This document shows positions 1 through 62,800 of a DNA stretch of 62,800 nt, one piece after another; position 1 is the first letter of the stretch; each line of letters starts with the position of its first letter. Origin of the DNA: an uncultured Methylococcales bacterium (lineage in GTDB: Bacteria > Pseudomonadota > Gammaproteobacteria > Methylococcales > Methylomonadaceae); NCBI GenBank assembly GCA_903902705.1, contig CAIUVX010000045.1, positions 1 to 62,800 on the forward strand. Reading direction: 5' to 3'. The notes beneath the pieces were generated by a model that was not told the DNA's origin, searched no databases, and worked only from the letters and a program-made list of their open reading frames with translations. A program made the position numbers and the translations under genes.

Positions 1-123
1 ACGGTATAGTCGAGACCTATCGAATCAACACGACATCAAATATTGCTAACGCGATTAGATTTCTCGTTCCCAAGCTCCGCTCATAGGTATCTACACACAA
101 TTCAACGCGATAAGATGCGCTAA

Positions 124-208
124 CCATAGGATGTGCTGAGGAACGAAGCGCATCGTTCGAGAAAATCCACGCGAATGATGTGCCTCCTATCGTCGGCACA
201 TCCTATGG
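124..208. repeat. Imperfect palindrome with 13-nt arms
   Basis: The arms CCATAGGATGTGC (124-136) and GCACATCCTATGG (196-208) are exact inverted repeats around a loop of about 59 nt. It belongs to the class of dispersed intergenic palindromes found throughout this window. No protein gene is supported between 1 and 464; the open frame at 17-199 on the minus strand is only the reading of this repeat. Confidence 0.7.
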
Positions 209-223
209 CACTAACCAAGCCTT

Positions 224-343
224 GTAGGTCGGAATAAGCCTGTTTGAGCGATAGCGAAAATAGGTGTTTCCGACAAATCATTACCTCACATTGTCGGAAA
301 CGCTTGCCCTCGCTACCGCTTGGGCAATCTTATTCCGACCTAC
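224..343. repeat. Long palindromic repeat, family B copy 1 (MITE-like)
   Basis: The outer arms GTAGGTCGGAATAAG and its complement CTTATTCCGACCTAC bound a 120-nt element. An inner inverted pair, GTTTCCGACAA and TTGTCGGAAAC, lies inside. A second full copy in inverted orientation lies at 41369-41498 and a half copy at 35951-35990. There is no coding capacity, so it looks like a non-autonomous miniature element. Confidence 0.8.
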
Positions 344-464
344 GCAACGAAGCCCATCCTTATATCTTGCTGAAATAACGGTTAGAATAATCAATCGAGT
401 AATTCTCTACGGGACTTACCGATTTACACTACAATGAATCACCATTCCAGCTAAAGAGGTCATT

Positions 465-758
465 ATGTTACATATCAAATTAAAAAAACTCACCTTGCCA
501 TTATGTCTTTGTGCCATATCTGTACTGTTCACTCCATCAATGGTATTGGCGGAAGAAACTGGACCGATAGCTGCGACTAAGGCAGCGGATCAAAAGGCTG
601 CGCTGGCGAAAAAAGCGGCGGAGAGAGCTGAACAAAAGGCGGCAGCTGAAGCAAAAAAAGCGGCTGAGACACAAAAGGCTACTGAAGCACCAGCACCTGT
701 TGAGGAACAAAAGGCTACTGAGGCACCAGCACCTGTTGAGGAACAAAAGGGAAAATAG
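465..758 (+). CDS. Small secreted Ala/Lys/Glu-rich protein with C-terminal tandem repeat
   Basis: This is a 97-residue protein with a Sec-type signal peptide: a Lys-rich start, a hydrophobic stretch at about residues 10-28, and likely cleavage after VLA. The mature part is rich in Ala, Lys and Glu and is probably helical. It ends in two copies of a 12-residue unit built on ATEAPAPVEEQK, which are nearly identical in DNA as well. The ATG is preceded by AAGAGG at good spacing. No family is recognised. A structural or envelope role is possible, but nothing in the sequence fixes a function. Confidence 0.6.
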   Translation: MLHIKLKKLTLPLCLCAISVLFTPSMVLAEETGPIAATKAADQKAALAKKAAERAEQKAAAEAKKAAETQKATEAPAPVEEQKATEAPAPVEEQKGK

Positions 759-801
759 TTGTTTCTCCGTGTTCTGTAAGCTCCACACGGGCTACGCGAT
801 T

Positions 802-845
802 AGAGATAATACCCCTTAATCCCCTTGAGGGATGTTATCTCTTTT
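802..845 (+). terminator. Hairpin terminator after the small secreted protein
   Basis: AGAGATAA and TTATCTCT pair around an inner CCCTT/GAGGG stem. The hairpin is followed by TTTT, about 45 nt after the stop codon at 758. Confidence 0.55.
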
Positions 846-917
846 GTGGAAGTTACAGGTTTCACCTGCTGTCAATAAAAATCTAGCTTATACTTTTTAA
901 CCCTATAGGATACCCTA

Positions 918-1988
918 ATGACACATTACACAGGCTTAATTAACCGCTACCGTAACCGTTTACCTGTTGGTGCAAACACGCGCATTATCAGTTTAAACGA
1001 AGGTAATACGCCGCTGATTCAATTACAAAATATTCCACGAATGATCGGTAAAGAGGTCGATATTTACGTTAAATTTGAAGGCTTAAATCCGACGGGGTCA
1101 TTTAAAGATCGCGGCATGACAATGGCAGTAACCAAAGCAGTCGAGGCAGGTAGTCAGGCGATTATTTGCGCTTCAACGGGTAATACCTCGGCTTCAGCGG
1201 CAGCTTATGCGGCTCGCGCTGGCATTAAGGCGTTTGTGTTGATTCCTGAGGGCAAAATTGCACTGGGTAAATTGGCGCAAACTCTGATGTATGACGCGAA
1301 GATTATTCAAATCAGCGGTAATTTTGATCGAGGCATGACTTTGGTGAAAGAAGTGGCTGACCACGCGCCTGTCACTATCGTGAATTCGATTAATCCGTTT
1401 CGTATCGATGGACAAAAAACGGCGGCATTTGAAATTGTTGACGCGCTGGGCTTCGCCCCTGATTATCACTGTTTGCCTGTCGGTAACGCGGGCAATATTA
1501 CTGCGTATTGGAAAGGCTATAAGGAATATGCAACCGATAGAGTGTGCGGTAATCGCCCTGTAATGTGTGGTTATCAAGCGGCTGGAGCAGCACCGTTTGT
1601 GTTGGGTGAGATGGTGGATAATCCTGAAACCGTAGCCACCGCGATTCGTATCGGACATCCGCAATCATGGGATTTTGCGTGGGCAGCACAACGTGAATCA
1701 GGCGGTTGGTTTGATAAATTTGCTGATGAAGATATTTTAGCCGCGCAAAAAATGTTATCCCAATATGAAGGTATTTTTTGTGAACCCGCTTCAGCAACTT
1801 CATTAGCAGGTGCGATGCGTGATATTAAATCAGGCAAAATTCCTGAGGGCAGTAAAATTGTTTGTACGCTCACAGGTAATGGTATTAAAGACCCAGAAAT
1901 CGCAATGATGCAATGCGCGGATGCAAAACCTGTGACGATTGATGCTAGTTTGGACGCGGTTAAACGCGCAATTCTGGACGGTTTGTGA
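918..1988 (+). CDS. thrC: Threonine synthase
   Basis: Threonine synthase converts O-phospho-L-homoserine to L-threonine with pyridoxal phosphate in the cytoplasm. The 356-residue length is that of the compact Bacillus-type class rather than the longer E. coli type. The PLP-binding lysine sits in the motif NPTGSFKDRG at about residues 57-66. The conserved Ser/Asn-rich substrate loop (ASTGNTSAS) and a late Gly-rich stretch (TLTGNGIKDP) are also present. The partner enzyme homoserine dehydrogenase is encoded far away at 48530-49846, so the threonine genes are not one operon here. The ATG start follows CTATAGGATACCCTA, giving an AGGA ribosome site. Confidence 0.95.
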   Translation: MTHYTGLINRYRNRLPVGANTRIISLNEGNTPLIQLQNIPRMIGKEVDIYVKFEGLNPTGSFKDRGMTMAVTKAVEAGSQAIICASTGNTSASAAAYAARAGIKAFVLIPEGKIALGKLAQTLMYDAKIIQISGNFDRGMTLVKEVADHAPVTIVNSINPFRIDGQKTAAFEIVDALGFAPDYHCLPVGNAGNITAYWKGYKEYATDRVCGNRPVMCGYQAAGAAPFVLGEMVDNPETVATAIRIGHPQSWDFAWAAQRESGGWFDKFADEDILAAQKMLSQYEGIFCEPASATSLAGAMRDIKSGKIPEGSKIVCTLTGNGIKDPEIAMMQCADAKPVTIDASLDAVKRAILDGL

Positions 1989-2011
1989 TAGTTTATAACC
2001 ACTAAATCGGT

Positions 2012-2034
2012 ATGGAGTTTCAGAACTCCATTTA
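2012..2034 (+). terminator. Short hairpin after thrC
   Basis: ATGGAGTT-TCAG-AACTCCAT forms an 8-bp stem followed by TTTA. It lies 24 nt after the thrC stop and is a plausible weak intrinsic terminator. Confidence 0.5.
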
Positions 2035-2060
2035 CTCAGTCTCTGTTATCTCTCACCGCC

Positions 2061-3359
2061 ATGTCTACATTTAATATTAATTTACATGAAGCTGTGTATT
2101 CGCTATCAAACGCATTGGATTTGGTGGGAGTTACGCATATTCATCACGGTAAACGGGTCGCTTATATAGCGGCTGAATGTGGCAAGCAACTCGGTTGGAA
2201 AGAGGAGTGCTTGGATGATTTATTTCAAGCGGCAATCCTGCACGATTGCGGTGTCTCAAAAACGTCCGTCCATGCACGACTCGCTCAATTTGAGTGGGAG
2301 CAAGATAGCGAGCATTGTCACATCGGCTCAAAGTTGTTGTCGTCGTGTACATTGTTAGCCCATTTATCTGATGTCATCCTATACCATCATACCCATTGGA
2401 TCGTATTGAAAGACGTGGATATTGCTATGCAAATAAAGCTCATCGCAAATTGCATTTATCTGGCGGAGTGTGTTGATGTATTATCCCTTGCTTGCTTAGT
2501 CGATCACGCTAATCTACTACTCAGTCGAGAAACCATTATTGACAAGATTCTTGAAAAGTCTGGTGACTGCTTCTGCCCTGAACTGGTGGCTGTTTTTATC
2601 GAAGTCTCTAAATCCAGTTTGTTTTGGTTAATACTGGAAAGTGGCGATACCAGTAGTTATAACGCAACATGGCAAACGCACACACTGGATACACACAAAA
2701 ACATATCAAAACAATGGAATACCAATAGTTATAGTGCGACATGGCAAGCGTATATTCCTAACAAAGAAATAAAGTTCTTCGAATTAAAAAGCTTAGTGCA
2801 TATTTTTTCGCACATTATTGACGCTAAAAGTTCCTACACAAAAGAACATTCAGATGGTGTGGCAAGTTTGGCTAAATTTATTGGAACACTACTTGAACTA
2901 CCCAAGGAAACGTGTGAAATGCTGGAATTAGCAGGGTTGTTACATGACATTGGTAAACTGAGAGTACCCGATGAATTATTGGAAAAACAGGGTAAGCTGA
3001 CAGAGGAAGAATATGCCATTGTACAAAGACACAGTTTTGATACTTACGATATTTTGAAAAATATCAGTGGACTGGAAAAAATTACCGAATGGGCTGCGCA
3101 ACATCATGAACGACTTGATGGCAAAGGTTATCCACTTCAAGTGGAAGACTACGCAATATCTCTGGAAGCCAGAATATTGGCAGTTGCCGATGTATTTCAG
3201 GCATTAGCGCAGAATCGCCCTTATCGCCAAGCTCTCGATGCAGATGCTATCATGAATATATTGAATCAACAGGTGGCAAGCGGGCAATTAGATGCAGCGA
3301 TTGTGTTGTGTGTGGAAAATAATTTACTCGCTTGTTTACGCGCCGCTTATTGTCAGTAA
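2061..3359 (+). CDS. Double-HD, HD-GYP domain protein (probable c-di-GMP phosphodiesterase)
   Basis: This 432-residue protein has no signal peptide or membrane segment, so it is probably cytoplasmic. The N-terminal half (about 25-200) holds a first HD domain with HHGKR and ILHDCG. The C-terminal half (about 240-430) is a complete HD-GYP domain with HD at 295-296 in LLHDIGK, HHERLDGKGYP around 346-358 and GYP at 356-358. HD-GYP enzymes hydrolyse cyclic di-GMP; the first HD may be regulatory. The link between the halves holds two copies of a short motif, SYNATWQ and SYSATWQ, about 30 residues apart. A candidate c-di-GMP-type leader lies upstream of the oxidase at 16238, but no direct link is shown. 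Activity is inferred from motifs only. Confidence 0.85.
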   Translation: MSTFNINLHEAVYSLSNALDLVGVTHIHHGKRVAYIAAECGKQLGWKEECLDDLFQAAILHDCGVSKTSVHARLAQFEWEQDSEHCHIGSKLLSSCTLLAHLSDVILYHHTHWIVLKDVDIAMQIKLIANCIYLAECVDVLSLACLVDHANLLLSRETIIDKILEKSGDCFCPELVAVFIEVSKSSLFWLILESGDTSSYNATWQTHTLDTHKNISKQWNTNSYSATWQAYIPNKEIKFFELKSLVHIFSHIIDAKSSYTKEHSDGVASLAKFIGTLLELPKETCEMLELAGLLHDIGKLRVPDELLEKQGKLTEEEYAIVQRHSFDTYDILKNISGLEKITEWAAQHHERLDGKGYPLQVEDYAISLEARILAVADVFQALAQNRPYRQALDADAIMNILNQQVASGQLDAAIVLCVENNLLACLRAAYCQ

Positions 3360-3422
3360 CACCGAATAGTCGAGTGTGGCGTTATAATATAAGTTCTTCT
3401 TTCAATCACTCAAAAAAACCAC

Positions 3423-3785
3423 ATGATTAAAATTATTCACCTGACATTTGTTCTACTCGCCTTTGCCAGTTTTGTCGGTAGAGTGTTGTTACCTATAACA
3501 CACCCTAATCTGCTTCAACAAAAAGCCTTTAAAATCGCCCCTCACGTTATTGATACGCTATTACTGCTCAGTGGTATCACGCTGGTTTTTCAAGGTTCAT
3601 GGCTGTCTGGTGACTATGGTTGGCTGGTTGCCAAAATTATCGCGCTACTCATTTATATTGGTTTAGGTGTGCTGGTTATGCGTAGTGAAGGCACAACGCG
3701 ATGGCTAGCGTTTGCTGGTGCGATCGGCTGTTTTATTTATATTGGCATCGTCGCGGTCAGTAAAAATCCGTGGTTCTTTTTGTAG
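3423..3785 (+). CDS. SirB2-family small integral membrane protein
   Basis: The 120-residue protein has four predicted hydrophobic segments and matches the SirB2 (invasion gene expression up-regulator) family, with the typical MIKxxHLTFV start and the histidine in APHVIDTLLLLSG. The family has no established biochemical role. The gene stands alone between the HD-GYP gene and a convergent oxidoreductase unit. The ATG at 3423 has no strong Shine-Dalgarno sequence. Confidence 0.8.
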   Translation: MIKIIHLTFVLLAFASFVGRVLLPITHPNLLQQKAFKIAPHVIDTLLLLSGITLVFQGSWLSGDYGWLVAKIIALLIYIGLGVLVMRSEGTTRWLAFAGAIGCFIYIGIVAVSKNPWFFL

Positions 3786-3810
3786 CGGATAAAGCCTGTT
3801 ATCGCAATAT

Positions 3811-3850
3811 TAATGGCTGCCAGTCCTTTAAAGAACTGGCAATCATACTC
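3811..3850. repeat. Palindromic repeat family F, copy 1
   Basis: CTGCCAGTCCTTTAAAGAACTGGCA is a near-perfect hairpin placed between two convergent genes, where it may act as a bidirectional terminator. Related copies lie at 33201-33235 and 38595-38635, and copies 1 and 3 continue with a similar tail (TCAT-x-CTCAAAA). Confidence 0.7.
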
Positions 3851-3866
3851 AAAAAAACAACAGATT

Positions 3867-5348
3867 TCACCCATTTCTACGCCAACTGTGATAACGCTCC
3901 ACCCACGCCAGCAATTTTTTCGGCGCGTGATTACGTTTCCAGACACCAGCAACGTATTTGTTTGCCTCTGCCATTGTGGGATAAATATGGATAGTCCCCA
4001 GCACTTTATTCAAGCCTAAATTATATTTCATTGCCAATACAAACTCAGCAAGCAAATCGCCTGCGTGATCAGCGACAATAGTTACGCCTAAAATTTTGTC
4101 TTTATTGGGTTGTGTTAAGACTTTAACAAAGCCATCTGCCTCGCTATCGGCAATGGCGCGGTCTAGTTCATTTAGATGATAAATGCTAACTTCGTAAGCA
4201 ATACCCTGTTGTTTGGCTTCTTGTTCATTAAGCCCCACCCGCGCAACTTCGGGGTCAATAAAGGTTGAGCAAGGAATGACCGAATAATCAGTTTTAAACT
4301 TTTTAAACTGTCCAAACAAAGCATTCACGGCGGCGTACCATGCTTGATGCGCGGCGGTATGAGTAAATTGATAAGGCCCTGCGACATCACCACAGGCATA
4401 AATATTCGGATAATTAGTTTCCTGAAACTCATTAATGGCAATGGTTTTGCGTGGCGATAAGTGAATATCCATTTCCTCAACACCATACCCCGTGACATTT
4501 GCCACTCGACCGATAGCCAGTAGGACTTGATCGAACTTAATGCGCACTTCTTGTCCTTGATGTTCAGCCAGTAACAGCTTTTCACCGTTTTCAAGTAAAA
4601 ACTGTTGGGCTTTATGTTCAAGCAACACATTAATGCCTTCTTGTTGAAACTTAGCCAACACCAATGCCGATACGTCTTCATCTTCACGACTCATTAATCT
4701 GGGTAACATTTCAACCTGAGTGACTGCACTGCCCAATCGTGCAAATGCTTGAGCCAGTTCACAGCCAATTGAACCTCCACCCAAAATTAGCAAGCGTTTA
4801 GGTTGTTCACGCAAAGCCCACACGTTATCAGAGGTTAAATAACCGACTTCCTCCAGACCCGCAATAGGCGGCACAAACGGGCTAGCTCCTGTGGCAATCA
4901 CAATACTGCGGGTGGTGAGAATGCGGGTTTCGGTGTCGGTTTTAACCTCCACTTCCCACGGTGACAAAATTTTTGCCGTGCCAGTGATAACAGTCACGCC
5001 CAGTTCTGTATATCGATCAATAGAATCATGCGGTGCGACGGTTTTGACTAGGGTTTGTACTCGTTCCATTACCTCGGCAAAATCAAACTCAACCTGAGCT
5101 GTTTTAATGCCAAATTCTGCCGAGCGACTGGCGTGCGATAAAAATTTGGCGGAACGGATTAAGGCTTTTGATGGTACACAGCCCGTATTTAAACAATCAC
5201 CACCCATTTTATGCTTTTCAATTAGCGTGACTTTTGCCTTAACCGCTGTGGCAATATAAGCTGTGACTAAGCCCGCCGAACCCGCACCGATAACGATTAA
5301 ATTGTTGTCGAAATGTTTGGGCTTAGTCCAACTGCTAGAACTGTTCAT
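3867..5348 (-). CDS. FAD-dependent pyridine nucleotide-disulfide oxidoreductase (mercuric reductase/LpdA-like)
   Basis: A 493-residue class I flavoprotein disulfide reductase. The FAD-binding GAGSAGL lies near the N-terminus and the redox-active pair is in GGDCLNTGCVPSK. The NAD(P)-binding GGGSIGCELA and a second FAD motif, YACGDVAG, follow, with the dimerisation domain at the C-terminus. There are no N-terminal lipoyl or heavy-metal domains and no C-terminal vicinal Cys, so it is neither classical MerA nor a typical dihydrolipoamide dehydrogenase; its substrate is unknown. I chose the ATG at 5348, which overlaps the end of the plsC-like gene by 14 nt. An upstream TTG at 5357 would add three residues. 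It is the last gene of a four-gene lipid-linked unit. Confidence 0.85.
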   Translation of the reverse strand: MNSSSSWTKPKHFDNNLIVIGAGSAGLVTAYIATAVKAKVTLIEKHKMGGDCLNTGCVPSKALIRSAKFLSHASRSAEFGIKTAQVEFDFAEVMERVQTLVKTVAPHDSIDRYTELGVTVITGTAKILSPWEVEVKTDTETRILTTRSIVIATGASPFVPPIAGLEEVGYLTSDNVWALREQPKRLLILGGGSIGCELAQAFARLGSAVTQVEMLPRLMSREDEDVSALVLAKFQQEGINVLLEHKAQQFLLENGEKLLLAEHQGQEVRIKFDQVLLAIGRVANVTGYGVEEMDIHLSPRKTIAINEFQETNYPNIYACGDVAGPYQFTHTAAHQAWYAAVNALFGQFKKFKTDYSVIPCSTFIDPEVARVGLNEQEAKQQGIAYEVSIYHLNELDRAIADSEADGFVKVLTQPNKDKILGVTIVADHAGDLLAEFVLAMKYNLGLNKVLGTIHIYPTMAEANKYVAGVWKRNHAPKKLLAWVERYHSWRRNG

Positions 5349-5976
5349 CACTAACAACGGTAATCGCTTTACTCTGAAGTTCGCTCATAGCTTTTGCTAG
5401 TTTGTCCATGAATAGCTGACGATTGCCTTCCCACTTCAGTGGCTCACCAATAAACGCATCGACAAAAAATGGCACTAATAGCACTTCACCTTTGGGTAAG
5501 CATTTTCCTAAACCATAAAAGAATACGGGGATCACGGGAATATCGGGGCGTTCACTTACTAAGTGTCCGATACCATTTTTCATTTTCCCCATCATTTCGG
5601 GTTCACCGCGTGTACCTTCTGGAAAAATAATCAAAATCGAACCGTTGTCCAATGCCTCAATCGCAGGGGTAAAAATATGTAGACCCGCTTCTTTTATTCT
5701 GCGTTCGATAGGCACGATGCCAACAATGTTTAACGCAAACCATTTGATAAATCGATTGCAAAGAAAATAATCCGCCGCTGCGACAGGGTGTACTTTATTA
5801 ATGATGCGTAAGGGAAATAATGACAGCAACGCCACTGTATCTAAATGGCTATTATGATTGGCTACCAAAATTGCAGGGCCTGATAGTGGTAAATGCTGTT
5901 TTCCTCTGACATTTATCCCTAGCATCAGTAATGCCACGGGTTTAACAATCAGTAGAGCAAATAGGGTGCGTAGCAT
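5335..5976 (-). CDS. 1-acyl-glycerol-3-phosphate acyltransferase (PlsC-like)
   Basis: This 213-residue protein has the LPLAT acyltransferase motifs. NHNSHLD is the HxxxxD catalytic motif, FPEGTRGEP binds the phosphate of glycerol phosphate, and VPVIPVFFYG corresponds to motif IV. The N-terminus is hydrophobic and probably associates with the membrane. It would acylate lysophosphatidic acid to phosphatidic acid, the substrate of the CdsA-like protein encoded just upstream, with a 9-nt gap. The operon arrangement suggests one phospholipid-building module. A chromosomal main plsC may exist elsewhere, so this could be a specialised paralogue. Confidence 0.85.
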   Translation of the reverse strand: MLRTLFALLIVKPVALLMLGINVRGKQHLPLSGPAILVANHNSHLDTVALLSLFPLRIINKVHPVAAADYFLCNRFIKWFALNIVGIVPIERRIKEAGLHIFTPAIEALDNGSILIIFPEGTRGEPEMMGKMKNGIGHLVSERPDIPVIPVFFYGLGKCLPKGEVLLVPFFVDAFIGEPLKWEGNRQLFMDKLAKAMSELQSKAITVVSDEQF

Positions 5977-5985
5977 AGTGATGAC

Positions 5986-6927
5986 CTAATAATGCAGAAA
6001 ATAGACGTAATGAAAAAACAACGGCGCGGTATAGGTTAGGCTATCGAGCCTATCCAAAATCCCGCCGTGACCTGGAAGTAAACTACCACTATCTTTGACC
6101 CCAATATCACGCTTCAACGCGGAAATGGTGACATCGCCAACAAACCCAGCCAAGCCACACAGAATACCTGCACCTAAGGATTCATAATGCGTTAACGGTG
6201 TTAAAAAGGGCGCGAGTGTCACTGCTAATGCGGTGGTGGTCAACACGCCACCGACAAAACCAGCCACGGTTTTATTAGGGCTAACTTTTGGGACAATTTT
6301 GCGCTTGCCGAAACTTTTACCCCAGATATATTGCGCAACATCATTAATTTCTGTCAAAAATACCAAATAAATCACTAAGCCCATTGCACCACCTGCTGGA
6401 TTCGCTTCTGCGGGTAATACCAACATAAATGCGGCATGACTCAAGCCAAACACGGTTATCATCAAGCCCCATTGTAGTGTGCCGATAGCGCGTAAAAAGC
6501 CTTGATTTTCGCCGATTAAAATCATGCGCATCGGTAAAAACAAAAACACAAACACGGGAATAAAAATGATGAATAGCCCATACCACGCAATCCACACCCA
6601 ATAAAACTGTATTGGAATGGCTAAATAAGCCCAGAACAACACTCGATGATCGGCACGGCGGGTCGGTACTATCGATAAATATTCTTTAAAGGCAAGAAAA
6701 CTAACAAGCCCCAGCACAATGACTGACACAGTGCGATTAAATAATACTGCTGTTGCAAACACCGCAACAATTATCCACCATGTTTTTATGCGTAAGCGTA
6801 ATTCGCTGTAGTCACGCTCAGGTTTAGCGCGAACCAAGTACATAGAAACCAGACTAGCAACTGTAAGTAAGCCACCGATTACCATAAAGGCGATTTGAAC
6901 ATTGAAAGGAATGTAAGCCGTGTTCAT
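5986..6927 (-). CDS. Phosphatidate cytidylyltransferase (CdsA-like)
   Basis: A 313-residue polytopic membrane protein with about eight hydrophobic segments. It ends in the CDS family signature S-x2-KR-x3-KD-x5-PGHGG-x2-DR-x-D, here running from SALKRD to DRLDS near residues 265-293. The family makes CDP-diacylglycerol from phosphatidate and CTP. Its start overlaps the end of the CDP-alcohol phosphatidyltransferase gene by 4 nt (ATGA), so translation is probably coupled. Product and next substrate fit the flanking genes. Confidence 0.9.
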   Translation of the reverse strand: MNTAYIPFNVQIAFMVIGGLLTVASLVSMYLVRAKPERDYSELRLRIKTWWIIVAVFATAVLFNRTVSVIVLGLVSFLAFKEYLSIVPTRRADHRVLFWAYLAIPIQFYWVWIAWYGLFIIFIPVFVFLFLPMRMILIGENQGFLRAIGTLQWGLMITVFGLSHAAFMLVLPAEANPAGGAMGLVIYLVFLTEINDVAQYIWGKSFGKRKIVPKVSPNKTVAGFVGGVLTTTALAVTLAPFLTPLTHYESLGAGILCGLAGFVGDVTISALKRDIGVKDSGSLLPGHGGILDRLDSLTYTAPLFFHYVYFLHY

Positions 6928-7532
6928 GACGCAATCTCGGCGAGGGCGTGACGGGCGCGATTAAACACTGTCCATATCGTCAGCACTAAGATCATCGCAA
7001 ACAGTCCATTCAACCACATCCCTGCGTCTACACCCAATCCCAATGCCAGCGCGATTGCACCAAACACAAAAGCTCTATCACTTTTACCCATGGGGCCATC
7101 ATAACGGCGAGACGCGCCTATCTGCACCGCAATCACCCCAGTCATTTCCGTGATTATGGCAACAATCACCACCAACACCACCAACCAAGAACATACCCCA
7201 GACAACAGCGCGAACGGCAAATACAAGGCGACATCTGCAATCACATCACACAGCTCATTCAAAATTGCGCCTAACGCGCTTTTCATATTATGCTCACGCG
7301 CTAATAGTCCATCAATGGCATTCAACGCCATACGCACAAACAGCACCACAGGAATTAATAAAAACACCCACGGCTGAGTATGAAAAAATGCCAGTCCAGC
7401 ACCTGTCAGTAGTGATAATAACAATGCGGCAACCGTCACTTGATTAGCGGTAACACCCAAAGCCGCTAACTTACCACACAGCGGACGCAATAAGCGTTGA
7501 AAAGCGGGTTTAATATCGTAGATACTTGCCAT
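6924..7532 (-). CDS. CDP-alcohol phosphatidyltransferase family protein with variant active-site motif
   Basis: This 202-residue membrane protein starts at ATG 7532, preceded by AAGGA; the longer frame to 7571 has no better start. The CDP-OH-P motif usually reads D-x2-DG-x2-AR-x8-G-x3-D-x3-D. Here it is N-x2-DG-x2-AR-x8-G-x3-N-x3-D (NAIDGLLAR, then GAILNELCD), so the first and third aspartates are asparagine. The other motif positions and the hydrophobic segments are intact. The enzyme class transfers a phosphatidyl group from CDP-diacylglycerol to an alcohol; the acceptor is unknown. It is the first gene of the unit leading into the cdsA-like and plsC-like genes. Confidence 0.8.
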   Translation of the reverse strand: MASIYDIKPAFQRLLRPLCGKLAALGVTANQVTVAALLLSLLTGAGLAFFHTQPWVFLLIPVVLFVRMALNAIDGLLAREHNMKSALGAILNELCDVIADVALYLPFALLSGVCSWLVVLVVIVAIITEMTGVIAVQIGASRRYDGPMGKSDRAFVFGAIALALGLGVDAGMWLNGLFAMILVLTIWTVFNRARHALAEIAS

Positions 7533-7640
7533 AATAGTAGTCCTTGGTTTTAAAAACAGTGGGTTATACATTGCACAAACAGTGCGAACAACGCTCTTGT
7601 GTAGTCGGTCTATTTAGTTATGACGAGTTTTTGATTAAGG

Positions 7641-7723
7641 TTAAGCCGTTCGTGGTGAGTCTGTCGAACCATGAACGGCTTAACCGTCCACCCTTCGACA
7701 AGCTCAGGGCGAACGGTTAAGCC
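7641..7723. repeat. REP-like palindromes, family A (GAGCTTGTCGAA core), copy 1
   Basis: The first half reads CCGTTCGTGGTGAGTCTGTCGAA and the second TTCGACAAGCTCAGGGCGAACGG, with outer arms TTAAGCC and GGTTAAGCC. This is the same core as at 9601-9742, 10068-10246, 14471-14558 and 41318-41366. It fills most of the 315-nt gap between the lipid unit and the restriction-modification gene. Confidence 0.85.
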
Positions 7724-7847
7724 TTTAAAGTCGTCAAAATAAAATGGATTGACTACTAAGGTATCGGATCATCAATTTACCAACCTTATACACAAGCTTA
7801 TCGTATAATCAAAACGACTTAAACAAATTATTTAATTTCACACCGTC

Positions 7848-9593
7848 ATGACTATTCAAGCGATTAATCAATATCACAACGCTATTCACAAGATTTATCA
7901 ATACAGTGGTCAAAGTCATGAGCAAGCGATAAAAAATGAATTTCAAAAACTCATTAATCACTATTGTGAAAAACGCAATTTATTGATTGTCAGTGAAATA
8001 AATATTAAAAATAAACACGGAGTTTTAATTCGTCCCGACGGGATTGTTAAAAATAATTTACGATTGGATTGTGGCTATTGGGAAAGTAAAGCCAATGTTG
8101 ATTTAGACAAAGAAATCGATAATAAAATTAATTCTGGGTATCCATTAACCAATACGCTATTTCAAGATGATAAAAAAGCGATTCTTTATCAAAATGACCA
8201 ACTTTATTTAACAACTAACTTAAATGATGAACGTGAACTCGATAAATTATTAACCCAGTTTGTTAGTTATGAAAGCAAAGAAATAAAAGAATTTACTGCC
8301 GCTATTGAACAATTTAAACACGATTTACCACATATTCTTAACGCCTTGCGTGATATGATTAGTTTGCAAGAAAAAAATAATAAAGCATTCCTAAATACCC
8401 GTTATGATTTTTTAATTATCTGTCAACACAGTATTAATCCTGAAATTACCCTCAGTGATGTCAATGAAATGCTGTTACAGCATATATTAACTGAAGAAAT
8501 TTTTATTAGTATTTTTAGCGATGCGCAGTTTTTTCAGGATAATAATATTGCGAAAGAACTCTATAAGGTGGAATCGACATTTTTTAATGGCACAACTAAA
8601 CGCAATACTTTAGGGGGTATTCAACATTATTACACTGTGATTAAATTGCGGGCGGCGGCGATTGCCGACCATCACGATAAACAGGTATTTTTAAAAGTGA
8701 TTTATGAGAACTTTTATAAAGCCTACAATCCAAAAGCTGCCGATAGATTAGGGATTGTTTATACGCCACATGAGATTGTAAAGTTTCAAATTGAAAGCGT
8801 GGATTTTTTACTGGAAAAACATTTTAATAAATCCTTAGCGGACGAAGGTATTAAAATATTAGACCCGTGTACAGGCACAGGAACTTATCTGTGTGATTTA
8901 ATCGATTATTTACCTGCACACCGTTTAGCGTATAAATATAAACACGATATGTTCGCTAATGAACTAGGATTATTATCTTATTATATTGCTAATTTGAATA
9001 TTGAATATACCTATCAGCAAAAAATGGGGCAGTATGAAGAATTTAATCATATTTGTTGGGTGGATACTTTAGATAATACGGGCTTTGGTTTAAAAGGCAC
9101 GAATACTGATTTGTTTGGTTTGAGTGTGGAAAATACGGAACGCATTAGAGAACAGAATAGTCATAAAATATCAGTAATCATTGGTAATCCGCCGTATAAC
9201 GCAAAACAAGAAAATTATAATTTACAAAATGCTAACCGTTTTTACAAAGAGATTGATAGTCGTATTAAAAATAGTTATATCAAACAAGGTACAGCACAAA
9301 ATCAAATTGTAATTTATGATATGTACACGCGTTTTTTACGCTGGGCAACTGATAGATTACAAGAAGATGGTATTATTTCGTTTATTATTAATCGCAGTTT
9401 TATTGATAGCCGCACCTTTGATGGTTTTAGAAAATGTTTAGCCGAAGAATTTGATTTTGTTTATATTGTTGATACCCAAAGCGATGTGCGAAAAAACCCC
9501 AAAATATCAGGCACTAAGCATAATGTGTTCGGTATTCAAACAGGCGTTGCAGTGTTGTTTTTAGTGAAAAAATCAGAGGATAAAAATGAATAA
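7848..9593 (+). CDS. Type ISP-like restriction-modification protein, N-terminal half (nuclease-like region and methyltransferase)
   Basis: A 581-residue protein. An N-terminal region with DGIVKNNLRLDCGYWESKA resembles the PD-(D/E)xK-like nuclease segment of ISP and type IIG enzymes. A gamma-class N6-adenine methyltransferase follows, with motif I DPCTGTGTYL (from D339) and the catalytic NPPY from N447. The protein stops after GTKHNVFGIQTGVAVLFLVKK, where intact relatives normally run on into a target recognition domain. That domain is encoded separately at 10280-11554. The gap between them carries family A palindromes and a GIY-YIG gene, so I read this as one gene split by an insertion. No helicase domain is seen, unlike full LlaBIII-type enzymes. 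Whether the two halves still work as a two-subunit enzyme is open. Confidence 0.75.
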   Translation: MTIQAINQYHNAIHKIYQYSGQSHEQAIKNEFQKLINHYCEKRNLLIVSEINIKNKHGVLIRPDGIVKNNLRLDCGYWESKANVDLDKEIDNKINSGYPLTNTLFQDDKKAILYQNDQLYLTTNLNDERELDKLLTQFVSYESKEIKEFTAAIEQFKHDLPHILNALRDMISLQEKNNKAFLNTRYDFLIICQHSINPEITLSDVNEMLLQHILTEEIFISIFSDAQFFQDNNIAKELYKVESTFFNGTTKRNTLGGIQHYYTVIKLRAAAIADHHDKQVFLKVIYENFYKAYNPKAADRLGIVYTPHEIVKFQIESVDFLLEKHFNKSLADEGIKILDPCTGTGTYLCDLIDYLPAHRLAYKYKHDMFANELGLLSYYIANLNIEYTYQQKMGQYEEFNHICWVDTLDNTGFGLKGTNTDLFGLSVENTERIREQNSHKISVIIGNPPYNAKQENYNLQNANRFYKEIDSRIKNSYIKQGTAQNQIVIYDMYTRFLRWATDRLQEDGIISFIINRSFIDSRTFDGFRKCLAEEFDFVYIVDTQSDVRKNPKISGTKHNVFGIQTGVAVLFLVKKSEDKNE

Positions 9594-9600
9594 GCTATTA

Positions 9601-9742
9601 AATAAACCGTCCATGCTTCGACAAGCTCAGCACGAACGGTTTAATTTATCAGCACGAACGGTTTAATTTATCAGCACGAACGGTTTTGTAATTATTTTTC
9701 TCCGTTCGTCCTGAGCTTGTCGAAGGATGAATGGAGAAAAAT
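9601..9742. repeat. Family A palindromes, tandem copies upstream of the GIY-YIG gene
   Basis: At least two hairpin units occur. The first has AAACCG and a CGGTTTAATTTATCAGCACGA motif repeated two to three times. The second has arms ATTATTTTTCTCC and GGAGAAAAATAAT around the CGTTCGTCCTGAGCTTGTCGAA core. They directly precede the nuclease gene at 9768. Confidence 0.85.
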
Positions 9743-9767
9743 AATAAGTAACAAAAGGATAAATAAA

Positions 9768-10052
9768 ATGTTTTGGGTTTATATTTTACGCTGTGCCGAT
9801 GATAGTTATTACACAGGACATACAGATAATCTTGAAATGCGTATTGGTCAACATCAGACAGGCGAATGCGGTGGTTATACTTCAACACGCCGCCCATTGG
9901 AGTATATTTGGTCACAAGAATTTCCTACTCGAATAGAAGCTTTATCAGCCGAGAGACAAATTAAAGGCTGGAGTCGTAAGAAGAAAGAAGCCATGATGCG
10001 TGGTGATTGGGCAGAAGTCTCTCGTTTGGCTCAAAGCAAATCTCGAACGTAG
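9768..10052 (+). CDS. Small GIY-YIG nuclease (UPF0213/URI-type), inserted in a restriction-modification gene
   Basis: This 94-residue single-domain nuclease carries the GIY-YIG signature as V4-Y5-I6 and Y15-T16-G17, the catalytic Arg at 25 and the metal-binding Glu at 62 (AERQIKGW). I chose the ATG at 9768, preceded by AAAGGA; the longer frame from 9717 begins inside a palindrome. GIY-YIG enzymes cleave DNA and include homing endonucleases and UvrC. Family A palindromes flank the gene on both sides, and the whole block separates the two halves of the restriction-modification gene. The arrangement is that of a small selfish element, though mobility is inference. Confidence 0.85.
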   Translation: MFWVYILRCADDSYYTGHTDNLEMRIGQHQTGECGGYTSTRRPLEYIWSQEFPTRIEALSAERQIKGWSRKKKEAMMRGDWAEVSRLAQSKSRT

Positions 10053-10067
10053 TTGTCTGCCCACAGT

Positions 10068-10149
10068 TAATAATTTTTCCATTCACCCCATTCGACAAGC
10101 TCATGACAGGCTTCGACAAGCTCAGGGCGAACGGAAAAATTATTAACTG
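10068..10149. repeat. Family A palindrome downstream of the GIY-YIG gene
   Basis: Arms TTAATAATTTTTCC and GGAAAAATTATTAA are exact inverted repeats enclosing two copies of TTCGACAAGCTCA. These arms differ from those of every other copy in the window. Confidence 0.85.
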
Positions 10150-10179
10150 TGAATGTTTATTATAAATCGCTACTGCTAT

Positions 10180-10246
10180 TCAGTTAAACCGTTCGTGCTG
10201 AGTTGTGAGCTTGTCGAACAATCGAAGCATGAATGGTTTAACTGAA
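10180..10246. repeat. Family A palindrome, second downstream copy
   Basis: Arms CAGTTAAACC and GGTTTAACTG enclose GTTCGTGCTGAGTTGTGAGC and the TTGTCGAA core. It lies 34 nt before the second half of the split gene. Confidence 0.8.
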
Positions 10247-10279
10247 TGACAGAAACAACTATTATTTTTATTTAATTAA

Positions 10280-11554
10280 ATGACTAAAAAAGCAGAGATT
10301 TATTATTTTACCTTGACCGATGAATTACCACGCGAAGATAAATTAACGTGGTTTAAGAATACGCGGTTTACAAACATTGAGTTTGATAAAATTAATCCAG
10401 ATGATAAGGGGAATTGGCTTAATTTAACGGATAATGATTTTGATAGTTTGTTACCTTTGGTTGATAAAGATGTTAAAGCGGGTAAAGGGGAGCAGGCTGT
10501 TTTTAAGATGTTTTCAAGAGGTGTTGCTACGCAACGCGATGAATGGGTTTATGATTTTGATAAAAAGAATTTAGAAAATAAAATGCGGTTTTTTGTTACT
10601 GTTTATCAAGCAACTTTGAAAAATTTAGATTTTAAAAATAAGCACTTAATTAAATTCGATAGAGAATTAGATAAATATTTACAGCGCAATATTGAAAAAT
10701 TTTTTGAAGAAAGTCATATTATTGAAAGTATTTATAGACCATTCACAAAAATGGCTTTTTATTTTGACAAGCATTTTAATGGCATGACTTATCAATGGTT
10801 TGATATTTATAATGCTGAGAACTATTATATTGCTTTTAATGCGATAGGTGGCTCAAAAGAATTTCATTGTCTTGCTGCAAATAACATTATTGATTTACAT
10901 TTCACAGGGGATTCTCAATGCCTACCTTTATATGTTTATGACAAAGACGGCAACCCACACGATAATATAACCGACTGGGCATTAACCCAATTTCAAGCGC
11001 GTTATTCGGAGTCCAAACTCATGAGTTTGGACTCCACTAAAGAAGCTATATTCCATTATGTCTACGCCGTATTACATAATCCCGCTTACCGTGAAAAATA
11101 CCAACAGAATTTAAAACGTGAATTCCCGCGCATTCCGTTTTATGATGATTTTGAACAATGGGTAGAATGGGGCAGGGCATTAATAGATTTGCATTTGAAT
11201 TATGAAACCGTCGAAAAATATCCATTAAAACGCTTGAATACGCCACCCGTCGCTAAGCCAAAAACCAAACTCAAAGCCGATAAAATAAATAGCGTGATTC
11301 AATTAGATGATAATACCAGTTTAAGCGGTATTCCCTTGCAAGCGTGGCAATATAAATTAGGTAATCGCAGTGCCTTAGAATGGGTATTAGATCAATATAA
11401 AGAAAAGAAACCCAAAGACCCAACGATTGCCGAAAAATTTAATAATTATCGCTTTGCCGATTATAAAGAACAGGTGATTGAATTATTAATGCGGGTGTGT
11501 ACGGTATCGGTGGAAACCATGAAAATTATTGAGGCAATGAAGAAAATAGGCTAA
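10280..11554 (+). CDS. Type ISP-like restriction-modification protein, C-terminal half (target recognition region)
   Basis: This 424-residue protein begins MTKKAEIYYFTLTDELPR. That matches the point in intact ISP-type proteins where, after the methyltransferase domain, the chain passes a K-x-x-I-Y-Y strand into the target recognition domain. It contains IYRPF, typical of this region (RPF followed by aromatic residues), and the KYPLKRLNTPPV-type stretch late in the chain. It has no catalytic motif of its own. With 7848-9593 it would make a chain of about 1000 residues. The ATG at 10280 lacks a clear ribosome site, in line with a start created by chance at the insertion edge. Confidence 0.7.
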   Translation: MTKKAEIYYFTLTDELPREDKLTWFKNTRFTNIEFDKINPDDKGNWLNLTDNDFDSLLPLVDKDVKAGKGEQAVFKMFSRGVATQRDEWVYDFDKKNLENKMRFFVTVYQATLKNLDFKNKHLIKFDRELDKYLQRNIEKFFEESHIIESIYRPFTKMAFYFDKHFNGMTYQWFDIYNAENYYIAFNAIGGSKEFHCLAANNIIDLHFTGDSQCLPLYVYDKDGNPHDNITDWALTQFQARYSESKLMSLDSTKEAIFHYVYAVLHNPAYREKYQQNLKREFPRIPFYDDFEQWVEWGRALIDLHLNYETVEKYPLKRLNTPPVAKPKTKLKADKINSVIQLDDNTSLSGIPLQAWQYKLGNRSALEWVLDQYKEKKPKDPTIAEKFNNYRFADYKEQVIELLMRVCTVSVETMKIIEAMKKIG

Positions 11555-11692
11555 GTTTATACGCACTTATCTTGGCTGTTTGAGATAAAATCTGGCATCG
11601 TTACCATCATACTAAAAATAAAAGTTGAATACCACGTCTTATATCTTTAAGGTTTATACAGTAATTAACGCACTTAATTGGCAGGGCAATCA

Positions 11693-13882
11693 ATGAACCG
11701 ATCTGTGATAAATGAATTTTGGGGTGGCTTGGCGGCGATGCTGGTTGCTTTACCTGCCGCTATTGCTTTTGGCGTGTTAGTTTATTCAAGCATTTCACCG
11801 CAGATGATTGGTGAAGGAGCTTTTGTTGGCATAATGGGCGCGGCTGCATTGGGCTTAACCGCGCCACTGTTTGGTCGAACGCCTGCGTTGATTTCTGCAC
11901 CGTGCGCACCTGCGGCGGCTATTTTATCCGCGCTGGCGGTGGATTTAATAGGGCAGGGCATAGAAATTGGGCGAATTTCTGGCTTATTAGCCTTAACTGC
12001 GTTGTTTGCGGCGTTGTTACAAATTCTTTATGGGCTGTTAAAAGGCGGGCAACTTATTAAATATATTCCTTTTCCTGTCGTTAGTGGTTATTTATCGGGG
12101 GTGGGGTTGATTATTGCGATGGGGCAGTTGCCTAAATTGCTGGGCTTACCAAAAGGCTTGGGGCTTTGGCAGGGGCTACAGTCGCCCGATTTATGGCAAC
12201 CGACGGGTATTGTGGTCGGCGTGGTAACAATTGCCGTTATGTTAATTACGCCGCGTGTAACGCAAAAAATTCCTGCGACTATTATGGGTTTAACAGCGGG
12301 TATTGTTAGTTATTTTGTAATAGGTTTATGGATACCTGCCTTATTGTCACTGGACGCTAATTCGTTAGTGGTCGGTACTATTTCGGCTAACAGCTCTTTT
12401 TTGGCAACGGTTAGCGGACGCTTTGCCTCTATCGCACAGATACAGCTATCTGATTTGCGCTTAGTTGCTCACTCAGCGGTGGCTTTGTCTGCACTATTGT
12501 CTATTGATACTTTGAAAACCTGCGTGATATTGGATTCGTTGACTAAAAATCGTCATAACTCTAATCGTGAATTACTAGGGCAGGGCATGGCTAATCTGAT
12601 GGCGTTTATAACAGGTGGGATGTCTGGCTCTGGCACAATGGGACCCACGTTGGTCAATGTCAGCAGTGGTGGTCGCAAAACTTTATCAGGTTTTATTGAA
12701 GGTGGCTTGGTGGTATTGGCATTAGTGGTGTTATCTCCGTTAATCGCGTGGGTGCCGATTAGTGCCTTAGCAGGTATTTTGTTAGTGGTCGCGTTTAGAA
12801 TTTTTGACTGGCGTTCCTTTCGTCTACTCCAACATAAAGAAACGCGTTTTGATTTTATAGTGATTGCTGCTGTGGTGGTGGTTGCTGAAACAGTGGGGTT
12901 GATTTCGGCTGCCGCAACAGGTGTGGGACTGGCGATTTTATTATTTATTCGTGATCAAATTCGCATCTCGGTGTTACGGCAACGGGCAACACTGAAAGAC
13001 GTGTCTTCTAAAACTTATCGCCTCGAATCAGAAAATGCTGTTTTACAAGCACATGGAGATGAAGCGGCGGTTATCGATTTGCAAGGCAATTTATTTTTTG
13101 GCACGACAGATCATTTATTTACTCAACTAGAAGCTGATTTAGCCACCCAAAAATGGCTATTATTTGATATGCGCCGTGTGCAATCTTTGGACTATACCGC
13201 CACCCATTTATTCACTTTGATGCAAGATAGGTTGAAAGAGCGTGGTGGTGAATTGCTATTTAGTGGAATGCCCTCTAGTTTACCCAGTGGACAAGACCTG
13301 CAACGCTATATGAAGGATGTAGGCTTGTTGGATGGACAAAATGGCATTCGACTTTTTGAATCGAGGGATGAGGGATTGGAGTGGATGGAAAGTCGTATTC
13401 TTAACGAATCAGGCGAGTTTGAAAAGCCAGCTGAACAAACTTTAGACCTTAAAGACATTGAATTGTTACGCGAAATGGATGGGTCAACCCTGAATGCTTT
13501 GCGCCTGTGTGTGCATGAATTAAGTGTTCATGCGGGAGAACATATATTTACGGTAGGCGATAGTGGCGATGACATTTTTATGATTCGGCGTGGCACAGTG
13601 CGTATTTTGCTGCCATTAAAAGGTGGTAAATATCACCATTTAGCGACTTTTTCACAAGGCGATTATTTTGGCGAAATGGCATTTCTTGATTATCACCAAC
13701 GCTCTGCCAATGCTATTGCTAAAACCGATTGTGAGCTTTATGTGTTATCGAGAAAAAAGTTTAATTTGCGCGTCTATGATAATGCAGTATTAGGAGCGCG
13801 GGTTTTTGCGCGTATTGCCAGTGCGATTTCAGCACGTTTACGACAAGCGGATAGTGAACTTTCCGCGTTGGAAGATCATTAA
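11693..13882 (+). CDS. SulP-family anion transporter with STAS and cyclic-nucleotide-binding domains
   Basis: This is a 729-residue protein starting at ATG 11693; a TTG at 11678 would add five residues. Residues 1-430 form the SulP membrane core of about 12 segments, with WGGLAAMLVALPAAIAFG at its start. Residues about 450-570 form a STAS domain (AVIDLQGNLFFG, LLFDMRRVQSLDYTA). The last 140 residues form a CRP-type cNMP-binding fold (GDYFGEMAFLD phosphate-binding cassette, then NAIAKTDCELYVLSR). SulP proteins move sulfate, bicarbonate or related anions. The C-terminal sensor suggests gating by a nucleotide, but the cassette lacks the usual R-S/T-A order in full (here QRSANA), so ligand type is uncertain. 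Confidence 0.9.
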   Translation: MNRSVINEFWGGLAAMLVALPAAIAFGVLVYSSISPQMIGEGAFVGIMGAAALGLTAPLFGRTPALISAPCAPAAAILSALAVDLIGQGIEIGRISGLLALTALFAALLQILYGLLKGGQLIKYIPFPVVSGYLSGVGLIIAMGQLPKLLGLPKGLGLWQGLQSPDLWQPTGIVVGVVTIAVMLITPRVTQKIPATIMGLTAGIVSYFVIGLWIPALLSLDANSLVVGTISANSSFLATVSGRFASIAQIQLSDLRLVAHSAVALSALLSIDTLKTCVILDSLTKNRHNSNRELLGQGMANLMAFITGGMSGSGTMGPTLVNVSSGGRKTLSGFIEGGLVVLALVVLSPLIAWVPISALAGILLVVAFRIFDWRSFRLLQHKETRFDFIVIAAVVVVAETVGLISAAATGVGLAILLFIRDQIRISVLRQRATLKDVSSKTYRLESENAVLQAHGDEAAVIDLQGNLFFGTTDHLFTQLEADLATQKWLLFDMRRVQSLDYTATHLFTLMQDRLKERGGELLFSGMPSSLPSGQDLQRYMKDVGLLDGQNGIRLFESRDEGLEWMESRILNESGEFEKPAEQTLDLKDIELLREMDGSTLNALRLCVHELSVHAGEHIFTVGDSGDDIFMIRRGTVRILLPLKGGKYHHLATFSQGDYFGEMAFLDYHQRSANAIAKTDCELYVLSRKKFNLRVYDNAVLGARVFARIASAISARLRQADSELSALEDH

Positions 13883-13886
13883 ATAA

Positions 13887-13917
13887 ACCAGCACAAGGCT
13901 TTTGCCTTGTGCTGGTT
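13887..13917. terminator. Strong bidirectional hairpin between convergent genes
   Basis: ACCAGCACAAGGC-TTTT-GCCTTGTGCTGGT is a perfect 13-bp stem sitting between the stops of the SulP gene and the convergent gene at 13925. There is no U-run, so it could equally be a mRNA-stabilising hairpin. Confidence 0.65.
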
Positions 13918-13924
13918 AAGTGCT

Positions 13925-14338
13925 TTATTCAGCGGCTTTATCGGCTATTTTAAGTAACCAGCCAGTTTCTTCGTGACACGTTCCTTCATTCGCTTTAGCG
14001 CGTGCATTTAATCTGACAAATTTACCCGTGTATTCTGCGGGTAATTTAGCGTTAACTTTATGAAAACTACTATTGCTTTCGATGGTAAAGGCAATGGCTT
14101 TATCTTTTATGGATAGTTTGATACTGTCTGTACTGGTCCACGCAGGTACTTTAAAACTAAACTCCGACTCAGGGGCAACTTGATGCTGTTCAGGTGCTTT
14201 GTATTCACTCAGGGTAAAATCAGTAAACTTGGGTTTATGACATTCTTTTGCCAATTCGTCAGGGCTATAAGCGAAAGCCGCGCTATTTGCCAACATGATT
14301 ACAGTCAGCACTATCGATTTTGTTATGTTCATCCTCAT
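13925..14338 (-). CDS. Hypothetical secreted protein
   Basis: This 137-residue protein has a clear signal peptide (MRMNITKSIVLTV, hydrophobic core, cleavage near AFA). The mature domain of about 115 residues contains two cysteines (AKECHKP and EGTCHEE) that could form a disulfide. It looks like a small all-beta domain (alternating FSFKVPAW, KLSIKDKAIAFTIE and FVRLNARAKA strands). I do not recognise the family. It stands alone, convergent with the SulP gene. Confidence 0.6.
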   Translation of the reverse strand: MRMNITKSIVLTVIMLANSAAFAYSPDELAKECHKPKFTDFTLSEYKAPEQHQVAPESEFSFKVPAWTSTDSIKLSIKDKAIAFTIESNSSFHKVNAKLPAEYTGKFVRLNARAKANEGTCHEETGWLLKIADKAAE

Positions 14339-14470
14339 TCCTCACATAAAGCATACATTATTGTTATTTTCTAGCAACCACCGCCACTTTAAATATTTTT
14401 GCAATGAAATTCAATAGATTCATATCCAGATAAAAATAAGGGGAATAACACGCTAGAGCTAACACACAAT

Positions 14471-14558
14471 CAAATGATACCGTTCGTGGTGAGCTGTGAG
14501 CTTATCGAACCACATTCACACTTCGACAAGCTCAGTGCGAACGGTTTTGTTATCATTT
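14471..14558. repeat. Family A palindrome upstream of purM
   Basis: Outer arms AAATGATA and TATCATTT flank CCGTTCG, two GAGC-TT-TCGAA-type cores and CGAACGG. It is non-coding; the open frame running through it into purM is a reading artefact. Confidence 0.8.
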
Positions 14559-14653
14559 TATTAACCGTTAGCTATATTGTTTATCCTTGCCACAAAACCC
14601 AGCGGGTCTTGTACAATATAAACACAATAATTTTTAAAGAGAGAGTCGCAAAC

Positions 14654-15685
14654 ATGGCAGAAAGTTTGAATTATAAAAGTGCAGGTGTTGATATTGCCGC
14701 AGGGAATGAATTAGTTGAACGTATCAAACCGATTGCAGCAGCAACACGCACAGCGGGCGTTATGGCAGGGCTAGGTGGTTTTGGTTCGATGTTTGAATTA
14801 CCCTTAGATCGATATAAACAGCCTATTTTAGTCTCTGGAACAGACGGTGTGGGTACAAAACTTAAACTGGCTATCGACTTAGATAAACATAATACCGTTG
14901 GCATTGATCTAGTGGCAATGTGTGTTAATGACATTATTGTCCAAGGTGCAGAGCCGTTATTTTTTCTGGATTATTTTGCCACAGGTAAATTGGATGTCGA
15001 TACTGCCGCCGCTGTCATTGAAGGCATAGGCAAAGGTTGTCTGTTAGCAGGCGCGGCATTAGTGGGTGGTGAAACCGCCGAAATGCCAGGTATGTACGCT
15101 GATGGTGAATATGATTTAGCGGGCTTTTGTGTCGGTATCGTCGAAAAAACCAAAGTGATCGACGGTAGCAAAGTGCAAGTGGGCGATAAATTGATTGGTA
15201 TCGCTTCCTCAGGGCCTCATTCCAATGGTTATTCGCTGATACGCAAAATTATCAGCCACAGTAATGCGTCATTGGACGAAGCGTTTGCCGATAAAACCTT
15301 AGGTGAAACTTTATTAGAACCAACCAAAATTTACGTTAAATCCTTGTTAGCCTTGCTGGAACAAGTGGATGTTCATGCTTTAGCTCATATTACAGGTGGG
15401 GGATTAACCGAAAATTTACCGCGTGTTTTGCCAGCAGGGATTGATGCCAATATTAATTTACAAGCGTGGCAATTTCCGCCGATTTTTCAATGGCTGCAAC
15501 AACAAGGCAATGTCACGCTAGCTGATATGCTTATTACCTTTAATTGCGGCGTAGGTATGATTGTTTGTGTCGCCGCTGAGGATGAACAAACCACACTGGA
15601 TAATTTGACTAACTTAGGTGAAACGGTTTTTAGCCTTGGTGAATTAGTCGCTGCTGACGGCAAGCCTAAAGTAAATTATTTGTAA
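14654..15685 (+). CDS. purM: Phosphoribosylformylglycinamidine cyclo-ligase
   Basis: PurM makes 5-aminoimidazole ribonucleotide from FGAM with ATP in de novo purine synthesis. The 343-residue length from the ATG at 14654 ([14 protein letters not shown]) matches the family norm of about 345; the frame from 14474 would add an unrelated repeat-coded stretch. Diagnostic motifs are [35 protein letters not shown] and the [13 protein letters not shown] motif. A strong terminator follows at 15699-15730. purN, often adjacent in gammaproteobacteria, is not here. Confidence 0.95.
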
Positions 15686-15698
15686 GTTATTTACAGCT

Positions 15699-15730
15699 CA
15701 AAAACGCCCCGTTTACGGGGCGTTTTTGTT
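15699..15730 (+). terminator. Rho-independent terminator of purM
   Basis: CAAAAACGCCCCG-TTTA-CGGGGCGTTTTTG is a 13-bp stem running into a T-rich tail, 14 nt after the purM stop. Confidence 0.95.
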
Positions 15731-15851
15731 TCTGCACCAGCATAAAAATTCCAATAAATTCTATTGGACTATGTGATTATTTCCATTGGTTAATGTAATT
15801 AATTACATTGACTAATAGCACTGATTCTCAGTCTAAAAACGCGAACAATTC

Positions 15852-16007
15852 GTATTTTTAAATATACAAATTCCACTTATAAAGTATGTTATTTATAATT
15901 TACTTATATTTCAATTAGTTATCGATATTTTTTTTTTCAAAAAAAAAACAAAATCGTATGATCGTTCTATTGTTGCTTTGTAGTAGTTGTTGCTAAACTG
16001 TATCCAG
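15852..16007 (+). promoter_or_regulatory. Upstream regulatory region P1 of the 883-aa multicopper oxidase, shared with P2
   Basis: Four blocks recur in the same order in the region before the 20713 gene. They are GTATTTTTAAATATAC (15852-15867), TTATATTTCAATTAGTTAT (15904-15922), a T-run facing an A-run (about 15926-15950), and ATCGTTCTATTGT (15961-15973) leading to GTTGCTA and ACTGTATCCA. The first box and ATCGTTC are 109 nt apart here and 107 nt apart in P2. A possible promoter is TTGTTG (15970) with TAAACT (15994), 18 nt apart. Between 15730 and 15852 I see nothing else. Confidence 0.7.
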
Positions 16008-16091
16008 ATTTTTAGTGCGGTATTCGTTTTTCAAAATTGATGTATACCGCTATCAAAATTAGAAACGTTGTTAAGCGTTCAGAATTAGAGA

Positions 16092-16228
16092 GTAAAGGCT
16101 AAACCTAAACGTAAGTTAGGGGCGGAAAGTTACGAATCCAAATTGTTTGGAAAGTCGAACTACCGAGGTGGCTTCGTTAACGTCACAACAGGTGCTTTTA
16201 AAGCGTTAAATTTTACCTAATTTTTAGG
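16092..16228 (+). ncRNA. Structured leader, candidate c-di-GMP-I (GEMM)-like riboswitch with Shine-Dalgarno hairpin
   Basis: The order AAAGGCTAAACC, a CCTAAAC-GTAA-GTTAGG hairpin with a GNRA loop, GGCGGAAAG, then a downstream CCGAGGTGGC resembles the GEMM-I aptamer consensus (GGCAAACC, GNAA loop, GGACGCAAAG, CCGGGTTGCC). GTTACGAA (16130) pairs with TTCGTTAAC (about 16173), enclosing a perfect TCCAAA-TTG-TTTGGA hairpin. Just before the start codon, CCTAA (16216-16220) can pair with TTAGG (16224-16228), which overlaps the ribosome site TTAGGAG. The same CCTAA/TTAGG pair closes the aptamer hairpin, which allows switching. Deviations, such as GCGGAAAG for ACGCAAAG, leave the ligand uncertain. Confidence 0.5.
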
Positions 16229-16237
16229 AGATGTATC

Positions 16238-18889
16238 ATGTCGAGAATTAATCATGCCTCAGACACGATTGAAATTGTGACCGTTAACAACAAAACATCT
16301 GGCTTTAAAGTCAGAGCAACCTCAAATTTGGCTATGGCAATAGCTGCTACACTATCTGGCTATTTGATTTCTGCTATGCCAGTACAGGCGGCGGTCAATA
16401 TCCCAACCGATAGCGCACCCAGTCCATTGTGTATTGCTGGTGCTTGTGCAACAGAATTTACCGCCAAGATGTTGATGTTTGAAGAATTTGGCACTAAAGA
16501 TATTTCCAGTGCTACTTCTTCAATGTCTACACACAGTGGTTTTACAACCACCGACTGTTTTGGTAATGTCGATGGTCCTGCATTAGATAAATTTCTGAGC
16601 GAAGACCTTGCTTCTCTTCCTAGCCGTAGATCAGATGAAGACGATAATCATATTCCTGCAACAGCAACTAACCCTTGGGAAAGTAAAGTAAAAAGCTGTG
16701 TTCCTGCAACAGTCAGTCTGCCTTCCATGCCATTGGATGGTCGTCCAGGTGGTGAAGATTTTGCTCACCAACGTTGGTCTGAATTCCCTACTCAAGTTGC
16801 ATTTCAATCTGCTCAAGCAGGTGCGCGTGTCAACGGCGGTTTGCGTGATAAAAGACAGCTACATGGCTACAAAAAAGGCAGCGAGTTCGGTCCTAATGGC
16901 TTATATTACATAGATGCGAACGGCGACGGTATTCCAGGTACGGCGGGCGCACAAATCAAGATTCATCCTAATTTACCCGTTCAAAAACCTCAGTCAGTTT
17001 GGACATTTGACGGTACATTACCGCCTAAACTGTTGATGGCAAAATACGGCGAAGCGGTTTTATTCCGTCACTATAACGCTCTGCCTCTTGATCCAGGTTC
17101 AAACGGCGGTTTTGGTAAAAACACCATTACTACTCACGAACATAACGGTCACAACCCAGCAGAAAGTGATGGTTTCGCCCATGCCTACATTTATCCAGGT
17201 CAGTTCTATGATTACCACTGGCCTATGCAATTAGCAGGTTATGACAGTATCAATACCGATAAAAGCGATGCCAGAACAGGTGCGCCTGACGGTAATGGTG
17301 GCATCACCAGAGTCCGTGGCGACTGGCACGAAACCATGAGTACCCATTGGTTCCATGACCACATGCTGGATTATACCGCGCAAAACGTCTACAAAGGCAA
17401 CGCGGCGATGATGAATTACTACAGTGCAATTGATCGTGGTAGAGAGCCTGCAGATGCTCAAGAAGTTTTGGGTAGCCCTGATCTTCAAGGTGTTCCTCAA
17501 AAACCTGGTTATGGTTGCCATTACAATAATCCTAACAACGCCAATCTTTGTTTGCCCAGTGGTTCAGGTTTGGATTGGGGTAACCGCGATTATGACGTTA
17601 ACTTAGTGGTTGCTGATAAAGCATGGGATAACACTGGACAGTTGAAATTCAACATTTTTAACACTGATGGCTTCCTCGGCGACCGCGCAACGGTTAACTG
17701 GGAATACAAACCTTTCTTGGATGTTCGTGCGCGTAGTTACCGTTTCCGTATCTTGAACGGTAGTGTGTCACGTTTTTTCAAGTTAGCACTGGTGCGTGAA
17801 AGACCATTAACTGATGCGCAATGTGTGGCTGCTGCTAAAGCTAAAGGTGTATTAGGCGCAACAATCGTAGCACCAGCAAGACCAGCAACAAGCGTAACAC
17901 CCGCAGAGCCATCAAAATGTTATGAAAAAATTACCTATCACATGATTGCAAACGATGGCAACATCATGCAACATGCGATTCCGTTCCCCAACGCTGCATC
18001 GCCTGATGCCTTACCTGAGCAGTCAATTGCTGAGCGTTTTGACATCATCGTAAACTTCGCTGGTATGCCAGCAGGTACAAAATTGTATATGGTCAACATC
18101 CTTGAACACACTACGGGTGCAGGCCCTGCTAGATACCTGCCTTTAGCGGATGTATTAGGTACAAAATATAAAAATGATGGTGTCAACGGTGACCCTGTTG
18201 TCGGTAAAATCATGGAATTCCGTGTACAAAACTACACAGGTACTGACTTCAGTATGAAGCCAGCGGATTATGAAGAAGGCAAAAAACAAATGATTCCGTT
18301 GAATAGACCAACTCAAACGGAATTAAAAGCAGCAACTCAAAGAACCTTTAAATTTGGTAAAAAAGCAGTTGCCGATACCCAACCTTGGACAATCGAGGCT
18401 GATAGTACGGGTGTTGCTTTAAACGCTGATCCACACAGAATTTCAGCCGCGCCGACTACTGGGGCAACTGAAATCTGGCATATCAGCGGTGGTGTAGGTG
18501 GTTGGAGTCATCCTGTACACATTCACTTTGAAGAAGGTCAGATTCTGTATCGTAACGGTAAAGCTCCCCCTATCTGGGAAAAATATGCGCGTAAAGACGT
18601 ATATCGCATAGGTGCATTGGCAGATACTGGAGCTACCATTGATGTTGCGATTCGTTTCAGAGAGTTTGCGGGTACTTATGTAGAACATTGCCACAACACA
18701 CAACATGAAGACAAAGCCATGTTATTACGTTGGGACTTACAAAACCCTGGACAAACGCAAGCGATTAACACACCAATGCCAGATTGGGATGGTGTTAAAT
18801 ATGATCCAAGTACCTATTTATCAACTGCCAAATTTGGTGACTTAGCTGCAAAGAAAAAGTTTGTCTTACCAGCAGGTTTATTACCCTAA
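16238..18889 (+). CDS. Secreted multicopper oxidase, 883 aa
   Basis: This is a secreted laccase-like oxidase with a long N-region signal peptide (hydrophobic core about 31-47, cleavage near VQA-A). All four copper motifs are present: HEHNGH (from H300), HWFHDH (from H370), HPVHIH (from H758), and HCHNTQHEDKAM (H817, C818, H819, H823, M828). The set makes a type 1 site with axial Met plus the type 2/type 3 trinuclear centre. It is larger than CueO or CotA (about 500 aa), with extra sequence between cupredoxin domains, including an Ala/Pro-rich insert near 545-560. Upstream lies region P1 and a structured leader; downstream lies a SCO-cytochrome gene. The substrate is unknown. The neighbouring mof-type locus suggests metal oxidation, but organic substrates cannot be excluded. 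Confidence 0.9.
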   Translation: MSRINHASDTIEIVTVNNKTSGFKVRATSNLAMAIAATLSGYLISAMPVQAAVNIPTDSAPSPLCIAGACATEFTAKMLMFEEFGTKDISSATSSMSTHSGFTTTDCFGNVDGPALDKFLSEDLASLPSRRSDEDDNHIPATATNPWESKVKSCVPATVSLPSMPLDGRPGGEDFAHQRWSEFPTQVAFQSAQAGARVNGGLRDKRQLHGYKKGSEFGPNGLYYIDANGDGIPGTAGAQIKIHPNLPVQKPQSVWTFDGTLPPKLLMAKYGEAVLFRHYNALPLDPGSNGGFGKNTITTHEHNGHNPAESDGFAHAYIYPGQFYDYHWPMQLAGYDSINTDKSDARTGAPDGNGGITRVRGDWHETMSTHWFHDHMLDYTAQNVYKGNAAMMNYYSAIDRGREPADAQEVLGSPDLQGVPQKPGYGCHYNNPNNANLCLPSGSGLDWGNRDYDVNLVVADKAWDNTGQLKFNIFNTDGFLGDRATVNWEYKPFLDVRARSYRFRILNGSVSRFFKLALVRERPLTDAQCVAAAKAKGVLGATIVAPARPATSVTPAEPSKCYEKITYHMIANDGNIMQHAIPFPNAASPDALPEQSIAERFDIIVNFAGMPAGTKLYMVNILEHTTGAGPARYLPLADVLGTKYKNDGVNGDPVVGKIMEFRVQNYTGTDFSMKPADYEEGKKQMIPLNRPTQTELKAATQRTFKFGKKAVADTQPWTIEADSTGVALNADPHRISAAPTTGATEIWHISGGVGGWSHPVHIHFEEGQILYRNGKAPPIWEKYARKDVYRIGALADTGATIDVAIRFREFAGTYVEHCHNTQHEDKAMLLRWDLQNPGQTQAINTPMPDWDGVKYDPSTYLSTAKFGDLAAKKKFVLPAGLLP

Positions 18890-18906
18890 ATAAACTTTTG
18901 AGAGTA

Positions 18907-18938
18907 CGCTGGGATGTAGCGATAGCGAAATCCCAGCA
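18907..18938. repeat. Short palindromic repeat (GCTGGGAT type)
   Basis: CGCTGGGAT and ATCCCAGC flank a GTAGCGATAGCGAA loop. A related palindrome lies at 35379-35412. Confidence 0.6.
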
Positions 18939-18950
18939 ATCAATATCTAA

Positions 18951-18980
18951 AACTGGGCGAGGTATTTACCTCGCCCAGTT
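18951..18980 (+). terminator. Terminator hairpin after the 883-aa oxidase
   Basis: AACTGGGCGAGGT-ATTT-ACCTCGCCCAGTT is a perfect 13-bp stem placed 62 nt after the stop. It separates the oxidase from the SCO-cytochrome gene, so read-through or a separate promoter is needed for the latter. Confidence 0.75.
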
Positions 18981-19083
18981 ACGTTAAACTCCAACGAAAT
19001 ACCCATCCAAAATTTGTAATAGCACGAATACCACATTACACTGTCTGAAATAGTTTCACCTTACCTAATCATAGAGAGCAATA

Positions 19084-20058
19084 ATGAAAGCACATCGCGT
19101 AGCTAATTATTTGAGAAAATTGTTTTGTTGCAATGTATTCATCGGAGCTATGTTGATGCTAGGCAGTAACCTAGCATGGGCTGCGCCTGAAAATTCACCG
19201 TGGGGAAAAGACTATTTTCCTAACATAGAATTAGTCGATCAAGACGGCAAAAAATACCATTTTTATGATGACCTTGTTAAAGACAAAGTCGTCGTTATCG
19301 ATTTTATCTTTACCCATTGTGGTGATACCTGTCCAGCGCAGACAGCCAGTTTAACCAAAGTATATAAGTTATTAGCAGACCGTATGGGCAAAGATATTTT
19401 CTTTTATTCCATTAGTATTGATCCCAAACACGATACCCCCAAAGTCCTCAAAGAATATGCAGAAAAGTTTAATGCAGGTGCTGGTTGGCTTTTTTTGACG
19501 GGAAAAACAGACGATGTCACCTTGTTAAGACAAAAATTAGGCTTATACAGAACGGGTATTGATGCTGCCAAACTCAACGAACATAAAACCAGTTTTATGA
19601 TAGGTAATGATGCTACAGGGCAATGGATAAAACGCTCTCCATTTGATAAACCCCAAGTATTGGCTGGATTAATCGGGCGTTCTATCAGTCGATCACCCGA
19701 TGATAAAAAAGAAAATCTGGCGGATTATTCAGAATCGACAGTCATTCCAAAACTCAGCAAAGGGGAAGATCTGTTTCGCTCACGTTGTGAGTCTTGTCAC
19801 AGTTTAGGTACTGAAGACGGCATAGGACCTGGATTGCTCAATGTCACGCAGCGGCGTGATAGAGCATGGCTTGCTCGTTGGATTAAAACCCCTGATAAAT
19901 TACTCGCTAAAAAAGACCCCATTGCAATAGCGTTGCTCAATCAATACAAAAAAGTATTAATGCCTAACTTCAGACTCAATGATGCTGACGTGGAAGCACT
20001 CCTTATATATATGGAGGATAGTAGTAAAGCTGCACAACAAAATGACTCAAACAAATAA
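19084..20058 (+). CDS. SCO1-type copper chaperone fused to a cytochrome c domain
   Basis: A 324-residue secreted protein with a signal peptide (cleavage near AWA). Residues 40-200 are a SCO/thioredoxin-fold domain with the copper-binding CxxxC pair C79 and C83 (THCGDTCP) and the distal His167 (NEHKTSF). Residues 220-315 are a class I cytochrome c domain with CESCH (C235-H239) and a likely axial Met293 (VLMPNF). SCO proteins load copper into oxidase sites or reduce cysteines. The fused haem suggests that electron transfer is tied to copper delivery. The position between two multicopper oxidases suggests service to them. ATG 19084 follows AGAGAGCAATA. Confidence 0.85.
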   Translation: MKAHRVANYLRKLFCCNVFIGAMLMLGSNLAWAAPENSPWGKDYFPNIELVDQDGKKYHFYDDLVKDKVVVIDFIFTHCGDTCPAQTASLTKVYKLLADRMGKDIFFYSISIDPKHDTPKVLKEYAEKFNAGAGWLFLTGKTDDVTLLRQKLGLYRTGIDAAKLNEHKTSFMIGNDATGQWIKRSPFDKPQVLAGLIGRSISRSPDDKKENLADYSESTVIPKLSKGEDLFRSRCESCHSLGTEDGIGPGLLNVTQRRDRAWLARWIKTPDKLLAKKDPIAIALLNQYKKVLMPNFRLNDADVEALLIYMEDSSKAAQQNDSNK

Positions 20059-20210
20059 AATAGTTATTTCAATCTTTCGCTAGTTTTTTTCGTAATGCAA
20101 AATGGATTCTATAAGTTTCCATTCTTGCTTGCGAATAGTTCAAAAATTCCCTTCGATAAATTTAATACCCAGTAAGTTCCTAGTAAAAAGTCAGTAGGTA
20201 TTAGCGTTGT

Positions 20211-20248
20211 CAGGCTTCGCCTAACTTTGCAAGCAGAGCTTGCACTCC
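20211..20248. repeat. Palindromic repeat family G, copy 1 (left of the mof-like operon)
   Basis: GCAAGCAGAGCTTGCACTCC (20229-20248), with CAGGC 18 nt before it, recurs in inverted orientation at 29839-29874. The AGCAGAGCT core is a near-palindrome. The remaining gap from 20059 to 20440 holds no gene. Confidence 0.7.
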
Positions 20249-20439
20249 AAAATACACACCGCTAATTGATAAAAGCTTAGTGGTGAAAATCAACGTAATT
20301 TCGTAACAAAGAAAATCAAAAATATGTTTTTTGATTTCAGACTGCCCCTCCTTCATTATCAATTTACCAATCGCTCCAAAATTCTAATCATTAGCTGTGA
20401 TGTAGTTCCGTTTTTAGACGGCATTATTCACGTCATTTT

Positions 20440-20590
20440 GTATATTTAAATATACCAATCTAAAACGTTCTTATTCACATAACTTATCTTTATATTTCAA
20501 TAGGTTATGATTAATTTTTTTTTGTAAAAAAAGCCAATAATGAACGATCGTTCCATTGTGACTACAGTGTGTTGCTATTAGACTATACCC
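20440..20590 (+). promoter_or_regulatory. Upstream regulatory region P2 of the giant multicopper oxidase operon, shared with P1
   Basis: It carries GTATATTTAAATATAC (20440-20455, a perfect palindrome), TTATATTTCAATAGGTTAT (about 20491), a T-run facing an A-run, ATCGTTCCATTGT (20547-20559), GTTGCTA, and ACTATACCCA. Order and spacing match P1. A possible promoter is TTGTGA (20556) with TAGACT (20579), 17 nt apart. The leader after it has a GTTAAAGC/GCTTTAAC hairpin but not the aptamer-like sequence found after P1. Confidence 0.7.
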
Positions 20591-20712
20591 AAGTTGTTAA
20601 AGCAGATTTAACAGCTTTAACACATTGGTTTTAAATTAAAAATAGTGTGTTTAATTGCGCTAATGTCACATGGGCTTTTTCAGATTTTAAACAAATGACA
20701 AGGATAACTGTA

Positions 20713-21030
20713 ATGAACAAAATTAGAAACATAGGATTATCTTTGACAATCCTTGTTGCATTAGGTGCTGGGAATATAGTGTATGCCGCTACCTCGCCAG
20801 CTAATCCAACTATTCAAATGCGTGAAGGCAATCCGATCGACTCACATAACCCGCAAAACAAAGGGCTAAAAACACCGCATTCAACCAGAAAAGAGGCTGC
20901 TAAGCGGTTGAAGCAGGGACACCAGCAGCAGCAACAGCAACAGCAGCATGGTGGCGGAAAAAACCAAGGTCAGGCTGGAGTCAGTACTGGTAACAATCAA
21001 GCACCATCAAATCAGGGAGGTGTAAAATGA
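20713..21030 (+). CDS. Small secreted Gln/His/Gly-rich protein coupled to the giant oxidase
   Basis: This 105-residue protein starts at ATG 20713 (AAGGATAACTGTA ribosome site) and has a clear signal peptide, cleaved near VYA. The mature part is hydrophilic. A His/Asn/Pro section (IDSHNPQNKGLKTPHS) is followed by a Lys/Arg stretch, a run of eight Gln bounded by His (GHQQQQQQQQHGGG), and a Gly/Asn/Gln tail. The polyglutamine is coded by mixed CAG/CAA codons. The stop overlaps the start of the 1767-aa oxidase by 4 nt (ATGA), so the two are made together. No known family; it may be a partner, metal binder or matrix component of the oxidase. Confidence 0.7.
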   Translation: MNKIRNIGLSLTILVALGAGNIVYAATSPANPTIQMREGNPIDSHNPQNKGLKTPHSTRKEAAKRLKQGHQQQQQQQQHGGGKNQGQAGVSTGNNQAPSNQGGVK

Positions 21031-24000
21031 ACTACAAATTACGCAGATCAATCCAACAGTTAATGGTTGTCGGTATTACTGCCACGTTTGCAACGGGGGC
21101 ATTTGCCGCCCTCGGACAGCAAAATCCACCGCCAGGACCCAATCAGGTGCCTGATTATTTCGGTATCGTGCCTAACTTCGCCAACAGTCCTGAGCCAGTT
21201 CTGGCAGCAGTGTCTAGTGTCACAGGCGCAGGTACAGGCGCAGCGGTAACCACCTATGACTATAACAACTGGGCTACAACGCCCCGCATCACCGATGTCC
21301 AAGGTGGAACAGGCTATGCCAATGGTGATGTTCTGTCCATCGTGGGCGGTGCTGCAAATACTTCTTGCAGTGTGACGGTCAATAACGTATCTGGAACGGG
21401 TGCCATTACCCCTAATGTAGACGCTAACGGCACAGTAACTGGTCCTGGCATTACCTTAGCCACTGCTGCCAGTGCGGCAGCCACCGTGGACACGACGACA
21501 GGTTCAATTACTGGTATCGCGGTTACCTACGCAGGCACTGGATATACCTCTGCCCCGAAGGTCACAATTTCTGCACCTACCCTAGGAGGCGTGAGCAATG
21601 TGACTGCAACTGCAACAGCCGCTGTTGATAAAGCGTCGGGGGGCATTAGTATCACGCTTGTCGATGCTGGTTCTGGCTATGACTCCTTAAATCCTCCGAC
21701 GATCACAATCGACGCACCTGCAAATTTGAGTTGCACGGGTTTCACCACGCCAATCGCTGGTACTGGTATCCGTAAATTCCTTGACGCGTTACCAGGTATC
21801 CCAGGTGTTTCGTCTTATTTGACGGGAGCTGGTTATGACACGAACGGAGCAAACCTACTTGGTCAATCCCTTCCTGTTGCCGTTGCAGATACAACGACTT
21901 TCCCTGGTTCTGATTACTACGAGATAGAGGAAACTGAGTACACCAAACAACTGCATTCTGATTTGCCAGCCACTCATTTACGCGGTTACAGACAGCTAAA
22001 TAATGGTACCGACGCTTCAGGTGCTAACACAGTAGTTCCACCAACTGGAAACCAATATCTTGGCCCAATCATCGTGGCAAAAAAAGGTCGTGCAGTACGG
22101 ATCAAGCTGGTCAACCATTTATCGAAAGGTGCGGCTGGCAAACTGCCTTTACCAGTAGATACCACCTATATGGGTGCTGACACTGCTTTAGCCACCGACA
22201 ACCGCACCGCGTTGCATTTACACGGCGGTAATACACCGTGGATCAGCGATGGTACACCGCGTCAAACTGTTAAGCCGAAGAATGAGGGAACCTCTGCTCA
22301 AAACAAGGGCGAAAGTACTCGTGATGTACCAGATATGTGGTTTGATGCCACCTCTGGCAACCTAATTTCTAGCTGCGCGGGTCAACTGACTTGTACAACA
22401 GCCAATGCCACCAACAACCCTGGCGACGGTTCATTAACTTACTACTTCACCAATCAGCAAAGTGCGCGCTTGATGTTCTATCATGATCATGCCGAAGGTA
22501 TTACCCGTTTGAACGTGTACGCGGGTATGGCGGCAGGTTATATCATTCAGGATCCAACCGAACAGGCGATGGTCAAAGGTGGTACAGCGTATGCAGCGGC
22601 GCAACAAATGGGTTATAAGGGAACAGAGCTGGCAAAGTATGATAGCACTTCATCGGCACCTATCTATCCAGCAGTACTACCAGATTTGCCCGACACCATT
22701 CCATTGGTGATTCAGGAAAAAACCTTCGTACCGAATAACACTAAGCCAGTGATGAACTTCTATGCGGCTTTCGCTTCTCAGCTTCAATCCCAAGATCCAA
22801 CTTGGCGTTGGGGTACTACTGGGTTTGATGCCAATGGTAATGTTGTTTCCACAGGTCCAAACGGCAATGGTGACCTGTGGGTTCCTCATGTGTTCATGCC
22901 TAACCAAAATCCAGGCGACATCTCTGGCGGTAACGCAATGGGGCGTTGGGATTATGGCCCATGGTTCTGGCCTCCGTTCACCGCTATTTCCAATGGTCCG
23001 ATTAACAACCCGTATTACGACCCCTTGTGTAATACGACAGCGAGTTACTGCGAGCCAACGCAAATCCCTGGCGTACCTAACGGTAGCACCGCTGGCGTTA
23101 AGAATGCTATGAACGGGGGGGCAGTTACCACTTCACCCTCAGGTACTCCAGAAGCCTTCAATGACACCCCACTGGTTAATGGTACTGCGTATCCTTACAT
23201 CAACTTGGATCCGAAGCAATACCGTCTGCGTCTGTTAAGTGTTGGTAATGACCGTATGCTCAATCTGTCACTGGTTATTGCGGCGAGCAAAAACTCCAAG
23301 ACTACTGCGGATGATAATGCTGGCTCAACAGGTCAAGCCGTATTGTGCGATGGTGTGAATGCCGTAAATCCAGCCGATTGTACCGAAGTTAAAATGGTAC
23401 CGTTTACCTCGACGCAGAATTCAGCTACCCCATTCCCAAGTCACTGGTATACCCAGCAAAAAGGTGGCGTGACTTTTGACGGTCGTCCATCTGGTGTATT
23501 TGATCCGAAAACCCGTGGTCCTGCTATGGTACAGATTGGTACCGAGGGTGGCTTCCTATCGTCACCTGTGGTCATCAAAAACCAACCCGTTAACTACGAG
23601 TACAATCCAAAAAACATCCTGATTGGTAACATCAAAGAACACGCTTTATTGTTAGGTCCTGCGGAACGTGCCGATGTCTTGGTGGACTTCAGCAAGTATG
23701 CGGGTGCTACCTTGATCATGTACAACGACGCACCTGCACCGATGCCTGCGTGGGATTTACGTCTGGATTATTACACTGGCAACTATGACAACACCGATAC
23801 GGGTGGTGCGTTCTCGACTATTCCAGGTTATGGTCCTAACACGCGTACTGTGATGCAGATTCGGATTAGTAGTGATACTAGTAAGGGCGGTACTGTTGCT
23901 GCCAGTGCTGACACTAGCCGTGATAGCACAGGTAGCATCAAGCTTCCTGAGTTGACAACCGCCGTGCAAACTGCGTTTAGAACCAGTCAGGAGCCAATTA

Positions 24001-26330
24001 TCGTTCCGCAGGCTGCTTACAACCCAGTTTACGGTACGTCTGTACCTGATTCCTTGGGTACTGATCTATCAAGAATTGCCGATTATCAACTGACGTTCAA
24101 GCCGCTGATTAAGGATGCTACTACGGGTAACTTCTCTATCTTATCCAGCGACCCAACAGTCACACTGGACATGGCACCAAAAACCATCATCGAAGACTGG
24201 ACTATGAACTGGGGACGGATGAACGCATTGCTGGGTACTGAAGTACCACGCACTACTTCAACTATCCAAACTTCGATTCCGCAAGCGTATATTGATCCAC
24301 CAACCGAGTTAGTCAAGATCACGCCTAATACCAATGCTACGCCGATTAGTGGCACACTGGCTGATGGTACCTCATTATGGAAAATTACCCATAATGGTGT
24401 TGACTCGCACTCCATCCACTTCCATCTGTTCCATGTACAGATCGTTAACCGAGTCGGTTGGGACGGCGCGATTTACCCACCAGAAGCTAATGAACTGGGC
24501 TGGAAAGACGCTGTATTGATGCATCCTTTATCTGATGTCATCGTGGCACTACGTCCTATGACTATGGAACTGCCGTTCAAAGTGGCAAATAGCCATCGTA
24601 AGATTGATCCAAGTAGTAATGCTTCAGGCACTGATTTCTTCAACTTGAATCCAATGACTGGTAATGCCGCGAATGTTACTGGCAACAATCTGGACATGAA
24701 CTATGGTTGGGAATACGTCTGGCACTGCCATATTCTGGGTCATGAAGAAAACGACATGATGCGGGCTATTGCGGTAGCACAACCACCAGAAGCAGCTAGT
24801 GGTTTGACTGCAACCACTCTCTCAGGAAATGGTGGTGTCAAGCTAGATTGGAAAGATAACTCCATGACCGCTAACTGGGTTGAAATTACACGCTCTTTAG
24901 ATGGTGTGATGAAAGCTGATAAGTCAGGATTTCAAACCGTAAATGCAACGTTCAATATGCCTGTCGCATCGCTTATCGATCCAGCGACTGGTAAGGCATT
25001 CGCTAAAAAAGAATGTGATTTACAAGCGGGTTGTTTATTGTCTTACACCGATAAAACAGCGGCGGCTACTGCTTCATATTATTACCGAGTCGTAGCTAAC
25101 AACACCGTAGGTGGTGGTGCGGGTCGTGCTGATAAACCATTGGCGGCAGTTGCTGGCGGTGGTTGGGACTATAGTCAAACCCTACCAGCAGCTGTTAATT
25201 CGTTGGTACCGAACCTTGTTGATGCTGTGACTGGTGTTATGGGTTACGCAGGTTATGCTAACGTCACTGCTAGCTCGGATGCAGCGACAGTTAATCGCCC
25301 TGTGCCAATGCCAATAGCAAAGCTATCAACAACAGCACTTGACTTTGGAACTATAGCAACTACTAGTAGTGGTAGCGTACTGCCAGTAACATTAACCAAT
25401 ACAGGTACATTGGCATTGACTATTAGCACCGCTAATAATTCTAAAATCAGTATTACTGGAACTAATGCTAATCAGTTTAGTGTTGCGAATAACCCTTGTG
25501 GTGCGTCCTTGGCAGCAAATAATGCCACTTGTACCATCAATGTTACCTTTACACCTACGAGTGCTGGAAGTAAAACTGCAACGTTGACTATCACTGATAA
25601 CTCTAACAATGTAGCTAACAGCAAGCAAACTGTGACATTGTCAGGTATAGGTTTTGTACCGCCGCCAATTGCAACTCTGAGTGTTAGTACTCTGACATTC
25701 CCTGATACTATGTCAACAATGACTAGTGCTACGCAAATGGTAACGTTGACTAACACAGGTGGTTCTAGTCTGACTGTCAACAAGGCTATGACTTTTACAG
25801 GATCGTTTGCAAGATCAACAAGTACAAGTGGTAGCTGCACGACAACTGGCACTGGCACAACGTTTACTTTAGCGGCTAATGCAAATTGTACTGTTGGTGT
25901 AAGCTTTACACCAACGGCAACGGGTGCATCGGCGGGTAGCTTGGCGATTACCAACACCAATGCTAACGGTGCAACAGCGCAAACGCAAAATGTAAGCTTG
26001 TCAGGTAATGGTATAGCATTAGCGGTAACTGCTAATCCTGACATCCTGACGCAGGCAGCACCCACAGCAACTGGTACACAAACCGTGACTGTGAATGTTC
26101 GCACCAATGACATACCAACAACGGGAACCGTGGCTTTTGTTAGTCTCTCAAAAACAGCGGGTAACGGTACGGCAAGCGTAGTCGGCAACAATGTTGTGTT
26201 GTCACTGCCTGCTAGTGGTGCCAACAACACCGCTCGTGCAAATGCAAGAAAAGGTGTTTACACAGTGACTTACAACTTGACTGCAAATGGAACAACAGTG
26301 TCATCGACTGCTACCATCACGTTGAACTAA
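21027..26330 (+). CDS. mofA: Giant MofA-like multicopper oxidase, 1767 aa (putative manganese oxidase)
   Basis: It has a signal peptide (cleavage near AFA). Residues about 50-240 hold three modules of the form G-x-GY with P-x-[IV]TI (YAGTGYTSAPKVTI, DAGSGYDSLNPPTITI). A long multicopper oxidase region follows: HLHGG (H397, H399), YHDH (H486, H488), HSIHFHLFH (H1128 to H1136), and HCHILGHEENDM (H1233, C1234, H1235, H1239, M1244). All copper ligands are therefore present. The C-terminal 520 residues carry a fibronectin III-like domain, two Hydin/choice-of-anchor-D-like domains (each with a paired Cys) and a last beta domain. Length and gene order (FKBP, then cytochrome c) match Leptothrix discophora MofA, linked to Mn(II) oxidation. 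The symbol is by analogy; activity is inferred. Confidence 0.85.
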   Translation: MNYKLRRSIQQLMVVGITATFATGAFAALGQQNPPPGPNQVPDYFGIVPNFANSPEPVLAAVSSVTGAGTGAAVTTYDYNNWATTPRITDVQGGTGYANGDVLSIVGGAANTSCSVTVNNVSGTGAITPNVDANGTVTGPGITLATAASAAATVDTTTGSITGIAVTYAGTGYTSAPKVTISAPTLGGVSNVTATATAAVDKASGGISITLVDAGSGYDSLNPPTITIDAPANLSCTGFTTPIAGTGIRKFLDALPGIPGVSSYLTGAGYDTNGANLLGQSLPVAVADTTTFPGSDYYEIEETEYTKQLHSDLPATHLRGYRQLNNGTDASGANTVVPPTGNQYLGPIIVAKKGRAVRIKLVNHLSKGAAGKLPLPVDTTYMGADTALATDNRTALHLHGGNTPWISDGTPRQTVKPKNEGTSAQNKGESTRDVPDMWFDATSGNLISSCAGQLTCTTANATNNPGDGSLTYYFTNQQSARLMFYHDHAEGITRLNVYAGMAAGYIIQDPTEQAMVKGGTAYAAAQQMGYKGTELAKYDSTSSAPIYPAVLPDLPDTIPLVIQEKTFVPNNTKPVMNFYAAFASQLQSQDPTWRWGTTGFDANGNVVSTGPNGNGDLWVPHVFMPNQNPGDISGGNAMGRWDYGPWFWPPFTAISNGPINNPYYDPLCNTTASYCEPTQIPGVPNGSTAGVKNAMNGGAVTTSPSGTPEAFNDTPLVNGTAYPYINLDPKQYRLRLLSVGNDRMLNLSLVIAASKNSKTTADDNAGSTGQAVLCDGVNAVNPADCTEVKMVPFTSTQNSATPFPSHWYTQQKGGVTFDGRPSGVFDPKTRGPAMVQIGTEGGFLSSPVVIKNQPVNYEYNPKNILIGNIKEHALLLGPAERADVLVDFSKYAGATLIMYNDAPAPMPAWDLRLDYYTGNYDNTDTGGAFSTIPGYGPNTRTVMQIRISSDTSKGGTVAASADTSRDSTGSIKLPELTTAVQTAFRTSQEPIIVPQAAYNPVYGTSVPDSLGTDLSRIADYQLTFKPLIKDATTGNFSILSSDPTVTLDMAPKTIIEDWTMNWGRMNALLGTEVPRTTSTIQTSIPQAYIDPPTELVKITPNTNATPISGTLADGTSLWKITHNGVDSHSIHFHLFHVQIVNRVGWDGAIYPPEANELGWKDAVLMHPLSDVIVALRPMTMELPFKVANSHRKIDPSSNASGTDFFNLNPMTGNAANVTGNNLDMNYGWEYVWHCHILGHEENDMMRAIAVAQPPEAASGLTATTLSGNGGVKLDWKDNSMTANWVEITRSLDGVMKADKSGFQTVNATFNMPVASLIDPATGKAFAKKECDLQAGCLLSYTDKTAAATASYYYRVVANNTVGGGAGRADKPLAAVAGGGWDYSQTLPAAVNSLVPNLVDAVTGVMGYAGYANVTASSDAATVNRPVPMPIAKLSTTALDFGTIATTSSGSVLPVTLTNTGTLALTISTANNSKISITGTNANQFSVANNPCGASLAANNATCTINVTFTPTSAGSKTATLTITDNSNNVANSKQTVTLSGIGFVPPPIATLSVSTLTFPDTMSTMTSATQMVTLTNTGGSSLTVNKAMTFTGSFARSTSTSGSCTTTGTGTTFTLAANANCTVGVSFTPTATGASAGSLAITNTNANGATAQTQNVSLSGNGIALAVTANPDILTQAAPTATGTQTVTVNVRTNDIPTTGTVAFVSLSKTAGNGTASVVGNNVVLSLPASGANNTARANARKGVYTVTYNLTANGTTVSSTATITLN

Positions 26331-26382
26331 GCCTGACCTGTTGAGTTGCAGCACTATCGCAACTTAATCAATCGGCTGAAAA

Positions 26383-26525
26383 GACTGGGTTGATGGTGAA
26401 AACTTCAACCCAGTCACTTTGAATACAACCGAGCCAACGCTAACCCCGTTGGCTCAACTTTATAAAACGGTCAGAACCACGACCCTTTTTTGGATTACGC
26501 CGAAACCTTCGACGCAATCCAAAAA
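26383..26525. repeat. Three successive hairpins between the oxidase and FKBP genes
   Basis: Hairpin 1 (26383-26415) has GACTGGGTTGA/TCAACCCAGTC. Hairpin 2 (26431-26455) has GAGCCAACG/CGTTGGCTC. Hairpin 3 (26486-26525) has TTTTTGGATT/AATCCAAAAA. None ends in a long U-run. They may reduce or process the transcript entering the mofB-like gene. The 356-nt gap holds no other feature. Confidence 0.65.
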
Positions 26526-26686
26526 TGAAATTCAACGATAGCCTTGGCTAACTCCCCCATTCTTTGCTAAAGTGTGACTACTCACCCCGCACTGACATAA
26601 TAACGTGGGACGATTTTAGCTATCAGATCAATACAGCGTTTAACGCGGATTTTCTCCGCAAATTTAATTATTCAAGAGGTTTACTG

Positions 26687-27451
26687 ATGATAAAAAGAAA
26701 CGTGGCAGCCTTGTTAATCGGCTGCGCTTTGCTACCCGTGGCGTATGCCAAAAAGTCTCCCCCCACCGAACAGCCTAAAGCCGCCGAACAAAGCACTTCG
26801 ACTACAGAAAAAAAGACTGACAAAAGCTCAGTCAGCTACGGTATTGGTGTTGATCTGGGGCGAAATTTCAAGCGTCTGGCTCTCGATATAGACCTTGACC
26901 AACTTGCCAAAGGACTTAAGGATGCTTATACAGGCAAGAAGCTAAGCATACCCGATAACGAATTGCGCAATATCATGAGTGCCTATCAGAATGAGCTTAA
27001 AGCGAAACAGGCTGCTGCGGTAAAAAACGCTAGCGATGCCAATCAAAAAGCGGGTGCAGCTTTTCTGGCTGAAAATACCAAGAAGGACGGTATCGTAACG
27101 CTACCCAGTGGCTTGCAGTATAAAATTATCAAACAAGGCGACGGCAAGAAACCAACTGAAACTGATATTGTAGAATGTAACTATCGCGGCACACTCATTG
27201 ACGGCACCGAGTTTGATAGCTCCGCCCGTGTCGGCAAACCCGTACAATTCAAAGTCGCTAGCATTATTCCTGGTTGGCAGGAAGCCTTGAAGCTGATGCC
27301 AGTCGGTTCTAAATGGCAGCTATTTATTCCAGCGCAACTGGCTTATGGCGAGCGCGGTGCGGGTCGTGACATAGGACCAAACTCGACATTGATATTCGAT
27401 GTGGAGTTGCTCAGCATAACCGCAGGCAAAGAGACACCCACTGCACCTTAA
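26687..27451 (+). CDS. mofB: FKBP-type peptidyl-prolyl cis-trans isomerase (MofB-like)
   Basis: A 254-residue secreted FkpA/Mip-type isomerase. I chose the ATG at 26687, preceded by AAGAGG; the longer frame lacks a signal peptide, while this start gives a good one (LIGCALLPVAYA). Residues about 45-140 form the helical dimerisation domain typical of Mip/FkpA (VSYGIGVDLGRNFKRL, then a Lys/Ala-rich helix). Residues about 145-245 form the FKBP fold with DGTEFDSS, VIPGW-type IIPGWQEAL and AYGERGAG. It would assist folding of periplasmic proteins. Its position directly after the giant oxidase is that of mofB in Leptothrix, suggesting a dedicated folding helper. Confidence 0.88.
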   Translation: MIKRNVAALLIGCALLPVAYAKKSPPTEQPKAAEQSTSTTEKKTDKSSVSYGIGVDLGRNFKRLALDIDLDQLAKGLKDAYTGKKLSIPDNELRNIMSAYQNELKAKQAAAVKNASDANQKAGAAFLAENTKKDGIVTLPSGLQYKIIKQGDGKKPTETDIVECNYRGTLIDGTEFDSSARVGKPVQFKVASIIPGWQEALKLMPVGSKWQLFIPAQLAYGERGAGRDIGPNSTLIFDVELLSITAGKETPTAP

Positions 27452-27494
27452 TCAGCTTTTAAGTCCGATTGATTTAACTTCTTTGGAGAACTAG

Positions 27495-29198
27495 ATGTTT
27501 TCACAATTTGCTTCATTTTCAAAAATTCGCCAAGAATCTTCATGGCTGTTAGGCAGTCGCTGGCTGATGTTGTTATCGTTAGTTACCCTAACGTTTGTTG
27601 TGTATGCCGAGCCACCAGTTGCTGATAATGCAGACGTAGAATTGGGTAGACGAATTTATATGGAGGGAATTTTACCTTCTGGCAAACCATTGCAGGGTAA
27701 GCGTCAGGACACTGTTCAAGTTGAGGGTGCTACAGCAGCCTGTGAAACCTGTCATCGGCGTAGCGGTATGGGAAGTCTGGAAGGCAATATTGTGGTAAGC
27801 CCCATCAATGGTGGTTTTTTGTTTGCCACGGCTGAAAATCGTCCGATTGCGTTGATGGATCAACGTGCTCCCAAGAACTTAACCCGTGCGCACGAACCTT
27901 ATACAGAAGCCTCTTTTACCAAGGTACTCCGTGAAAATGTCAATGTAGATGGTCGCGCAATGAATGCGCTGATGCCGAAATACGATTTAAGCGATGCTGA
28001 AGTCAAGGCATTAATGGCTTACCTGAGACAATTGTCGGCAGAAGTGTCGCCAGGTGTCGGTACTGATAAAGTACATTTTGCTACGATAATTACCCCAGAT
28101 ACAGATCCAAAAAAGAAGGATGCTATGGTAAGCATGATGCAAGCGAGCTTTGCTCAGCGCAATGCCAGCCAGCAAACTTATTCTGGGCGTATGCGTATGC
28201 CCATCGATCTGATTCCGCGCACCTTACGCAATTGGGAGTTAGTGGTTTGGGAATTACAGGGCGCACCAGATACTTGGGGAACGCAATTAGCGGAAAATTA
28301 CCGCAAACAACCCGTCTTTGCAGTCATTTCAGGGCTTTCAAATACCACTTGGGCACCTGTGCATACGTTTTGTCAGTTAGAGAAATTGCCCTGTATGCTT
28401 CCTAGCGTTGCACTTCCACCTGCTGAAACTGGCTATTATTCAATTTACTATTCTCGCGGTGTGGCACTGGAAGCCGATGTTTTAGCTAAGCATTTGCATA
28501 ATCAGGAAAAAAATGCCCCTCACCGATTATTTCAAGTCTATCGGGATAACGAGGTGGGGCAGGGCGCGGCTCAAGCATTGACTAAAGCTCTACATGATTC
28601 GGGTATTCAAATTGAAAATCGTGTACTAAGCGGGAATGAACCGTCTGCTTTAAAAGCGGCACTGAAAGGCGTTTCCAATAAAGATGCGCTCATGTTATGG
28701 TTGAATCCAGCAGATTTGTCCGCGCTTAACAAGGTGGAATCACAAAAGCTGCCAGCCGTCACTTATGTTTCTGGCTTTTTGACACAGGAAAACTATGACT
28801 TTGCTTCAAAGGCGTGGAAACCACAAATTCGAGTGGTTTATCCTTATGACTTGGGTGAAAAACGTCAGGGAAGTGAAGCGTCACGTCAGGGAAGCGAAGA
28901 GTCATTGAAAAGATGGCTAAAAACTTGGCAACTGCCAGTGGTCGATGTGGCATTTCAGTCCGAAGTTTTTTTCAACTTACTGTTTTTAACAGATATTAGC
29001 TCTCAAATGCTGGATAATCTCTACCGAGATTATATGATAGAACGCGCAGAGGATATGTTGAGTCTGGGTTCTAATGTTTCGCTCTATCCGCATTTAAGTC
29101 TAGCTCGTGGACAACGGTTTGCTTCTAAAGGGGCTTACATTGCACACTTTGCCACAGATGGAAAACTGGTAGCTGAATCGGATTGGATTGTACCGTAA
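27495..29198 (+). CDS. mofC: Cytochrome c with periplasmic-binding-type domain (MofC-like)
   Basis: This 567-residue secreted protein has a signal peptide ending near VYA. Residues 45-185 are a cytochrome c region with CETCH (C83-H87) and candidate axial Met in the MPKYDLSD-type segment. The remaining 370 residues look like a type 1 periplasmic binding fold (repeated alternating strands and helices, VFAVISGLSNTTW, DALMLWLNPADLSAL). The C-terminal part contains a short direct repeat, RQGSEAS/RQGSEES. In Leptothrix the third mof gene also encodes a haem-binding protein, so it may accept electrons from the oxidase. What the binding-type domain recognises is unknown. The 43-nt gap from the FKBP gene indicates one operon. 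Confidence 0.82.
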   Translation: MFSQFASFSKIRQESSWLLGSRWLMLLSLVTLTFVVYAEPPVADNADVELGRRIYMEGILPSGKPLQGKRQDTVQVEGATAACETCHRRSGMGSLEGNIVVSPINGGFLFATAENRPIALMDQRAPKNLTRAHEPYTEASFTKVLRENVNVDGRAMNALMPKYDLSDAEVKALMAYLRQLSAEVSPGVGTDKVHFATIITPDTDPKKKDAMVSMMQASFAQRNASQQTYSGRMRMPIDLIPRTLRNWELVVWELQGAPDTWGTQLAENYRKQPVFAVISGLSNTTWAPVHTFCQLEKLPCMLPSVALPPAETGYYSIYYSRGVALEADVLAKHLHNQEKNAPHRLFQVYRDNEVGQGAAQALTKALHDSGIQIENRVLSGNEPSALKAALKGVSNKDALMLWLNPADLSALNKVESQKLPAVTYVSGFLTQENYDFASKAWKPQIRVVYPYDLGEKRQGSEASRQGSEESLKRWLKTWQLPVVDVAFQSEVFFNLLFLTDISSQMLDNLYRDYMIERAEDMLSLGSNVSLYPHLSLARGQRFASKGAYIAHFATDGKLVAESDWIVP

Positions 29199-29216
29199 CA
29201 TTTTAGGATAAATACT

Positions 29217-29798
29217 ATGAATCGCTGTCATCAACACCAACGGCTTGTAATGCCCCTCATCATTGTCTTTGCCTTGTTTTTCACGCCGTTTTCCTTGATG
29301 GCAGAAGAGTCAACACCTGCGTTGACTCGTACCGTTGGTAATTATCAACTGCCAGATGTTAGCGTCATTCGTCAAGATGGTAAAAAATTATCGTTGCGCA
29401 AAGAATTGGATGATGGTCGCCCTGTGATTTTGAATTTTATTTTCACATCCTGTTCGGCAATTTGTCCAATGCTCAGCCATGTTTTTTCCAAAGTGCAAGA
29501 CAAATTGGCTGATGTGCATTTGGTATCAATTTCTATTGATCCAGAAAATGACACCCCCGCAAAACTCCTTGAGTATGGCAAAAAATTTAATGCAGGTGCG
29601 CATTGGGATTATTACACGGGTACACTGAAAACCAGTATTGCCATACAAAAAGCATTTAAGGTTGATGGCGGTGATAAAATGAATCACTCCTCGGTGATTT
29701 TTATGCGTCCAGCCCCTGATAAACCTTGGGTTAGCCTGAATGGATTTGCTAGCCCAGATGCAGTTATTCATGAATACCAAGAGATGATTAAACCGTAA
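29217..29798 (+). CDS. SCO1-family copper chaperone
   Basis: A 193-residue SCO protein with an N-terminal signal or anchor segment (hydrophobic 11-28). The copper ligands are C79 and C83 (TSCSAICP) and H157 (KMNHSSV). Unlike the protein at 19084 it has no haem domain. It follows the cytochrome gene by 18 nt, so it belongs to the oxidase operon. It probably metallates the giant oxidase, inferred from position; SCO proteins classically serve cytochrome oxidase Cu-A, and no such oxidase is in the window. Confidence 0.88.
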   Translation: MNRCHQHQRLVMPLIIVFALFFTPFSLMAEESTPALTRTVGNYQLPDVSVIRQDGKKLSLRKELDDGRPVILNFIFTSCSAICPMLSHVFSKVQDKLADVHLVSISIDPENDTPAKLLEYGKKFNAGAHWDYYTGTLKTSIAIQKAFKVDGGDKMNHSSVIFMRPAPDKPWVSLNGFASPDAVIHEYQEMIKP

Positions 29799-29838
29799 TA
29801 TTGTCAGTAAGCTCTTATCAATGAGTGGCGTATATTCG

Positions 29839-29874
29839 GGAGTGCAAGCTCTGCTTGCACTCATGCAAAGCCTG
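29839..29874. repeat. Palindromic repeat family G, copy 2 (right of the mof-like operon)
   Basis: GGAGTGCAAGCTCTGCTTGC is the exact reverse complement of the core at 20229-20248, and CCTG follows as CAGG precedes there. The two copies bracket the oxidase operon in opposite orientation. Confidence 0.7.
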
Positions 29875-29899
29875 ATTTCCACCACTATTCACAAGAGCT

Positions 29900-30700
29900 T
29901 TAAAAATAGAAAAGATTGGAGTTTTTTTTGTACTCCAAACCGATTAATTTACCATCTATTGCTTTGGCTATCGCATGGGCGCGGCTATTGGTGTTCAATA
30001 ATTTGGACGCGCCATCAAGGTGTTTGTTGACAGTGGAAACAGAAATGTCGAGAATCGAGGAAATTTCTTCGGTACTTTTTCCTTCAGCAACCCAAACCAA
30101 ACACCTACGTTGTTGTCCGCTCAGTACAATAGAATTATTTTTTGAAACATTGTAGATTAGGGGTGACAGCAAGCCTCTTTGAATCAAATCGCACTTAGCT
30201 TGGGTGATATGTTGCGCCAAATGCACGATATAAGGCTGAATATATTGTATCCAACTCGTTATCTTTTTTTGATCAAAGCGAAAAGTGTAATGCAAAAAAC
30301 CAAAAAAATGATTGGGTCCATGTACGGGTATAGTGATGCCATCGTAAATGCCCATCATAAGTTTGCTGGAAATAAAGTCCGCCCGATGAGGAAGGTCGCT
30401 CCAGCGAAATGGAATAATCTGCTGACGCGCAGTAATGATTCGAGTATCTATTTTCCAGTATTCATGTTGGCTATAGGTTTTTTTCCATTCTTCAGGAGCG
30501 TCTGAATAAATGTAGAAATCCTCACTCCTAAAATTATTCGGCATCACAAAGCCATAAGCAATACTGTCAAAACCTAGTTGCAATTTGATGTCCGTGACGA
30601 CATCGATTAATTGCGCTGAGCTTTCAATCTCGCACAATACTTTCAGGGTACTATTAAACCATTTTGTGGGAATACGACTATCTTTAATCGAATCAAGCAT
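29900..30700 (-). CDS. LuxR-type transcriptional regulator with autoinducer-binding domain (no LuxI nearby)
   Basis: This is a 266-residue regulator. Residues about 15-170 resemble the acyl-homoserine-lactone-binding domain, with aromatic and acidic positions as in TraR/LasR (W-x2-Y-x4-Y-x3-D in the EEWKKTYSQHEYWKIDT segment, W in PFRWSDL, G in GITIPVHGP). Residues about 190-250 form the LuxR helix-turn-helix (LSGQQRRCLVWVAEGKSTEEI and STVNKHL). No luxI gene is in the window, so it is a solo here. It is convergent with the mof-like operon and is a plausible but unproven regulator of it. Confidence 0.85.
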   Translation of the reverse strand: MLDSIKDSRIPTKWFNSTLKVLCEIESSAQLIDVVTDIKLQLGFDSIAYGFVMPNNFRSEDFYIYSDAPEEWKKTYSQHEYWKIDTRIITARQQIIPFRWSDLPHRADFISSKLMMGIYDGITIPVHGPNHFFGFLHYTFRFDQKKITSWIQYIQPYIVHLAQHITQAKCDLIQRGLLSPLIYNVSKNNSIVLSGQQRRCLVWVAEGKSTEEISSILDISVSTVNKHLDGASKLLNTNSRAHAIAKAIDGKLIGLEYKKNSNLFYF

Positions 30701-30900
30701 TACAATTTTCCTTGGCTACAAGCAATTTCCAAGCGTTCAGTTAATTAACACTTACGCAATGTGCATACGTTCAAATAATATAGAAAGAGAAAAGTTAGCG
30801 GCTATTTTTTAAGTCAAGCAAGCGGCTAAAACGTTGGTAAGGATACCAAATTTAAAATAAATCCTAAAGCTAATGAAGTTTAAATAGTAAATGATTGCGG

Positions 30901-32193
30901 TTAAACACTTTCTAGCCAACGTTTATACAGCAAATACCAAATCAACGCACTTTGTAAGCTCATACAAAAAATAGAAAGTATCGTGCTGTCTGAAATTAAC
31001 GGGAAAAATAGCACTACCATGCCTTTTAACTTGGCGGCTGTGAATATGCTTGGAAAAACACCATACAGCAATATTAACGATAACAAGGTCAAACTAAACG
31101 CCCGTTGTGGATTTTTGCCATAGTTAAAAAATAGAAAAATCCCTATATCTCTAAGTAATAACAATAAGATAGTCAGCGGGTAAATGTGTAGTTCTTCAAT
31201 ATCAGCTGGATGGGTAAATGACAGAGGTATCGCCACTAAAATAGCTAATACAAAGGTGACACACCATAACGGTAATTCTTCTGCACTGCGCCACCAATTT
31301 TCTGCTGCAACATAAGTGAACAAGCGTTTAATACGCATAGGCTCATGATGTTCGGTAAACACCGCAAAATAACTCAGGGTTAAACAGATACTGAAAGCGA
31401 CAGTGTAAAAATAATCGCCAAATTTTTCTGCGGGTATAAAGCCGCCAATATAAAAGATAAGGAACAGCGCGAAAGACAGCCACACCCAAGGCAAGGTGCG
31501 TATGCGTAATTCTTGTGCCATGAGTCGATAATTGCCGACCACACACCAGAACAAAGCAAGAAAGACACTGACTAAGCTTAAAGACTGTACTGTGGTATTT
31601 AGACCGTACCAAGTAACATCAACTGCATTTTGTGTGTTTTGCGGATCTTCCGATAACGGCATAATAAAAGAACCGATGGTAAATGCAGCCAATATTGCCA
31701 AACCGATAATAATTGAATTACCGTTTATCTGCCCTTTACGCAAAGCACACAAGCTCAGCATTAAACTCACGCTTTGCACCAATAAGCCGCTAGTGATAGC
31801 GTAGCTACAAACCCACATAAAATTATTAGCATTGGGTGCGGATATGGCATAAACGATCAAACAAATTACGCCGCCATACCAAACCACTAGGGTACTTCCC
31901 AATAATTTACCAATCATCATCGTCCACGGGTTTAATGCAGATAGGCGTTGGGTATCCCAAGTGTGACTGCGTTGCTCTTCGAGTACGCTGTCCACCGCTT
32001 GTCGCGCTCCCCAAAATGACACCATCAGCAAAAATAAACCTAACGCGCTTCGTGTGGTGACACTGGCAAACTGATAGTCATCGATAATATAAGTCAGGGC
32101 AAAAATAACCCCTAAAATCAGCGGTACACCAATAAGCCGCGCTTGTGAAAATTCTAACTGAAGCTGACGTTGAAATTCAGGATTAAGATTCAT
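30901..32193 (-). CDS. ABC-2 type transporter permease
   Basis: This 430-residue hydrophobic protein has about ten membrane segments in the ABC-2 exporter style. Its start overlaps the end of the ATP-binding subunit gene by 4 nt (ATGA). The N-terminus (NPEFQRQLQLEFSQARL) is typical of permeases paired with NosF/CcmA-like ATPases. Cargo is unknown. It is not obviously part of the oxidase operon, from which the LuxR gene separates it. Confidence 0.75.
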   Translation of the reverse strand: MNLNPEFQRQLQLEFSQARLIGVPLILGVIFALTYIIDDYQFASVTTRSALGLFLLMVSFWGARQAVDSVLEEQRSHTWDTQRLSALNPWTMMIGKLLGSTLVVWYGGVICLIVYAISAPNANNFMWVCSYAITSGLLVQSVSLMLSLCALRKGQINGNSIIIGLAILAAFTIGSFIMPLSEDPQNTQNAVDVTWYGLNTTVQSLSLVSVFLALFWCVVGNYRLMAQELRIRTLPWVWLSFALFLIFYIGGFIPAEKFGDYFYTVAFSICLTLSYFAVFTEHHEPMRIKRLFTYVAAENWWRSAEELPLWCVTFVLAILVAIPLSFTHPADIEELHIYPLTILLLLLRDIGIFLFFNYGKNPQRAFSLTLLSLILLYGVFPSIFTAAKLKGMVVLFFPLISDSTILSIFCMSLQSALIWYLLYKRWLESV

Positions 32194-33104
32194 GAGCGGT
32201 GCCTAATGGTTTCTAAATAAGTATCTTGCAAATTGCTGGTGATTTTGGCAAATTCGCAAACAGGTAGATTTTGAGCTAACAGGTTTTTTAATAACTCATG
32301 TTGTTGCAGGCTATCGCCTTGTACCTGTAGCAACACGGTTTGATTGTATTCATTTTTTAATAGTTTTATTTTGTCGATTTGTTGCAAGAGTGTGGCAAGA
32401 TTTTCGACAGGACTTGCCAATACCAGTTTAAAATCTTGTGCGTGGGCGTGGGCTTTAATCGTCACTTGTTCAATAATTTTTCCTTCGCGTAACACTAACA
32501 TATCAGTGCTATAGGCTTCTAATTCTGCGAGGATATGCGAGGACACCAACAAAGTCATGCCCTGTTGTTGTAATTCCAAAAATAATTCCGCAAGTTCATG
32601 ACGCGCTTCTGGGTCTAAACCAGACGCAGGTTCATCCAACAATACGACTCGTGGCGAATGAATAATCGCTTGTGCAATGGCAACACGTTGACGTAAACCA
32701 CGAGATAATGTTCCCGCTAACACATCCAAACGGTCGGTAATATGTAAACCTTTGCTGACTCTAGCAATAGCAGCGGCGCAATCTTCTTCTGCGATACCTT
32801 GAGCGCGTGCTACATAATGCAGACATTGGCGCACCGTTAAACGATCATACAATCCAAAAAAGTCTGATAAATAGCCAATGATACGATGACATTCACGCGG
32901 ATGTTCCAACACATCAATATTATTAATACGAATATCACCGCTGACAGGTTGTTCTAAGGCAGCCATGCAGCGCAACAGCGTAGTTTTACCCGCACCGTTA
33001 GGCCCAACCAATGCGGTGATACTGCCTTGTGGAATATAAAACGACACCTCATCCAACGCCCTGAGGTTAGGGTATTCAAAAATTAAACGATCGACATTAA
33101 TCAT
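32190..33104 (-). CDS. ABC transporter ATP-binding protein
   Basis: A 304-residue nucleotide-binding subunit. The Walker A is GPNGAGKTT, the signature LSRGLRQR is a variant of LSGGQ-type sequences, the Walker B is VVLLDEPASGLD, and the switch His is in VSSHIL. Residues 220-304 form an added C-terminal domain common in ABC-2 exporters. It is co-transcribed with the permease at 30901. Confidence 0.9.
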   Translation of the reverse strand: MINVDRLIFEYPNLRALDEVSFYIPQGSITALVGPNGAGKTTLLRCMAALEQPVSGDIRINNIDVLEHPRECHRIIGYLSDFFGLYDRLTVRQCLHYVARAQGIAEEDCAAAIARVSKGLHITDRLDVLAGTLSRGLRQRVAIAQAIIHSPRVVLLDEPASGLDPEARHELAELFLELQQQGMTLLVSSHILAELEAYSTDMLVLREGKIIEQVTIKAHAHAQDFKLVLASPVENLATLLQQIDKIKLLKNEYNQTVLLQVQGDSLQQHELLKNLLAQNLPVCEFAKITSNLQDTYLETIRHRS

Positions 33105-33200
33105 GGGCTTTGGTTTGGGTAAATGTTAATGAGTTGGACAGCAATTTGAGAGCTGATTTTGTCACACTCTGCTAGAAATGAACAACAGAGATGTTGGTTT

Positions 33201-33235
33201 AATGACTACCAGTCCTTTTAAGGAGTGGCTGTCAT
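33201..33235. repeat. Palindromic repeat family F, copy 2
   Basis: AATGACTACCAGTCCTTTTAAGGAGTGGCTGTCAT is a degenerate hairpin related to 3811-3850 and 38595-38635. It lies in the 238-nt gap before leuC. Confidence 0.6.
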
Positions 33236-33342
33236 GTTGTCGCTATTTTGCACAGCATACCTAGCAATGTACAATAACGGTTTTTACACCGTAACACCGC
33301 CCTACGCTCCATAGAGAGCGAGCAATACACCTTGGAATTATC

Positions 33343-34740
33343 ATGAAAAAAACCATGTACGAAAAAATTTGGGACAGTCACCTTGTCGTCGATGTCGAAG
33401 GTCAAGCCCCATTAATTTATGTTGACCGTCATTTAATGCACGAAGTCACCAGCCCGCAAGCCTTTGAAGGCTTGAAAATCTCAGGTCGTAAAGTCCGAAA
33501 TCCGCACAGCATTTTAGCGACCATGGATCATTGCGTACCGACTAAAAACCGTGATTTACCGATTGCTGACCTTATCGCCAGAAAACAAATCGAAACAATG
33601 GCAGAAAACTGTCTGGAAAACGGCTTGAATTTATACGACATGAAAAGCCCCAATAACGGCGTAATTCATGTGGTTGTGCCTGAGCATGGCTTTGTGCATC
33701 CAGGTATGGTGGTGGTTTGTGGCGACAGTCACACCGCTACACATGGCGCGTTTGGTGCATTAGCGTTTGGTATCGGCACATCTGAAGTCGAACACGTTAT
33801 GGCAACCCAAACCTTGCCACAAAAAAAATCCAAAACCATGCTGGTGCAAGTCAACGGTGAATTATCTAAATACAGCACCGCGAAAGACATTGCCCTCGCC
33901 ATTATCGGCAAAATCGGTACCGCTGGCGGTACAGGTCACGTTATCGAATACGCAGGTGATGCGATTAAAGCATTGAGTATGGAAGGACGCATGACGCTAT
34001 GCAATATGGCGATTGAAGCAGGCGCGAGAGCAGGCTTAGTTGCCCCCGATGAAAAAACCTACGAATATTTAAACGGCAAAGAATTCGCGCCAAAAGCTGC
34101 AATGTGGGAACAAGCCTTGGCTTACTGGAAAAGTTTACCCAGTGATGTAGGTGCAGAATTTGATACCGTTATTACTCTGAATGCCGCTGATATTGCGCCA
34201 CAAGTGTCATGGGGAACATCGCCTGAACAAGTCATCGGTGTCAATGCCAACGTACCCGCGCCTGAAAGTTTCGACAACGAAGGCAAACGCAAAGCCTGTG
34301 AATCGGCGTTAGCCTATATGGGCTTAACGCCTAATATGCCGATTACTGACATCAAAATTGATTACGTTTTCATCGGCTCATGCACCAACGGACGTATCGA
34401 AGATTTCCGTAGTGCTGCCGAAGTCGCCAAAGGCACAACAGTGGCTGACGGTGTAACCGCTATCGTTGTTCCTGGTTCTTACCACGTTAAAGAACAAGCC
34501 GAAAAAGAAGGGCTAGACAAAATTTTCATCGAAGCAGGTTGGGAATGGCGTGAACCAGGTTGTTCCATGTGTTTAGCCATGAACGGCGACGAACTCAGCA
34601 AAGGACAACGCTGTGCCTCTACCTCAAACCGTAACTTTGAAGGTCGTCAAGGCAAAGGCGGCAGAACCCATTTAGTATCACCCGCAATGGCAGCCGCTGC
34701 CGCCGCCGCTGGTCATTTTGTTGATATACGCACCCTATAA
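33343..34740 (+). CDS. leuC: 3-isopropylmalate dehydratase large subunit
   Basis: LeuC and LeuD together isomerise 2- to 3-isopropylmalate in leucine synthesis, using a [4Fe-4S] cluster. At 465 residues it has the standard length for the bacterial LeuC subclass. The cluster cysteines are in [10 protein letters not shown] and GCSMCLAMN. The aconitase-type [20 protein letters not shown] motif is also present. leuD follows after 12 nt; leuB and leuA are not in the window. Confidence 0.97.
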
Positions 34741-34752
34741 GGACTGAATATA

Positions 34753-35364
34753 ATGCAACCTTACACAAAACACGAAAGCATTGCCGCGTTAATGAACCGT
34801 AGCAACGTCGATACCGATCAAATCATTCCGAAACAGTTTCTGAAAAAAGTAGAACGCTCAGGCTTTGGTGTCCACCTGTTCCATGACTGGCGTTATAACG
34901 ATGACGGTAGCGACAACGCCGAATTTGAACTGAACAAACCCGCGTTCAAAGGCGCGAAAATTCTAGTGGCTGGTGATAACTTTGGTTGTGGCTCATCGCG
35001 TGAACACGCGCCGTGGGCAATCGCCGATTATGGTTTCAACACCATCATATCCACCAGCTACGCCGATATTTTCTACAACAACTGTTTCAAAAACGGCATT
35101 CTGGCAATTATCGTCAGCCAAGCCCAACTCGATGCCTTAATGGCAGAAATCGCCGCGAACGAAGGCGTGAAATTCATTGTTGATTTAGAAAATCGCGCTG
35201 TTACTACACCAGCAGGGAATGGCTTCACCTTTGAAATCGACCCATTCCGTCAAGGCAATTTATTAAGCGGTTTAGATGATATTGGCTTGACGCTGAAACA
35301 CGTTGATAAAATTGACGCTTATGAGGTAAAACACAAACAAAGCTATCCTTGGCTTTGGGTTTAG
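34753..35364 (+). CDS. leuD: 3-isopropylmalate dehydratase small subunit
   Basis: This 203-residue swivel-domain subunit contains the hallmark GDNFGCGSSREHAPWA and the N-terminal NVDTDQIIPKQF. It is in an operon with leuC. The usual third gene leuB is replaced downstream by a palindrome and a DUF1353 gene. Confidence 0.97.
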   Translation: MQPYTKHESIAALMNRSNVDTDQIIPKQFLKKVERSGFGVHLFHDWRYNDDGSDNAEFELNKPAFKGAKILVAGDNFGCGSSREHAPWAIADYGFNTIISTSYADIFYNNCFKNGILAIIVSQAQLDALMAEIAANEGVKFIVDLENRAVTTPAGNGFTFEIDPFRQGNLLSGLDDIGLTLKHVDKIDAYEVKHKQSYPWLWV

Positions 35365-35378
35365 GGTATTTCAAATTT

Positions 35379-35412
35379 GTAGGCTGGGATGAGACACGAA
35401 TCCCAGCTTACG
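35379..35412. repeat. Short palindrome after leuD
   Basis: GTAGGCTGGGAT and TCCCAGCTTACGC form a stem of about 10 bp, 15 nt after the leuD stop. It may act as a terminator. It is related to 18907-18938. Confidence 0.6.
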
Positions 35413-35442
35413 CACTAATTAATAATTTGAGAGGTTGTTATT

Positions 35443-35946
35443 ATGAGCAGTTTTACTAATGTTCTTTTGGTAAGTCCTTTAGATGATGGGGAAAATTGGA
35501 TTATCATGCGCGATTTTTCTTATGTCACGAATGGTTATCGTACTAAGAATAAAGATAAATATAGCATAAACGTTCCTCTCGGTTTTATTACTGATTTTGC
35601 CTCTATTCCACGTCCATTGTGGTGGTTATTTCCAAAATGGGGGAAATATGGAAATGCAGCTGTGATTCATGACTGGCTTTATTGGAATCAAAGTATACCA
35701 AGAGAAAAAGCCGATTTAATTTTGTATAAAGCCATGACTACTCTTGATGTAGATAATTTCTCAAAGAGACTGATATATTTAGCAGTTAGGATATGTGGCG
35801 AATCTTCTTGGTCAGAAAACACAAAGCTGAAACAAAAAGGGGTTACAAAATTTATAGATTTAACAAAAATTAAAGCAGGTCAAATACATTATCAAAAACG
35901 TCCAATAAGAACAAGAATACAAAGCTTTTTAAAAAACCATCGTTAG
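35443..35946 (+). CDS. DUF1353 family protein
   Basis: A 167-residue protein. The DUF1353 hallmarks are all present: VPLGFITDFASIPR, then AAVIHDWLYW and REKADLILYKAM. The family occurs in phages and bacteria and has no settled function; the His/Asp pair in HDWLY suggests a hydrolase-like site. There is no signal peptide. The C-terminal 50 residues are basic and look disordered. The AGAGG ribosome site is good. It may be a phage relic, as no related genes are adjacent. Confidence 0.75.
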   Translation: MSSFTNVLLVSPLDDGENWIIMRDFSYVTNGYRTKNKDKYSINVPLGFITDFASIPRPLWWLFPKWGKYGNAAVIHDWLYWNQSIPREKADLILYKAMTTLDVDNFSKRLIYLAVRICGESSWSENTKLKQKGVTKFIDLTKIKAGQIHYQKRPIRTRIQSFLKNHR

Positions 35947-35950
35947 CCCT

Positions 35951-36086
35951 GTAGGTCGGAATAAGCCTGTTTGAGCAAAGGCGAAAACAACTCGTAAGAT
36001 AGGTGAGCGTAGGATGGGTAGAGCGATAGCGAAACCCATCACAACCCGCGTAATTGATGGGTTTCACTACGTTCTACCCATCCTAC
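35951..36086. repeat. Half copy of family B followed by a family C palindrome
   Basis: 35951-35990 matches the left half of the element at 224-343 and then stops. 36009-36086 is a full palindrome with arms GTAGGATGGGTAGA and TCTACCCATCCTAC around GAAACCCATC/GATGGGTTTC. Both are non-coding. Confidence 0.75.
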
Positions 36087-36112
36087 TGCTACCACAAATC
36101 CCTTCCACCCCC

Positions 36113-36325
36113 ATGAAAAAAACCTTACTCCTTATTTTACTCATCCTATTAACAGCCTGTAGCAAATCGCAAAAGGTTTTTGACAAACTCCCCGCTGTCG
36201 ATGCCAATCAACAATTACAACAAAAAGTATTAGCACAAGGTTTGTATTTTGCCAAAATCCACGATGAGCAGTTCTCACTTTGCGTACCAGAAAACTTTAA
36301 GCCATTTTGTTTTAATCAAGAATAG
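36113..36325 (+). CDS. Small lipoprotein
   Basis: A 70-residue protein starting at ATG 36113 with a lipoprotein signal (MKKTLLLILLILLTAC, lipobox LTAC at residues 13-16). The mature 55 residues contain two further Cys close to the C-terminus. The frame upstream to 36014 runs through a palindrome and is not coding. No clear Shine-Dalgarno sequence, and no family recognised. Confidence 0.6.
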   Translation: MKKTLLLILLILLTACSKSQKVFDKLPAVDANQQLQQKVLAQGLYFAKIHDEQFSLCVPENFKPFCFNQE

Positions 36326-36420
36326 CTGTTTTGGCGACGCACCCTGCGGGTGGTTGTAAAAGTCATCACCTATCTAGTCCTGATATAATCGCGGCATTCT
36401 TGTAGAAACCCGTGCAGCAC

Positions 36421-38550
36421 ATGAACACGCCCCTCAATATATTAAAAACCGTATTTGGCTACGACAGTTTTCGTGGTCAACAACAAGCAGCAATTGAACA
36501 CCTTATCTCTGGGCAAGATGCCTTGGTGCTAATGCCTACGGGTGGTGGTAAATCCTTGTGTTATCAAATTCCCGCGCTAGTGCGTGAGGGAGTGGGTATT
36601 GTTATTTCGCCGTTGATTGCCTTGATGCAGGATCAAGTCAGTGCTTTATTGCAATTGGGGGTGAAAGCAGCGTTTCTTAATTCTACGCTGACGATGGAGC
36701 AAGCGCGGGGCATTGAGCAGCAATTACTCAATAATGAATTGGATTTGTTGTACATCGCGCCAGAAAGATTAACCGCACCGCGTACATTAGAGCTATTCAG
36801 CAGAATTAAAGTCGCGTTGTTTGCCATTGATGAAGCCCATTGTGTTTCACAATGGGGGCATGATTTTCGTGCTGATTATTTGCAATTGTCGATATTACAC
36901 GAACGCTTTCCGACTATTCCGCGTATTGCCTTAACGGCTACCGCTGACGAGCGTACTCGCCAAGAAATTATTGTTCGTTTAAAACTGGAACACGCACCGC
37001 TATATTTGAGTGGCTTTGATCGTCCCAATATTCGCTATGCCATCGTGCAGAAACAAAAAAATCCCCGTCAACAATTACTCGCGTTTATGCGCAATCAGCA
37101 TGACGGTGATGCAGGTATCGTTTATTGTTTATCGCGTAAAAAAGTTGAAGAAATCGCGCATTGGTTACAAAGCAAAAACATTAACGCACTGCCCTATCAT
37201 GCGGGTATGAACAGCACTGATCGTCAAAAAAATCAACAAACATTTTTACGGCAAGACAGTGTTGTTATCGTTGCCACTATTGCCTTTGGCATGGGTATCG
37301 ATAAACCCAATGTGCGTTTTGTTGCTCATTTGGATATACCCAAAAGCGTCGAAGCGTATTATCAAGAAACGGGCAGAGCAGGGCGAGATGGTCTTCCTGC
37401 TGATGCGTGGATGGCTTACGGTTTACAAGATGTGGTGACAATGCGGCGAATGCTGGCAGGTTCAGATGCCGATGATGCCCATAAACGCCTAGAACTGCAT
37501 AAGCTAGATGCTATGTTGGCACTGTGTGAACAAGTGCATTGTCGGCGGCAAACACTATTGGGCTATTTTGGTGATCTGCTTGAACAACCGTGCGGCAACT
37601 GCGACACTTGTTTAGAACCCGTACAAACGTGGGATGGTACGGTCGCCGCCCAGCAAGCTCTATCTTGTATTTATCGCACAGGTTCACGTTTTGGTGTGCA
37701 TTATTTGATTGATGTGTTGCAAGGTAAAGAAACCGAGAAGATTTTGAATTTTAATCATCACCAACAATCCACGTTTGGTATTGGTAAAGAGCTAGATGAA
37801 CAACAATGGCATTCGGTGTTTCGGCAATTAGTGGCACGCGGTTTGGTCGCCATTAATTTTGAACATTTTGGTGTGTTGAATTTGATCGAAGCCAGTCGTC
37901 CCATTTTGCGTGGTGAACAGCAATTGATATTGCGCAAAGACAATAAAACAGAAAAACTTAAGCCCAGTAAAACGGCTATGACCCGAAGTCGCAGTAATAA
38001 CAATACTTTATTATGGGACGCACTACGCGCCAAACGCCGTGAAATTGCCGATGATCAACAAGTCCCGCCTTATCAGATTTTTCATGATGCTACTCTGATG
38101 GCAATGATGGAGCAAAAGCCTACCAGTTTAACGCAAATGGCGGAATTATCAGGCATAGGACAACGTAAATTGGACTTATACGGTAAAAAGTTTTTAGCCA
38201 TTATCAGTGATTTTTTCAGTGGGGATGAAGGACTATCAGATACCGCAGCGGAATCAATTCGTTTATTCAGATTAGGGTTTAATATACAGAAAATCGCCGA
38301 ACAAAGAGCTTTAAAAAACTCTACCATTTACGGGCATTTAGCCGAAGCAATTTCCCAAGGCTTGTTAGTATTGGCAGACGTGATTGATTTATCTGAACCA
38401 GAAATAAAGCAAATAGAAGCCAGTATTTTAAATCTACCCGAAGAGCAAAAAAATAGTTTAAAACCCATTTTTGAACAGTTTGAAGGACTGTATAGTTATG
38501 AAATTTTACGCTGTGTGAAAGCGGCGTTGCAGTATCAAATCGACTCCTAA
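36421..38550 (+). CDS. recQ: ATP-dependent DNA helicase RecQ
   Basis: RecQ is a 3'-5' helicase of recombination and replication repair. From ATG 36421 it has 709 residues, a little longer than E. coli RecQ (about 610). The helicase core has PTGGGKSLCYQ, the DEAH-type box FAIDEAHCVSQWGHDFRADY, and QETGRAGRDG. A zinc-binding region (CGNCDTC), a winged helix and an HRDC-like domain (MAELSGIGQRKLDLYG) follow. The extra C-terminal 90 residues look like a small helix-turn-helix segment, as in the RecQ forms that carry an added helical tail. A GTG nine nt upstream is an alternative start. Confidence 0.95.
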   Translation: MNTPLNILKTVFGYDSFRGQQQAAIEHLISGQDALVLMPTGGGKSLCYQIPALVREGVGIVISPLIALMQDQVSALLQLGVKAAFLNSTLTMEQARGIEQQLLNNELDLLYIAPERLTAPRTLELFSRIKVALFAIDEAHCVSQWGHDFRADYLQLSILHERFPTIPRIALTATADERTRQEIIVRLKLEHAPLYLSGFDRPNIRYAIVQKQKNPRQQLLAFMRNQHDGDAGIVYCLSRKKVEEIAHWLQSKNINALPYHAGMNSTDRQKNQQTFLRQDSVVIVATIAFGMGIDKPNVRFVAHLDIPKSVEAYYQETGRAGRDGLPADAWMAYGLQDVVTMRRMLAGSDADDAHKRLELHKLDAMLALCEQVHCRRQTLLGYFGDLLEQPCGNCDTCLEPVQTWDGTVAAQQALSCIYRTGSRFGVHYLIDVLQGKETEKILNFNHHQQSTFGIGKELDEQQWHSVFRQLVARGLVAINFEHFGVLNLIEASRPILRGEQQLILRKDNKTEKLKPSKTAMTRSRSNNNTLLWDALRAKRREIADDQQVPPYQIFHDATLMAMMEQKPTSLTQMAELSGIGQRKLDLYGKKFLAIISDFFSGDEGLSDTAAESIRLFRLGFNIQKIAEQRALKNSTIYGHLAEAISQGLLVLADVIDLSEPEIKQIEASILNLPEEQKNSLKPIFEQFEGLYSYEILRCVKAALQYQIDS

Positions 38551-38594
38551 TATTGTGAGTAACATAGAAATGGTTCGGTAGTGGGTTAAACGAA

Positions 38595-38635
38595 TTAATG
38601 ACTGCCAGTCCTTTAAAGGACTGACAGTCATGCTC
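38595..38635. repeat. Palindromic repeat family F, copy 3
   Basis: TGACTGCCAGTCC-TTTAAA-GGACTGACAGTCA is a near-perfect stem between the convergent recQ and norB genes, so a bidirectional terminator role is likely. Confidence 0.7.
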
Positions 38636-38669
38636 AAAAGGCTAACCACAAGGGATTGCCCCTACGAGA

Positions 38670-40156
38670 CTAATGCTCAACAATCTCCTGCGCTTTACGA
38701 GTTTCGCCTTTGCCGATAGTCAATAAATCCCAAATCAGTAAAATTAAACCAGAAAACGTCATTAAACCAAAAAACCATCGCCACACCATCGCGCTTTGAA
38801 AGGATGGATGATTTTGAGCAGAAAAATAACCGCCCCATGTTGAACCTTCAACCGCACGTTCAATAAACGATTGTTCATAACCTGCGATTAATAACGCAAC
38901 CGTCATACCAACGACACCCACATTCAATAAGCCCAACGCCCATTTCCACCGCCATGCGTTCGCGGTATCGCTATTCATCCATACATCGCCGCGCCAATGT
39001 TGTATTGCCAAATAAAAGAACGCAATATTAATCGTGGCATACGCACCAAAGAATGCCAAATGACCGTGTGATGCTGACCATTGGGTGCCATGTGTAAACA
39101 TATTAATTTGTGGCAAGGTGTGCATAAAGCCCCACACGCCCGCGCCAAAAAAATTGCCAAACGCTTGAGCGATAATCCACGCCACCGCAGGATGATTGCT
39201 GTTTTTAAAGCTGTGACTACCCGCGTCATACATCGCATGAACAACCATGGCGACCAGTGGAATTGGCTCTAAGGCAGAGAAAAATCCGCCGATAGTCAGC
39301 CAATATTCAGGCGTGCCTATCCAAAAATAATGATGTCCTAAGCCTAAAATACCCGAACCGAACATCAACGCCACTTCGATATACAACCACGTTGTGACGA
39401 TTTGCCGTCTTACGCCTAACAGCTTCATTAATGACCACGCCATAATGACACCGACCAACACTTCCCAAGTGGCTTCTACCCATAAGTGAATTACCCACCA
39501 CCACCAGAATTGTTCATGAGTGATGTTAGTCATGTAGAACATACCCGCGACATACAAACCTGCTAGCGCGACTAAATCCAGTGTTAACACGCCTGCAATG
39601 CCTGACCATTTACCTTTACTAAAGGTCGCAACCACGTTGTAAAAGAAGATCAGCATCACCACGACAATGCCAATGTCTGCCCAGCGCGGAGCTTCAATAT
39701 ATTCGCGTCCTTCGTTAATCAACCACAAGCTGGAATCTTTACCCGCGCCTGTTTGAATCAACAAATACACCAATACCACTATCGTGACCGCGCCTGTCAA
39801 TACCCAAACGCGAGTTTACCCAGTTTTAAACCGACGATTTCCGTGCCGCTTTCATCTTCCAACAGCCAATACACGCAGCCGATAAAACCGTACAACATCC
39901 ACACAATCATGGCGTTGATATGCACCATGCGATTAACGCTGAAATCTAGCCAGTCGTATAAAAAGTTAGGAAAAATAAACTGGGTGGCGGCTATCATGCC
40001 AAATAGTAATTGAGCGAAAAACAAAATCACCGCAACGATAAAATAGTTAACCGACAGTTGTCTCCCTGCACTCAAATTGCTACGATCTAATGCCACCCAC
40101 GTTATAAAATTGGCATAGTTAGCGCGTGAACCTTCACATAATTCTTTTGCGTTCAT
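38670..40156 (-). pseudogene. norB: Nitric oxide reductase subunit B with a one-base frameshift
   Basis: The cytochrome c-dependent NO reductase large subunit is read in two frames. The N-terminal 119 residues (39797-40156) contain the first haem-ligand helix, NRMVHINAMIVWMLYGF. The remaining 376 residues (38670-39800) contain HLWVEATWEVL with the conserved Glu, GLGHHYFWIG and SHGHLAFFGAY. The frames meet at 39801-39810, where the coding strand reads GCGTTTGGGTATTG; one added T (GCGTTTTGGGTATTG) restores ...LAFWVLTGAV and a chain of about 490 residues. All other catalytic residues look intact. It is either a recent mutation or a sequencing error in a T-run. Confidence 0.88.
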
Positions 40157-40158
40157 GC

Positions 40159-40755
40159 TCAGTCCTCCGCGTTAATGGTTTTGAAATTATAAGGAAAGCC
40201 ATTGGTATCAATGCTCGACATCCATTTTAAAAACGCTATCACGCCTTTCGCTTCTTGCTCAGTAATATCTAAATTAGGCATTTTGCGATTGCTACCAAAA
40301 GTGCGGGCATTTTTTTCGGGATCCATTAAAAATTTAATCATCATATCTTCGCGCATTTCCTTGTTAACCCAACCTTTATCCAAATAAGATTTGGTTAAAT
40401 CAGGCGCGTAATAAGCACCGTTACCTAACAAGGTATGGCAATTCATACAGTTTTTTGCTTGGGTGGTTTTTTTGCCTAACATTACCAACTGTTCTGCCTC
40501 GGCTTCGGTATATTCTTTACCGAATAATAATTCAGTTTCACCGATGACAGGCATGGATTTATGTAAGTCTTTTTGATACACATAATCGATTTTTTTGTTA
40601 ATCACGCTGTATGCAGGCACACGTTTACCGCCCGCTTGCGTTTGACTTAATGAATCAAAAGTTAAAACAACTAATATCAAAAATGAGCCTGCCGTGACCC
40701 AAATTGCTGTTTTTTTCCAGAATGACTCCGAAGCCCATAAGGGTGTTCCATTCAT
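40159..40755 (-). CDS. norC: Nitric oxide reductase subunit C (cytochrome c)
   Basis: A 198-residue membrane-anchored cytochrome with an N-terminal transmembrane helix (about 16-35) and a haem site CMNCH at C103-H107. A candidate axial Met is in NRKMPNLDI. The NorC-typical LLFGKEYTEAEAEQL and GAYYAPDLT are present. It feeds electrons to NorB, encoded 2 nt downstream. The start overlaps the stop of the small membrane protein gene by 1 nt. Confidence 0.92.
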   Translation of the reverse strand: MNGTPLWASESFWKKTAIWVTAGSFLILVVLTFDSLSQTQAGGKRVPAYSVINKKIDYVYQKDLHKSMPVIGETELLFGKEYTEAEAEQLVMLGKKTTQAKNCMNCHTLLGNGAYYAPDLTKSYLDKGWVNKEMREDMMIKFLMDPEKNARTFGSNRKMPNLDITEQEAKGVIAFLKWMSSIDTNGFPYNFKTINAED

Positions 40756-41084
40756 TATTTATCTTCCAAAATGTTGGTTGTTGAATCAGAATCGGCATGA
40801 GTTTTTACGCATAAATGCCATATACCTATAGGTGCAAAAAAATAACCGACCACCATCACGCCAGACAGTGTGAGCCAATAACCTGAAAAGTTAGCTGCCT
40901 TAGTGAGTAACACAACGGCAACCAGCAACACGAGATAGGAAAAGTAAGCGGCTATTTTAATGCGGGGGTTTGTATTCACTTTTGACCACGCAAATAATAA
41001 TGCGTAACTCGCGCCAGCCATAATGATTAACGCGGCTGAAAAAAAAGTGATAAAAAAATCTTTTAAAGCGACGGGTTCAATCAT
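40755..41084 (-). CDS. Small membrane protein at the head of the nor operon
   Basis: This 109-residue protein has three hydrophobic helices (about 9-31, 43-62, 66-92) and a short polar tail. It overlaps norC by 1 nt, so it is translated together with the reductase. I do not recognise the family with confidence. An assembly or subunit role in the NO reductase is likely from position. Confidence 0.65.
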   Translation of the reverse strand: MIEPVALKDFFITFFSAALIIMAGASYALLFAWSKVNTNPRIKIAAYFSYLVLLVAVVLLTKAANFSGYWLTLSGVMVVGYFFAPIGIWHLCVKTHADSDSTTNILEDK

Positions 41085-41317
41085 ATTTTTGAAAATACCT
41101 AACGGTTATTAAACCGTATCAAAGAGCAAGTGTGGGGCGATAATACTACACTAGCTTGGAATTATTGATATTTTAACGTTGAGATAGTCAGCAATTCACT
41201 GTCATTCCAGTATCGATGCTGAAATAGGTAGGTTATTAACCTGTAGAGTTGACTTTTGAATGCCTTGATTTTTCTAAGCGGTGAAATGATTAATATAGCT
41301 AACAGTCAATAAAACGA

Positions 41318-41366
41318 TTATAAAACCGTTCGCGCTGAGCTTGTCGAAGCGTGAATGTGGTTCAGT
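41318..41366. repeat. Family A palindrome, single half copy
   Basis: ACCGTTCGCGCTGAGCTTGTCGAA is one arm of the repeat, without the matching CGAACGG arm. It abuts the family B element that starts at 41369. Confidence 0.75.
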
Positions 41367-41368
41367 GC

Positions 41369-41498
41369 GTAGGGCGGAATAAGCCCATCCAAGCGGTAGC
41401 GCAGGGTGGGTGTTTCCGACAAAGCGCGATGATGTGCAGAACGGTTTGTCGGAAACGCCTGTTTTCGCTGTCGCTCAAACAGACTTATTCCGACCTAC
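41369..41498. repeat. Long palindromic repeat, family B copy 2
   Basis: GTAGGGCGGAATAAGCC and its near complement ending CTTATTCCGACCTAC flank inner GTTTCCGACAAA/TTTGTCGGAAAC arms. It is inverted relative to 224-343. With the family A half copy it fills most of the 486-nt gap between the nor operon and the TPR gene; the open frame across it is not a gene. Confidence 0.8.
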
Positions 41499-41570
41499 TT
41501 GCTATGTTTGATGACGTGGAGCAAGCGAGGGTGATGGGTTTTGTTATTACGCTACCCATCATTTTAGCCG

Positions 41571-42806
41571 TTACAATTTATCTAACCAACCCTGTACTTT
41601 TTTTGCATTTGGACTGCCCAGAGTGTTATACAGTTCGATGCTTTTTTGGTAATAACGTTTGGCTTCGGCTTTGTTGCCTTTTTGTTCATAAACCAGCCCT
41701 AAATTGGCGTATTGATTAGCAGAGGTTTCTTTAATGCCTAAGGCTTCCGCAATCGCTAACGATTTTTGATAAAACTCAATGGCTTTATCCAAGTCACCGC
41801 GTTTGTCATAGACCAGCCCTAAATTGCCGTAATTCTGTGCCATGCCTTCTTTACTGCCTAAGTCTTCATCAAGCGTTAAGGCTTTTTGCTGAAACTCAAT
41901 GGCTTTATTCAAGTCGCCGCGTTTGAAATAGACCAGCCCTAAACCACTGTAATTCTGTGCCATGCCTTCTTTACTGCCTAAGGCTTCATGAAGCGTTAAG
42001 GCTTTTTGATAAAACTCAATGGCTTTATTCAAGTCGCCGCGTGTTTTATAGACATTCCCTAAATTGCCGTACTTCGCTGCCATGCCTTGTTTATCGCCTA
42101 ATGCAATTTGAATCGCTAACCCTTTTTCATAAAACTCAACGGCTTTATCCAAGTCGCCGCGTGTGAAATAGACACTCCCTAAATTGCCGTAAGCCCACGC
42201 TATTTTTTCTTTGTCTTGCTGGCTTTCACCCAAGGCTAACACCTTGCTGTATGCGGCAATCGCATCATCCAAATCACCAACACGCATTAATAAAGTCCCT
42301 AATTCATTCCAGCCAGTGGCATCATCGGGGTCTAATTGCGTGGCACGGCGATAGGCTTGTAAGGCTTCCTGCGTATTATTCAAAAAAGCCAACGCGCCTA
42401 AGTTGCGATACGCCGCCGCGCCTTGTTTTGCTGCCAGTTCTACCCGTTGGGTTTCTTTTTCAAACAAGGCTTTGGCTAAGGCAGTATTGCCTTGGGCTAA
42501 CGCATCCAAGGCTGCTTTAATCTGTGATTCTGTACCCGATACGCCTTTGCCTTGACTTAAAGCGGTGACAGCGGTGGTTAAAGATTTAATCTGTTCGGTG
42601 TCGAGTTGGTGTTGCGTGGCATAAACCGCGACGATTTTGTCAATGGCGGCGGCGGAACTGTAATTAATGGTAGTGTGGTCGCCAATAACCGCAGGTGAAT
42701 TATCGCCTGTTGTGGTGGTTGTTTTTGCAGCTTTAGGCGTAGCATTTGCACAAATGACAGGCAATAAACTTAAAATAATCCAACTTGTTATTTTTTTGAT
42801 TTCCAT
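41571..42806 (-). CDS. Secreted TPR-repeat protein with N-terminal tag B
   Basis: A 411-residue protein with a signal peptide (cleavage near NA-TP). Right after it comes tag B, GDNSPAVIGDHTTINY (about residues 34-49). A helical region follows, then about seven tetratricopeptide repeats (150-405). The middle ones are nearly identical 40-residue units of the form GNLGxVYxxRGDLxKAIEFYQKAL, reflected in 120-bp DNA repeats at about 41740-42180. TPRs bind other proteins. The preceding gene's product ends in the same tag B. It is the last gene of a three-gene operon. No enzyme domain. Confidence 0.8.
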   Translation of the reverse strand: MEIKKITSWIILSLLPVICANATPKAAKTTTTTGDNSPAVIGDHTTINYSSAAAIDKIVAVYATQHQLDTEQIKSLTTAVTALSQGKGVSGTESQIKAALDALAQGNTALAKALFEKETQRVELAAKQGAAAYRNLGALAFLNNTQEALQAYRRATQLDPDDATGWNELGTLLMRVGDLDDAIAAYSKVLALGESQQDKEKIAWAYGNLGSVYFTRGDLDKAVEFYEKGLAIQIALGDKQGMAAKYGNLGNVYKTRGDLNKAIEFYQKALTLHEALGSKEGMAQNYSGLGLVYFKRGDLNKAIEFQQKALTLDEDLGSKEGMAQNYGNLGLVYDKRGDLDKAIEFYQKSLAIAEALGIKETSANQYANLGLVYEQKGNKAEAKRYYQKSIELYNTLGSPNAKKVQGWLDKL

Positions 42807-42821
42807 TTGCTCACCTATTAG

Positions 42822-43148
42822 CTAGTAATTAATCGTTGAGCCATCACCTACGATAGCTGGACTTTTGTCGCCTTTTGTTTCTGCATGGTTTTCTTTTTTT
42901 ACAGGTTTTGATGTTGCTGGAACAGACGCGGTAGTAGATTTGGCTTTCACGTTTGTTTTTGTGGCAGGTAACGGCTTAGGCGTTGTTATATAAGTATTAT
43001 TAATAATATCCCGCCCTGCTTGATTCACTTTGCTATCGGTAATGGTGGAATTATTCGCTTCATTGGCATTACCCGTCTTAGGCTCATCAGCGGCATAGAC
43101 AAAACTACTAAAACACAAAGCCAGTAGTGCAGTTGTTACTTTACGCAT
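42822..43148 (-). CDS. Small secreted linker protein carrying tag A and tag B
   Basis: This is a 108-residue protein with a signal peptide (MRKVTTALLALCFSSFVYA). The mature N-terminus holds tag A, NNSTITDSKVNQAGRDI (about residues 32-48). A Thr/Lys/Pro/Ala-rich linker follows, and the protein ends exactly with tag B, GDKSPAIVGDGSTINY. Tag A also ends the product of the upstream gene, and tag B begins the mature product of the downstream gene. The gaps are 1 nt and 15 nt, so this is a tight operon. No known family; it may be a bridging protein. Confidence 0.7.
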   Translation of the reverse strand: MRKVTTALLALCFSSFVYAADEPKTGNANEANNSTITDSKVNQAGRDIINNTYITTPKPLPATKTNVKAKSTTASVPATSKPVKKENHAETKGDKSPAIVGDGSTINY

Positions 43149-43149
43149 T

Positions 43150-43497
43150 TTATTTTTCCTCTGTAGTGGTGGTTATATTGCCGCCAGCTTGATTAACGGT
43201 GCTGTTGGTAATAGTTGAATGATTTATCGTGTTACTTGATGACTTCGGGTTATTATTAATCGGTGGATTTTTAACCACGTCTAAAACGTCTTTCTGACTG
43301 AAAAAACCAAACACCATGCCTATTAATGCCAACACAAACACATAATTTAAACTTTTGTTGAGTAGTTTGGCTGAATTGGCTTGATTGACTTTGATGATGT
43401 TAGTTTTCAGCATTAACTTAATCACGCCCGCCACAACAAACAGCATAAAAGCAATTAATACCAACGGGCTGTTTAAATGTTCTATCCAAGTATTCAT
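43150..43497 (-). CDS. Small two-helix membrane protein with C-terminal tag A
   Basis: A 115-residue protein with two hydrophobic helices (about 11-30 and 50-67) joined by a Lys-rich loop. By the positive-inside rule this puts the C-terminal 48 residues in the periplasm. That tail is Asn/Ser/Thr-rich and ends with tag A, NHSTITNSTVNQAGGNI. It is the first gene of the tagged three-gene operon. Confidence 0.7.
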   Translation of the reverse strand: MNTWIEHLNSPLVLIAFMLFVVAGVIKLMLKTNIIKVNQANSAKLLNKSLNYVFVLALIGMVFGFFSQKDVLDVVKNPPINNNPKSSSNTINHSTITNSTVNQAGGNITTTTEEK

Positions 43498-43570
43498 AAA
43501 TTCCTCTTGTTGTTATAGTTGGCGATTGCTTGATTGGGATTATTTCACATATTGATGGGTAGCTGCGTAG

Positions 43571-43611
43571 ATTGGATTGCCGTGGGTTGCGAAAGAACCG
43601 CAACCCAAGCT
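43571..43611. repeat. Short palindrome (TGGGTTGCG type)
   Basis: GGGTTGCG and CGCAACCC flank AAAGAAC in the 149-nt gap between two envelope genes. The same stem class recurs at 47863-47888, 58816-58862 and 59692-59765. Confidence 0.6.
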
Positions 43612-43646
43612 ACTCACACTATATTAGTTGCACATTTTTCAACGCT

Positions 43647-44591
43647 TTATTGCAGGTTTTCTTTTCTTGGTTTTATTTTCCACATATACCAAAAACCGCC
43701 GAACAATAATGTCAACAGCGCAGTAACAATGTAAGGGGCTTTGCTTGCGACATCGGTGGGTTTATTGGCATCGGGGAAACTAAATTTTGTTAAAACCCCT
43801 AAACCAGAATCGGCAACATTTATCGTGATTGATTTAGCGTTCAAATTAAACAGTTGAATTTCGCCTTTATCAAACGGTTTGTAGTTTCTTGATCCGTTTT
43901 CAACATAATTGGGATACAGCGGCGTTGCTGAAAATGTCGCTTTCGCGCCAATCAGTTGCGCTAATTCTTTTTCTAATTGTTCGGTGGTTTTGCCGTCTGT
44001 TTGAATTTCAATCACAGGCTCGTTGTCAATGGCAACCGACACGAAACCCCCAGCTGTTTTTTTGTTGATTTCTGCTGAAAAACCTTCAATAAATTCAACT
44101 TCGGCAGCATAAACCAAGTCAATTGCCAGATTGACCGCCGCCGAACTAAAACTTTGTTCAGGAATGAGGTACTGTAGTTTTTGATTGCTGTAATCGCGGG
44201 TGGTAATGTGCGCTAAATCAAAGCCGTCTTTATTGCTAATGGTAAATTCGGGCTTGCCTTTGGTGAATTCGGCAATCGCACCGCGTTCCATCGGGGCATC
44301 GTAGTTAATATCGGCATTCAGTGCATTCGCTGCTTTCTGTGCAACGCCTGCGGCTGAGGTAGGATTTTTCGATTCAAGTCCGTCGATAAAAATCAAACCA
44401 TTGACGCGATGCAAATTTTCAGCCCCTTTGCGCCAAGAAACCAATGTTGAAAAACCTGTATCTATGTTTCTTTTTGATTCGCTGGTTTGAATGCGGAGCT
44501 GATTTTTTTCGGCAGGAAGGGCTGTTGCTACCGCTGAGAATCCCAGTGCTGCATACAGCGTTGTTAAGATTAAATAGTTGTTTCGCTTCAT
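43647..44591 (-). CDS. Periplasmic protein with C-terminal membrane anchor, unknown function
   Basis: This 314-residue protein has a signal peptide (cleavage near TALA). A mixed alpha/beta region of about 250 residues without Cys follows, then a C-terminal helix (about 286-303) with a basic end (KIKPRKENLQ). That makes it a periplasmic domain tethered to the inner membrane. No family recognised. It is on the same strand as the tagged operon downstream and may share its promoter, separated by a 149-nt gap that holds a palindrome. Confidence 0.65.
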   Translation of the reverse strand: MKRNNYLILTTLYAALGFSAVATALPAEKNQLRIQTSESKRNIDTGFSTLVSWRKGAENLHRVNGLIFIDGLESKNPTSAAGVAQKAANALNADINYDAPMERGAIAEFTKGKPEFTISNKDGFDLAHITTRDYSNQKLQYLIPEQSFSSAAVNLAIDLVYAAEVEFIEGFSAEINKKTAGGFVSVAIDNEPVIEIQTDGKTTEQLEKELAQLIGAKATFSATPLYPNYVENGSRNYKPFDKGEIQLFNLNAKSITINVADSGLGVLTKFSFPDANKPTDVASKAPYIVTALLTLLFGGFWYMWKIKPRKENLQ

Positions 44592-44747
44592 TTTGTGACC
44601 TTCTGGTTGGTGTTTTGCATTTTAACGCTGTGACCAGCATCGTAGAGTCGAGTAGGTAAACGTCTTTTTGCGTGCATCGCCGATTATACCAATTCAGCGT
44701 GATGCACACGATAGAGCAGTTTGCCCACTCTCAGCTTCACAAGTGAT

Positions 44748-46292
44748 TTATTTAATTTTCGACGTTAACACCCGCCACTTAGGTCGTTGCCAACTACGGC
44801 GAAAGGTGTTGACGCTTTCTTCTACCGCAATACCATGCCACTCTTGACCATCAAGAAAAGCCACCATATCAAATTGCTGCGCGGGCATTCCAAATTCAGT
44901 GTCAAATTGATGGGCAATAGAGTTAGCAGGAATAGCAGTACGACCAACGATTTCTTCTAAATTGAAGCGCACACCATGAAAATTAGTTGCGGGTTCATAC
45001 GCCTTATAAATGAGTTCGGTACAGACTAGCGATGAGTCAGTTTGGAAGTCAAAATTAAAATCATAAGGGCGACCACTGTAACGAAATGCCCGACGTAGTG
45101 CTTGCGCCTTCTCGGTTCGATCTATGCGTGGACGCAATACGGCAATGGCATCTGCCGCCGCTGAGTGTTCAATGGTGGTGAACGAAACCCCTTCACTGAT
45201 TGCTTCTAAAACGCGGGGTAAATGCGCGGATTCTTGTGGTTTAAGGCTGAGGGCGTAGATAGCCGCAGAGTCTCGACGTAATAAGGCTTCAAATTCACCA
45301 CTGGGTTCACCTTGCTCAATAACCCAGCGATGCACCTCAGGATTATTGAAGTAAGCTCGCCGTTCTTCAGCTGTGCCTATATAAAGAGCGGCGTGACTCC
45401 AAAAACCAGGTAGTCCAACATTCGAGATATACCATTCACGCTGTTCTAGCATGACATCACCTGGTTCTAAGCGTGAGCGCAACTTGTCGATTTGAGCTGC
45501 GGAAATCAGTGCTTTGTCTTGACGCAAAATTTTAGTATCGCCCATCCATTCCGATATGCCCGCCTGTACTGGAAAAATTAACTGAAAACCCGTATTTTTT
45601 AAAATGTTCCCCGCATTAGCGAAAGTGAGTAGCTCGCCCTTACCTTTACTCACTTGCCAGATACGCGCTTTATCATCTGCTGTTGCAACTGCCAATGTTG
45701 AACTTGATAATTTAGGCAGAGTGACTGCCACCATGTTGTATGCCGCAAATTGAGTCGCAGCGATAACATTTAAAAAACGAAATTTGAATTTATTGTAACT
45801 ATTGCTAGGCAGCCCTTGCATAGGCATTGAATCATTAAGCAAGATTGCGAGTTTAGGATCATTTTCCACCCGTTGAATAAAGTCGAGTGCAAAGCGGTAT
45901 TGGGCGAGAAATGCGCTGCGTGTAATGTGAAATGAACGCGCCCGATCATCACTGTTGATTAGCTTATAATAGTCAGCGTGAAAACTTCCGATTGAGTCAA
46001 GCAGGATATAATAATCAAGCAATCCACCCCATAAACTGCGCACGGTTTCACGCTCATTTTCTGTTAATAGGTGTGTAACAAGTGGCTTAGTAATTGGGAA
46101 TAAATCGACGCGCTGTTGCGCATAATTGACGAGACGCGAAATTCCAGCACGATAAATTTCCACTGATTTTATATCGGTCGCCTGACGCTGTTCGCGCTCA
46201 TGGGTAGATAAATTAATCAGTGTAGTGTTGCAATACGCCACATCCGTCATCGTGGCTAGAAGTATCAAAATTACAAACGCTATTTTTTTCAT
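44748..46292 (-). CDS. Secreted YiiX/YebB-like (permuted NlpC/P60, papain-fold) protein
   Basis: A 514-residue protein starting at ATG 46292 (GGGGAATCC ribosome site) with a signal peptide (cleavage near AYC-N). Residues about 25-270 are a helical region of unknown type. Residues about 280-490 match the YiiX-like amidase fold: LEPGDVMLEQR, FWSHAALYIG (His), and SSLVCTELIYKAY (Cys). Permuted NlpC/P60 proteins are peptidoglycan or acyl hydrolases. The last 60 residues have a duplicated remnant at 57587-57680. Confidence 0.78.
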   Translation of the reverse strand: MKKIAFVILILLATMTDVAYCNTTLINLSTHEREQRQATDIKSVEIYRAGISRLVNYAQQRVDLFPITKPLVTHLLTENERETVRSLWGGLLDYYILLDSIGSFHADYYKLINSDDRARSFHITRSAFLAQYRFALDFIQRVENDPKLAILLNDSMPMQGLPSNSYNKFKFRFLNVIAATQFAAYNMVAVTLPKLSSSTLAVATADDKARIWQVSKGKGELLTFANAGNILKNTGFQLIFPVQAGISEWMGDTKILRQDKALISAAQIDKLRSRLEPGDVMLEQREWYISNVGLPGFWSHAALYIGTAEERRAYFNNPEVHRWVIEQGEPSGEFEALLRRDSAAIYALSLKPQESAHLPRVLEAISEGVSFTTIEHSAAADAIAVLRPRIDRTEKAQALRRAFRYSGRPYDFNFDFQTDSSLVCTELIYKAYEPATNFHGVRFNLEEIVGRTAIPANSIAHQFDTEFGMPAQQFDMVAFLDGQEWHGIAVEESVNTFRRSWQRPKWRVLTSKIK

Positions 46293-46468
46293 GGATTCCC
46301 CTTTTTTGGCTATCTTTGATTGCATTGAGAAGAAGTGAAACTATAACAGTTGACCCCTTGTAAATCTCTAAAAATGACACCACCGCACGGCATTTGTTAA
46401 TTGAATTCAAGTCTGTCACACTCCATTTAGCGGTATAATCTCGGCTTTTCAATCTGCCTATTACTATC

Positions 46469-47854
46469 ATGACTAACGTTAATTCTGACAAACTTTCCAG
46501 CGCACGTTTTGCCGAAGCCACCGATGCTTTTGTTGAAGTCTTTACCGCTTCGGTGGATTTTGACCAACGCATGGCGGCGCAAGATATTCAAGGCTCTATT
46601 GCTCACGCCACCATGTTGGCGCATTGCGGTATTCTGACCGAATTGGAACGTGATGATATTATTCGCGGCTTAAACCAAATTAGAGAAGAAATCGCCAACG
46701 GTGAATTTGTCTGGTCGATTAAACAAGAAGATGTTCACATGAACATCGAAGCGCGTTTGACAGATTTGATTGGCATTGCAGGAAAAAAACTGCACACAGG
46801 GCGTTCGCGTAATGACCAAGTGGCAACTGATATACGCTTATATTTACGCAGTGAAATACAGGTGATTAGCTCGCAACTCACCCGCTTGCAACACGCGATT
46901 TTAAACTTGGCTGAACAGCATTTTGATACCATCATGCCAGGTTTTACCCATTTACAAGTCGCCCAGCCCATTACTTTTGGGCATCATTTAATGGCGTGGT
47001 TTGAAATGCTCAGTCGTGATGCAGAACGGCTACAAGATTGTTTGAAGCGCGTTAATGTGTTGCCCTTAGGTGCGGCGGCGTTAGCAGGCACAAGCTACCC
47101 AATTGACCGTTATATAACTGCTGAGTTATTGGGTTTTAGCCGTCCATCGGCAAACTCCTTGGATTCTGTCAGTGATAGAGATTTTGCCATTGAATTTACT
47201 GCGGTCGGCAGTTTAATAATGATTCATTTATCGCGATTTTCGGAAGAACTGATTTTATGGTCAAGTGCGCAGTTTGATTTTATTGATATGCCTGACGCAT
47301 TCTGCACAGGTTCATCGATTATGCCGCAAAAGAAAAACCCCGATGTACCTGAATTAGTACGCGGTAAATCAGGACGCGTGACAGGTAATTTAATGAGTTT
47401 GTTGATGCTGATGAAAAGCCAACCTTTAGCCTATAACAAAGATAATCAAGAAGATAAAGAACCGTTATTTGATACCGCCGATACGCTCATCAACTGCTTA
47501 CGCGCTTATGCCGACATGATTCCGCACATCAAAGCCAAAAAAGACAATATGTATAATTCTGCCAAACGCGGCTTTGCAACGGCAACCGATTTGGCAGATT
47601 ATTTAGTGCGCAAAGGCATGGCGTTCCGTGATGCGCATGAAGCTGTTGGTTTAGCAGTACGTTTAGGCGTGGAAACAGGACGCGATTTATCAGAATTATC
47701 GTTGAATGAATTACAAGGATTTTCGGCGTTGATAACGGCGGAGGTGTTTGACTATTTAACACTGGAAGGCTCGGTTGCAGCGCGTAAACACATCGGCGGC
47801 ACTGCGCCTGAAACGGTAAAAGCGGCAATTGCAACGGCTAGATTGGCTATGTAG
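46469..47854 (+). CDS. argH: Argininosuccinate lyase
   Basis: ArgH cleaves argininosuccinate to arginine and fumarate, the last step of arginine synthesis. The 461 residues match the family. The fumarase/lyase signature is [25 protein letters not shown] and the catalytic region GFTHLQ are present. A hairpin follows 9 nt after the stop. Confidence 0.97.
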
Positions 47855-47862
47855 CTTTGTGG

Positions 47863-47888
47863 TTGGGTTGCGTTTTTTCGCAACCCAA
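47863..47888. terminator. Hairpin between argH and a convergent gene
   Basis: TTGGGTTGCG-TTTTTT-CGCAACCCAA is a perfect 10-bp stem, likely serving both convergent genes. It is of the same stem class as several dispersed palindromes. Confidence 0.7.
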
Positions 47889-47900
47889 TGTAATACGCTG

Positions 47901-48524
47901 TTAAATGATACTTTGCGAAAAGTATTTGATTATGCGTTCAAATCGTGGAATAGAATCTTGATTCATTCGATAGCGTAAATTATCATAGTTGACGCAAAAA
48001 TATTTTGTCATTTCAATTAACCCGTAAATTGAAACGACTTTTTCCCTTTGTAACATCCGCGCACATTCTTCTAGTAAGGCTAAATCAACATCAAAAACTT
48101 TGCGGCGTGTTGCATGAATAAAAATACGTCGCCATCCCCACGGGTAAAATACTTGAATACTTTTTATGATCTTATTTATTTGTTCAATATTCAATGTGTT
48201 CTGCGTCAAATCATCCAAACACTGTAATAAAGTTTCATAAAGATTATATTTTGTTGCCTCAGAAACTTTATTTTCTACGCTAATAGATTTTCCTGTTTTA
48301 TACAGTTCAAAACTAGAAGTAATTAAAAACTTCGCATAGGCTAATCTTGAGTCTTCTTGTTTGAGAAAATAACAAATTGGCATTAAACAGGTAATATGAA
48401 CAAAACTCCCCTCTTTAAGAGCTTGTAATGTGCATTTTAATTTTCTGATTTTATAAGTTGTTTTTTCTTTATCAAAAAGATACTGTGCTTGTTTGACGTT
48501 TTCCGTATTCACTGATTGGTTCAA
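47901..48524 (-). CDS. Hypothetical cytoplasmic protein
   Basis: A 207-residue protein, AT-rich and mostly helical by residue pattern, with no signal peptide and no recognised motif. It begins 5 nt after the end of hom on the same strand, so it is probably in its transcript. It is Lys/Ile-rich compared with its neighbours, which may indicate later acquisition. Function unknown. Confidence 0.55.
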   Translation of the reverse strand: MNQSVNTENVKQAQYLFDKEKTTYKIRKLKCTLQALKEGSFVHITCLMPICYFLKQEDSRLAYAKFLITSSFELYKTGKSISVENKVSEATKYNLYETLLQCLDDLTQNTLNIEQINKIIKSIQVFYPWGWRRIFIHATRRKVFDVDLALLEECARMLQREKVVSIYGLIEMTKYFCVNYDNLRYRMNQDSIPRFERIIKYFSQSII

Positions 48525-48529
48525 ATAAA

Positions 48530-49846
48530 TTAACCCAAGGTTTCCAAACGAATCCGATTTACTTTGCCGCTCACTGTCGGCAAAGCTTCTATTTTAGCAA
48601 TCGCAGCATTCATGCGTTTTTCTTGGGTGATTTGCGTCAGCATAATAATGTGGACGGAGGTTTCACCTTTGGGCGGTTCTTTTTGGGTGATGGCTTCGAT
48701 GCTGATGTCGTGGTCGGCTAGGATGCGGGTGACATCGGCTAATACACCAGATTTATCTTCGGCGTGTAGGCGTAAATAGTAGGCGGTTTTGAAGCTGTCG
48801 GCTGATAACACAGGAATATCGGCTATCGATTCGGCTTGAAAGGCTAAATGAGGGACGCGGTTTTCTGGGTCGGTGGTTAAGGCTCTGACCACATCAATCA
48901 CATCGGCAACTACCGCTGAACCAGTGGGTTCTGCACCCGCACCTCTACCGTAATATAAAGTTGCGCCCACTGCATCGCCTTGGACTAATACCGCATTCAT
49001 CACGCCATTGACATTAGCAATTAGGCGACGTTTTGGAATGAGCGTTGGATGCACACGCAGTTCAATTCCTTCGGGAGTTTTTCTGGCAATGCCTAAATGT
49101 TTTATGCGATAGCCCAATTGTTCAGCGTATTCGACATCGGTGCGAGTGATTTTGGTGATGCCTTCGGTGTACACTTTGTCGAACTGTAATGGAATACCAA
49201 AGGCGATAGAGGCAAGAATAGTGAGTTTATGCCCAGCGTCTATGCCTTCAACATCAAACGTTGGATCAGCTTCGGCATATCCTAGGGCTTGGGCTTCGGC
49301 TAACACATCGGCAAAATCACGCCCTTTGTCGCGCATTTCGGTCAAAATAAAATTACCCGTGCCGTTGATAATTCCTGCTAACCATTGAATTTGATTGCCG
49401 CTTAAGCCTTCGCGTATCGCTTTGATAATAGGAATTCCACCTGCAACCGCTGCTTCAAAGGCGACAATTACGCCTTTTTCACTGGCTTTAGCAAAAATTT
49501 CGTTACCGTGTAGGGCGATGAGTGATTTATTCGCGGTAACAACGTGCTTGCCGTTTTCTATGGCTTTTAAGACGTAGTCTTTAACAATACCCGCGCCGCC
49601 GATGAGTTCCAATACGATGTCGATGTCTGGATCGTTGATAATGTCCAAGGGATTGTCAGTTAACAGAATGCCTTGCGTGTCACACAAACGCGCTTTGCTT
49701 AAATCCTTTGCTGAGGCACGAGTGATGATAATTTCTCGCCCTGCACGTCGCGCAATTTCTGCGGCATTACGTTTTAATACATTGACTGTACCGCCACCGA
49801 CAGTACCTAATCCTAATACACCTACTTTTACCGGTTTCAAAGTCAA
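48530..49846 (-). CDS. hom: Homoserine dehydrogenase
   Basis: Hom reduces aspartate semialdehyde to homoserine with NAD(P)H. At 438 residues it is the monofunctional bacterial type. It has the Rossmann motif GLGTVGGG at the N-terminus, the catalytic region with AYAEADPTFDVEGIDAGHK, and a C-terminal ACT domain (about 355-430, ADVTRILADHDISIEAITQ) for feedback control by threonine. thrC lies 46 kb away. Confidence 0.96.
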   Translation of the reverse strand: MTLKPVKVGVLGLGTVGGGTVNVLKRNAAEIARRAGREIIITRASAKDLSKARLCDTQGILLTDNPLDIINDPDIDIVLELIGGAGIVKDYVLKAIENGKHVVTANKSLIALHGNEIFAKASEKGVIVAFEAAVAGGIPIIKAIREGLSGNQIQWLAGIINGTGNFILTEMRDKGRDFADVLAEAQALGYAEADPTFDVEGIDAGHKLTILASIAFGIPLQFDKVYTEGITKITRTDVEYAEQLGYRIKHLGIARKTPEGIELRVHPTLIPKRRLIANVNGVMNAVLVQGDAVGATLYYGRGAGAEPTGSAVVADVIDVVRALTTDPENRVPHLAFQAESIADIPVLSADSFKTAYYLRLHAEDKSGVLADVTRILADHDISIEAITQKEPPKGETSVHIIMLTQITQEKRMNAAIAKIEALPTVSGKVNRIRLETLG

Positions 49847-49953
49847 CTCCAGTTTTGCTAAAAACCGTCATTATATTTCATAAGGCGTTAAGCACTTAAT
49901 AAGATTTTGACAAAGCGTTTTGCTATTTATCTGCTGTGTTAACAGACAGATTG

Positions 49954-50676
49954 TTAATTTTTGGCTTTCAAATTTCCCGCATGAAGTCCGCATTCTTTTT
50001 TGGTACTGTCTTCCCACCACCAACGACCTGCGCGTTCATGTTGGTTGGGTAATACGGGGCGAGTGCAAGGTTCACAACCGATGCTGATATAACCGTGTTG
50101 ATGGAGATCGTTATAGGGGACTTGATAGGCTTCGATGTAATCCCAGACTTGTGACGATTTCCAATTGAGCAGCGGATTAAACTTAATCAAGGAATGGGTA
50201 TCGGTAGAAAAAGCGGTATCGATTTGAACTTCGGGGATGTCAGATCGCGTGTCCACACTTTGATCTTTACGTTGCCCCGTAATCCACGCATCAACCTGCG
50301 CCAGTTTGCGTTTTAAGGGTTCGACTTTACGAATGCCGCAGCATTCACTATGTCCGTCTTCATAAAAACTGAACAAGCCTTTTTGTTTGACGAAACTATC
50401 GAGTACATCACGGTCTGGCGTTAATAACTCAATATCGATGCCGTAATGTTTGCGGACTTTTTCAATAGTGCGGTAGGTTTCAGGATGTAAGCGTCCTGTA
50501 TCCAGTGAAAATATTTGTATATCTGGTCGAATGGCTAATGCCAGATCAATCAATATTACGTCTTCTGCACCGCTAAAAGAAATGGCGATATTATCAAATA
50601 GCTCTAGGGCTTTTTTCAGAATAGTGCGTGGATTTTTACCCGCTAACTCAATTTGTAAGGCTAGGATGTCAGTCAT
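49954..50676 (-). CDS. cysH: Adenylylsulfate/phosphoadenylylsulfate reductase (iron-sulfur type)
   Basis: CysH reduces APS (or PAPS) to sulfite with thioredoxin or glutathione in sulfate assimilation. The 240-residue protein has the nucleotide-binding SFSGAEDV and the catalytic cysteine near the C-terminus (KKECGLH). Two extra cysteine pairs, ECCGIRK and GCEPC, ligate a [4Fe-4S] cluster and mark the APS-using class. It lies 2 nt downstream of gshA, joining sulfur assimilation and glutathione synthesis in one transcript. Confidence 0.93.
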
Positions 50677-50678
50677 AA

Positions 50679-52259
50679 TTAATAACAGGATTGGCTAAAA
50701 TATTTTTCTAAAAATTCATCGAAAGGTAGTTGTGCTTGGCTTTCAATGTCGCGTTGTTTTGCATGAGATTGGGCTGCCATCTCAGTAAATTGTGCGTTGG
50801 TTTGTTCGTCTAGCTTTTGACGACGGAAAAAATGCGCGTGTTTATCAGAGATGCTTAGTGCGAACTTGGCAAGCGGTTGTGATTGTTCACGCATACTGGC
50901 TAACATCCGCGCAGAAGCGGTCAATGCTGGATTTTCTACTACTCGCTGTTGTTCCGCTAACGCCGCGCTATAAGGTTTATCTGCGTCATTGTTATCGAGA
51001 ATGGCACACACAGGCTGCATGGCTTGCAAAATTTCCTGCGCCCAGTCTTGTAATGCAACGGTTTCGCCGTTTTTATTCAGGGTTAAATCGGGTTTTCTAC
51101 CTTCATTGGCTACCGCAAGTTGATTGGCGTTATTGATTTTGTGGTCATAATCTGACATAGCAGGACTGTCGGCTAATAAACAGGTCAATAACAGAGCCTC
51201 AATAAAACGCAGTTTGGACTCATCAACGCCGATTGGATTGAATATATCCAAATCCAAAGAACGCATTTCGATATAACGTACACCGCGTTGTTTTAAAGCA
51301 CGCGTTGGTTTTTCACAGGACTTGGCAATTTGTTTGGGACGAATAATGCTATAAAACTCGTTTTCAATTTGTAAAATATTGCTGCTGAGTTGACGGTATT
51401 CACCGTTTACCAGCGTACCGATTTGTTCATATTCAGCATAAGGCGTGGCAATCGCTTTGCATAAGCTGGACACATAGCCATCAACTGAGTTGTAATCGAT
51501 ATTAAGATTCGCCTGATTTTTGCTTTTATAGCCTATATCGCTCATGCGTAATGACGTGGCATAAGGATGGTACAAAGTATCCTCATCAAATTCGTCAAAC
51601 TGCGCCATTAACTCCTCGCGCCCTTTGAAAAAGTTTTTACAAATCGCAGGAGACGCACCGAATAAATACAAAATTATCCAACCCACCCGCTGAAAATTAC
51701 GCACCAAACCAAAATAACCGTCATTAGTGAATTGTTGCAAATCCAGTGGGCTATTTTCGTGTTGATGTAGTGCAATCCACAACGCCTCAGGCGCGGAATA
51801 ATTAAAATGAATACCTGCAATTGCCTGCATGGTTCGACCATAACGATGCCATAAACCATGACGATAAATGTGCTTCATACGCCCAACATTCGATGAACCG
51901 TATTCAGCAATACGAATGCTATCATCGCCATCAATACCACAGGGCATACTGGTACCGAGCAGAAATTCATTATCCAAATGTGCGTAAACAAATTGATGAA
52001 CCGTGCGTAAATAAGCCAGCGTCTCGGTAATATCTGCAAATGGCGGGGTAATCAACTCAATCAGAGCTTCCGAATAATCAGTGGTAATCGCAGAATGCGT
52101 TAAAGCAGCCCCCAAGGCTTGCGGGTGTTGAGTTTGTGAAATCAAACCGTTTTGGGCAATGCGTAAGCTTTCTTTTTCAAGACCTTTTAAGCCACCGCAC
52201 AAAGGTGGTGGGTTATTGGATGTTAGAAGTGAAGTCAAGCGATTGGTTGTAAAAGTCAT
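50679..52259 (-). CDS. gshA: Glutamate-cysteine ligase
   Basis: GshA joins glutamate and cysteine in the first step of glutathione synthesis. At 526 residues it is the gammaproteobacterial type 1 form. The N-terminal [12 protein letters not shown], with the GxEKE motif, and the [17 protein letters not shown] stretch are diagnostic. It is followed after 2 nt by cysH. Confidence 0.95.
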
Positions 52260-52324
52260 AGCGTTTGTCGTCCTGATATAATCTGAGCATTATACTGTAC
52301 AAACACCAATCGGCACACCGTGTG

Positions 52325-52990
52325 CCATTGCGGGATAAGTAGGATTGCAGAGTTTAGATAAATACGATCGATGAGTAACTGATTGAAAAATCTATTTTTC
52401 CAGCTAGAGACAGAGATGGGTTTTCGGGAGGGTGCGTGTTATCTGTCATGCCACTTGATTAGATTCAGTGCGGTGAAACAGGCGTTGAAATGGCTGTGTA
52501 AAGCGGATTCTGAACGGGCTTGGCAATCACAAAGCCCTGTAAACTGTTTGTTTACCGACGAAGGTTAAGCGACTAATGTCACCGACAACCATTTTGCCGT
52601 CATAGCGTTTGCGCCTGCCTTTGGCTTTTTGTTCGCCCGTGTAGAGATAGCGCAGATTGGCGTACACCTTGCAGTTTACCGATTTGGTGATAGCCACAGG
52701 TAAGCACACCATGAGTAAACCCCTGTTTGCTATATTTCGCTGATACCAACGTGGTTGAACTCGATAAAATCCAATCTTTTTCCAAACCATCGCCGATAGG
52801 TTTTTTCATTTAACTCGCTGTAGCGACTCAGATTGACATAAGTCGCTCTGCCTCGAAAGCTCATCAGGGTCAGTAGTAAGATAGACAAAACTATTTGAAG
52901 CCATTCAGAACACTGGACACAATTCTAAAATCGTTTCTAGTAGTTGCATGGAAATCTTCTCTTCATTGGTCGCTGTTTGTCGGAAACTAC
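52325..52990 (-). pseudogene. Decayed IS4-family-like transposase
   Basis: Fragments in different frames on the minus strand read, in order: SFRGRATYVNLSRYSELNEK followed by TYRRWFGKRLDF (52770-52860 region), ANLRYLYTGEQKAKGRRKRY and DGKMVVGDISRLTFVG (52550-52680), CQARSESALHSHFNACFTAL (52465-52525), and SWKNRFFNQLLIDRIY near 52375. This is the layout of an IS4-type DDE transposase with a deleted middle and several frameshifts. It fills the 794-nt gap between gshA and the defence operon. Terminal repeats were not identified. Confidence 0.7.
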
Positions 52991-53053
52991 ATTGTCCTCT
53001 GAATTTGAGATTAAAAACTGTCCGAAGTATTGTTACTTGGGAGTGCATAAAAT

Positions 53054-53425
53054 TCATTGGCTCGGCGTATTTTTCAGTTTCCATGTGAGCTTCACCTGCA
53101 TTTGCGCTTCACCACTCACCTTGGCTAATACCGCACCCATCTCTGAAGTTAGTTTAATGGCTAACTCCACTTCTAAGCTGTCAGGTTTTAGGCTGTCATC
53201 AAGGTTTTGCACCCCCGTGACCATTTGTGTGGCGCAATGTCTGACTAAATCAACCCCATTGCCAAACACATTTTGTGCGTGTCGCAAAACATCCTTTGTC
53301 ACACCCTGTGTAGTTGACCGCAGACGTTCAGGCGTTTGCGCAGCGCTGTCTAGTGAGTCAGATGTTTCTATCAAAATGGTGATTTCTTCGCCGTTAATTA
53401 TTTCTGTGCTGTGGGTGATGGACAT
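53054..53425 (-). CDS. Trypco1 (trypsin-co-occurring) domain protein
   Basis: This 123-residue protein matches the Trypco1/CU044_2847-type family. It has an N-terminal strand pair (EIINGEEITILIET), a central helix, and a C-terminal PDSLEVELAIKLTSEMGAVL segment followed by AQMQVKLTWKLK. The family is reported beside STAND NTPases, CHAT/caspase-like proteases and other conflict proteins. It is the third gene of the minus-strand CHAT-TIR / STAND operon, 76 nt after the STAND gene, with a hairpin in between. Its precise role is unknown. Confidence 0.75.
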   Translation of the reverse strand: MSITHSTEIINGEEITILIETSDSLDSAAQTPERLRSTTQGVTKDVLRHAQNVFGNGVDLVRHCATQMVTGVQNLDDSLKPDSLEVELAIKLTSEMGAVLAKVSGEAQMQVKLTWKLKNTPSQ

Positions 53426-53460
53426 GGTGTTTTTTCCTTGTTGAGTGTTGGTTTAATCAG

Positions 53461-53489
53461 ACCTTTCAGGTTTTTAAAATCTGAAAGGT
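53461..53489. terminator. Hairpin between the STAND and Trypco1 genes
   Basis: ACCTTTCAG and CTGAAAGGT pair around an AT-rich loop, 12 nt after the STAND stop. It may attenuate transcription into the Trypco1 gene. Confidence 0.55.
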
Positions 53490-53501
53490 TTATCGGTGGG
53501 G

Positions 53502-55958
53502 TTATTTTTTCTCTAATGCTGCTAATTTGGTCTGCACCGATTTCAAATCTTTTTGTGCCTGACTATCTTGGGGGTCTTGTTGTGCCAATTTATTACTGAT
53601 TGTTAAGTCTTTTGTGTAATAATCCAAGGCTTTTTGGGTGTCGCCTAGTTGTAATTGCACATTGGCTAACTTATTAAAGCTCACCGACAAATCCCGTTGT
53701 GCCTGACTATCTTGCGGGTCTTGTTGTGCCAATTTCTCACGGATTGTTAAGGCTTTTGTGTAATAGTCCAAGGCTTTTTGGGTGTCGCCTAGTTGTAACT
53801 GCACATTGGCTAACTTATTAAAGCTCACAGACAAATCCCGTTGTGCCTGACTGTTTTGTAAGTCTTGTTGTGCCAGTTGCTCACTAATGGTTAAGGCTTT
53901 TTCATAGCAGTCCAAGGCTTTTTTGGTATCACCTAGTTGTAACTGCACATCGGCTAATTTTTCAAAGCTCACCGATAAATCCCGTTGTGCCTGACTATCT
54001 TGCGGGTCTTGTTGTGTCAGTTGCTCACCGATGGTTAAGGCTCTTGCGTAATAGTCCAAGGCTTTTTGCGTGTCACCGAGTTGTAACTGTGCATTGGCTA
54101 ACTTATTAAAGCTCACCAACAAATCTCGTTGCGCTTGGCTATTTTGCGAGTCTTGTTGTGCCAGTTGCTCACTGATAGCTAAGGCTTTTGCGTAATAGTC
54201 CAAGGCTTTTTGTGTGCTGCCTAATAAGTCGAAGTAAATATTACCTACGCGGCTGTAATTGGACGCTTTTTCCCGTTGTGCTTTTTTATCATTTGGATTT
54301 AAGGCATAGATTTTATCTAGGAATTGCGTGTTGTATTCTAAAATACTGGATGTCAGTTGTGCGGTTTGCGGAATCTTTGCCAAGGCTTCGGGGATTTCGT
54401 AAGTAAAATGACTAATTACATCCAACGCTAAGTCTTTTTGTTGTTGTTGTGCTAGTGCTTTTTGTTTGTGCAGCTCTGCTTGTTGCCATTCCCAAGTAGC
54501 TACCCCTGCCAATACTGACATGAAAATAAACAGTACCACAAAAATAATCTGTTTTAATCGCCGCCGTTTTGCACTTTTTTGTAAAAAATTTACCGCGATT
54601 TTAAAATCGCCACCATAGCGCTTTGCCCATAGTGGCGTTGGTTTAAAAGTTTTTTGCCATTGCAACATCATTTCTAATTCGGGCGATTGCAATAATGCCG
54701 CTTCTTTATGGGCATAACGCGAGGCAGTGATTTGTAGACGCTGGTATTTTTCTGCCGCTAGTGCTTCATCTACTGTCCAGTCTTTCAAGCGTTGCCATTG
54801 GCGAATTAAGCTTTCGTGGGAAATATCAATAATACTGTTATCACTTAAGACAACATTGATAGGTGGTATTAAAAAACAGCACCTCGTCTGTCGAAACGCA
54901 TTAATAACGACAACGACTTCGGCAAAAGACACACTCGTTAATTCAATAATTTCAGCTAATGGAGTTGTGCGGCGGGTGTCGCGTTGAGCATCACCGCGTT
55001 CTGTCAAACTACGAAACAATAGTTCAGCAATACGTCTTTGCTCTTTTGTGAGCTGGTCATACACTTCATCGGCATGACGTGACAATGCGTTAGTTAATCC
55101 ACCAATAGCTTCATAATCGGTTAAGGTCAAAGTAGCTGTTTTATCGCTTGCTAAATCCCATAAGCGCATCAACAGATGTTGCAATAAGGGTAGTTGGTCT
55201 TGATTATTTTGGGCATCTTCCAGCAATTGGCTGACTAAAGCGGGTTCTATTTCACCGTCAAACACAAACGCTGGTTCTTCGATGGCGGCGCGTAATTGTT
55301 GGGCATCTAAACGCGGCGTTAAATACAGTCCTTGATTAATTGCTTCTGCCAATCCTGCAAATTGCGCACAATCGCCTAAAAAATCTGAGCGCATGGTGAT
55401 AACGACATACACAAAATGCGACAGTTGTGAGGTGGATACAGGGTAAGGTTTGCTACTGGCTAATAATAAACTGACAAAATTGCGGGCTTCGGCACTTGCG
55501 CCTTGTTGAAAGTAACGAAAAATTTCTTCAAATTGATCGCAAACTATCAATAATTGGGCATTATTAGGTAAGGGGTGACGGGCTAACAGTTCGTGTAGAC
55601 TGAGTGAGCCTTGCTGTAAGATTTGCTGTAAGGTGTCTACCGTAAAATGGGGCGTTAATACATCGTTGAGTTCACTAAATAGTTTATCCGCTAAGGCTTG
55701 AAACGGTTGATTGCTTGGGCGTATTTCGATAATGCGCCAATATGTACCTGCTTTAGCTAAATAACCTGCTTCTAAGCCCGCGATTAATCCTGTTTTTACT
55801 AATGAGGATTTACCACAACCTGATGTGCCAACAACAGCTAAAAAATGGCTAGAGCCTAAGCGATCAATTAATTCATCGGTATGGGTTTCGCGCCCGAAAA
55901 AAATGTCGGTTTCGGTGCGTTCAAAGGGGCGTAAGCCGATGTAGGGACGATGACTCAT
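53502..55958 (-). CDS. STAND NTPase (nSTAND1-type) with transmembrane helix and TPR repeats
   Basis: An 818-residue protein. It opens with PYIGLRPFERTETDIFFGRE, typical of nSTAND1 proteins. The Walker A is GTSGCGKS (44-51) and the Walker B is LLIVCDQFEEIF (D141). Winged-helix and sensor regions follow to about 430. A transmembrane helix (about 472-492, IIFVVLFIFMSVLAGVATW) comes next, then a Gln-rich coil and TPRs. Four TPR units of 48 residues (SQAQRDLSVSFNKLANVQLQ...) are almost identical and correspond to 144-bp DNA repeats. STAND proteins sense a signal and oligomerise to switch on partners. The start overlaps the end of the CHAT-TIR gene by 4 nt. Confidence 0.88.
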   Translation of the reverse strand: MSHRPYIGLRPFERTETDIFFGRETHTDELIDRLGSSHFLAVVGTSGCGKSSLVKTGLIAGLEAGYLAKAGTYWRIIEIRPSNQPFQALADKLFSELNDVLTPHFTVDTLQQILQQGSLSLHELLARHPLPNNAQLLIVCDQFEEIFRYFQQGASAEARNFVSLLLASSKPYPVSTSQLSHFVYVVITMRSDFLGDCAQFAGLAEAINQGLYLTPRLDAQQLRAAIEEPAFVFDGEIEPALVSQLLEDAQNNQDQLPLLQHLLMRLWDLASDKTATLTLTDYEAIGGLTNALSRHADEVYDQLTKEQRRIAELLFRSLTERGDAQRDTRRTTPLAEIIELTSVSFAEVVVVINAFRQTRCCFLIPPINVVLSDNSIIDISHESLIRQWQRLKDWTVDEALAAEKYQRLQITASRYAHKEAALLQSPELEMMLQWQKTFKPTPLWAKRYGGDFKIAVNFLQKSAKRRRLKQIIFVVLFIFMSVLAGVATWEWQQAELHKQKALAQQQQKDLALDVISHFTYEIPEALAKIPQTAQLTSSILEYNTQFLDKIYALNPNDKKAQREKASNYSRVGNIYFDLLGSTQKALDYYAKALAISEQLAQQDSQNSQAQRDLLVSFNKLANAQLQLGDTQKALDYYARALTIGEQLTQQDPQDSQAQRDLSVSFEKLADVQLQLGDTKKALDCYEKALTISEQLAQQDLQNSQAQRDLSVSFNKLANVQLQLGDTQKALDYYTKALTIREKLAQQDPQDSQAQRDLSVSFNKLANVQLQLGDTQKALDYYTKDLTISNKLAQQDPQDSQAQKDLKSVQTKLAALEKK

Positions 55959-57430
55959 GCTAAATCCCCCACAAATTCAGATAAGCAACAATAAATGTGC
56001 AAATTTTCCAGTCTAAAATCAAGTTCTGGTTTATTTGCGTCTTTGTAGACAGCAATTATTTTAAAAGGAGATTCACGCTTACGTTGCAAACGCCGACAAA
56101 TGCCTAGTTGTTCGCGTACCCAAACAGGTGTGGTTTGATCGTATAAAATTAATACGGCATCGCAGTTTAATATATTATTTTCAATATCTTGGCGTATATC
56201 GCCTGCGGTGGTTTCAATAGAACGGGCTAACGGTAAAACGTAATCGATGCCGTTTTCTTCGAGCAAAGGCACAATGTCTCTAGTTAAATTCAAGTCTTCT
56301 GGCGCACTGTGCAGAAAAATAAACGCATCAATGCTTTTAGTGTGCGGACTTCTGGCGTGTTGTTGTTGCTGGCGTTGTTGTACCGTATTTTGTTGAAGCT
56401 GGTGTTTTGTTTTTAATTCTTGCAACTGTTTGGCAACCAGTTCAGCTATTTGATTGGCTTTGGCAATATACGCATCACCTTGTAAGGACAGTATGCCTTG
56501 CTGGTCATCATCGTACCAAAATTTATGTCTGGATAAACCTTTTAAGCTATCTGGCAATCTGTAACTATCAATTTCTACTAAAAATGCAGGCTGTCTTTTG
56601 GTATATGTACCAAGTTGCTCAAACTGGGTTTGATATTGTTGGCAATAAACAGGGGAGGCGATGATTAGCAGCATTGCCGATTGCTCTAACTGGCTAAAAT
56701 CAGTGCCTGTATAAAGTTGAAAACCATCAAAACTAGCGAGTTTTAATTGCAGTTGTTTTCGTAATCCATTGATAAAATTATCAGCCCAGCTTTCATCTTC
56801 ATCGGCGAAACTAATAAAAACATCGTGCTTATAACTGGGGATGTAGGTGTTAGGGCGTTTTTGTAATACAGGCTTTTGTTGTTCAGCTTCGGTAATGTTG
56901 GCAATTTTCATCTGATTAAGCCCTGCATTAAAGGCTAGCTCAATATTCAATTTGTCTTGATTAAAAAGCGAAGTATAAAAACCTTGGGAAAAACTAATTG
57001 CCGCTAAATCATCGATGGCAGCATTCATGCCAATTACACAATCAACTTGCTCGACTATTTCTTTAGCTTGGTTGGCACTATAGCAAGCATTTAAAAACAC
57101 CGCTTTTAAATCAGGAGTGCATAATTTGAATAATTCTGCGAGAGCGGATTTACTGACTTCATGAGCTTTATCCCCTGTTAAGTCGGTAAAAATTAAGCTG
57201 TCCGCTTCACCATGCCCGCTAAAATGAATTATATGAGGTTTAAATTTTAAGACTTTTTCTTGTAATGCCTCACCGCGCAAAGCTGGGTAATGGCGTAACT
57301 CAAACCGTTCTTGAAGATTAGAACGTTCCCATAAGTCTTGAATGCGCTGATATTCCTCACCTAAATCTAAGCGGTTGGTACTCCAAGGATTTGCCGCTAA
57401 AATCAAAATTCTTATGGGGGTTGGTGTCAC
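55955..57430 (-). CDS. CHAT protease - TIR - TIR fusion protein
   Basis: A 491-residue protein without signal peptide. Residues 5-180 are a CHAT (caspase-like) domain with the dyad His73 (HFSGHGE) and Cys116 (FLNACYS). Residues about 200-335 are a TIR-like domain (KHDVFISFADEDESWADNF) with a candidate catalytic Glu271 in TQFEQLG. A Gln-rich linker (about 340-360) leads to a second TIR-like domain, 366-485 (IDAFIFLHSAPED, CDAVLILYDQ), with Glu440 in WVREQL. CHAT proteases cleave target proteins on activation, and bacterial TIRs hydrolyse NAD or make signal nucleotides. It is encoded first in an operon with the STAND and Trypco1 genes; a role in anti-phage or suicide response is inferred. Confidence 0.82.
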   Translation of the reverse strand: MTPTPIRILILAANPWSTNRLDLGEEYQRIQDLWERSNLQERFELRHYPALRGEALQEKVLKFKPHIIHFSGHGEADSLIFTDLTGDKAHEVSKSALAELFKLCTPDLKAVFLNACYSANQAKEIVEQVDCVIGMNAAIDDLAAISFSQGFYTSLFNQDKLNIELAFNAGLNQMKIANITEAEQQKPVLQKRPNTYIPSYKHDVFISFADEDESWADNFINGLRKQLQLKLASFDGFQLYTGTDFSQLEQSAMLLIIASPVYCQQYQTQFEQLGTYTKRQPAFLVEIDSYRLPDSLKGLSRHKFWYDDDQQGILSLQGDAYIAKANQIAELVAKQLQELKTKHQLQQNTVQQRQQQQHARSPHTKSIDAFIFLHSAPEDLNLTRDIVPLLEENGIDYVLPLARSIETTAGDIRQDIENNILNCDAVLILYDQTTPVWVREQLGICRRLQRKRESPFKIIAVYKDANKPELDFRLENLHIYCCLSEFVGDLA

Positions 57431-57586
57431 GATGCTGATTTCCTAATACCAAATTAGCGTTACTGTTTGGACTATATCACGCCTTTGACGGAATTTAGTC
57501 AAGCTCGTATTTGCTCCGCAATGACACACGGTTTAAATTAAAGATGATTATCGCGTGTAGGTATGAATTGTCACAGCTACAAAAAA

Positions 57587-57680
57587 GCTTCACAAGCGAT
57601 TTATTTAGTTTTCGGTGTTAATACCATGCCACTCTTGACCATCGAGGAAAGCCACTATATCAAATTGTTGCGCGGTCGTT
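57587..57680 (-). pseudogene. Duplicated remnant of the 3' end of the YiiX-like gene
   Basis: Read on the minus strand the segment gives AQQFDIVAFLDGQEWHGI followed by NTEN and a stop. This matches the AQQFDMVAFLDGQEWHGI region of the gene at 44748-46292 and its terminal LTSKIK-type end. About 75 nt of the parent are missing between the two matching blocks. The parent and copy also share the downstream CTTCACAAGnGATTTATTTA. Confidence 0.75.
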
Positions 57681-57730
57681 CCCAAACTCCAGTTTGGGAA
57701 CGAGATAAACAGGAAAGCCGATGCAGTCTA

Positions 57731-58345
57731 TTAGAAAAAGAATATCAGCACCGCAGCAATAGCGGGGAATGCAAAAATTGCAGCATAGCCGATTAATTTT
57801 AAAAAGTTAGGTTCATTGGTTCGCAAGAGCCAATCAGGGCGCATGAAAGAGAAAATAACACCTCGATTGGCTTGCCATTCCAGATTCCAGAACAATCCTG
57901 CACACAGATAAATGACTGACGAAGCAAATAAATTTGCCAACCAAGTATTGGGATAAAACCCATCACGCCAAACCAGATAAATATCGTAAGACCAGCTCGC
58001 AGAAAATAACCAAACGCAGATAGCAAGATAGACTTCTCGCCACCTACCTTGTCGGTGGACAGCCAGAAAAAGTGTCGCCACAACCCACGGCGCGGTAGAG
58101 AAGCATAAAACCGACATGAAAAAACCATCAACATAATCCCAAGTCGGATCACCCGTATAAGGCGCGACCAAGGTTATAACAGTCGTTCCAATGATAAAAG
58201 TCGCCAGCTTCCACGGTTCTTTGAGAAAATGCCAATAAGCACGCCGAGCTAGTGCGAATTGATTTGGCGAACGCACAAACAAAACAAAGGCAAATAGACA
58301 AGCCAGACTCCAGAACGCAATGTAAGATTTAAAAAAAATGTCCAT
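57731..58345 (-). CDS. Hypothetical integral membrane protein
   Basis: This 204-residue protein has about six hydrophobic helices and many Trp/Tyr residues at helix ends. No catalytic motif or known family recognised. It stands alone next to the duplicated remnant at 57587, just outside the CHAT-STAND operon. The ATG at 58345 has no strong ribosome site. Confidence 0.6.
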   Translation of the reverse strand: MDIFFKSYIAFWSLACLFAFVLFVRSPNQFALARRAYWHFLKEPWKLATFIIGTTVITLVAPYTGDPTWDYVDGFFMSVLCFSTAPWVVATLFLAVHRQGRWREVYLAICVWLFSASWSYDIYLVWRDGFYPNTWLANLFASSVIYLCAGLFWNLEWQANRGVIFSFMRPDWLLRTNEPNFLKLIGYAAIFAFPAIAAVLIFFF

Positions 58346-58413
58346 CGTTGTTGTTTTTTGTGGGTTAAATAATTTTTAGCGGAGATTTGTAGCGCGTGTG
58401 GCGTGTAGAAAGG

Positions 58414-58764
58414 TTACCAAGCACACACTTTAAAATCTTCACCTACCCAACACGCCTTATCTTCTGTAGACCTTTTGGCTTCACCCCAGCGTGAATTAAT
58501 ACCATCTGTCGTTAAGCCGCGCACTTCGGCAACGCCTTTTTCAATAATAAAGACACTCACATCAGTAATGCCAGTGAGCAAGGGTTTATTTTTTTGGGGG
58601 TTTGCCAGTGCAAAAGAACCTTTTGTATCAGGCACAAACAGGCACTTTCCTTTATATGATGGTGAACCAGCACTGTCTATCTGACATTTTACTATTTTAT
58701 CTGCGGCAATAGTCGGGTTACTTATCAACAGTAATACGGTTAGTAGAGGGATTAATTTTTTCAT
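58414..58764 (-). CDS. Small secreted protein, unknown function
   Basis: A 116-residue protein starting at ATG 58764 with a signal peptide (MKKLIPLLTVLLLISNPTIAA). The mature part has four cysteines (VKCQIDS, GKCLFVP, KACWVGE, KVCAW) that could form two disulfides. The fold looks small and beta-rich (VSVFIIEKGVAEVRGL). The longer frame up to 58857 runs through a palindrome. The KCxxD-x4-Y-x-GxCxF pattern suggests a small binding domain, not identified. Confidence 0.6.
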   Translation of the reverse strand: MKKLIPLLTVLLLISNPTIAADKIVKCQIDSAGSPSYKGKCLFVPDTKGSFALANPQKNKPLLTGITDVSVFIIEKGVAEVRGLTTDGINSRWGEAKRSTEDKACWVGEDFKVCAW

Positions 58765-58815
58765 TTTTTTCTCTTTGTAATGTTGTTGGCTATAAAACAA
58801 ATAATTGTGGGAGAG

Positions 58816-58862
58816 GTAGTTTGTAGGTTGTGTTGCGGCTCTTTCGCAACCCAACAACCTAC
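58816..58862. repeat. Palindrome (GTAGGTTG...CAACCTAC)
   Basis: TTGTAGGTTGTGTTGCG and CGCAACCCAACAACCTAC form an imperfect stem of about 15 bp in the gap between two secreted-protein genes. Confidence 0.65.
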
Positions 58863-58944
58863 GCTGCTAACTTACTTTCCAAGTGTTGCACTTATTATAT
58901 GAATTCGCGTCATTATGATTCCATATTTATTTACTTTATTTACT

Positions 58945-59358
58945 TTATCGACTTGCCGATAATTTTCGAGCTAAATCACCCACCGCTATTATTTTGCTGT
59001 TTGAACTAGACCAAAAATAACTCATCTTATCCGCTGCCACTTTGTTGATGACAATTTCACCGCGATCAATACAGCGTTCCATTCCGTAAGTCAGCGTCTC
59101 TTTAAATATTAAACTGCTATCAGTTATTTTGAGTAATTTCCACACGCCTCCACAAACTAAAGACGGATAATCAATAAAGTAACCATAAGAGCGACTATTG
59201 ACTCTAATGCGCCAATGACTACCATCATCACTTTGCGTTCCCATACCTTCCCATGCGCCAGTAAATTGCTTTAGCATACTGGACTGCTCAGCAAGGGCAT
59301 GAGGTGTACTTAGCAATAATAAGCAGCCAAATAGCCCAAGTAGTGATATGTTTTTCAT
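58945..59358 (-). CDS. Small secreted protein, unknown function
   Basis: This 137-residue protein has a signal peptide (cleavage near ALA-E). The mature domain begins LKQFTGAWEGMGTQSDDGSHW and looks like a small lipocalin-like or eight-strand beta barrel, with two Cys (LVCGG, MERCI) able to pair. No family assigned. It is on the same strand as the secreted protein at 58414 and separated from it by a palindrome. Confidence 0.6.
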   Translation of the reverse strand: MKNISLLGLFGCLLLLSTPHALAEQSSMLKQFTGAWEGMGTQSDDGSHWRIRVNSRSYGYFIDYPSLVCGGVWKLLKITDSSLIFKETLTYGMERCIDRGEIVINKVAADKMSYFWSSSNSKIIAVGDLARKLSASR

Positions 59359-59529
59359 CTTGTTCCTTGCTGCCCCTTTAGGGGGATATTTAACAATGAC
59401 AACGATACGCGAGTGTCGTTATCCTTCACGGTAACCGCCTCGTTTACGGGGAGGAATAATCCACCGACCTCTATCCGTCGGCGGCTGTCCTCGACGGATG
59501 AGGTTGAATGTGGATTGAAACATGACAAT

Positions 59530-59685
59530 AAACGACGACAAAAAGATTGGAATTGATTCATATACAGATAAACCACAGGGGTGTGGTGTATAGGGTGAGT
59601 AATTGACTCACCATTAAGCCGCCGACAATGGCGATGCCTAAAGGACGGCGCAATTCTGAACCGTAACCCGTGCCGAAAGCCAGCT
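59530..59685 (-). pseudogene. C-terminal remnant of an RND efflux pump
   Basis: The minus strand reads [20 protein letters not shown] and [12 protein letters not shown], then in the next frame [10 protein letters not shown]. This is the last-helix region of AcrB/MdtC-type transporters. It is interrupted by a frameshift and bounded by a palindrome at 59692. The stretch 59359-59530 holds no recognised feature. Confidence 0.75.
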
Positions 59686-59691
59686 CGTAGG

Positions 59692-59765
59692 AGGGTAGAG
59701 CGATAGCGAAACCCAAAAAATCCCAAAGAATGTTGGGTTGCCAAAAAGATGGCAACCCAACCTAC
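59692..59765. repeat. Mixed palindromic repeat
   Basis: GTAGGAGGGTAGAGCGATAGCGAAACCC leads into TTGGGTTGCCAAAAAGATGGCAACCCAACCTAC, a nested hairpin with a TTGGGTTGCCA/TGGCAACCCAA stem. It joins parts of two of the dispersed families. Confidence 0.65.
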
Positions 59766-59832
59766 ATGACTAGCATCCGCACCGAGCATGAATTCGAGGC
59801 GAGCATAGTTTGTAGGTTGCTACAATACCATT

Positions 59833-60489
59833 TTATAAAAATGCGGCATAATAAAAGCGTAGGAAAGAAATAAACGGTCGTTCTTTTGCCAGTAATTGCC
59901 TGATGTTCTTGATGTCATATTTAGCATTAGGCATATCTTTCATCCTTAGCCATATTTGCAATAAAGCATCTGGAGCATTGAGACGTTCTTTATTAAGCCG
60001 AGGATTATCTAAATTAAGTAATTCAATAGTATGTTTTGCTTTCTTAATATCTTTTTCACTGGCAACAATAAAGCCAGTTTCTTTGATATATGAAAAATAT
60101 TCGCCAATATCCTGTACAGCAACAGGATTTAAAAAAAGATTAACATCGGTATTACCACTATCTTTTTTATGTCCACAAGAATGTACATCTTCGGGATGAA
60201 ATTCTTTTTTAAGTTCAGAATTACATAAGTCGCCGTTACAAGAAGCGATTAAATTCTGATAATCAAAACGCAATTCTGGTTGATTCGATTGCTCGATTAT
60301 GTGTTCAATGTGACTGTTTTCTTGGTTAATTCCACGCTCACAATACGCACATAAATTTCTTTGCTCTGCTATCAAATGCAAACGCAATTCTGTTTTTTTG
60401 CGTAGATTCTTCCATATCGGGTCATGTTGTACATCCTGCGTTGCTTGTTCAAAAAAATCAGGTGATTTGCCTTTTTTAATATATCTCAT
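59833..60489 (-). CDS. ptuB: Septu defence HNH nuclease (PtuB-like)
   Basis: A 218-residue HNH endonuclease of the TIGR02646/PtuB type. C47 and C50 (LCAYCE), then SHIEHI with His60 and His63, and NLIASCNG with Cys84 form the zinc-bound HNH core. The PtuB-typical N-terminal MRYIKKGKSP is present. In the Septu anti-phage system this nuclease acts with an ATPase encoded alongside. Its start overlaps the end of the ATPase gene by 4 nt. Confidence 0.88.
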   Translation of the reverse strand: MRYIKKGKSPDFFEQATQDVQHDPIWKNLRKKTELRLHLIAEQRNLCAYCERGINQENSHIEHIIEQSNQPELRFDYQNLIASCNGDLCNSELKKEFHPEDVHSCGHKKDSGNTDVNLFLNPVAVQDIGEYFSYIKETGFIVASEKDIKKAKHTIELLNLDNPRLNKERLNAPDALLQIWLRMKDMPNAKYDIKNIRQLLAKERPFISFLRFYYAAFL

Positions 60490-61643
60490 ACAGAATCTCG
60501 TAATTCTGTTAAAAACGCCATTTCTTGCATAAATTCTGAATGCTCACTTTCTTGACTCAATAATCGCGCTTTAATCTCTTTTGCTGCTTCGCTATTTTCT
60601 TGCTTGTCTTCAACAAATTTTCTGTATTGTCTGTATAACTCAAGCAATTCTTTGGGTCTAGGCTCTGCGCCCATGATTTCAGACAAAATGGAATTTATAT
60701 CAATGCCAGAAGGCGGGTGCTGTAAATGTATGGGCTGTATTTTGCCGTCTTGTTTGGTTAATAAAATGCGATTTTGATAGGGAACGCTACTTAAAATTTG
60801 CGGTGAATGCGTGGCGACAATAAATTGATTATTTTTGCCAATCTGTCCGTATATTTGCATGATTTTTTGTTGCCAAGCAGGATGCAAAGCAATTTCTGGT
60901 TCATCAATTAGAATAATCGAGTTTCGCGGCTCAATCAGCATTAAGGCAATCACTCTGGCATAAAGCTGTTTTTCACCATCACTTAATTGTTCAATAGTGA
61001 CTTGCTGACCTGCTACGTTGGTAAAAACTGGACGGTTAAACTGTTCTTTGGATAAACCCGATAATTGCGTTAATAATTGGGCATCTAAAAACTTGGCATT
61101 AAACGAATCAACAGCTTGTTGTGTGCGTTTATCGGGGTTTGCCTCAAAACTTGCCCGCTCTTGACTAATAATGTATTCCTTTATGTAAAATTCGGCATTT
61201 CCCAAAATAGCGGCAGTATTTATTTTTTCACTAAATTTGTAGTTAATGGTTAATTGTGAAATAGATTGATATGAAAAACTTTGTTGAGAGGGTAAATAGA
61301 TGATTCGCGGTGCATCATAAGGTGGGAGTTTTCCTGTATTTTCTTGGTTTAGTTGTTGAGTTTTTAGAATAAGGGTAGATGCGCCGTTATCGTTATTAAT
61401 ACAACCTAATTCAGAAAGCGTAATTACGACTCTTGACCATAAAATGGGATTGTATCGGCTTTCAATACTTTCAAAAATCACATCCAGCAAACTGGTTTTA
61501 CCGCAACCATTTACCCCCGCAAGCACATTAATCACATTCCCCGTTTCCGCGCTCGCTGTTTGTTCAGGTACAGGCGTTTTAAAACAAATTTCAATATCTT
61601 TTAATACGCGAAATTCGGTAATGTTTATTTTTTCAAGGTACAT
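60486..61643 (-). CDS. ptuA: Septu defence ATPase (PtuA-like)
   Basis: A 385-residue ABC/SMC-like ATPase of the AAA_21 class. The Walker A is AGVNGCGKTS (residues 42-51), the signature is LSDGEKQ, the Walker B is IILIDEPEIALHP, and the switch His is in VATHSPQIL. There is no TOPRIM nuclease domain, which sets it apart from OLD proteins. The C-terminal tail is a charged coil (FVEDKQENSEAAKEIKAR). It pairs with the HNH nuclease to form a Septu system, also known as the effector pair of retron-Ec78; no reverse transcriptase is present here. Confidence 0.88.
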   Translation of the reverse strand: MYLEKINITEFRVLKDIEICFKTPVPEQTASAETGNVINVLAGVNGCGKTSLLDVIFESIESRYNPILWSRVVITLSELGCINNDNGASTLILKTQQLNQENTGKLPPYDAPRIIYLPSQQSFSYQSISQLTINYKFSEKINTAAILGNAEFYIKEYIISQERASFEANPDKRTQQAVDSFNAKFLDAQLLTQLSGLSKEQFNRPVFTNVAGQQVTIEQLSDGEKQLYARVIALMLIEPRNSIILIDEPEIALHPAWQQKIMQIYGQIGKNNQFIVATHSPQILSSVPYQNRILLTKQDGKIQPIHLQHPPSGIDINSILSEIMGAEPRPKELLELYRQYRKFVEDKQENSEAAKEIKARLLSQESEHSEFMQEMAFLTELRDSV

Positions 61644-61666
61644 AGTTATTCTCGAAAAGTATTGAA

Positions 61667-61686
61667 GTACAAACTTAAGTTTGTAC
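61667..61686. promoter_or_regulatory. Perfect 20-nt palindrome upstream of ptuA, candidate operator
   Basis: GTACAAACTTAAGTTTGTAC is an uninterrupted palindrome 23 nt before the ptuA start codon. It suits a dimeric regulator or an overlapping promoter. No regulator gene is adjacent. Confidence 0.5.
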
Positions 61687-61808
61687 GCCTACAATTTTTT
61701 ATTGATACGCCGCAATTTGATCAAAATTCAAATAACGGTAGTATTAACCCGCATTTCGCGTTGCTCCATGCGGGCTACCAATCTTCGTGCTTTTCGTGGA
61801 CGAGAAAC

Positions 61809-62157
61809 CTACCCCCGCAACGCCTTCAACACCGCTTGCATAGTCACATTGGCATCACCAAACAACATCCGCGTGTTGTCCATGACAAACAATGGATTAC
61901 CCACGCCTGCATAACCTGAAGCCATACTGCGTTTTAATACGATGGTGGTGTCGCCTTTCCAGCATTCCAGCACGGGCATACCTGCGATTGGGCTGTTGGG
62001 ATCAGTGATTGCCGATGGATTCACGATGTCATTCGCGCCGATGACGATGGAGACATCGACTTTGCCCCAGTCTTCGTTAATTTCATCCATTTCAAATACG
62101 ATGTCATAAGGTGCTTTGGCTTCTGCTAATAATACGTTCATGTGGCTGGGCATCCGA
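61809..62157 (-). pseudogene. pntB: C-terminal fragment of NAD(P) transhydrogenase subunit beta
   Basis: From about 62157 down, the minus strand reads [19 protein letters not shown], then [34 protein letters not shown] and a natural stop. This is the NADP-binding domain III of PntB. Only about 115 of 460 residues remain. It is cut at its 5' side by the IS256-family transposase remnant, the join lying near 62150-62160 where both readings remain recognisable. Not functional alone. Confidence 0.85.
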
Positions 62158-62800
62158 CCATTTTTCTTCAAATGCACTGAGGTGTTGTTCCGCTTTCTCC
62201 ACGGTGGCAGCGGTGTAGATGCTCCGCAAGTCAGCCGCGACTTCTTTACGTTTATTCCAGCCGACATAGTTTAGACTGTTACGCACAAGATGCACAATGC
62301 ACAGTTGTACGATAGCTTGAGGATAAACGGCTTCAATGGCTTCAAGAAAGCCTTTCAAACCATCAACGCAGGCAATGAATACATCTTGTAAGCCCCGATT
62401 TTTAAGTTCCGTCACCACGTTAAGCCAGACTTTGCCCCTACCGTTTGCGCAATCCATCGACCTAACACTTCTTTCTCTACCTGTAGCACATGCCGATAGC
62501 CAGATAAATGGCTTTGTTGCGTACCGTGCCTGACTCGCGCACTTTGACGTGAATGTAGTCCAGATACAGCACAGGATACACCGCATTGCCATTGTTTAAC
62601 GTCGTCCATCACCGCTTGAAATCAGCGCAGGCGAAACCTCCGTGCCGACCATTTCAGTCAAGTGTGTTTGTATCTCGCGGACGTTCATGCCGCGTGAGTA
62701 CAAGGAGATGATCTTGTCATCAAAGCCCGTCCAGCGGGTTTGATGTTTGGGAACGAACTGCGGCTCGAAACTGCCTTCTCGGTCACGCGGACTATCGATA
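62158..62800 (-). mobile_element. Degenerate IS256-family transposase, continuing past the window end
   Basis: The minus strand from 62800 gives [20 protein letters not shown] and [16 protein letters not shown] (62613-62800). [10 protein letters not shown]- and VLQVEKEVLGRW-type pieces follow in another frame. The longest piece (to 62158) reads [60 protein letters not shown] and FEEKW. These are hallmarks of the IS256 (mutator-type) DDE transposase. At least two frameshifts and loss of the C-terminus make it inactive. Its start lies outside the window. Confidence 0.88.

Follow-up and report, generated by a model that had tools for sequence, protein, structure and literature searches.

There is still debate over the enzymes behind manganese oxidation in lakes, wetlands and groundwater filters, and the function of the mof genes, a candidate route from dissolved manganese to mineral in sheath-forming bacteria, is unproven. 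The literature describes even the Leptothrix MofA as no more than a putative Mn oxidase (PMC5566968). A five-gene mof operon has been predicted in Rubrivivax sp. A210, where mofABC is joined by a metallochaperone and an exported protein (PMC8218464). MofC-like proteins pair cytochrome c with a periplasmic-binding domain, and two iron oxidizers have a gene for a copper chaperone in the cluster that contains their mofA-like genes (PMC5566968). In Leptothrix ochracea, mofA is highly expressed where Fe exceeds Mn, according to the accessible text of PMC11412304. The OmpB cluster of Geobacter sulfurreducens contains a MofC homologue and an SCO without mofB, and OmpB serves Fe(III) reduction (PMC5566968). 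Mn(II) oxidation is also associated with the Mnx complex of Bacillus sp. PL-12, in which the large multicopper oxidase (MCO) MnxG is accompanied by small copper-binding MnxE and MnxF (PMC5622069), and with MopA, described in the available part of PMC6247904 as a haem peroxidase capable of this reaction. Among methane oxidizers, Crenothrix is counted as a Mn oxidizer from the literature, as the accessible part of PMC12569786 has it. The portion of a metagenome survey open to us reports moxA and mnxG, and no mof, in assembled genomes of Gammaproteobacteria and others (PMC10386581). No report of a mof operon in the Methylococcaceae occurs in the literature searched, outside which most subscription papers lie. 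If methane oxidizers do oxidize Mn(II), methane and manganese cycling would be tied together in one cell.

The locus described here lies in a 62,800-nucleotide stretch of DNA (the window) from an uncultured bacterium that appears to belong to the Methylococcaceae, a family other than those of Leptothrix and Rubrivivax. The family assignment comes from relatives with contigs identical to named records: L039 is L070 (Methylobacter sp.) in reverse complement, and 6 kb of L038 recur within L067 (Methyloglobulus sp.). G070 denotes a congeneric genome. The features are as follows.

16238..18889, + strand: multicopper oxidase of 883 aa (MCO883); Cu-oxidase_2 (Pfam), signal-peptide-like start, all Cu ligands.
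19084..20058, + strand: SCO1/SenC domain fused to a one-haem cytochrome c, 324 aa (SCOcyt); SCO1-SenC and Cytochrom_C (Pfam).
20059..20653, no strand: leader region, with ~91-92% DNA identity to G070, ending where the exchanged block has its left breakpoint.
20713..21030 (ORF listed from 20647), + strand: small signal-peptide protein; overlaps the MofA start by 4 bp.
21027..26330, + strand: MofA-like giant multicopper oxidase of 1767 aa; Cu-oxidase_2 (Pfam), putative CotA-fold core.
26687..27451 (ORF listed from 26564), + strand: MofB-like peptidyl-prolyl isomerase; FKBP_N/FKBP_C (Pfam), signal-peptide-like start.
27495..29198, + strand: MofC-like protein of 567 aa; Cytochrom_C and Peripla_BP_6 (Pfam), one CxxCH.
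29217..29798, + strand: SCO1/SenC copper chaperone (SCO1-SenC, Pfam), the last cassette gene.
20654..29885, no strand: exchanged block, in the place of which G070 has a type II mof cassette; flanks 91-95% identical.
29900..30700, - strand: LuxR-type autoinducer-binding regulator in the constant flank, 94% identical in G070.

A check of the ORF list places all seven ORFs on the + strand across 16238-29798, as originally predicted. For the small protein and the FKBP, the ATG codons at 20713 and 26687 are likelier starts than 20647 and 26564, and signal-peptide-like stretches begin there. The gene identities and the mof-type nature of block 20713-29798 are almost certain. Pfam domains and gene order agree with the predicted likeness to mofA-mofB-mofC, and the terminal SCO1, the small protein ahead and the second oxidase unit upstream are all present. 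The call of a cytochrome c holds for that domain but was incomplete, given the additional periplasmic-binding-protein domain. Nor do an SCO and a small protein make the locus more elaborate than the known operon, as had been claimed, since Rubrivivax A210 already combines mofABC with a metallochaperone and an exported protein. Likened by gene kind alone, the window has the giant MCO, FKBP/Mip isomerase and cytochrome c protein of the Leptothrix discophora and Rubrivivax loci; it differs in having a second oxidase unit next door and in that a close relative holds another cassette type at the same site.

Between the oxidase blocks lie 588 bp (20058 to 20647), and each block has its own leader, so that one locus is not necessarily one operon. 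Of the original prediction of two oxidases in one regulated locus, the adjacency stands; control by the neighbouring LuxR gene is at most putative, and promoter scans are at chance. A sigma-54 promoter has been proposed for Mn oxidases of Pseudomonas putida in the accessible part of PMC11930936; a counterpart here was rejected, with no site at ≤2 mismatches in the leaders (15686-16237 and 20059-20712) and a window total of 79 sites against 73 expected, which is chance level. Sigma-70-like and terminator-like sites in 15600-31000 are likewise at chance.

The eleven copper ligands of the giant oxidase (H397, H399, H486, H488, H1128, H1131, H1133, H1233, C1234, H1235, H1239) are invariant in 18/18 aligned sequences including the window, which bears out the claim that all of them are visible. 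The axial position, 1244, is Met in the window and M, F or L across the family. An AlphaFold2 model of the core (approximately residues 247-1253; mean pLDDT 66, pTM 0.75) superimposes on CotA (4ako) with Z 21.3 and an rmsd of 3.2 Å over 467 residues, and the modelled core is a CotA-laccase fold. It is about twice as long as CotA through insertions and is followed by C-terminal ASH/choice-of-anchor-D Ig-like domains, which profile searches identified. Purified CotA oxidizes Mn(II) with a Km of ~15 mM in the accessible text of PMC3618234, and given this Km the fold lends weak support to Mn as the substrate in nature.

Extracellular metal oxidation by the cassette is somewhat favoured, and Mn(II) in particular as the substrate falls slightly short of an even chance. 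The giant MCO would be exported, and the FKBP, perhaps together with the small protein, would aid its folding; SCO would load it with copper, and the Ig-like domains may hold it outside the cell. Its electrons would come from a reduced metal, with Mn(II) the most probable and Fe(II) the second candidate, and would go to O2 at the trinuclear centre or to MofC. The fullest explanation, an extracellular MCO cassette for Mn(II)/Fe(II) with MCO883-SCOcyt alongside, has about an even chance of being right.

Among proteins of solved structure, CotA and bilirubin oxidase come closest, which is consistent with a laccase-type function, in which the two enzymes would oxidize phenolic or humic organics and the MofC binding domain would sense or capture an aromatic. 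Several top MofC fold matches do bind aromatic acids (p-coumarate, caffeate, 4-hydroxybenzoate, p-hydroxybenzoate), but the identities are 10-15%, and the fold class is a very large one in which leucine and fatty-acid binders also match. The neighbouring genes are those of metal oxidizers, and the laccase-type alternative is improbable. The haem motif of the MofC-like protein (C83, C86, H87) is invariant in 15/15 sequences.

A second alternative is that the giant MCO exchanges electrons with solid metal oxides, in one direction or the other, by extracellular electron transfer of the OmpB kind, with MofC as the link to the periplasmic chain. Geobacter OmpB is homologous to MofA, and its cluster includes an SCO and a homologue of MofC (PMC5566968), so that homologous giant MCO, MofC-like protein and SCO are common to both loci, and among the best 80 of 435 MofA-like loci are anaerobes including Geomonas and Methanoperedens. 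The window adds a MofB-type FKBP, directly after MofA, which the G. sulfurreducens ompB cluster lacks; yet Geomonas and Citrifermentans loci have an FKBP gene, ahead of the giant MCO. In a quick tree in which Geomonas and Citrifermentans stand for the Geobacteraceae, the window's giant MCO sits inside a clade of gammaproteobacterial sequences (SH-aLRT 100), apart from the Geomonas and Citrifermentans rows. The intact copper ligands also argue against this alternative, as does the result that no gene with ≥2 CxxCH motifs was flagged in L067-L082 or L084, which are loci of differing length. We consider it unlikely.

The MofA-like relatives compared here are the best 80 of the 435 loci, among which there are no Leptothrix sequences. 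MofA has no match in 33 genomes of one order, which is probably not Burkholderiales. A 23S probe for Burkholderiales matched 2/52 genomes, and the order is that of one of these two. Spread of MofA by plasmids was set aside, since a search of 72,556 plasmid records at E 1e-20 gave no match. Within the window's MofA clade (17 distinct loci including the window), seven have FKBP, MofC and SCO beside or near MofA, two more have FKBP and MofC, and one has MofC and SCO, SCO1 following MofC in part of the relatives only. Seven have none of mofB, mofC or SCO beside MofA, in two cases (L070, L075) because contigs end. Across the phylum, MofC occurs in 2/299 genomes at E 1e-20, one of them the window's own; in the other (G825), the 19.9 kb covered include SCO- and MofC-like genes, but MofA has no match there at E 1e-5. 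In Methyloglobulus (L214, L067), the mof cassette is adjoined by further Cu-oxidase genes and by an additional MofC and SCO gene. That block resembles the three-MCO cluster of Sideroxydans lithotrophicus ES-1 (PMC5566968) in gene kinds only, and none of its three Cu-oxidase genes has the HCHxxxH motif.

The small signal-peptide protein belongs to a family that overlaps the MofA start or sits ≤3 bp from it in 17/17 distinct loci of the clade, a coupling that is new in that no report of it occurs in the literature searched. Small exported ORFs lie ≤25 bp from the start in 27/86 MofA-like genes, compared with 16/626 control ORFs, and the 27 include every member of the window's clade (18 rows, of which 17 are distinct). 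Giant-MCO genes of Geobacteraceae also have a small coupled exported ORF ahead (3/3), which counts in favour of the OmpB-type alternative. No Pfam family matches the small protein. By eye, its conserved part is a basic RK-x-AA-x-RLK-like stretch rather than histidines, and no conserved metal ligands (His/Cys) were seen in the homologues. A reading as a copper caddy, suggested by its Gln/His run, was set aside because, of the homologues displayed, only the window's protein has this run, and the conserved stretch is basic. Likened by description alone, the Mnx system also encodes small partners alongside a large MCO, and the window has one small protein without conserved His/Cys. Whether MofA needs its small coupled partner to be made active is now testable.

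In G070, the 9.2-kb cassette is replaced, with clean breakpoints, by a divergent mof type (type II) beside the same MCO883-SCOcyt pair. The G070 type II MofA is 38% identical to that of the window, whereas flanking DNA is 91-95% identical, with 90.7% over 13888-20346 and 91.6% over 20345-20654. The G070 leader has ~155 extra bases relative to window 20059..20653. Types I and II are separated in the mof trees but not in the SCO1 tree, though SCO1 lies inside the breakpoints. An exchange of mof types at the same site in close relatives is new as far as the literature searched goes, and the two relatives offer a ready natural comparison.

MCO883 is 91.9% identical in G070, and its 11 copper ligands and axial Met are invariant in 23/23 sequences including the window. 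A single locus with two MCOs and two SCO proteins, together with weak CueO profile matches, could point to copper homeostasis, in which the locus would oxidize Cu(I) and deliver copper for a methane oxidizer with a high demand for it. MCO883 and the 1767-aa MCO score 72.5 and 41.3 bits, far from the CueO NCBIfam cut-off of 525, no copper pump or copper-regulator family was found among the neighbouring genes scanned, and the giant protein carries Ig-like domains; this explanation is very improbable. A search for the AMO family gave no match in the window's genome, but also none in 14 control genomes, and is therefore uninformative on methanotrophy.

SCOcyt adjoins MCO883 in 20/23 full-length MCO883 loci including the window (counted by eye), whereas MofA lies beside it in only 2/23 (the window and L052). 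The two genomes concerned, G000 and G070, probably owe this site to a shared inheritance. The pair could therefore be free-standing, with mof beside it by chance, and the separate leaders and the single joining seen in evolution fit such an explanation, which is compatible with metal oxidation by mof. Against it stand retention of the pair while the mof type beside it differs, an SCO and a MofC-like gene (26%) adjoining MCO883 in L185, the additional oxidase, MofC and SCO genes at the Methyloglobulus cassette, and co-occurrence above expectation. Among 201 genomes of the family, MCO883 is present in 18, MofA-like genes in 14 and both in 7 (1.25 expected, hypergeometric p 3e-5), and 7/7 genomes with a giant An_peroxidase (frame >1600 aa) have MCO883 (0.63 expected, p 1e-8), p values that ignore kinship and cut-offs that were set after the lists were seen. 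By genus, the values are 7/7 for MofA (p 8e-5) and 4/4 for the peroxidase (p 0.009). MCO883 is absent from the 12 genomes with only smaller An_peroxidase frames (0/12), and the window's genome has no An_peroxidase at E 1e-10. Chance adjacency thus retains a substantial, though minority, probability.

In two other genera, MCO883 adjoins a protein that combines An_peroxidase, RTX and ASH domains (L188, L189 and L190 in one genus, L200 in the other). Occurrence of MCO883-SCOcyt beside giant MopA-type haem peroxidases is new, with no report in the literature searched; the likeness, to the MopA type as given in the accessible part of PMC6247904, is by domains alone (An_peroxidase and hemolysin-type calcium-binding repeats). 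ASH C-terminal domains are common to these peroxidases and the window's MofA. MCO883-SCOcyt may be a separate family unit that partners the large surface oxidase of its host, be it mof type I, mof type II or a haem peroxidase of the MopA type; a second oxidation step is one example of what it might do. In a tentative and rather unlikely extension, the Methylococcaceae would have a modular kit for Mn(II) oxidation, with a constant MCO883-SCOcyt and an interchangeable large oxidase (mof type I with its small activator, type II or MopA-type). If true, this would make methane oxidizers direct Mn(II) oxidizers and MCO883-SCOcyt a general accessory of both bacterial Mn-oxidase classes; whether the pair helps Mn oxidases of the MCO type and of the peroxidase type alike can now be tested. 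As a minor observation on gene order, SCOcyt lies on the upstream side of MCO883 in L183.

The oxidase locus lies on contig C45 of a 4.0-Mb assembly (210 contigs) and comprises seven plus-strand genes between purM and a LuxR-type gene on the opposite strand. The host probably belongs to the Methylococcaceae, since relatives assigned to its family by the genome search have contigs that match named Methyloglobulus and Methylobacter records. All seven genes of the original prediction are present, on the plus strand, at the coordinates that it had assigned:

about 14651-15685: purM (true start about 14651), left neighbour of the oxidase locus
16238-18889, + strand: MCO883, the 883-aa multicopper oxidase (MCO), first gene of the locus
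19084-20058, + strand: SCOcyt, a fusion of SCO1 and one-haem cytochrome c domains, second gene
after a 588-bp gap, + strand: small exported protein, first gene of the mof cassette
21027-26330, + strand: 1767-aa giant MCO (MofA-like)
next, + strand: FKBP isomerase
next, + strand: cytochrome c plus Peripla_BP_6 protein (MofC-like)
to 29798, + strand: SCO1
29900-30700, - strand: LuxR-type gene, right neighbour of the oxidase locus

Signal peptides were called from hydropathy with a simple rule, or by inspection. As read from sequence, the locus encodes an exported-looking copper-oxidase set with a complete complement of copper ligands in a mof-type arrangement. The purM ORF as listed begins in a dispersed repeat (14474-14650) that occurs at many places in the genome; this ORF has 61 matches in its own genome and 70 in the congeneric genome G070, most of them to its first ~50 residues.

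The mof-type arrangement is partly conserved, and two close relatives differ in the block as a whole. At the same site in G070, flank identity is high (PurM 99%, MCO883 92%, SCOcyt 90%, LuxR 94%, ABC permease 93%) and cassette proteins are 38% (MofA), 44% (FKBP), 41% (MofC) and 64% (SCO1) identical. DNA identity is 91-95% up to ~20653 and 92-94% from ~29886, with only patches of 67-85% aligning between these positions and sharp junctions at both ends. The left breakpoint precedes the probable ATG of the small protein by ~60 bp, and the right breakpoint lies just past SCO1, so the leader is common to both genomes and the coding block differs. We infer that the coding block was probably exchanged; short stretches repeated elsewhere in G070 occur near both block ends and may have served this exchange. 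No MofA match was found in the other six congeners searched. Diverged copies may have escaped the first pass of this search.

Judged by gene kinds, with the Leptothrix and Rubrivivax systems compared by description only, the cassette is of the already known five-gene mof kind. Sections of PMC5566968 describe MofC-like proteins of iron oxidizers as a cytochrome c with a periplasmic-binding domain and report a copper-chaperone gene within the MofC-like clusters in two cases. The survey of the window's MofA clade covers 17 distinct loci, counting the window itself and leaving out the fragmentary L080, L082 and L084. FKBP, MofC and SCO genes occur near MofA in seven of them (window, L041, L067, L068, L069, L073, L074), with another ORF separating MofA from FKBP in L041 and L074. 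Two loci have FKBP and MofC only (L076, L081), one has MofC and SCO (L078), and none of the three was found near MofA in seven (L042, L070, L071, L072, L075, L077, L079), which a contig end explains for L070 and L075. A 527-aa ORF on the opposite strand (L081, 9122), 33% like part of MCO883, adjoins a mof cassette.

The MofA core tree (81 rows, quick search, SH-aLRT support only, midpoint root only) used 80 of 435 relatives from the contig scan. It groups the window with 17 rows drawn entirely from Methylococcaceae or same-family genomes (support 100); Thiodictyon is the next neighbour (100), followed by Terriglobia (98). Four other MofA-like genes of the family (L049-L052), the divergent type II kind that occupies the G070 site, form a distinct group (99); under the midpoint root, a branch with support 95 separates this group, L053, L054 and Syntrophus from the remaining rows. 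The FKBP tree sets type II apart likewise (3 rows, 100/100); the SCO1 tree did not separate it from type I, the window's kind. Relatives among the 80 kept of 435 also occur in Geomonas, Methanoperedens, Methanoregula and Syntrophus, which speaks against a single universal O2-dependent function of MofA-like proteins. Electron transfer of the type of OmpB, the Geobacter MofA homologue, is a less likely role for the giant MCO. In Candidatus Methanoperedens BLZ2 (L119, 9476-18750), a MofA-like gene is followed directly by a 1271-aa ORF that is weakly MCO883-like (23%), so that two large oxidases again stand side by side.

The small protein is recurrently coupled to MofA. ORFs of 45-160 aa with a signal-peptide-like start that end within 25 bp of the MofA start codon precede 27 of 86 MofA-like genes with >200 bp upstream, compared with 16 of 626 other ORFs (>=300 aa) in the same loci. 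The case at L144 appears to be spurious; the other 26 belong to all 18 window-clade rows (two identical), four of five Terriglobia rows, all three Geobacteraceae and one further MAG (L087). No such ORF was found before the four type II MofA genes, that of G070 included. Across the 17 distinct clade loci, the small ORF overlaps the MofA start by 4 bp in 14 and by 1 bp in two, and is separated from it by 3 bp in one. By eye, the feature common to the proteins is a basic RK-x-AA-x-R stretch. The Gln/His run of the window's protein is not shared by the homologues compared. According to sections of PMC5622069, Bacillus MnxG requires the small partners MnxE and MnxF, encoded by contiguous genes; the resemblance to the small protein here is an analogy rather than homology.

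MCO883 was compared with 22 full-length relatives (46-92% identical), and its copper ligands are invariant in 23/23 sequences, window included. SCOcyt adjoins it in 20/23, the three exceptions being L200, L211 and the second L186 copy. Five loci (L191, L201-L204) have another MCO-SCO pair beside MCO883-SCOcyt, the MCO being ~630-680 aa; at L207, an MCO of this size with its own SCO lies beside a 3353-aa An_peroxidase/RTX protein. In L188-L190, which belong to one genus, and in L200, from a different one, MCO883 adjoins giant An_peroxidase + RTX + ASH proteins of the same domain kind as the haem peroxidase Mn(II) oxidase MopA described in sections of PMC6247904. Alongside giant An_peroxidase proteins there is also a 280-295 aa protein that matches no Pfam family (L188 6376-7218, L189, L190, L200, L209, L213), 49-92% identical to that of L188. 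Among 201 genomes of the family, strong MCO883 matches (>=300 bits) occur in 18, MofA-like genes (>=100 bits) in 14 and giant peroxidase frames (>1600 aa) in seven. MCO883 is present in 7/14 MofA-like genomes (p 3e-5) and 7/7 giant-peroxidase genomes (p 1e-8), with cut-offs chosen after the lists were seen and p values that ignore kinship; it was found in 0/12 genomes with only smaller peroxidase frames. Counted by genus, the values are 7/7 for MofA (p 8e-5) and 4/4 for giant peroxidase (p 0.009), again ignoring kinship.

In the giant MCO, 11 copper ligands are invariant in 18/18 aligned sequences. An AlphaFold2 model of residues 236-1290 (27 sequences) has a mean pLDDT of 66 and pTM of 0.75, with 289 residues below 50. 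Among solved structures it resembles CotA laccases most closely (4ako: Z 21.3, rmsd 3.2, 467 residues, model 12-1018), so the protein has a laccase-type core with large insertions. Ig-like ASH/choice-of-anchor-D domains follow the core, and the C-terminal part is 34-44% identical to giant haem peroxidases of other family members. Phenol oxidation is a less likely role for the oxidases; the most likely predicted substrate is Mn(II), with Fe(II) in second place. CotA, whose fold is the closest among solved structures, does oxidize Mn(II), though with a Km as high as about 15 mM (PMC3618234). SCO would load copper into the oxidase, FKBP would fold it, the giant MCO would be anchored at the cell surface, and electrons would flow to O2 or MofC. 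MofC may itself bind a ligand because its binding domain has a type 1 periplasmic-binding fold.

Directly before the mof cassette, Methyloglobulus (L214, L067; G018:C46) has three Cu-oxidase-domain genes, a subtilase and second copies of MofC and SCO, the same gene kinds as in the Sideroxydans ES-1 three-MCO cluster described in sections of PMC5566968. The three Cu-oxidase-domain genes may be incomplete oxidases since the HCHxxxH motif was found in none of them.

Elsewhere in the window, a COX1-family gene split into two ORFs (376 and 119 aa) adjoins a cytochrome c gene (38670-40755, - strand) and is perhaps part of a norBC-like set with a frameshift. The methylase and specificity parts of a type ISP restriction enzyme appear to lie in separate ORFs (7848-11554), and an nSTAND1-TPR protein adjoins a TIR/CHAT protein (53502-57430, - strand) as a possible defence pair.
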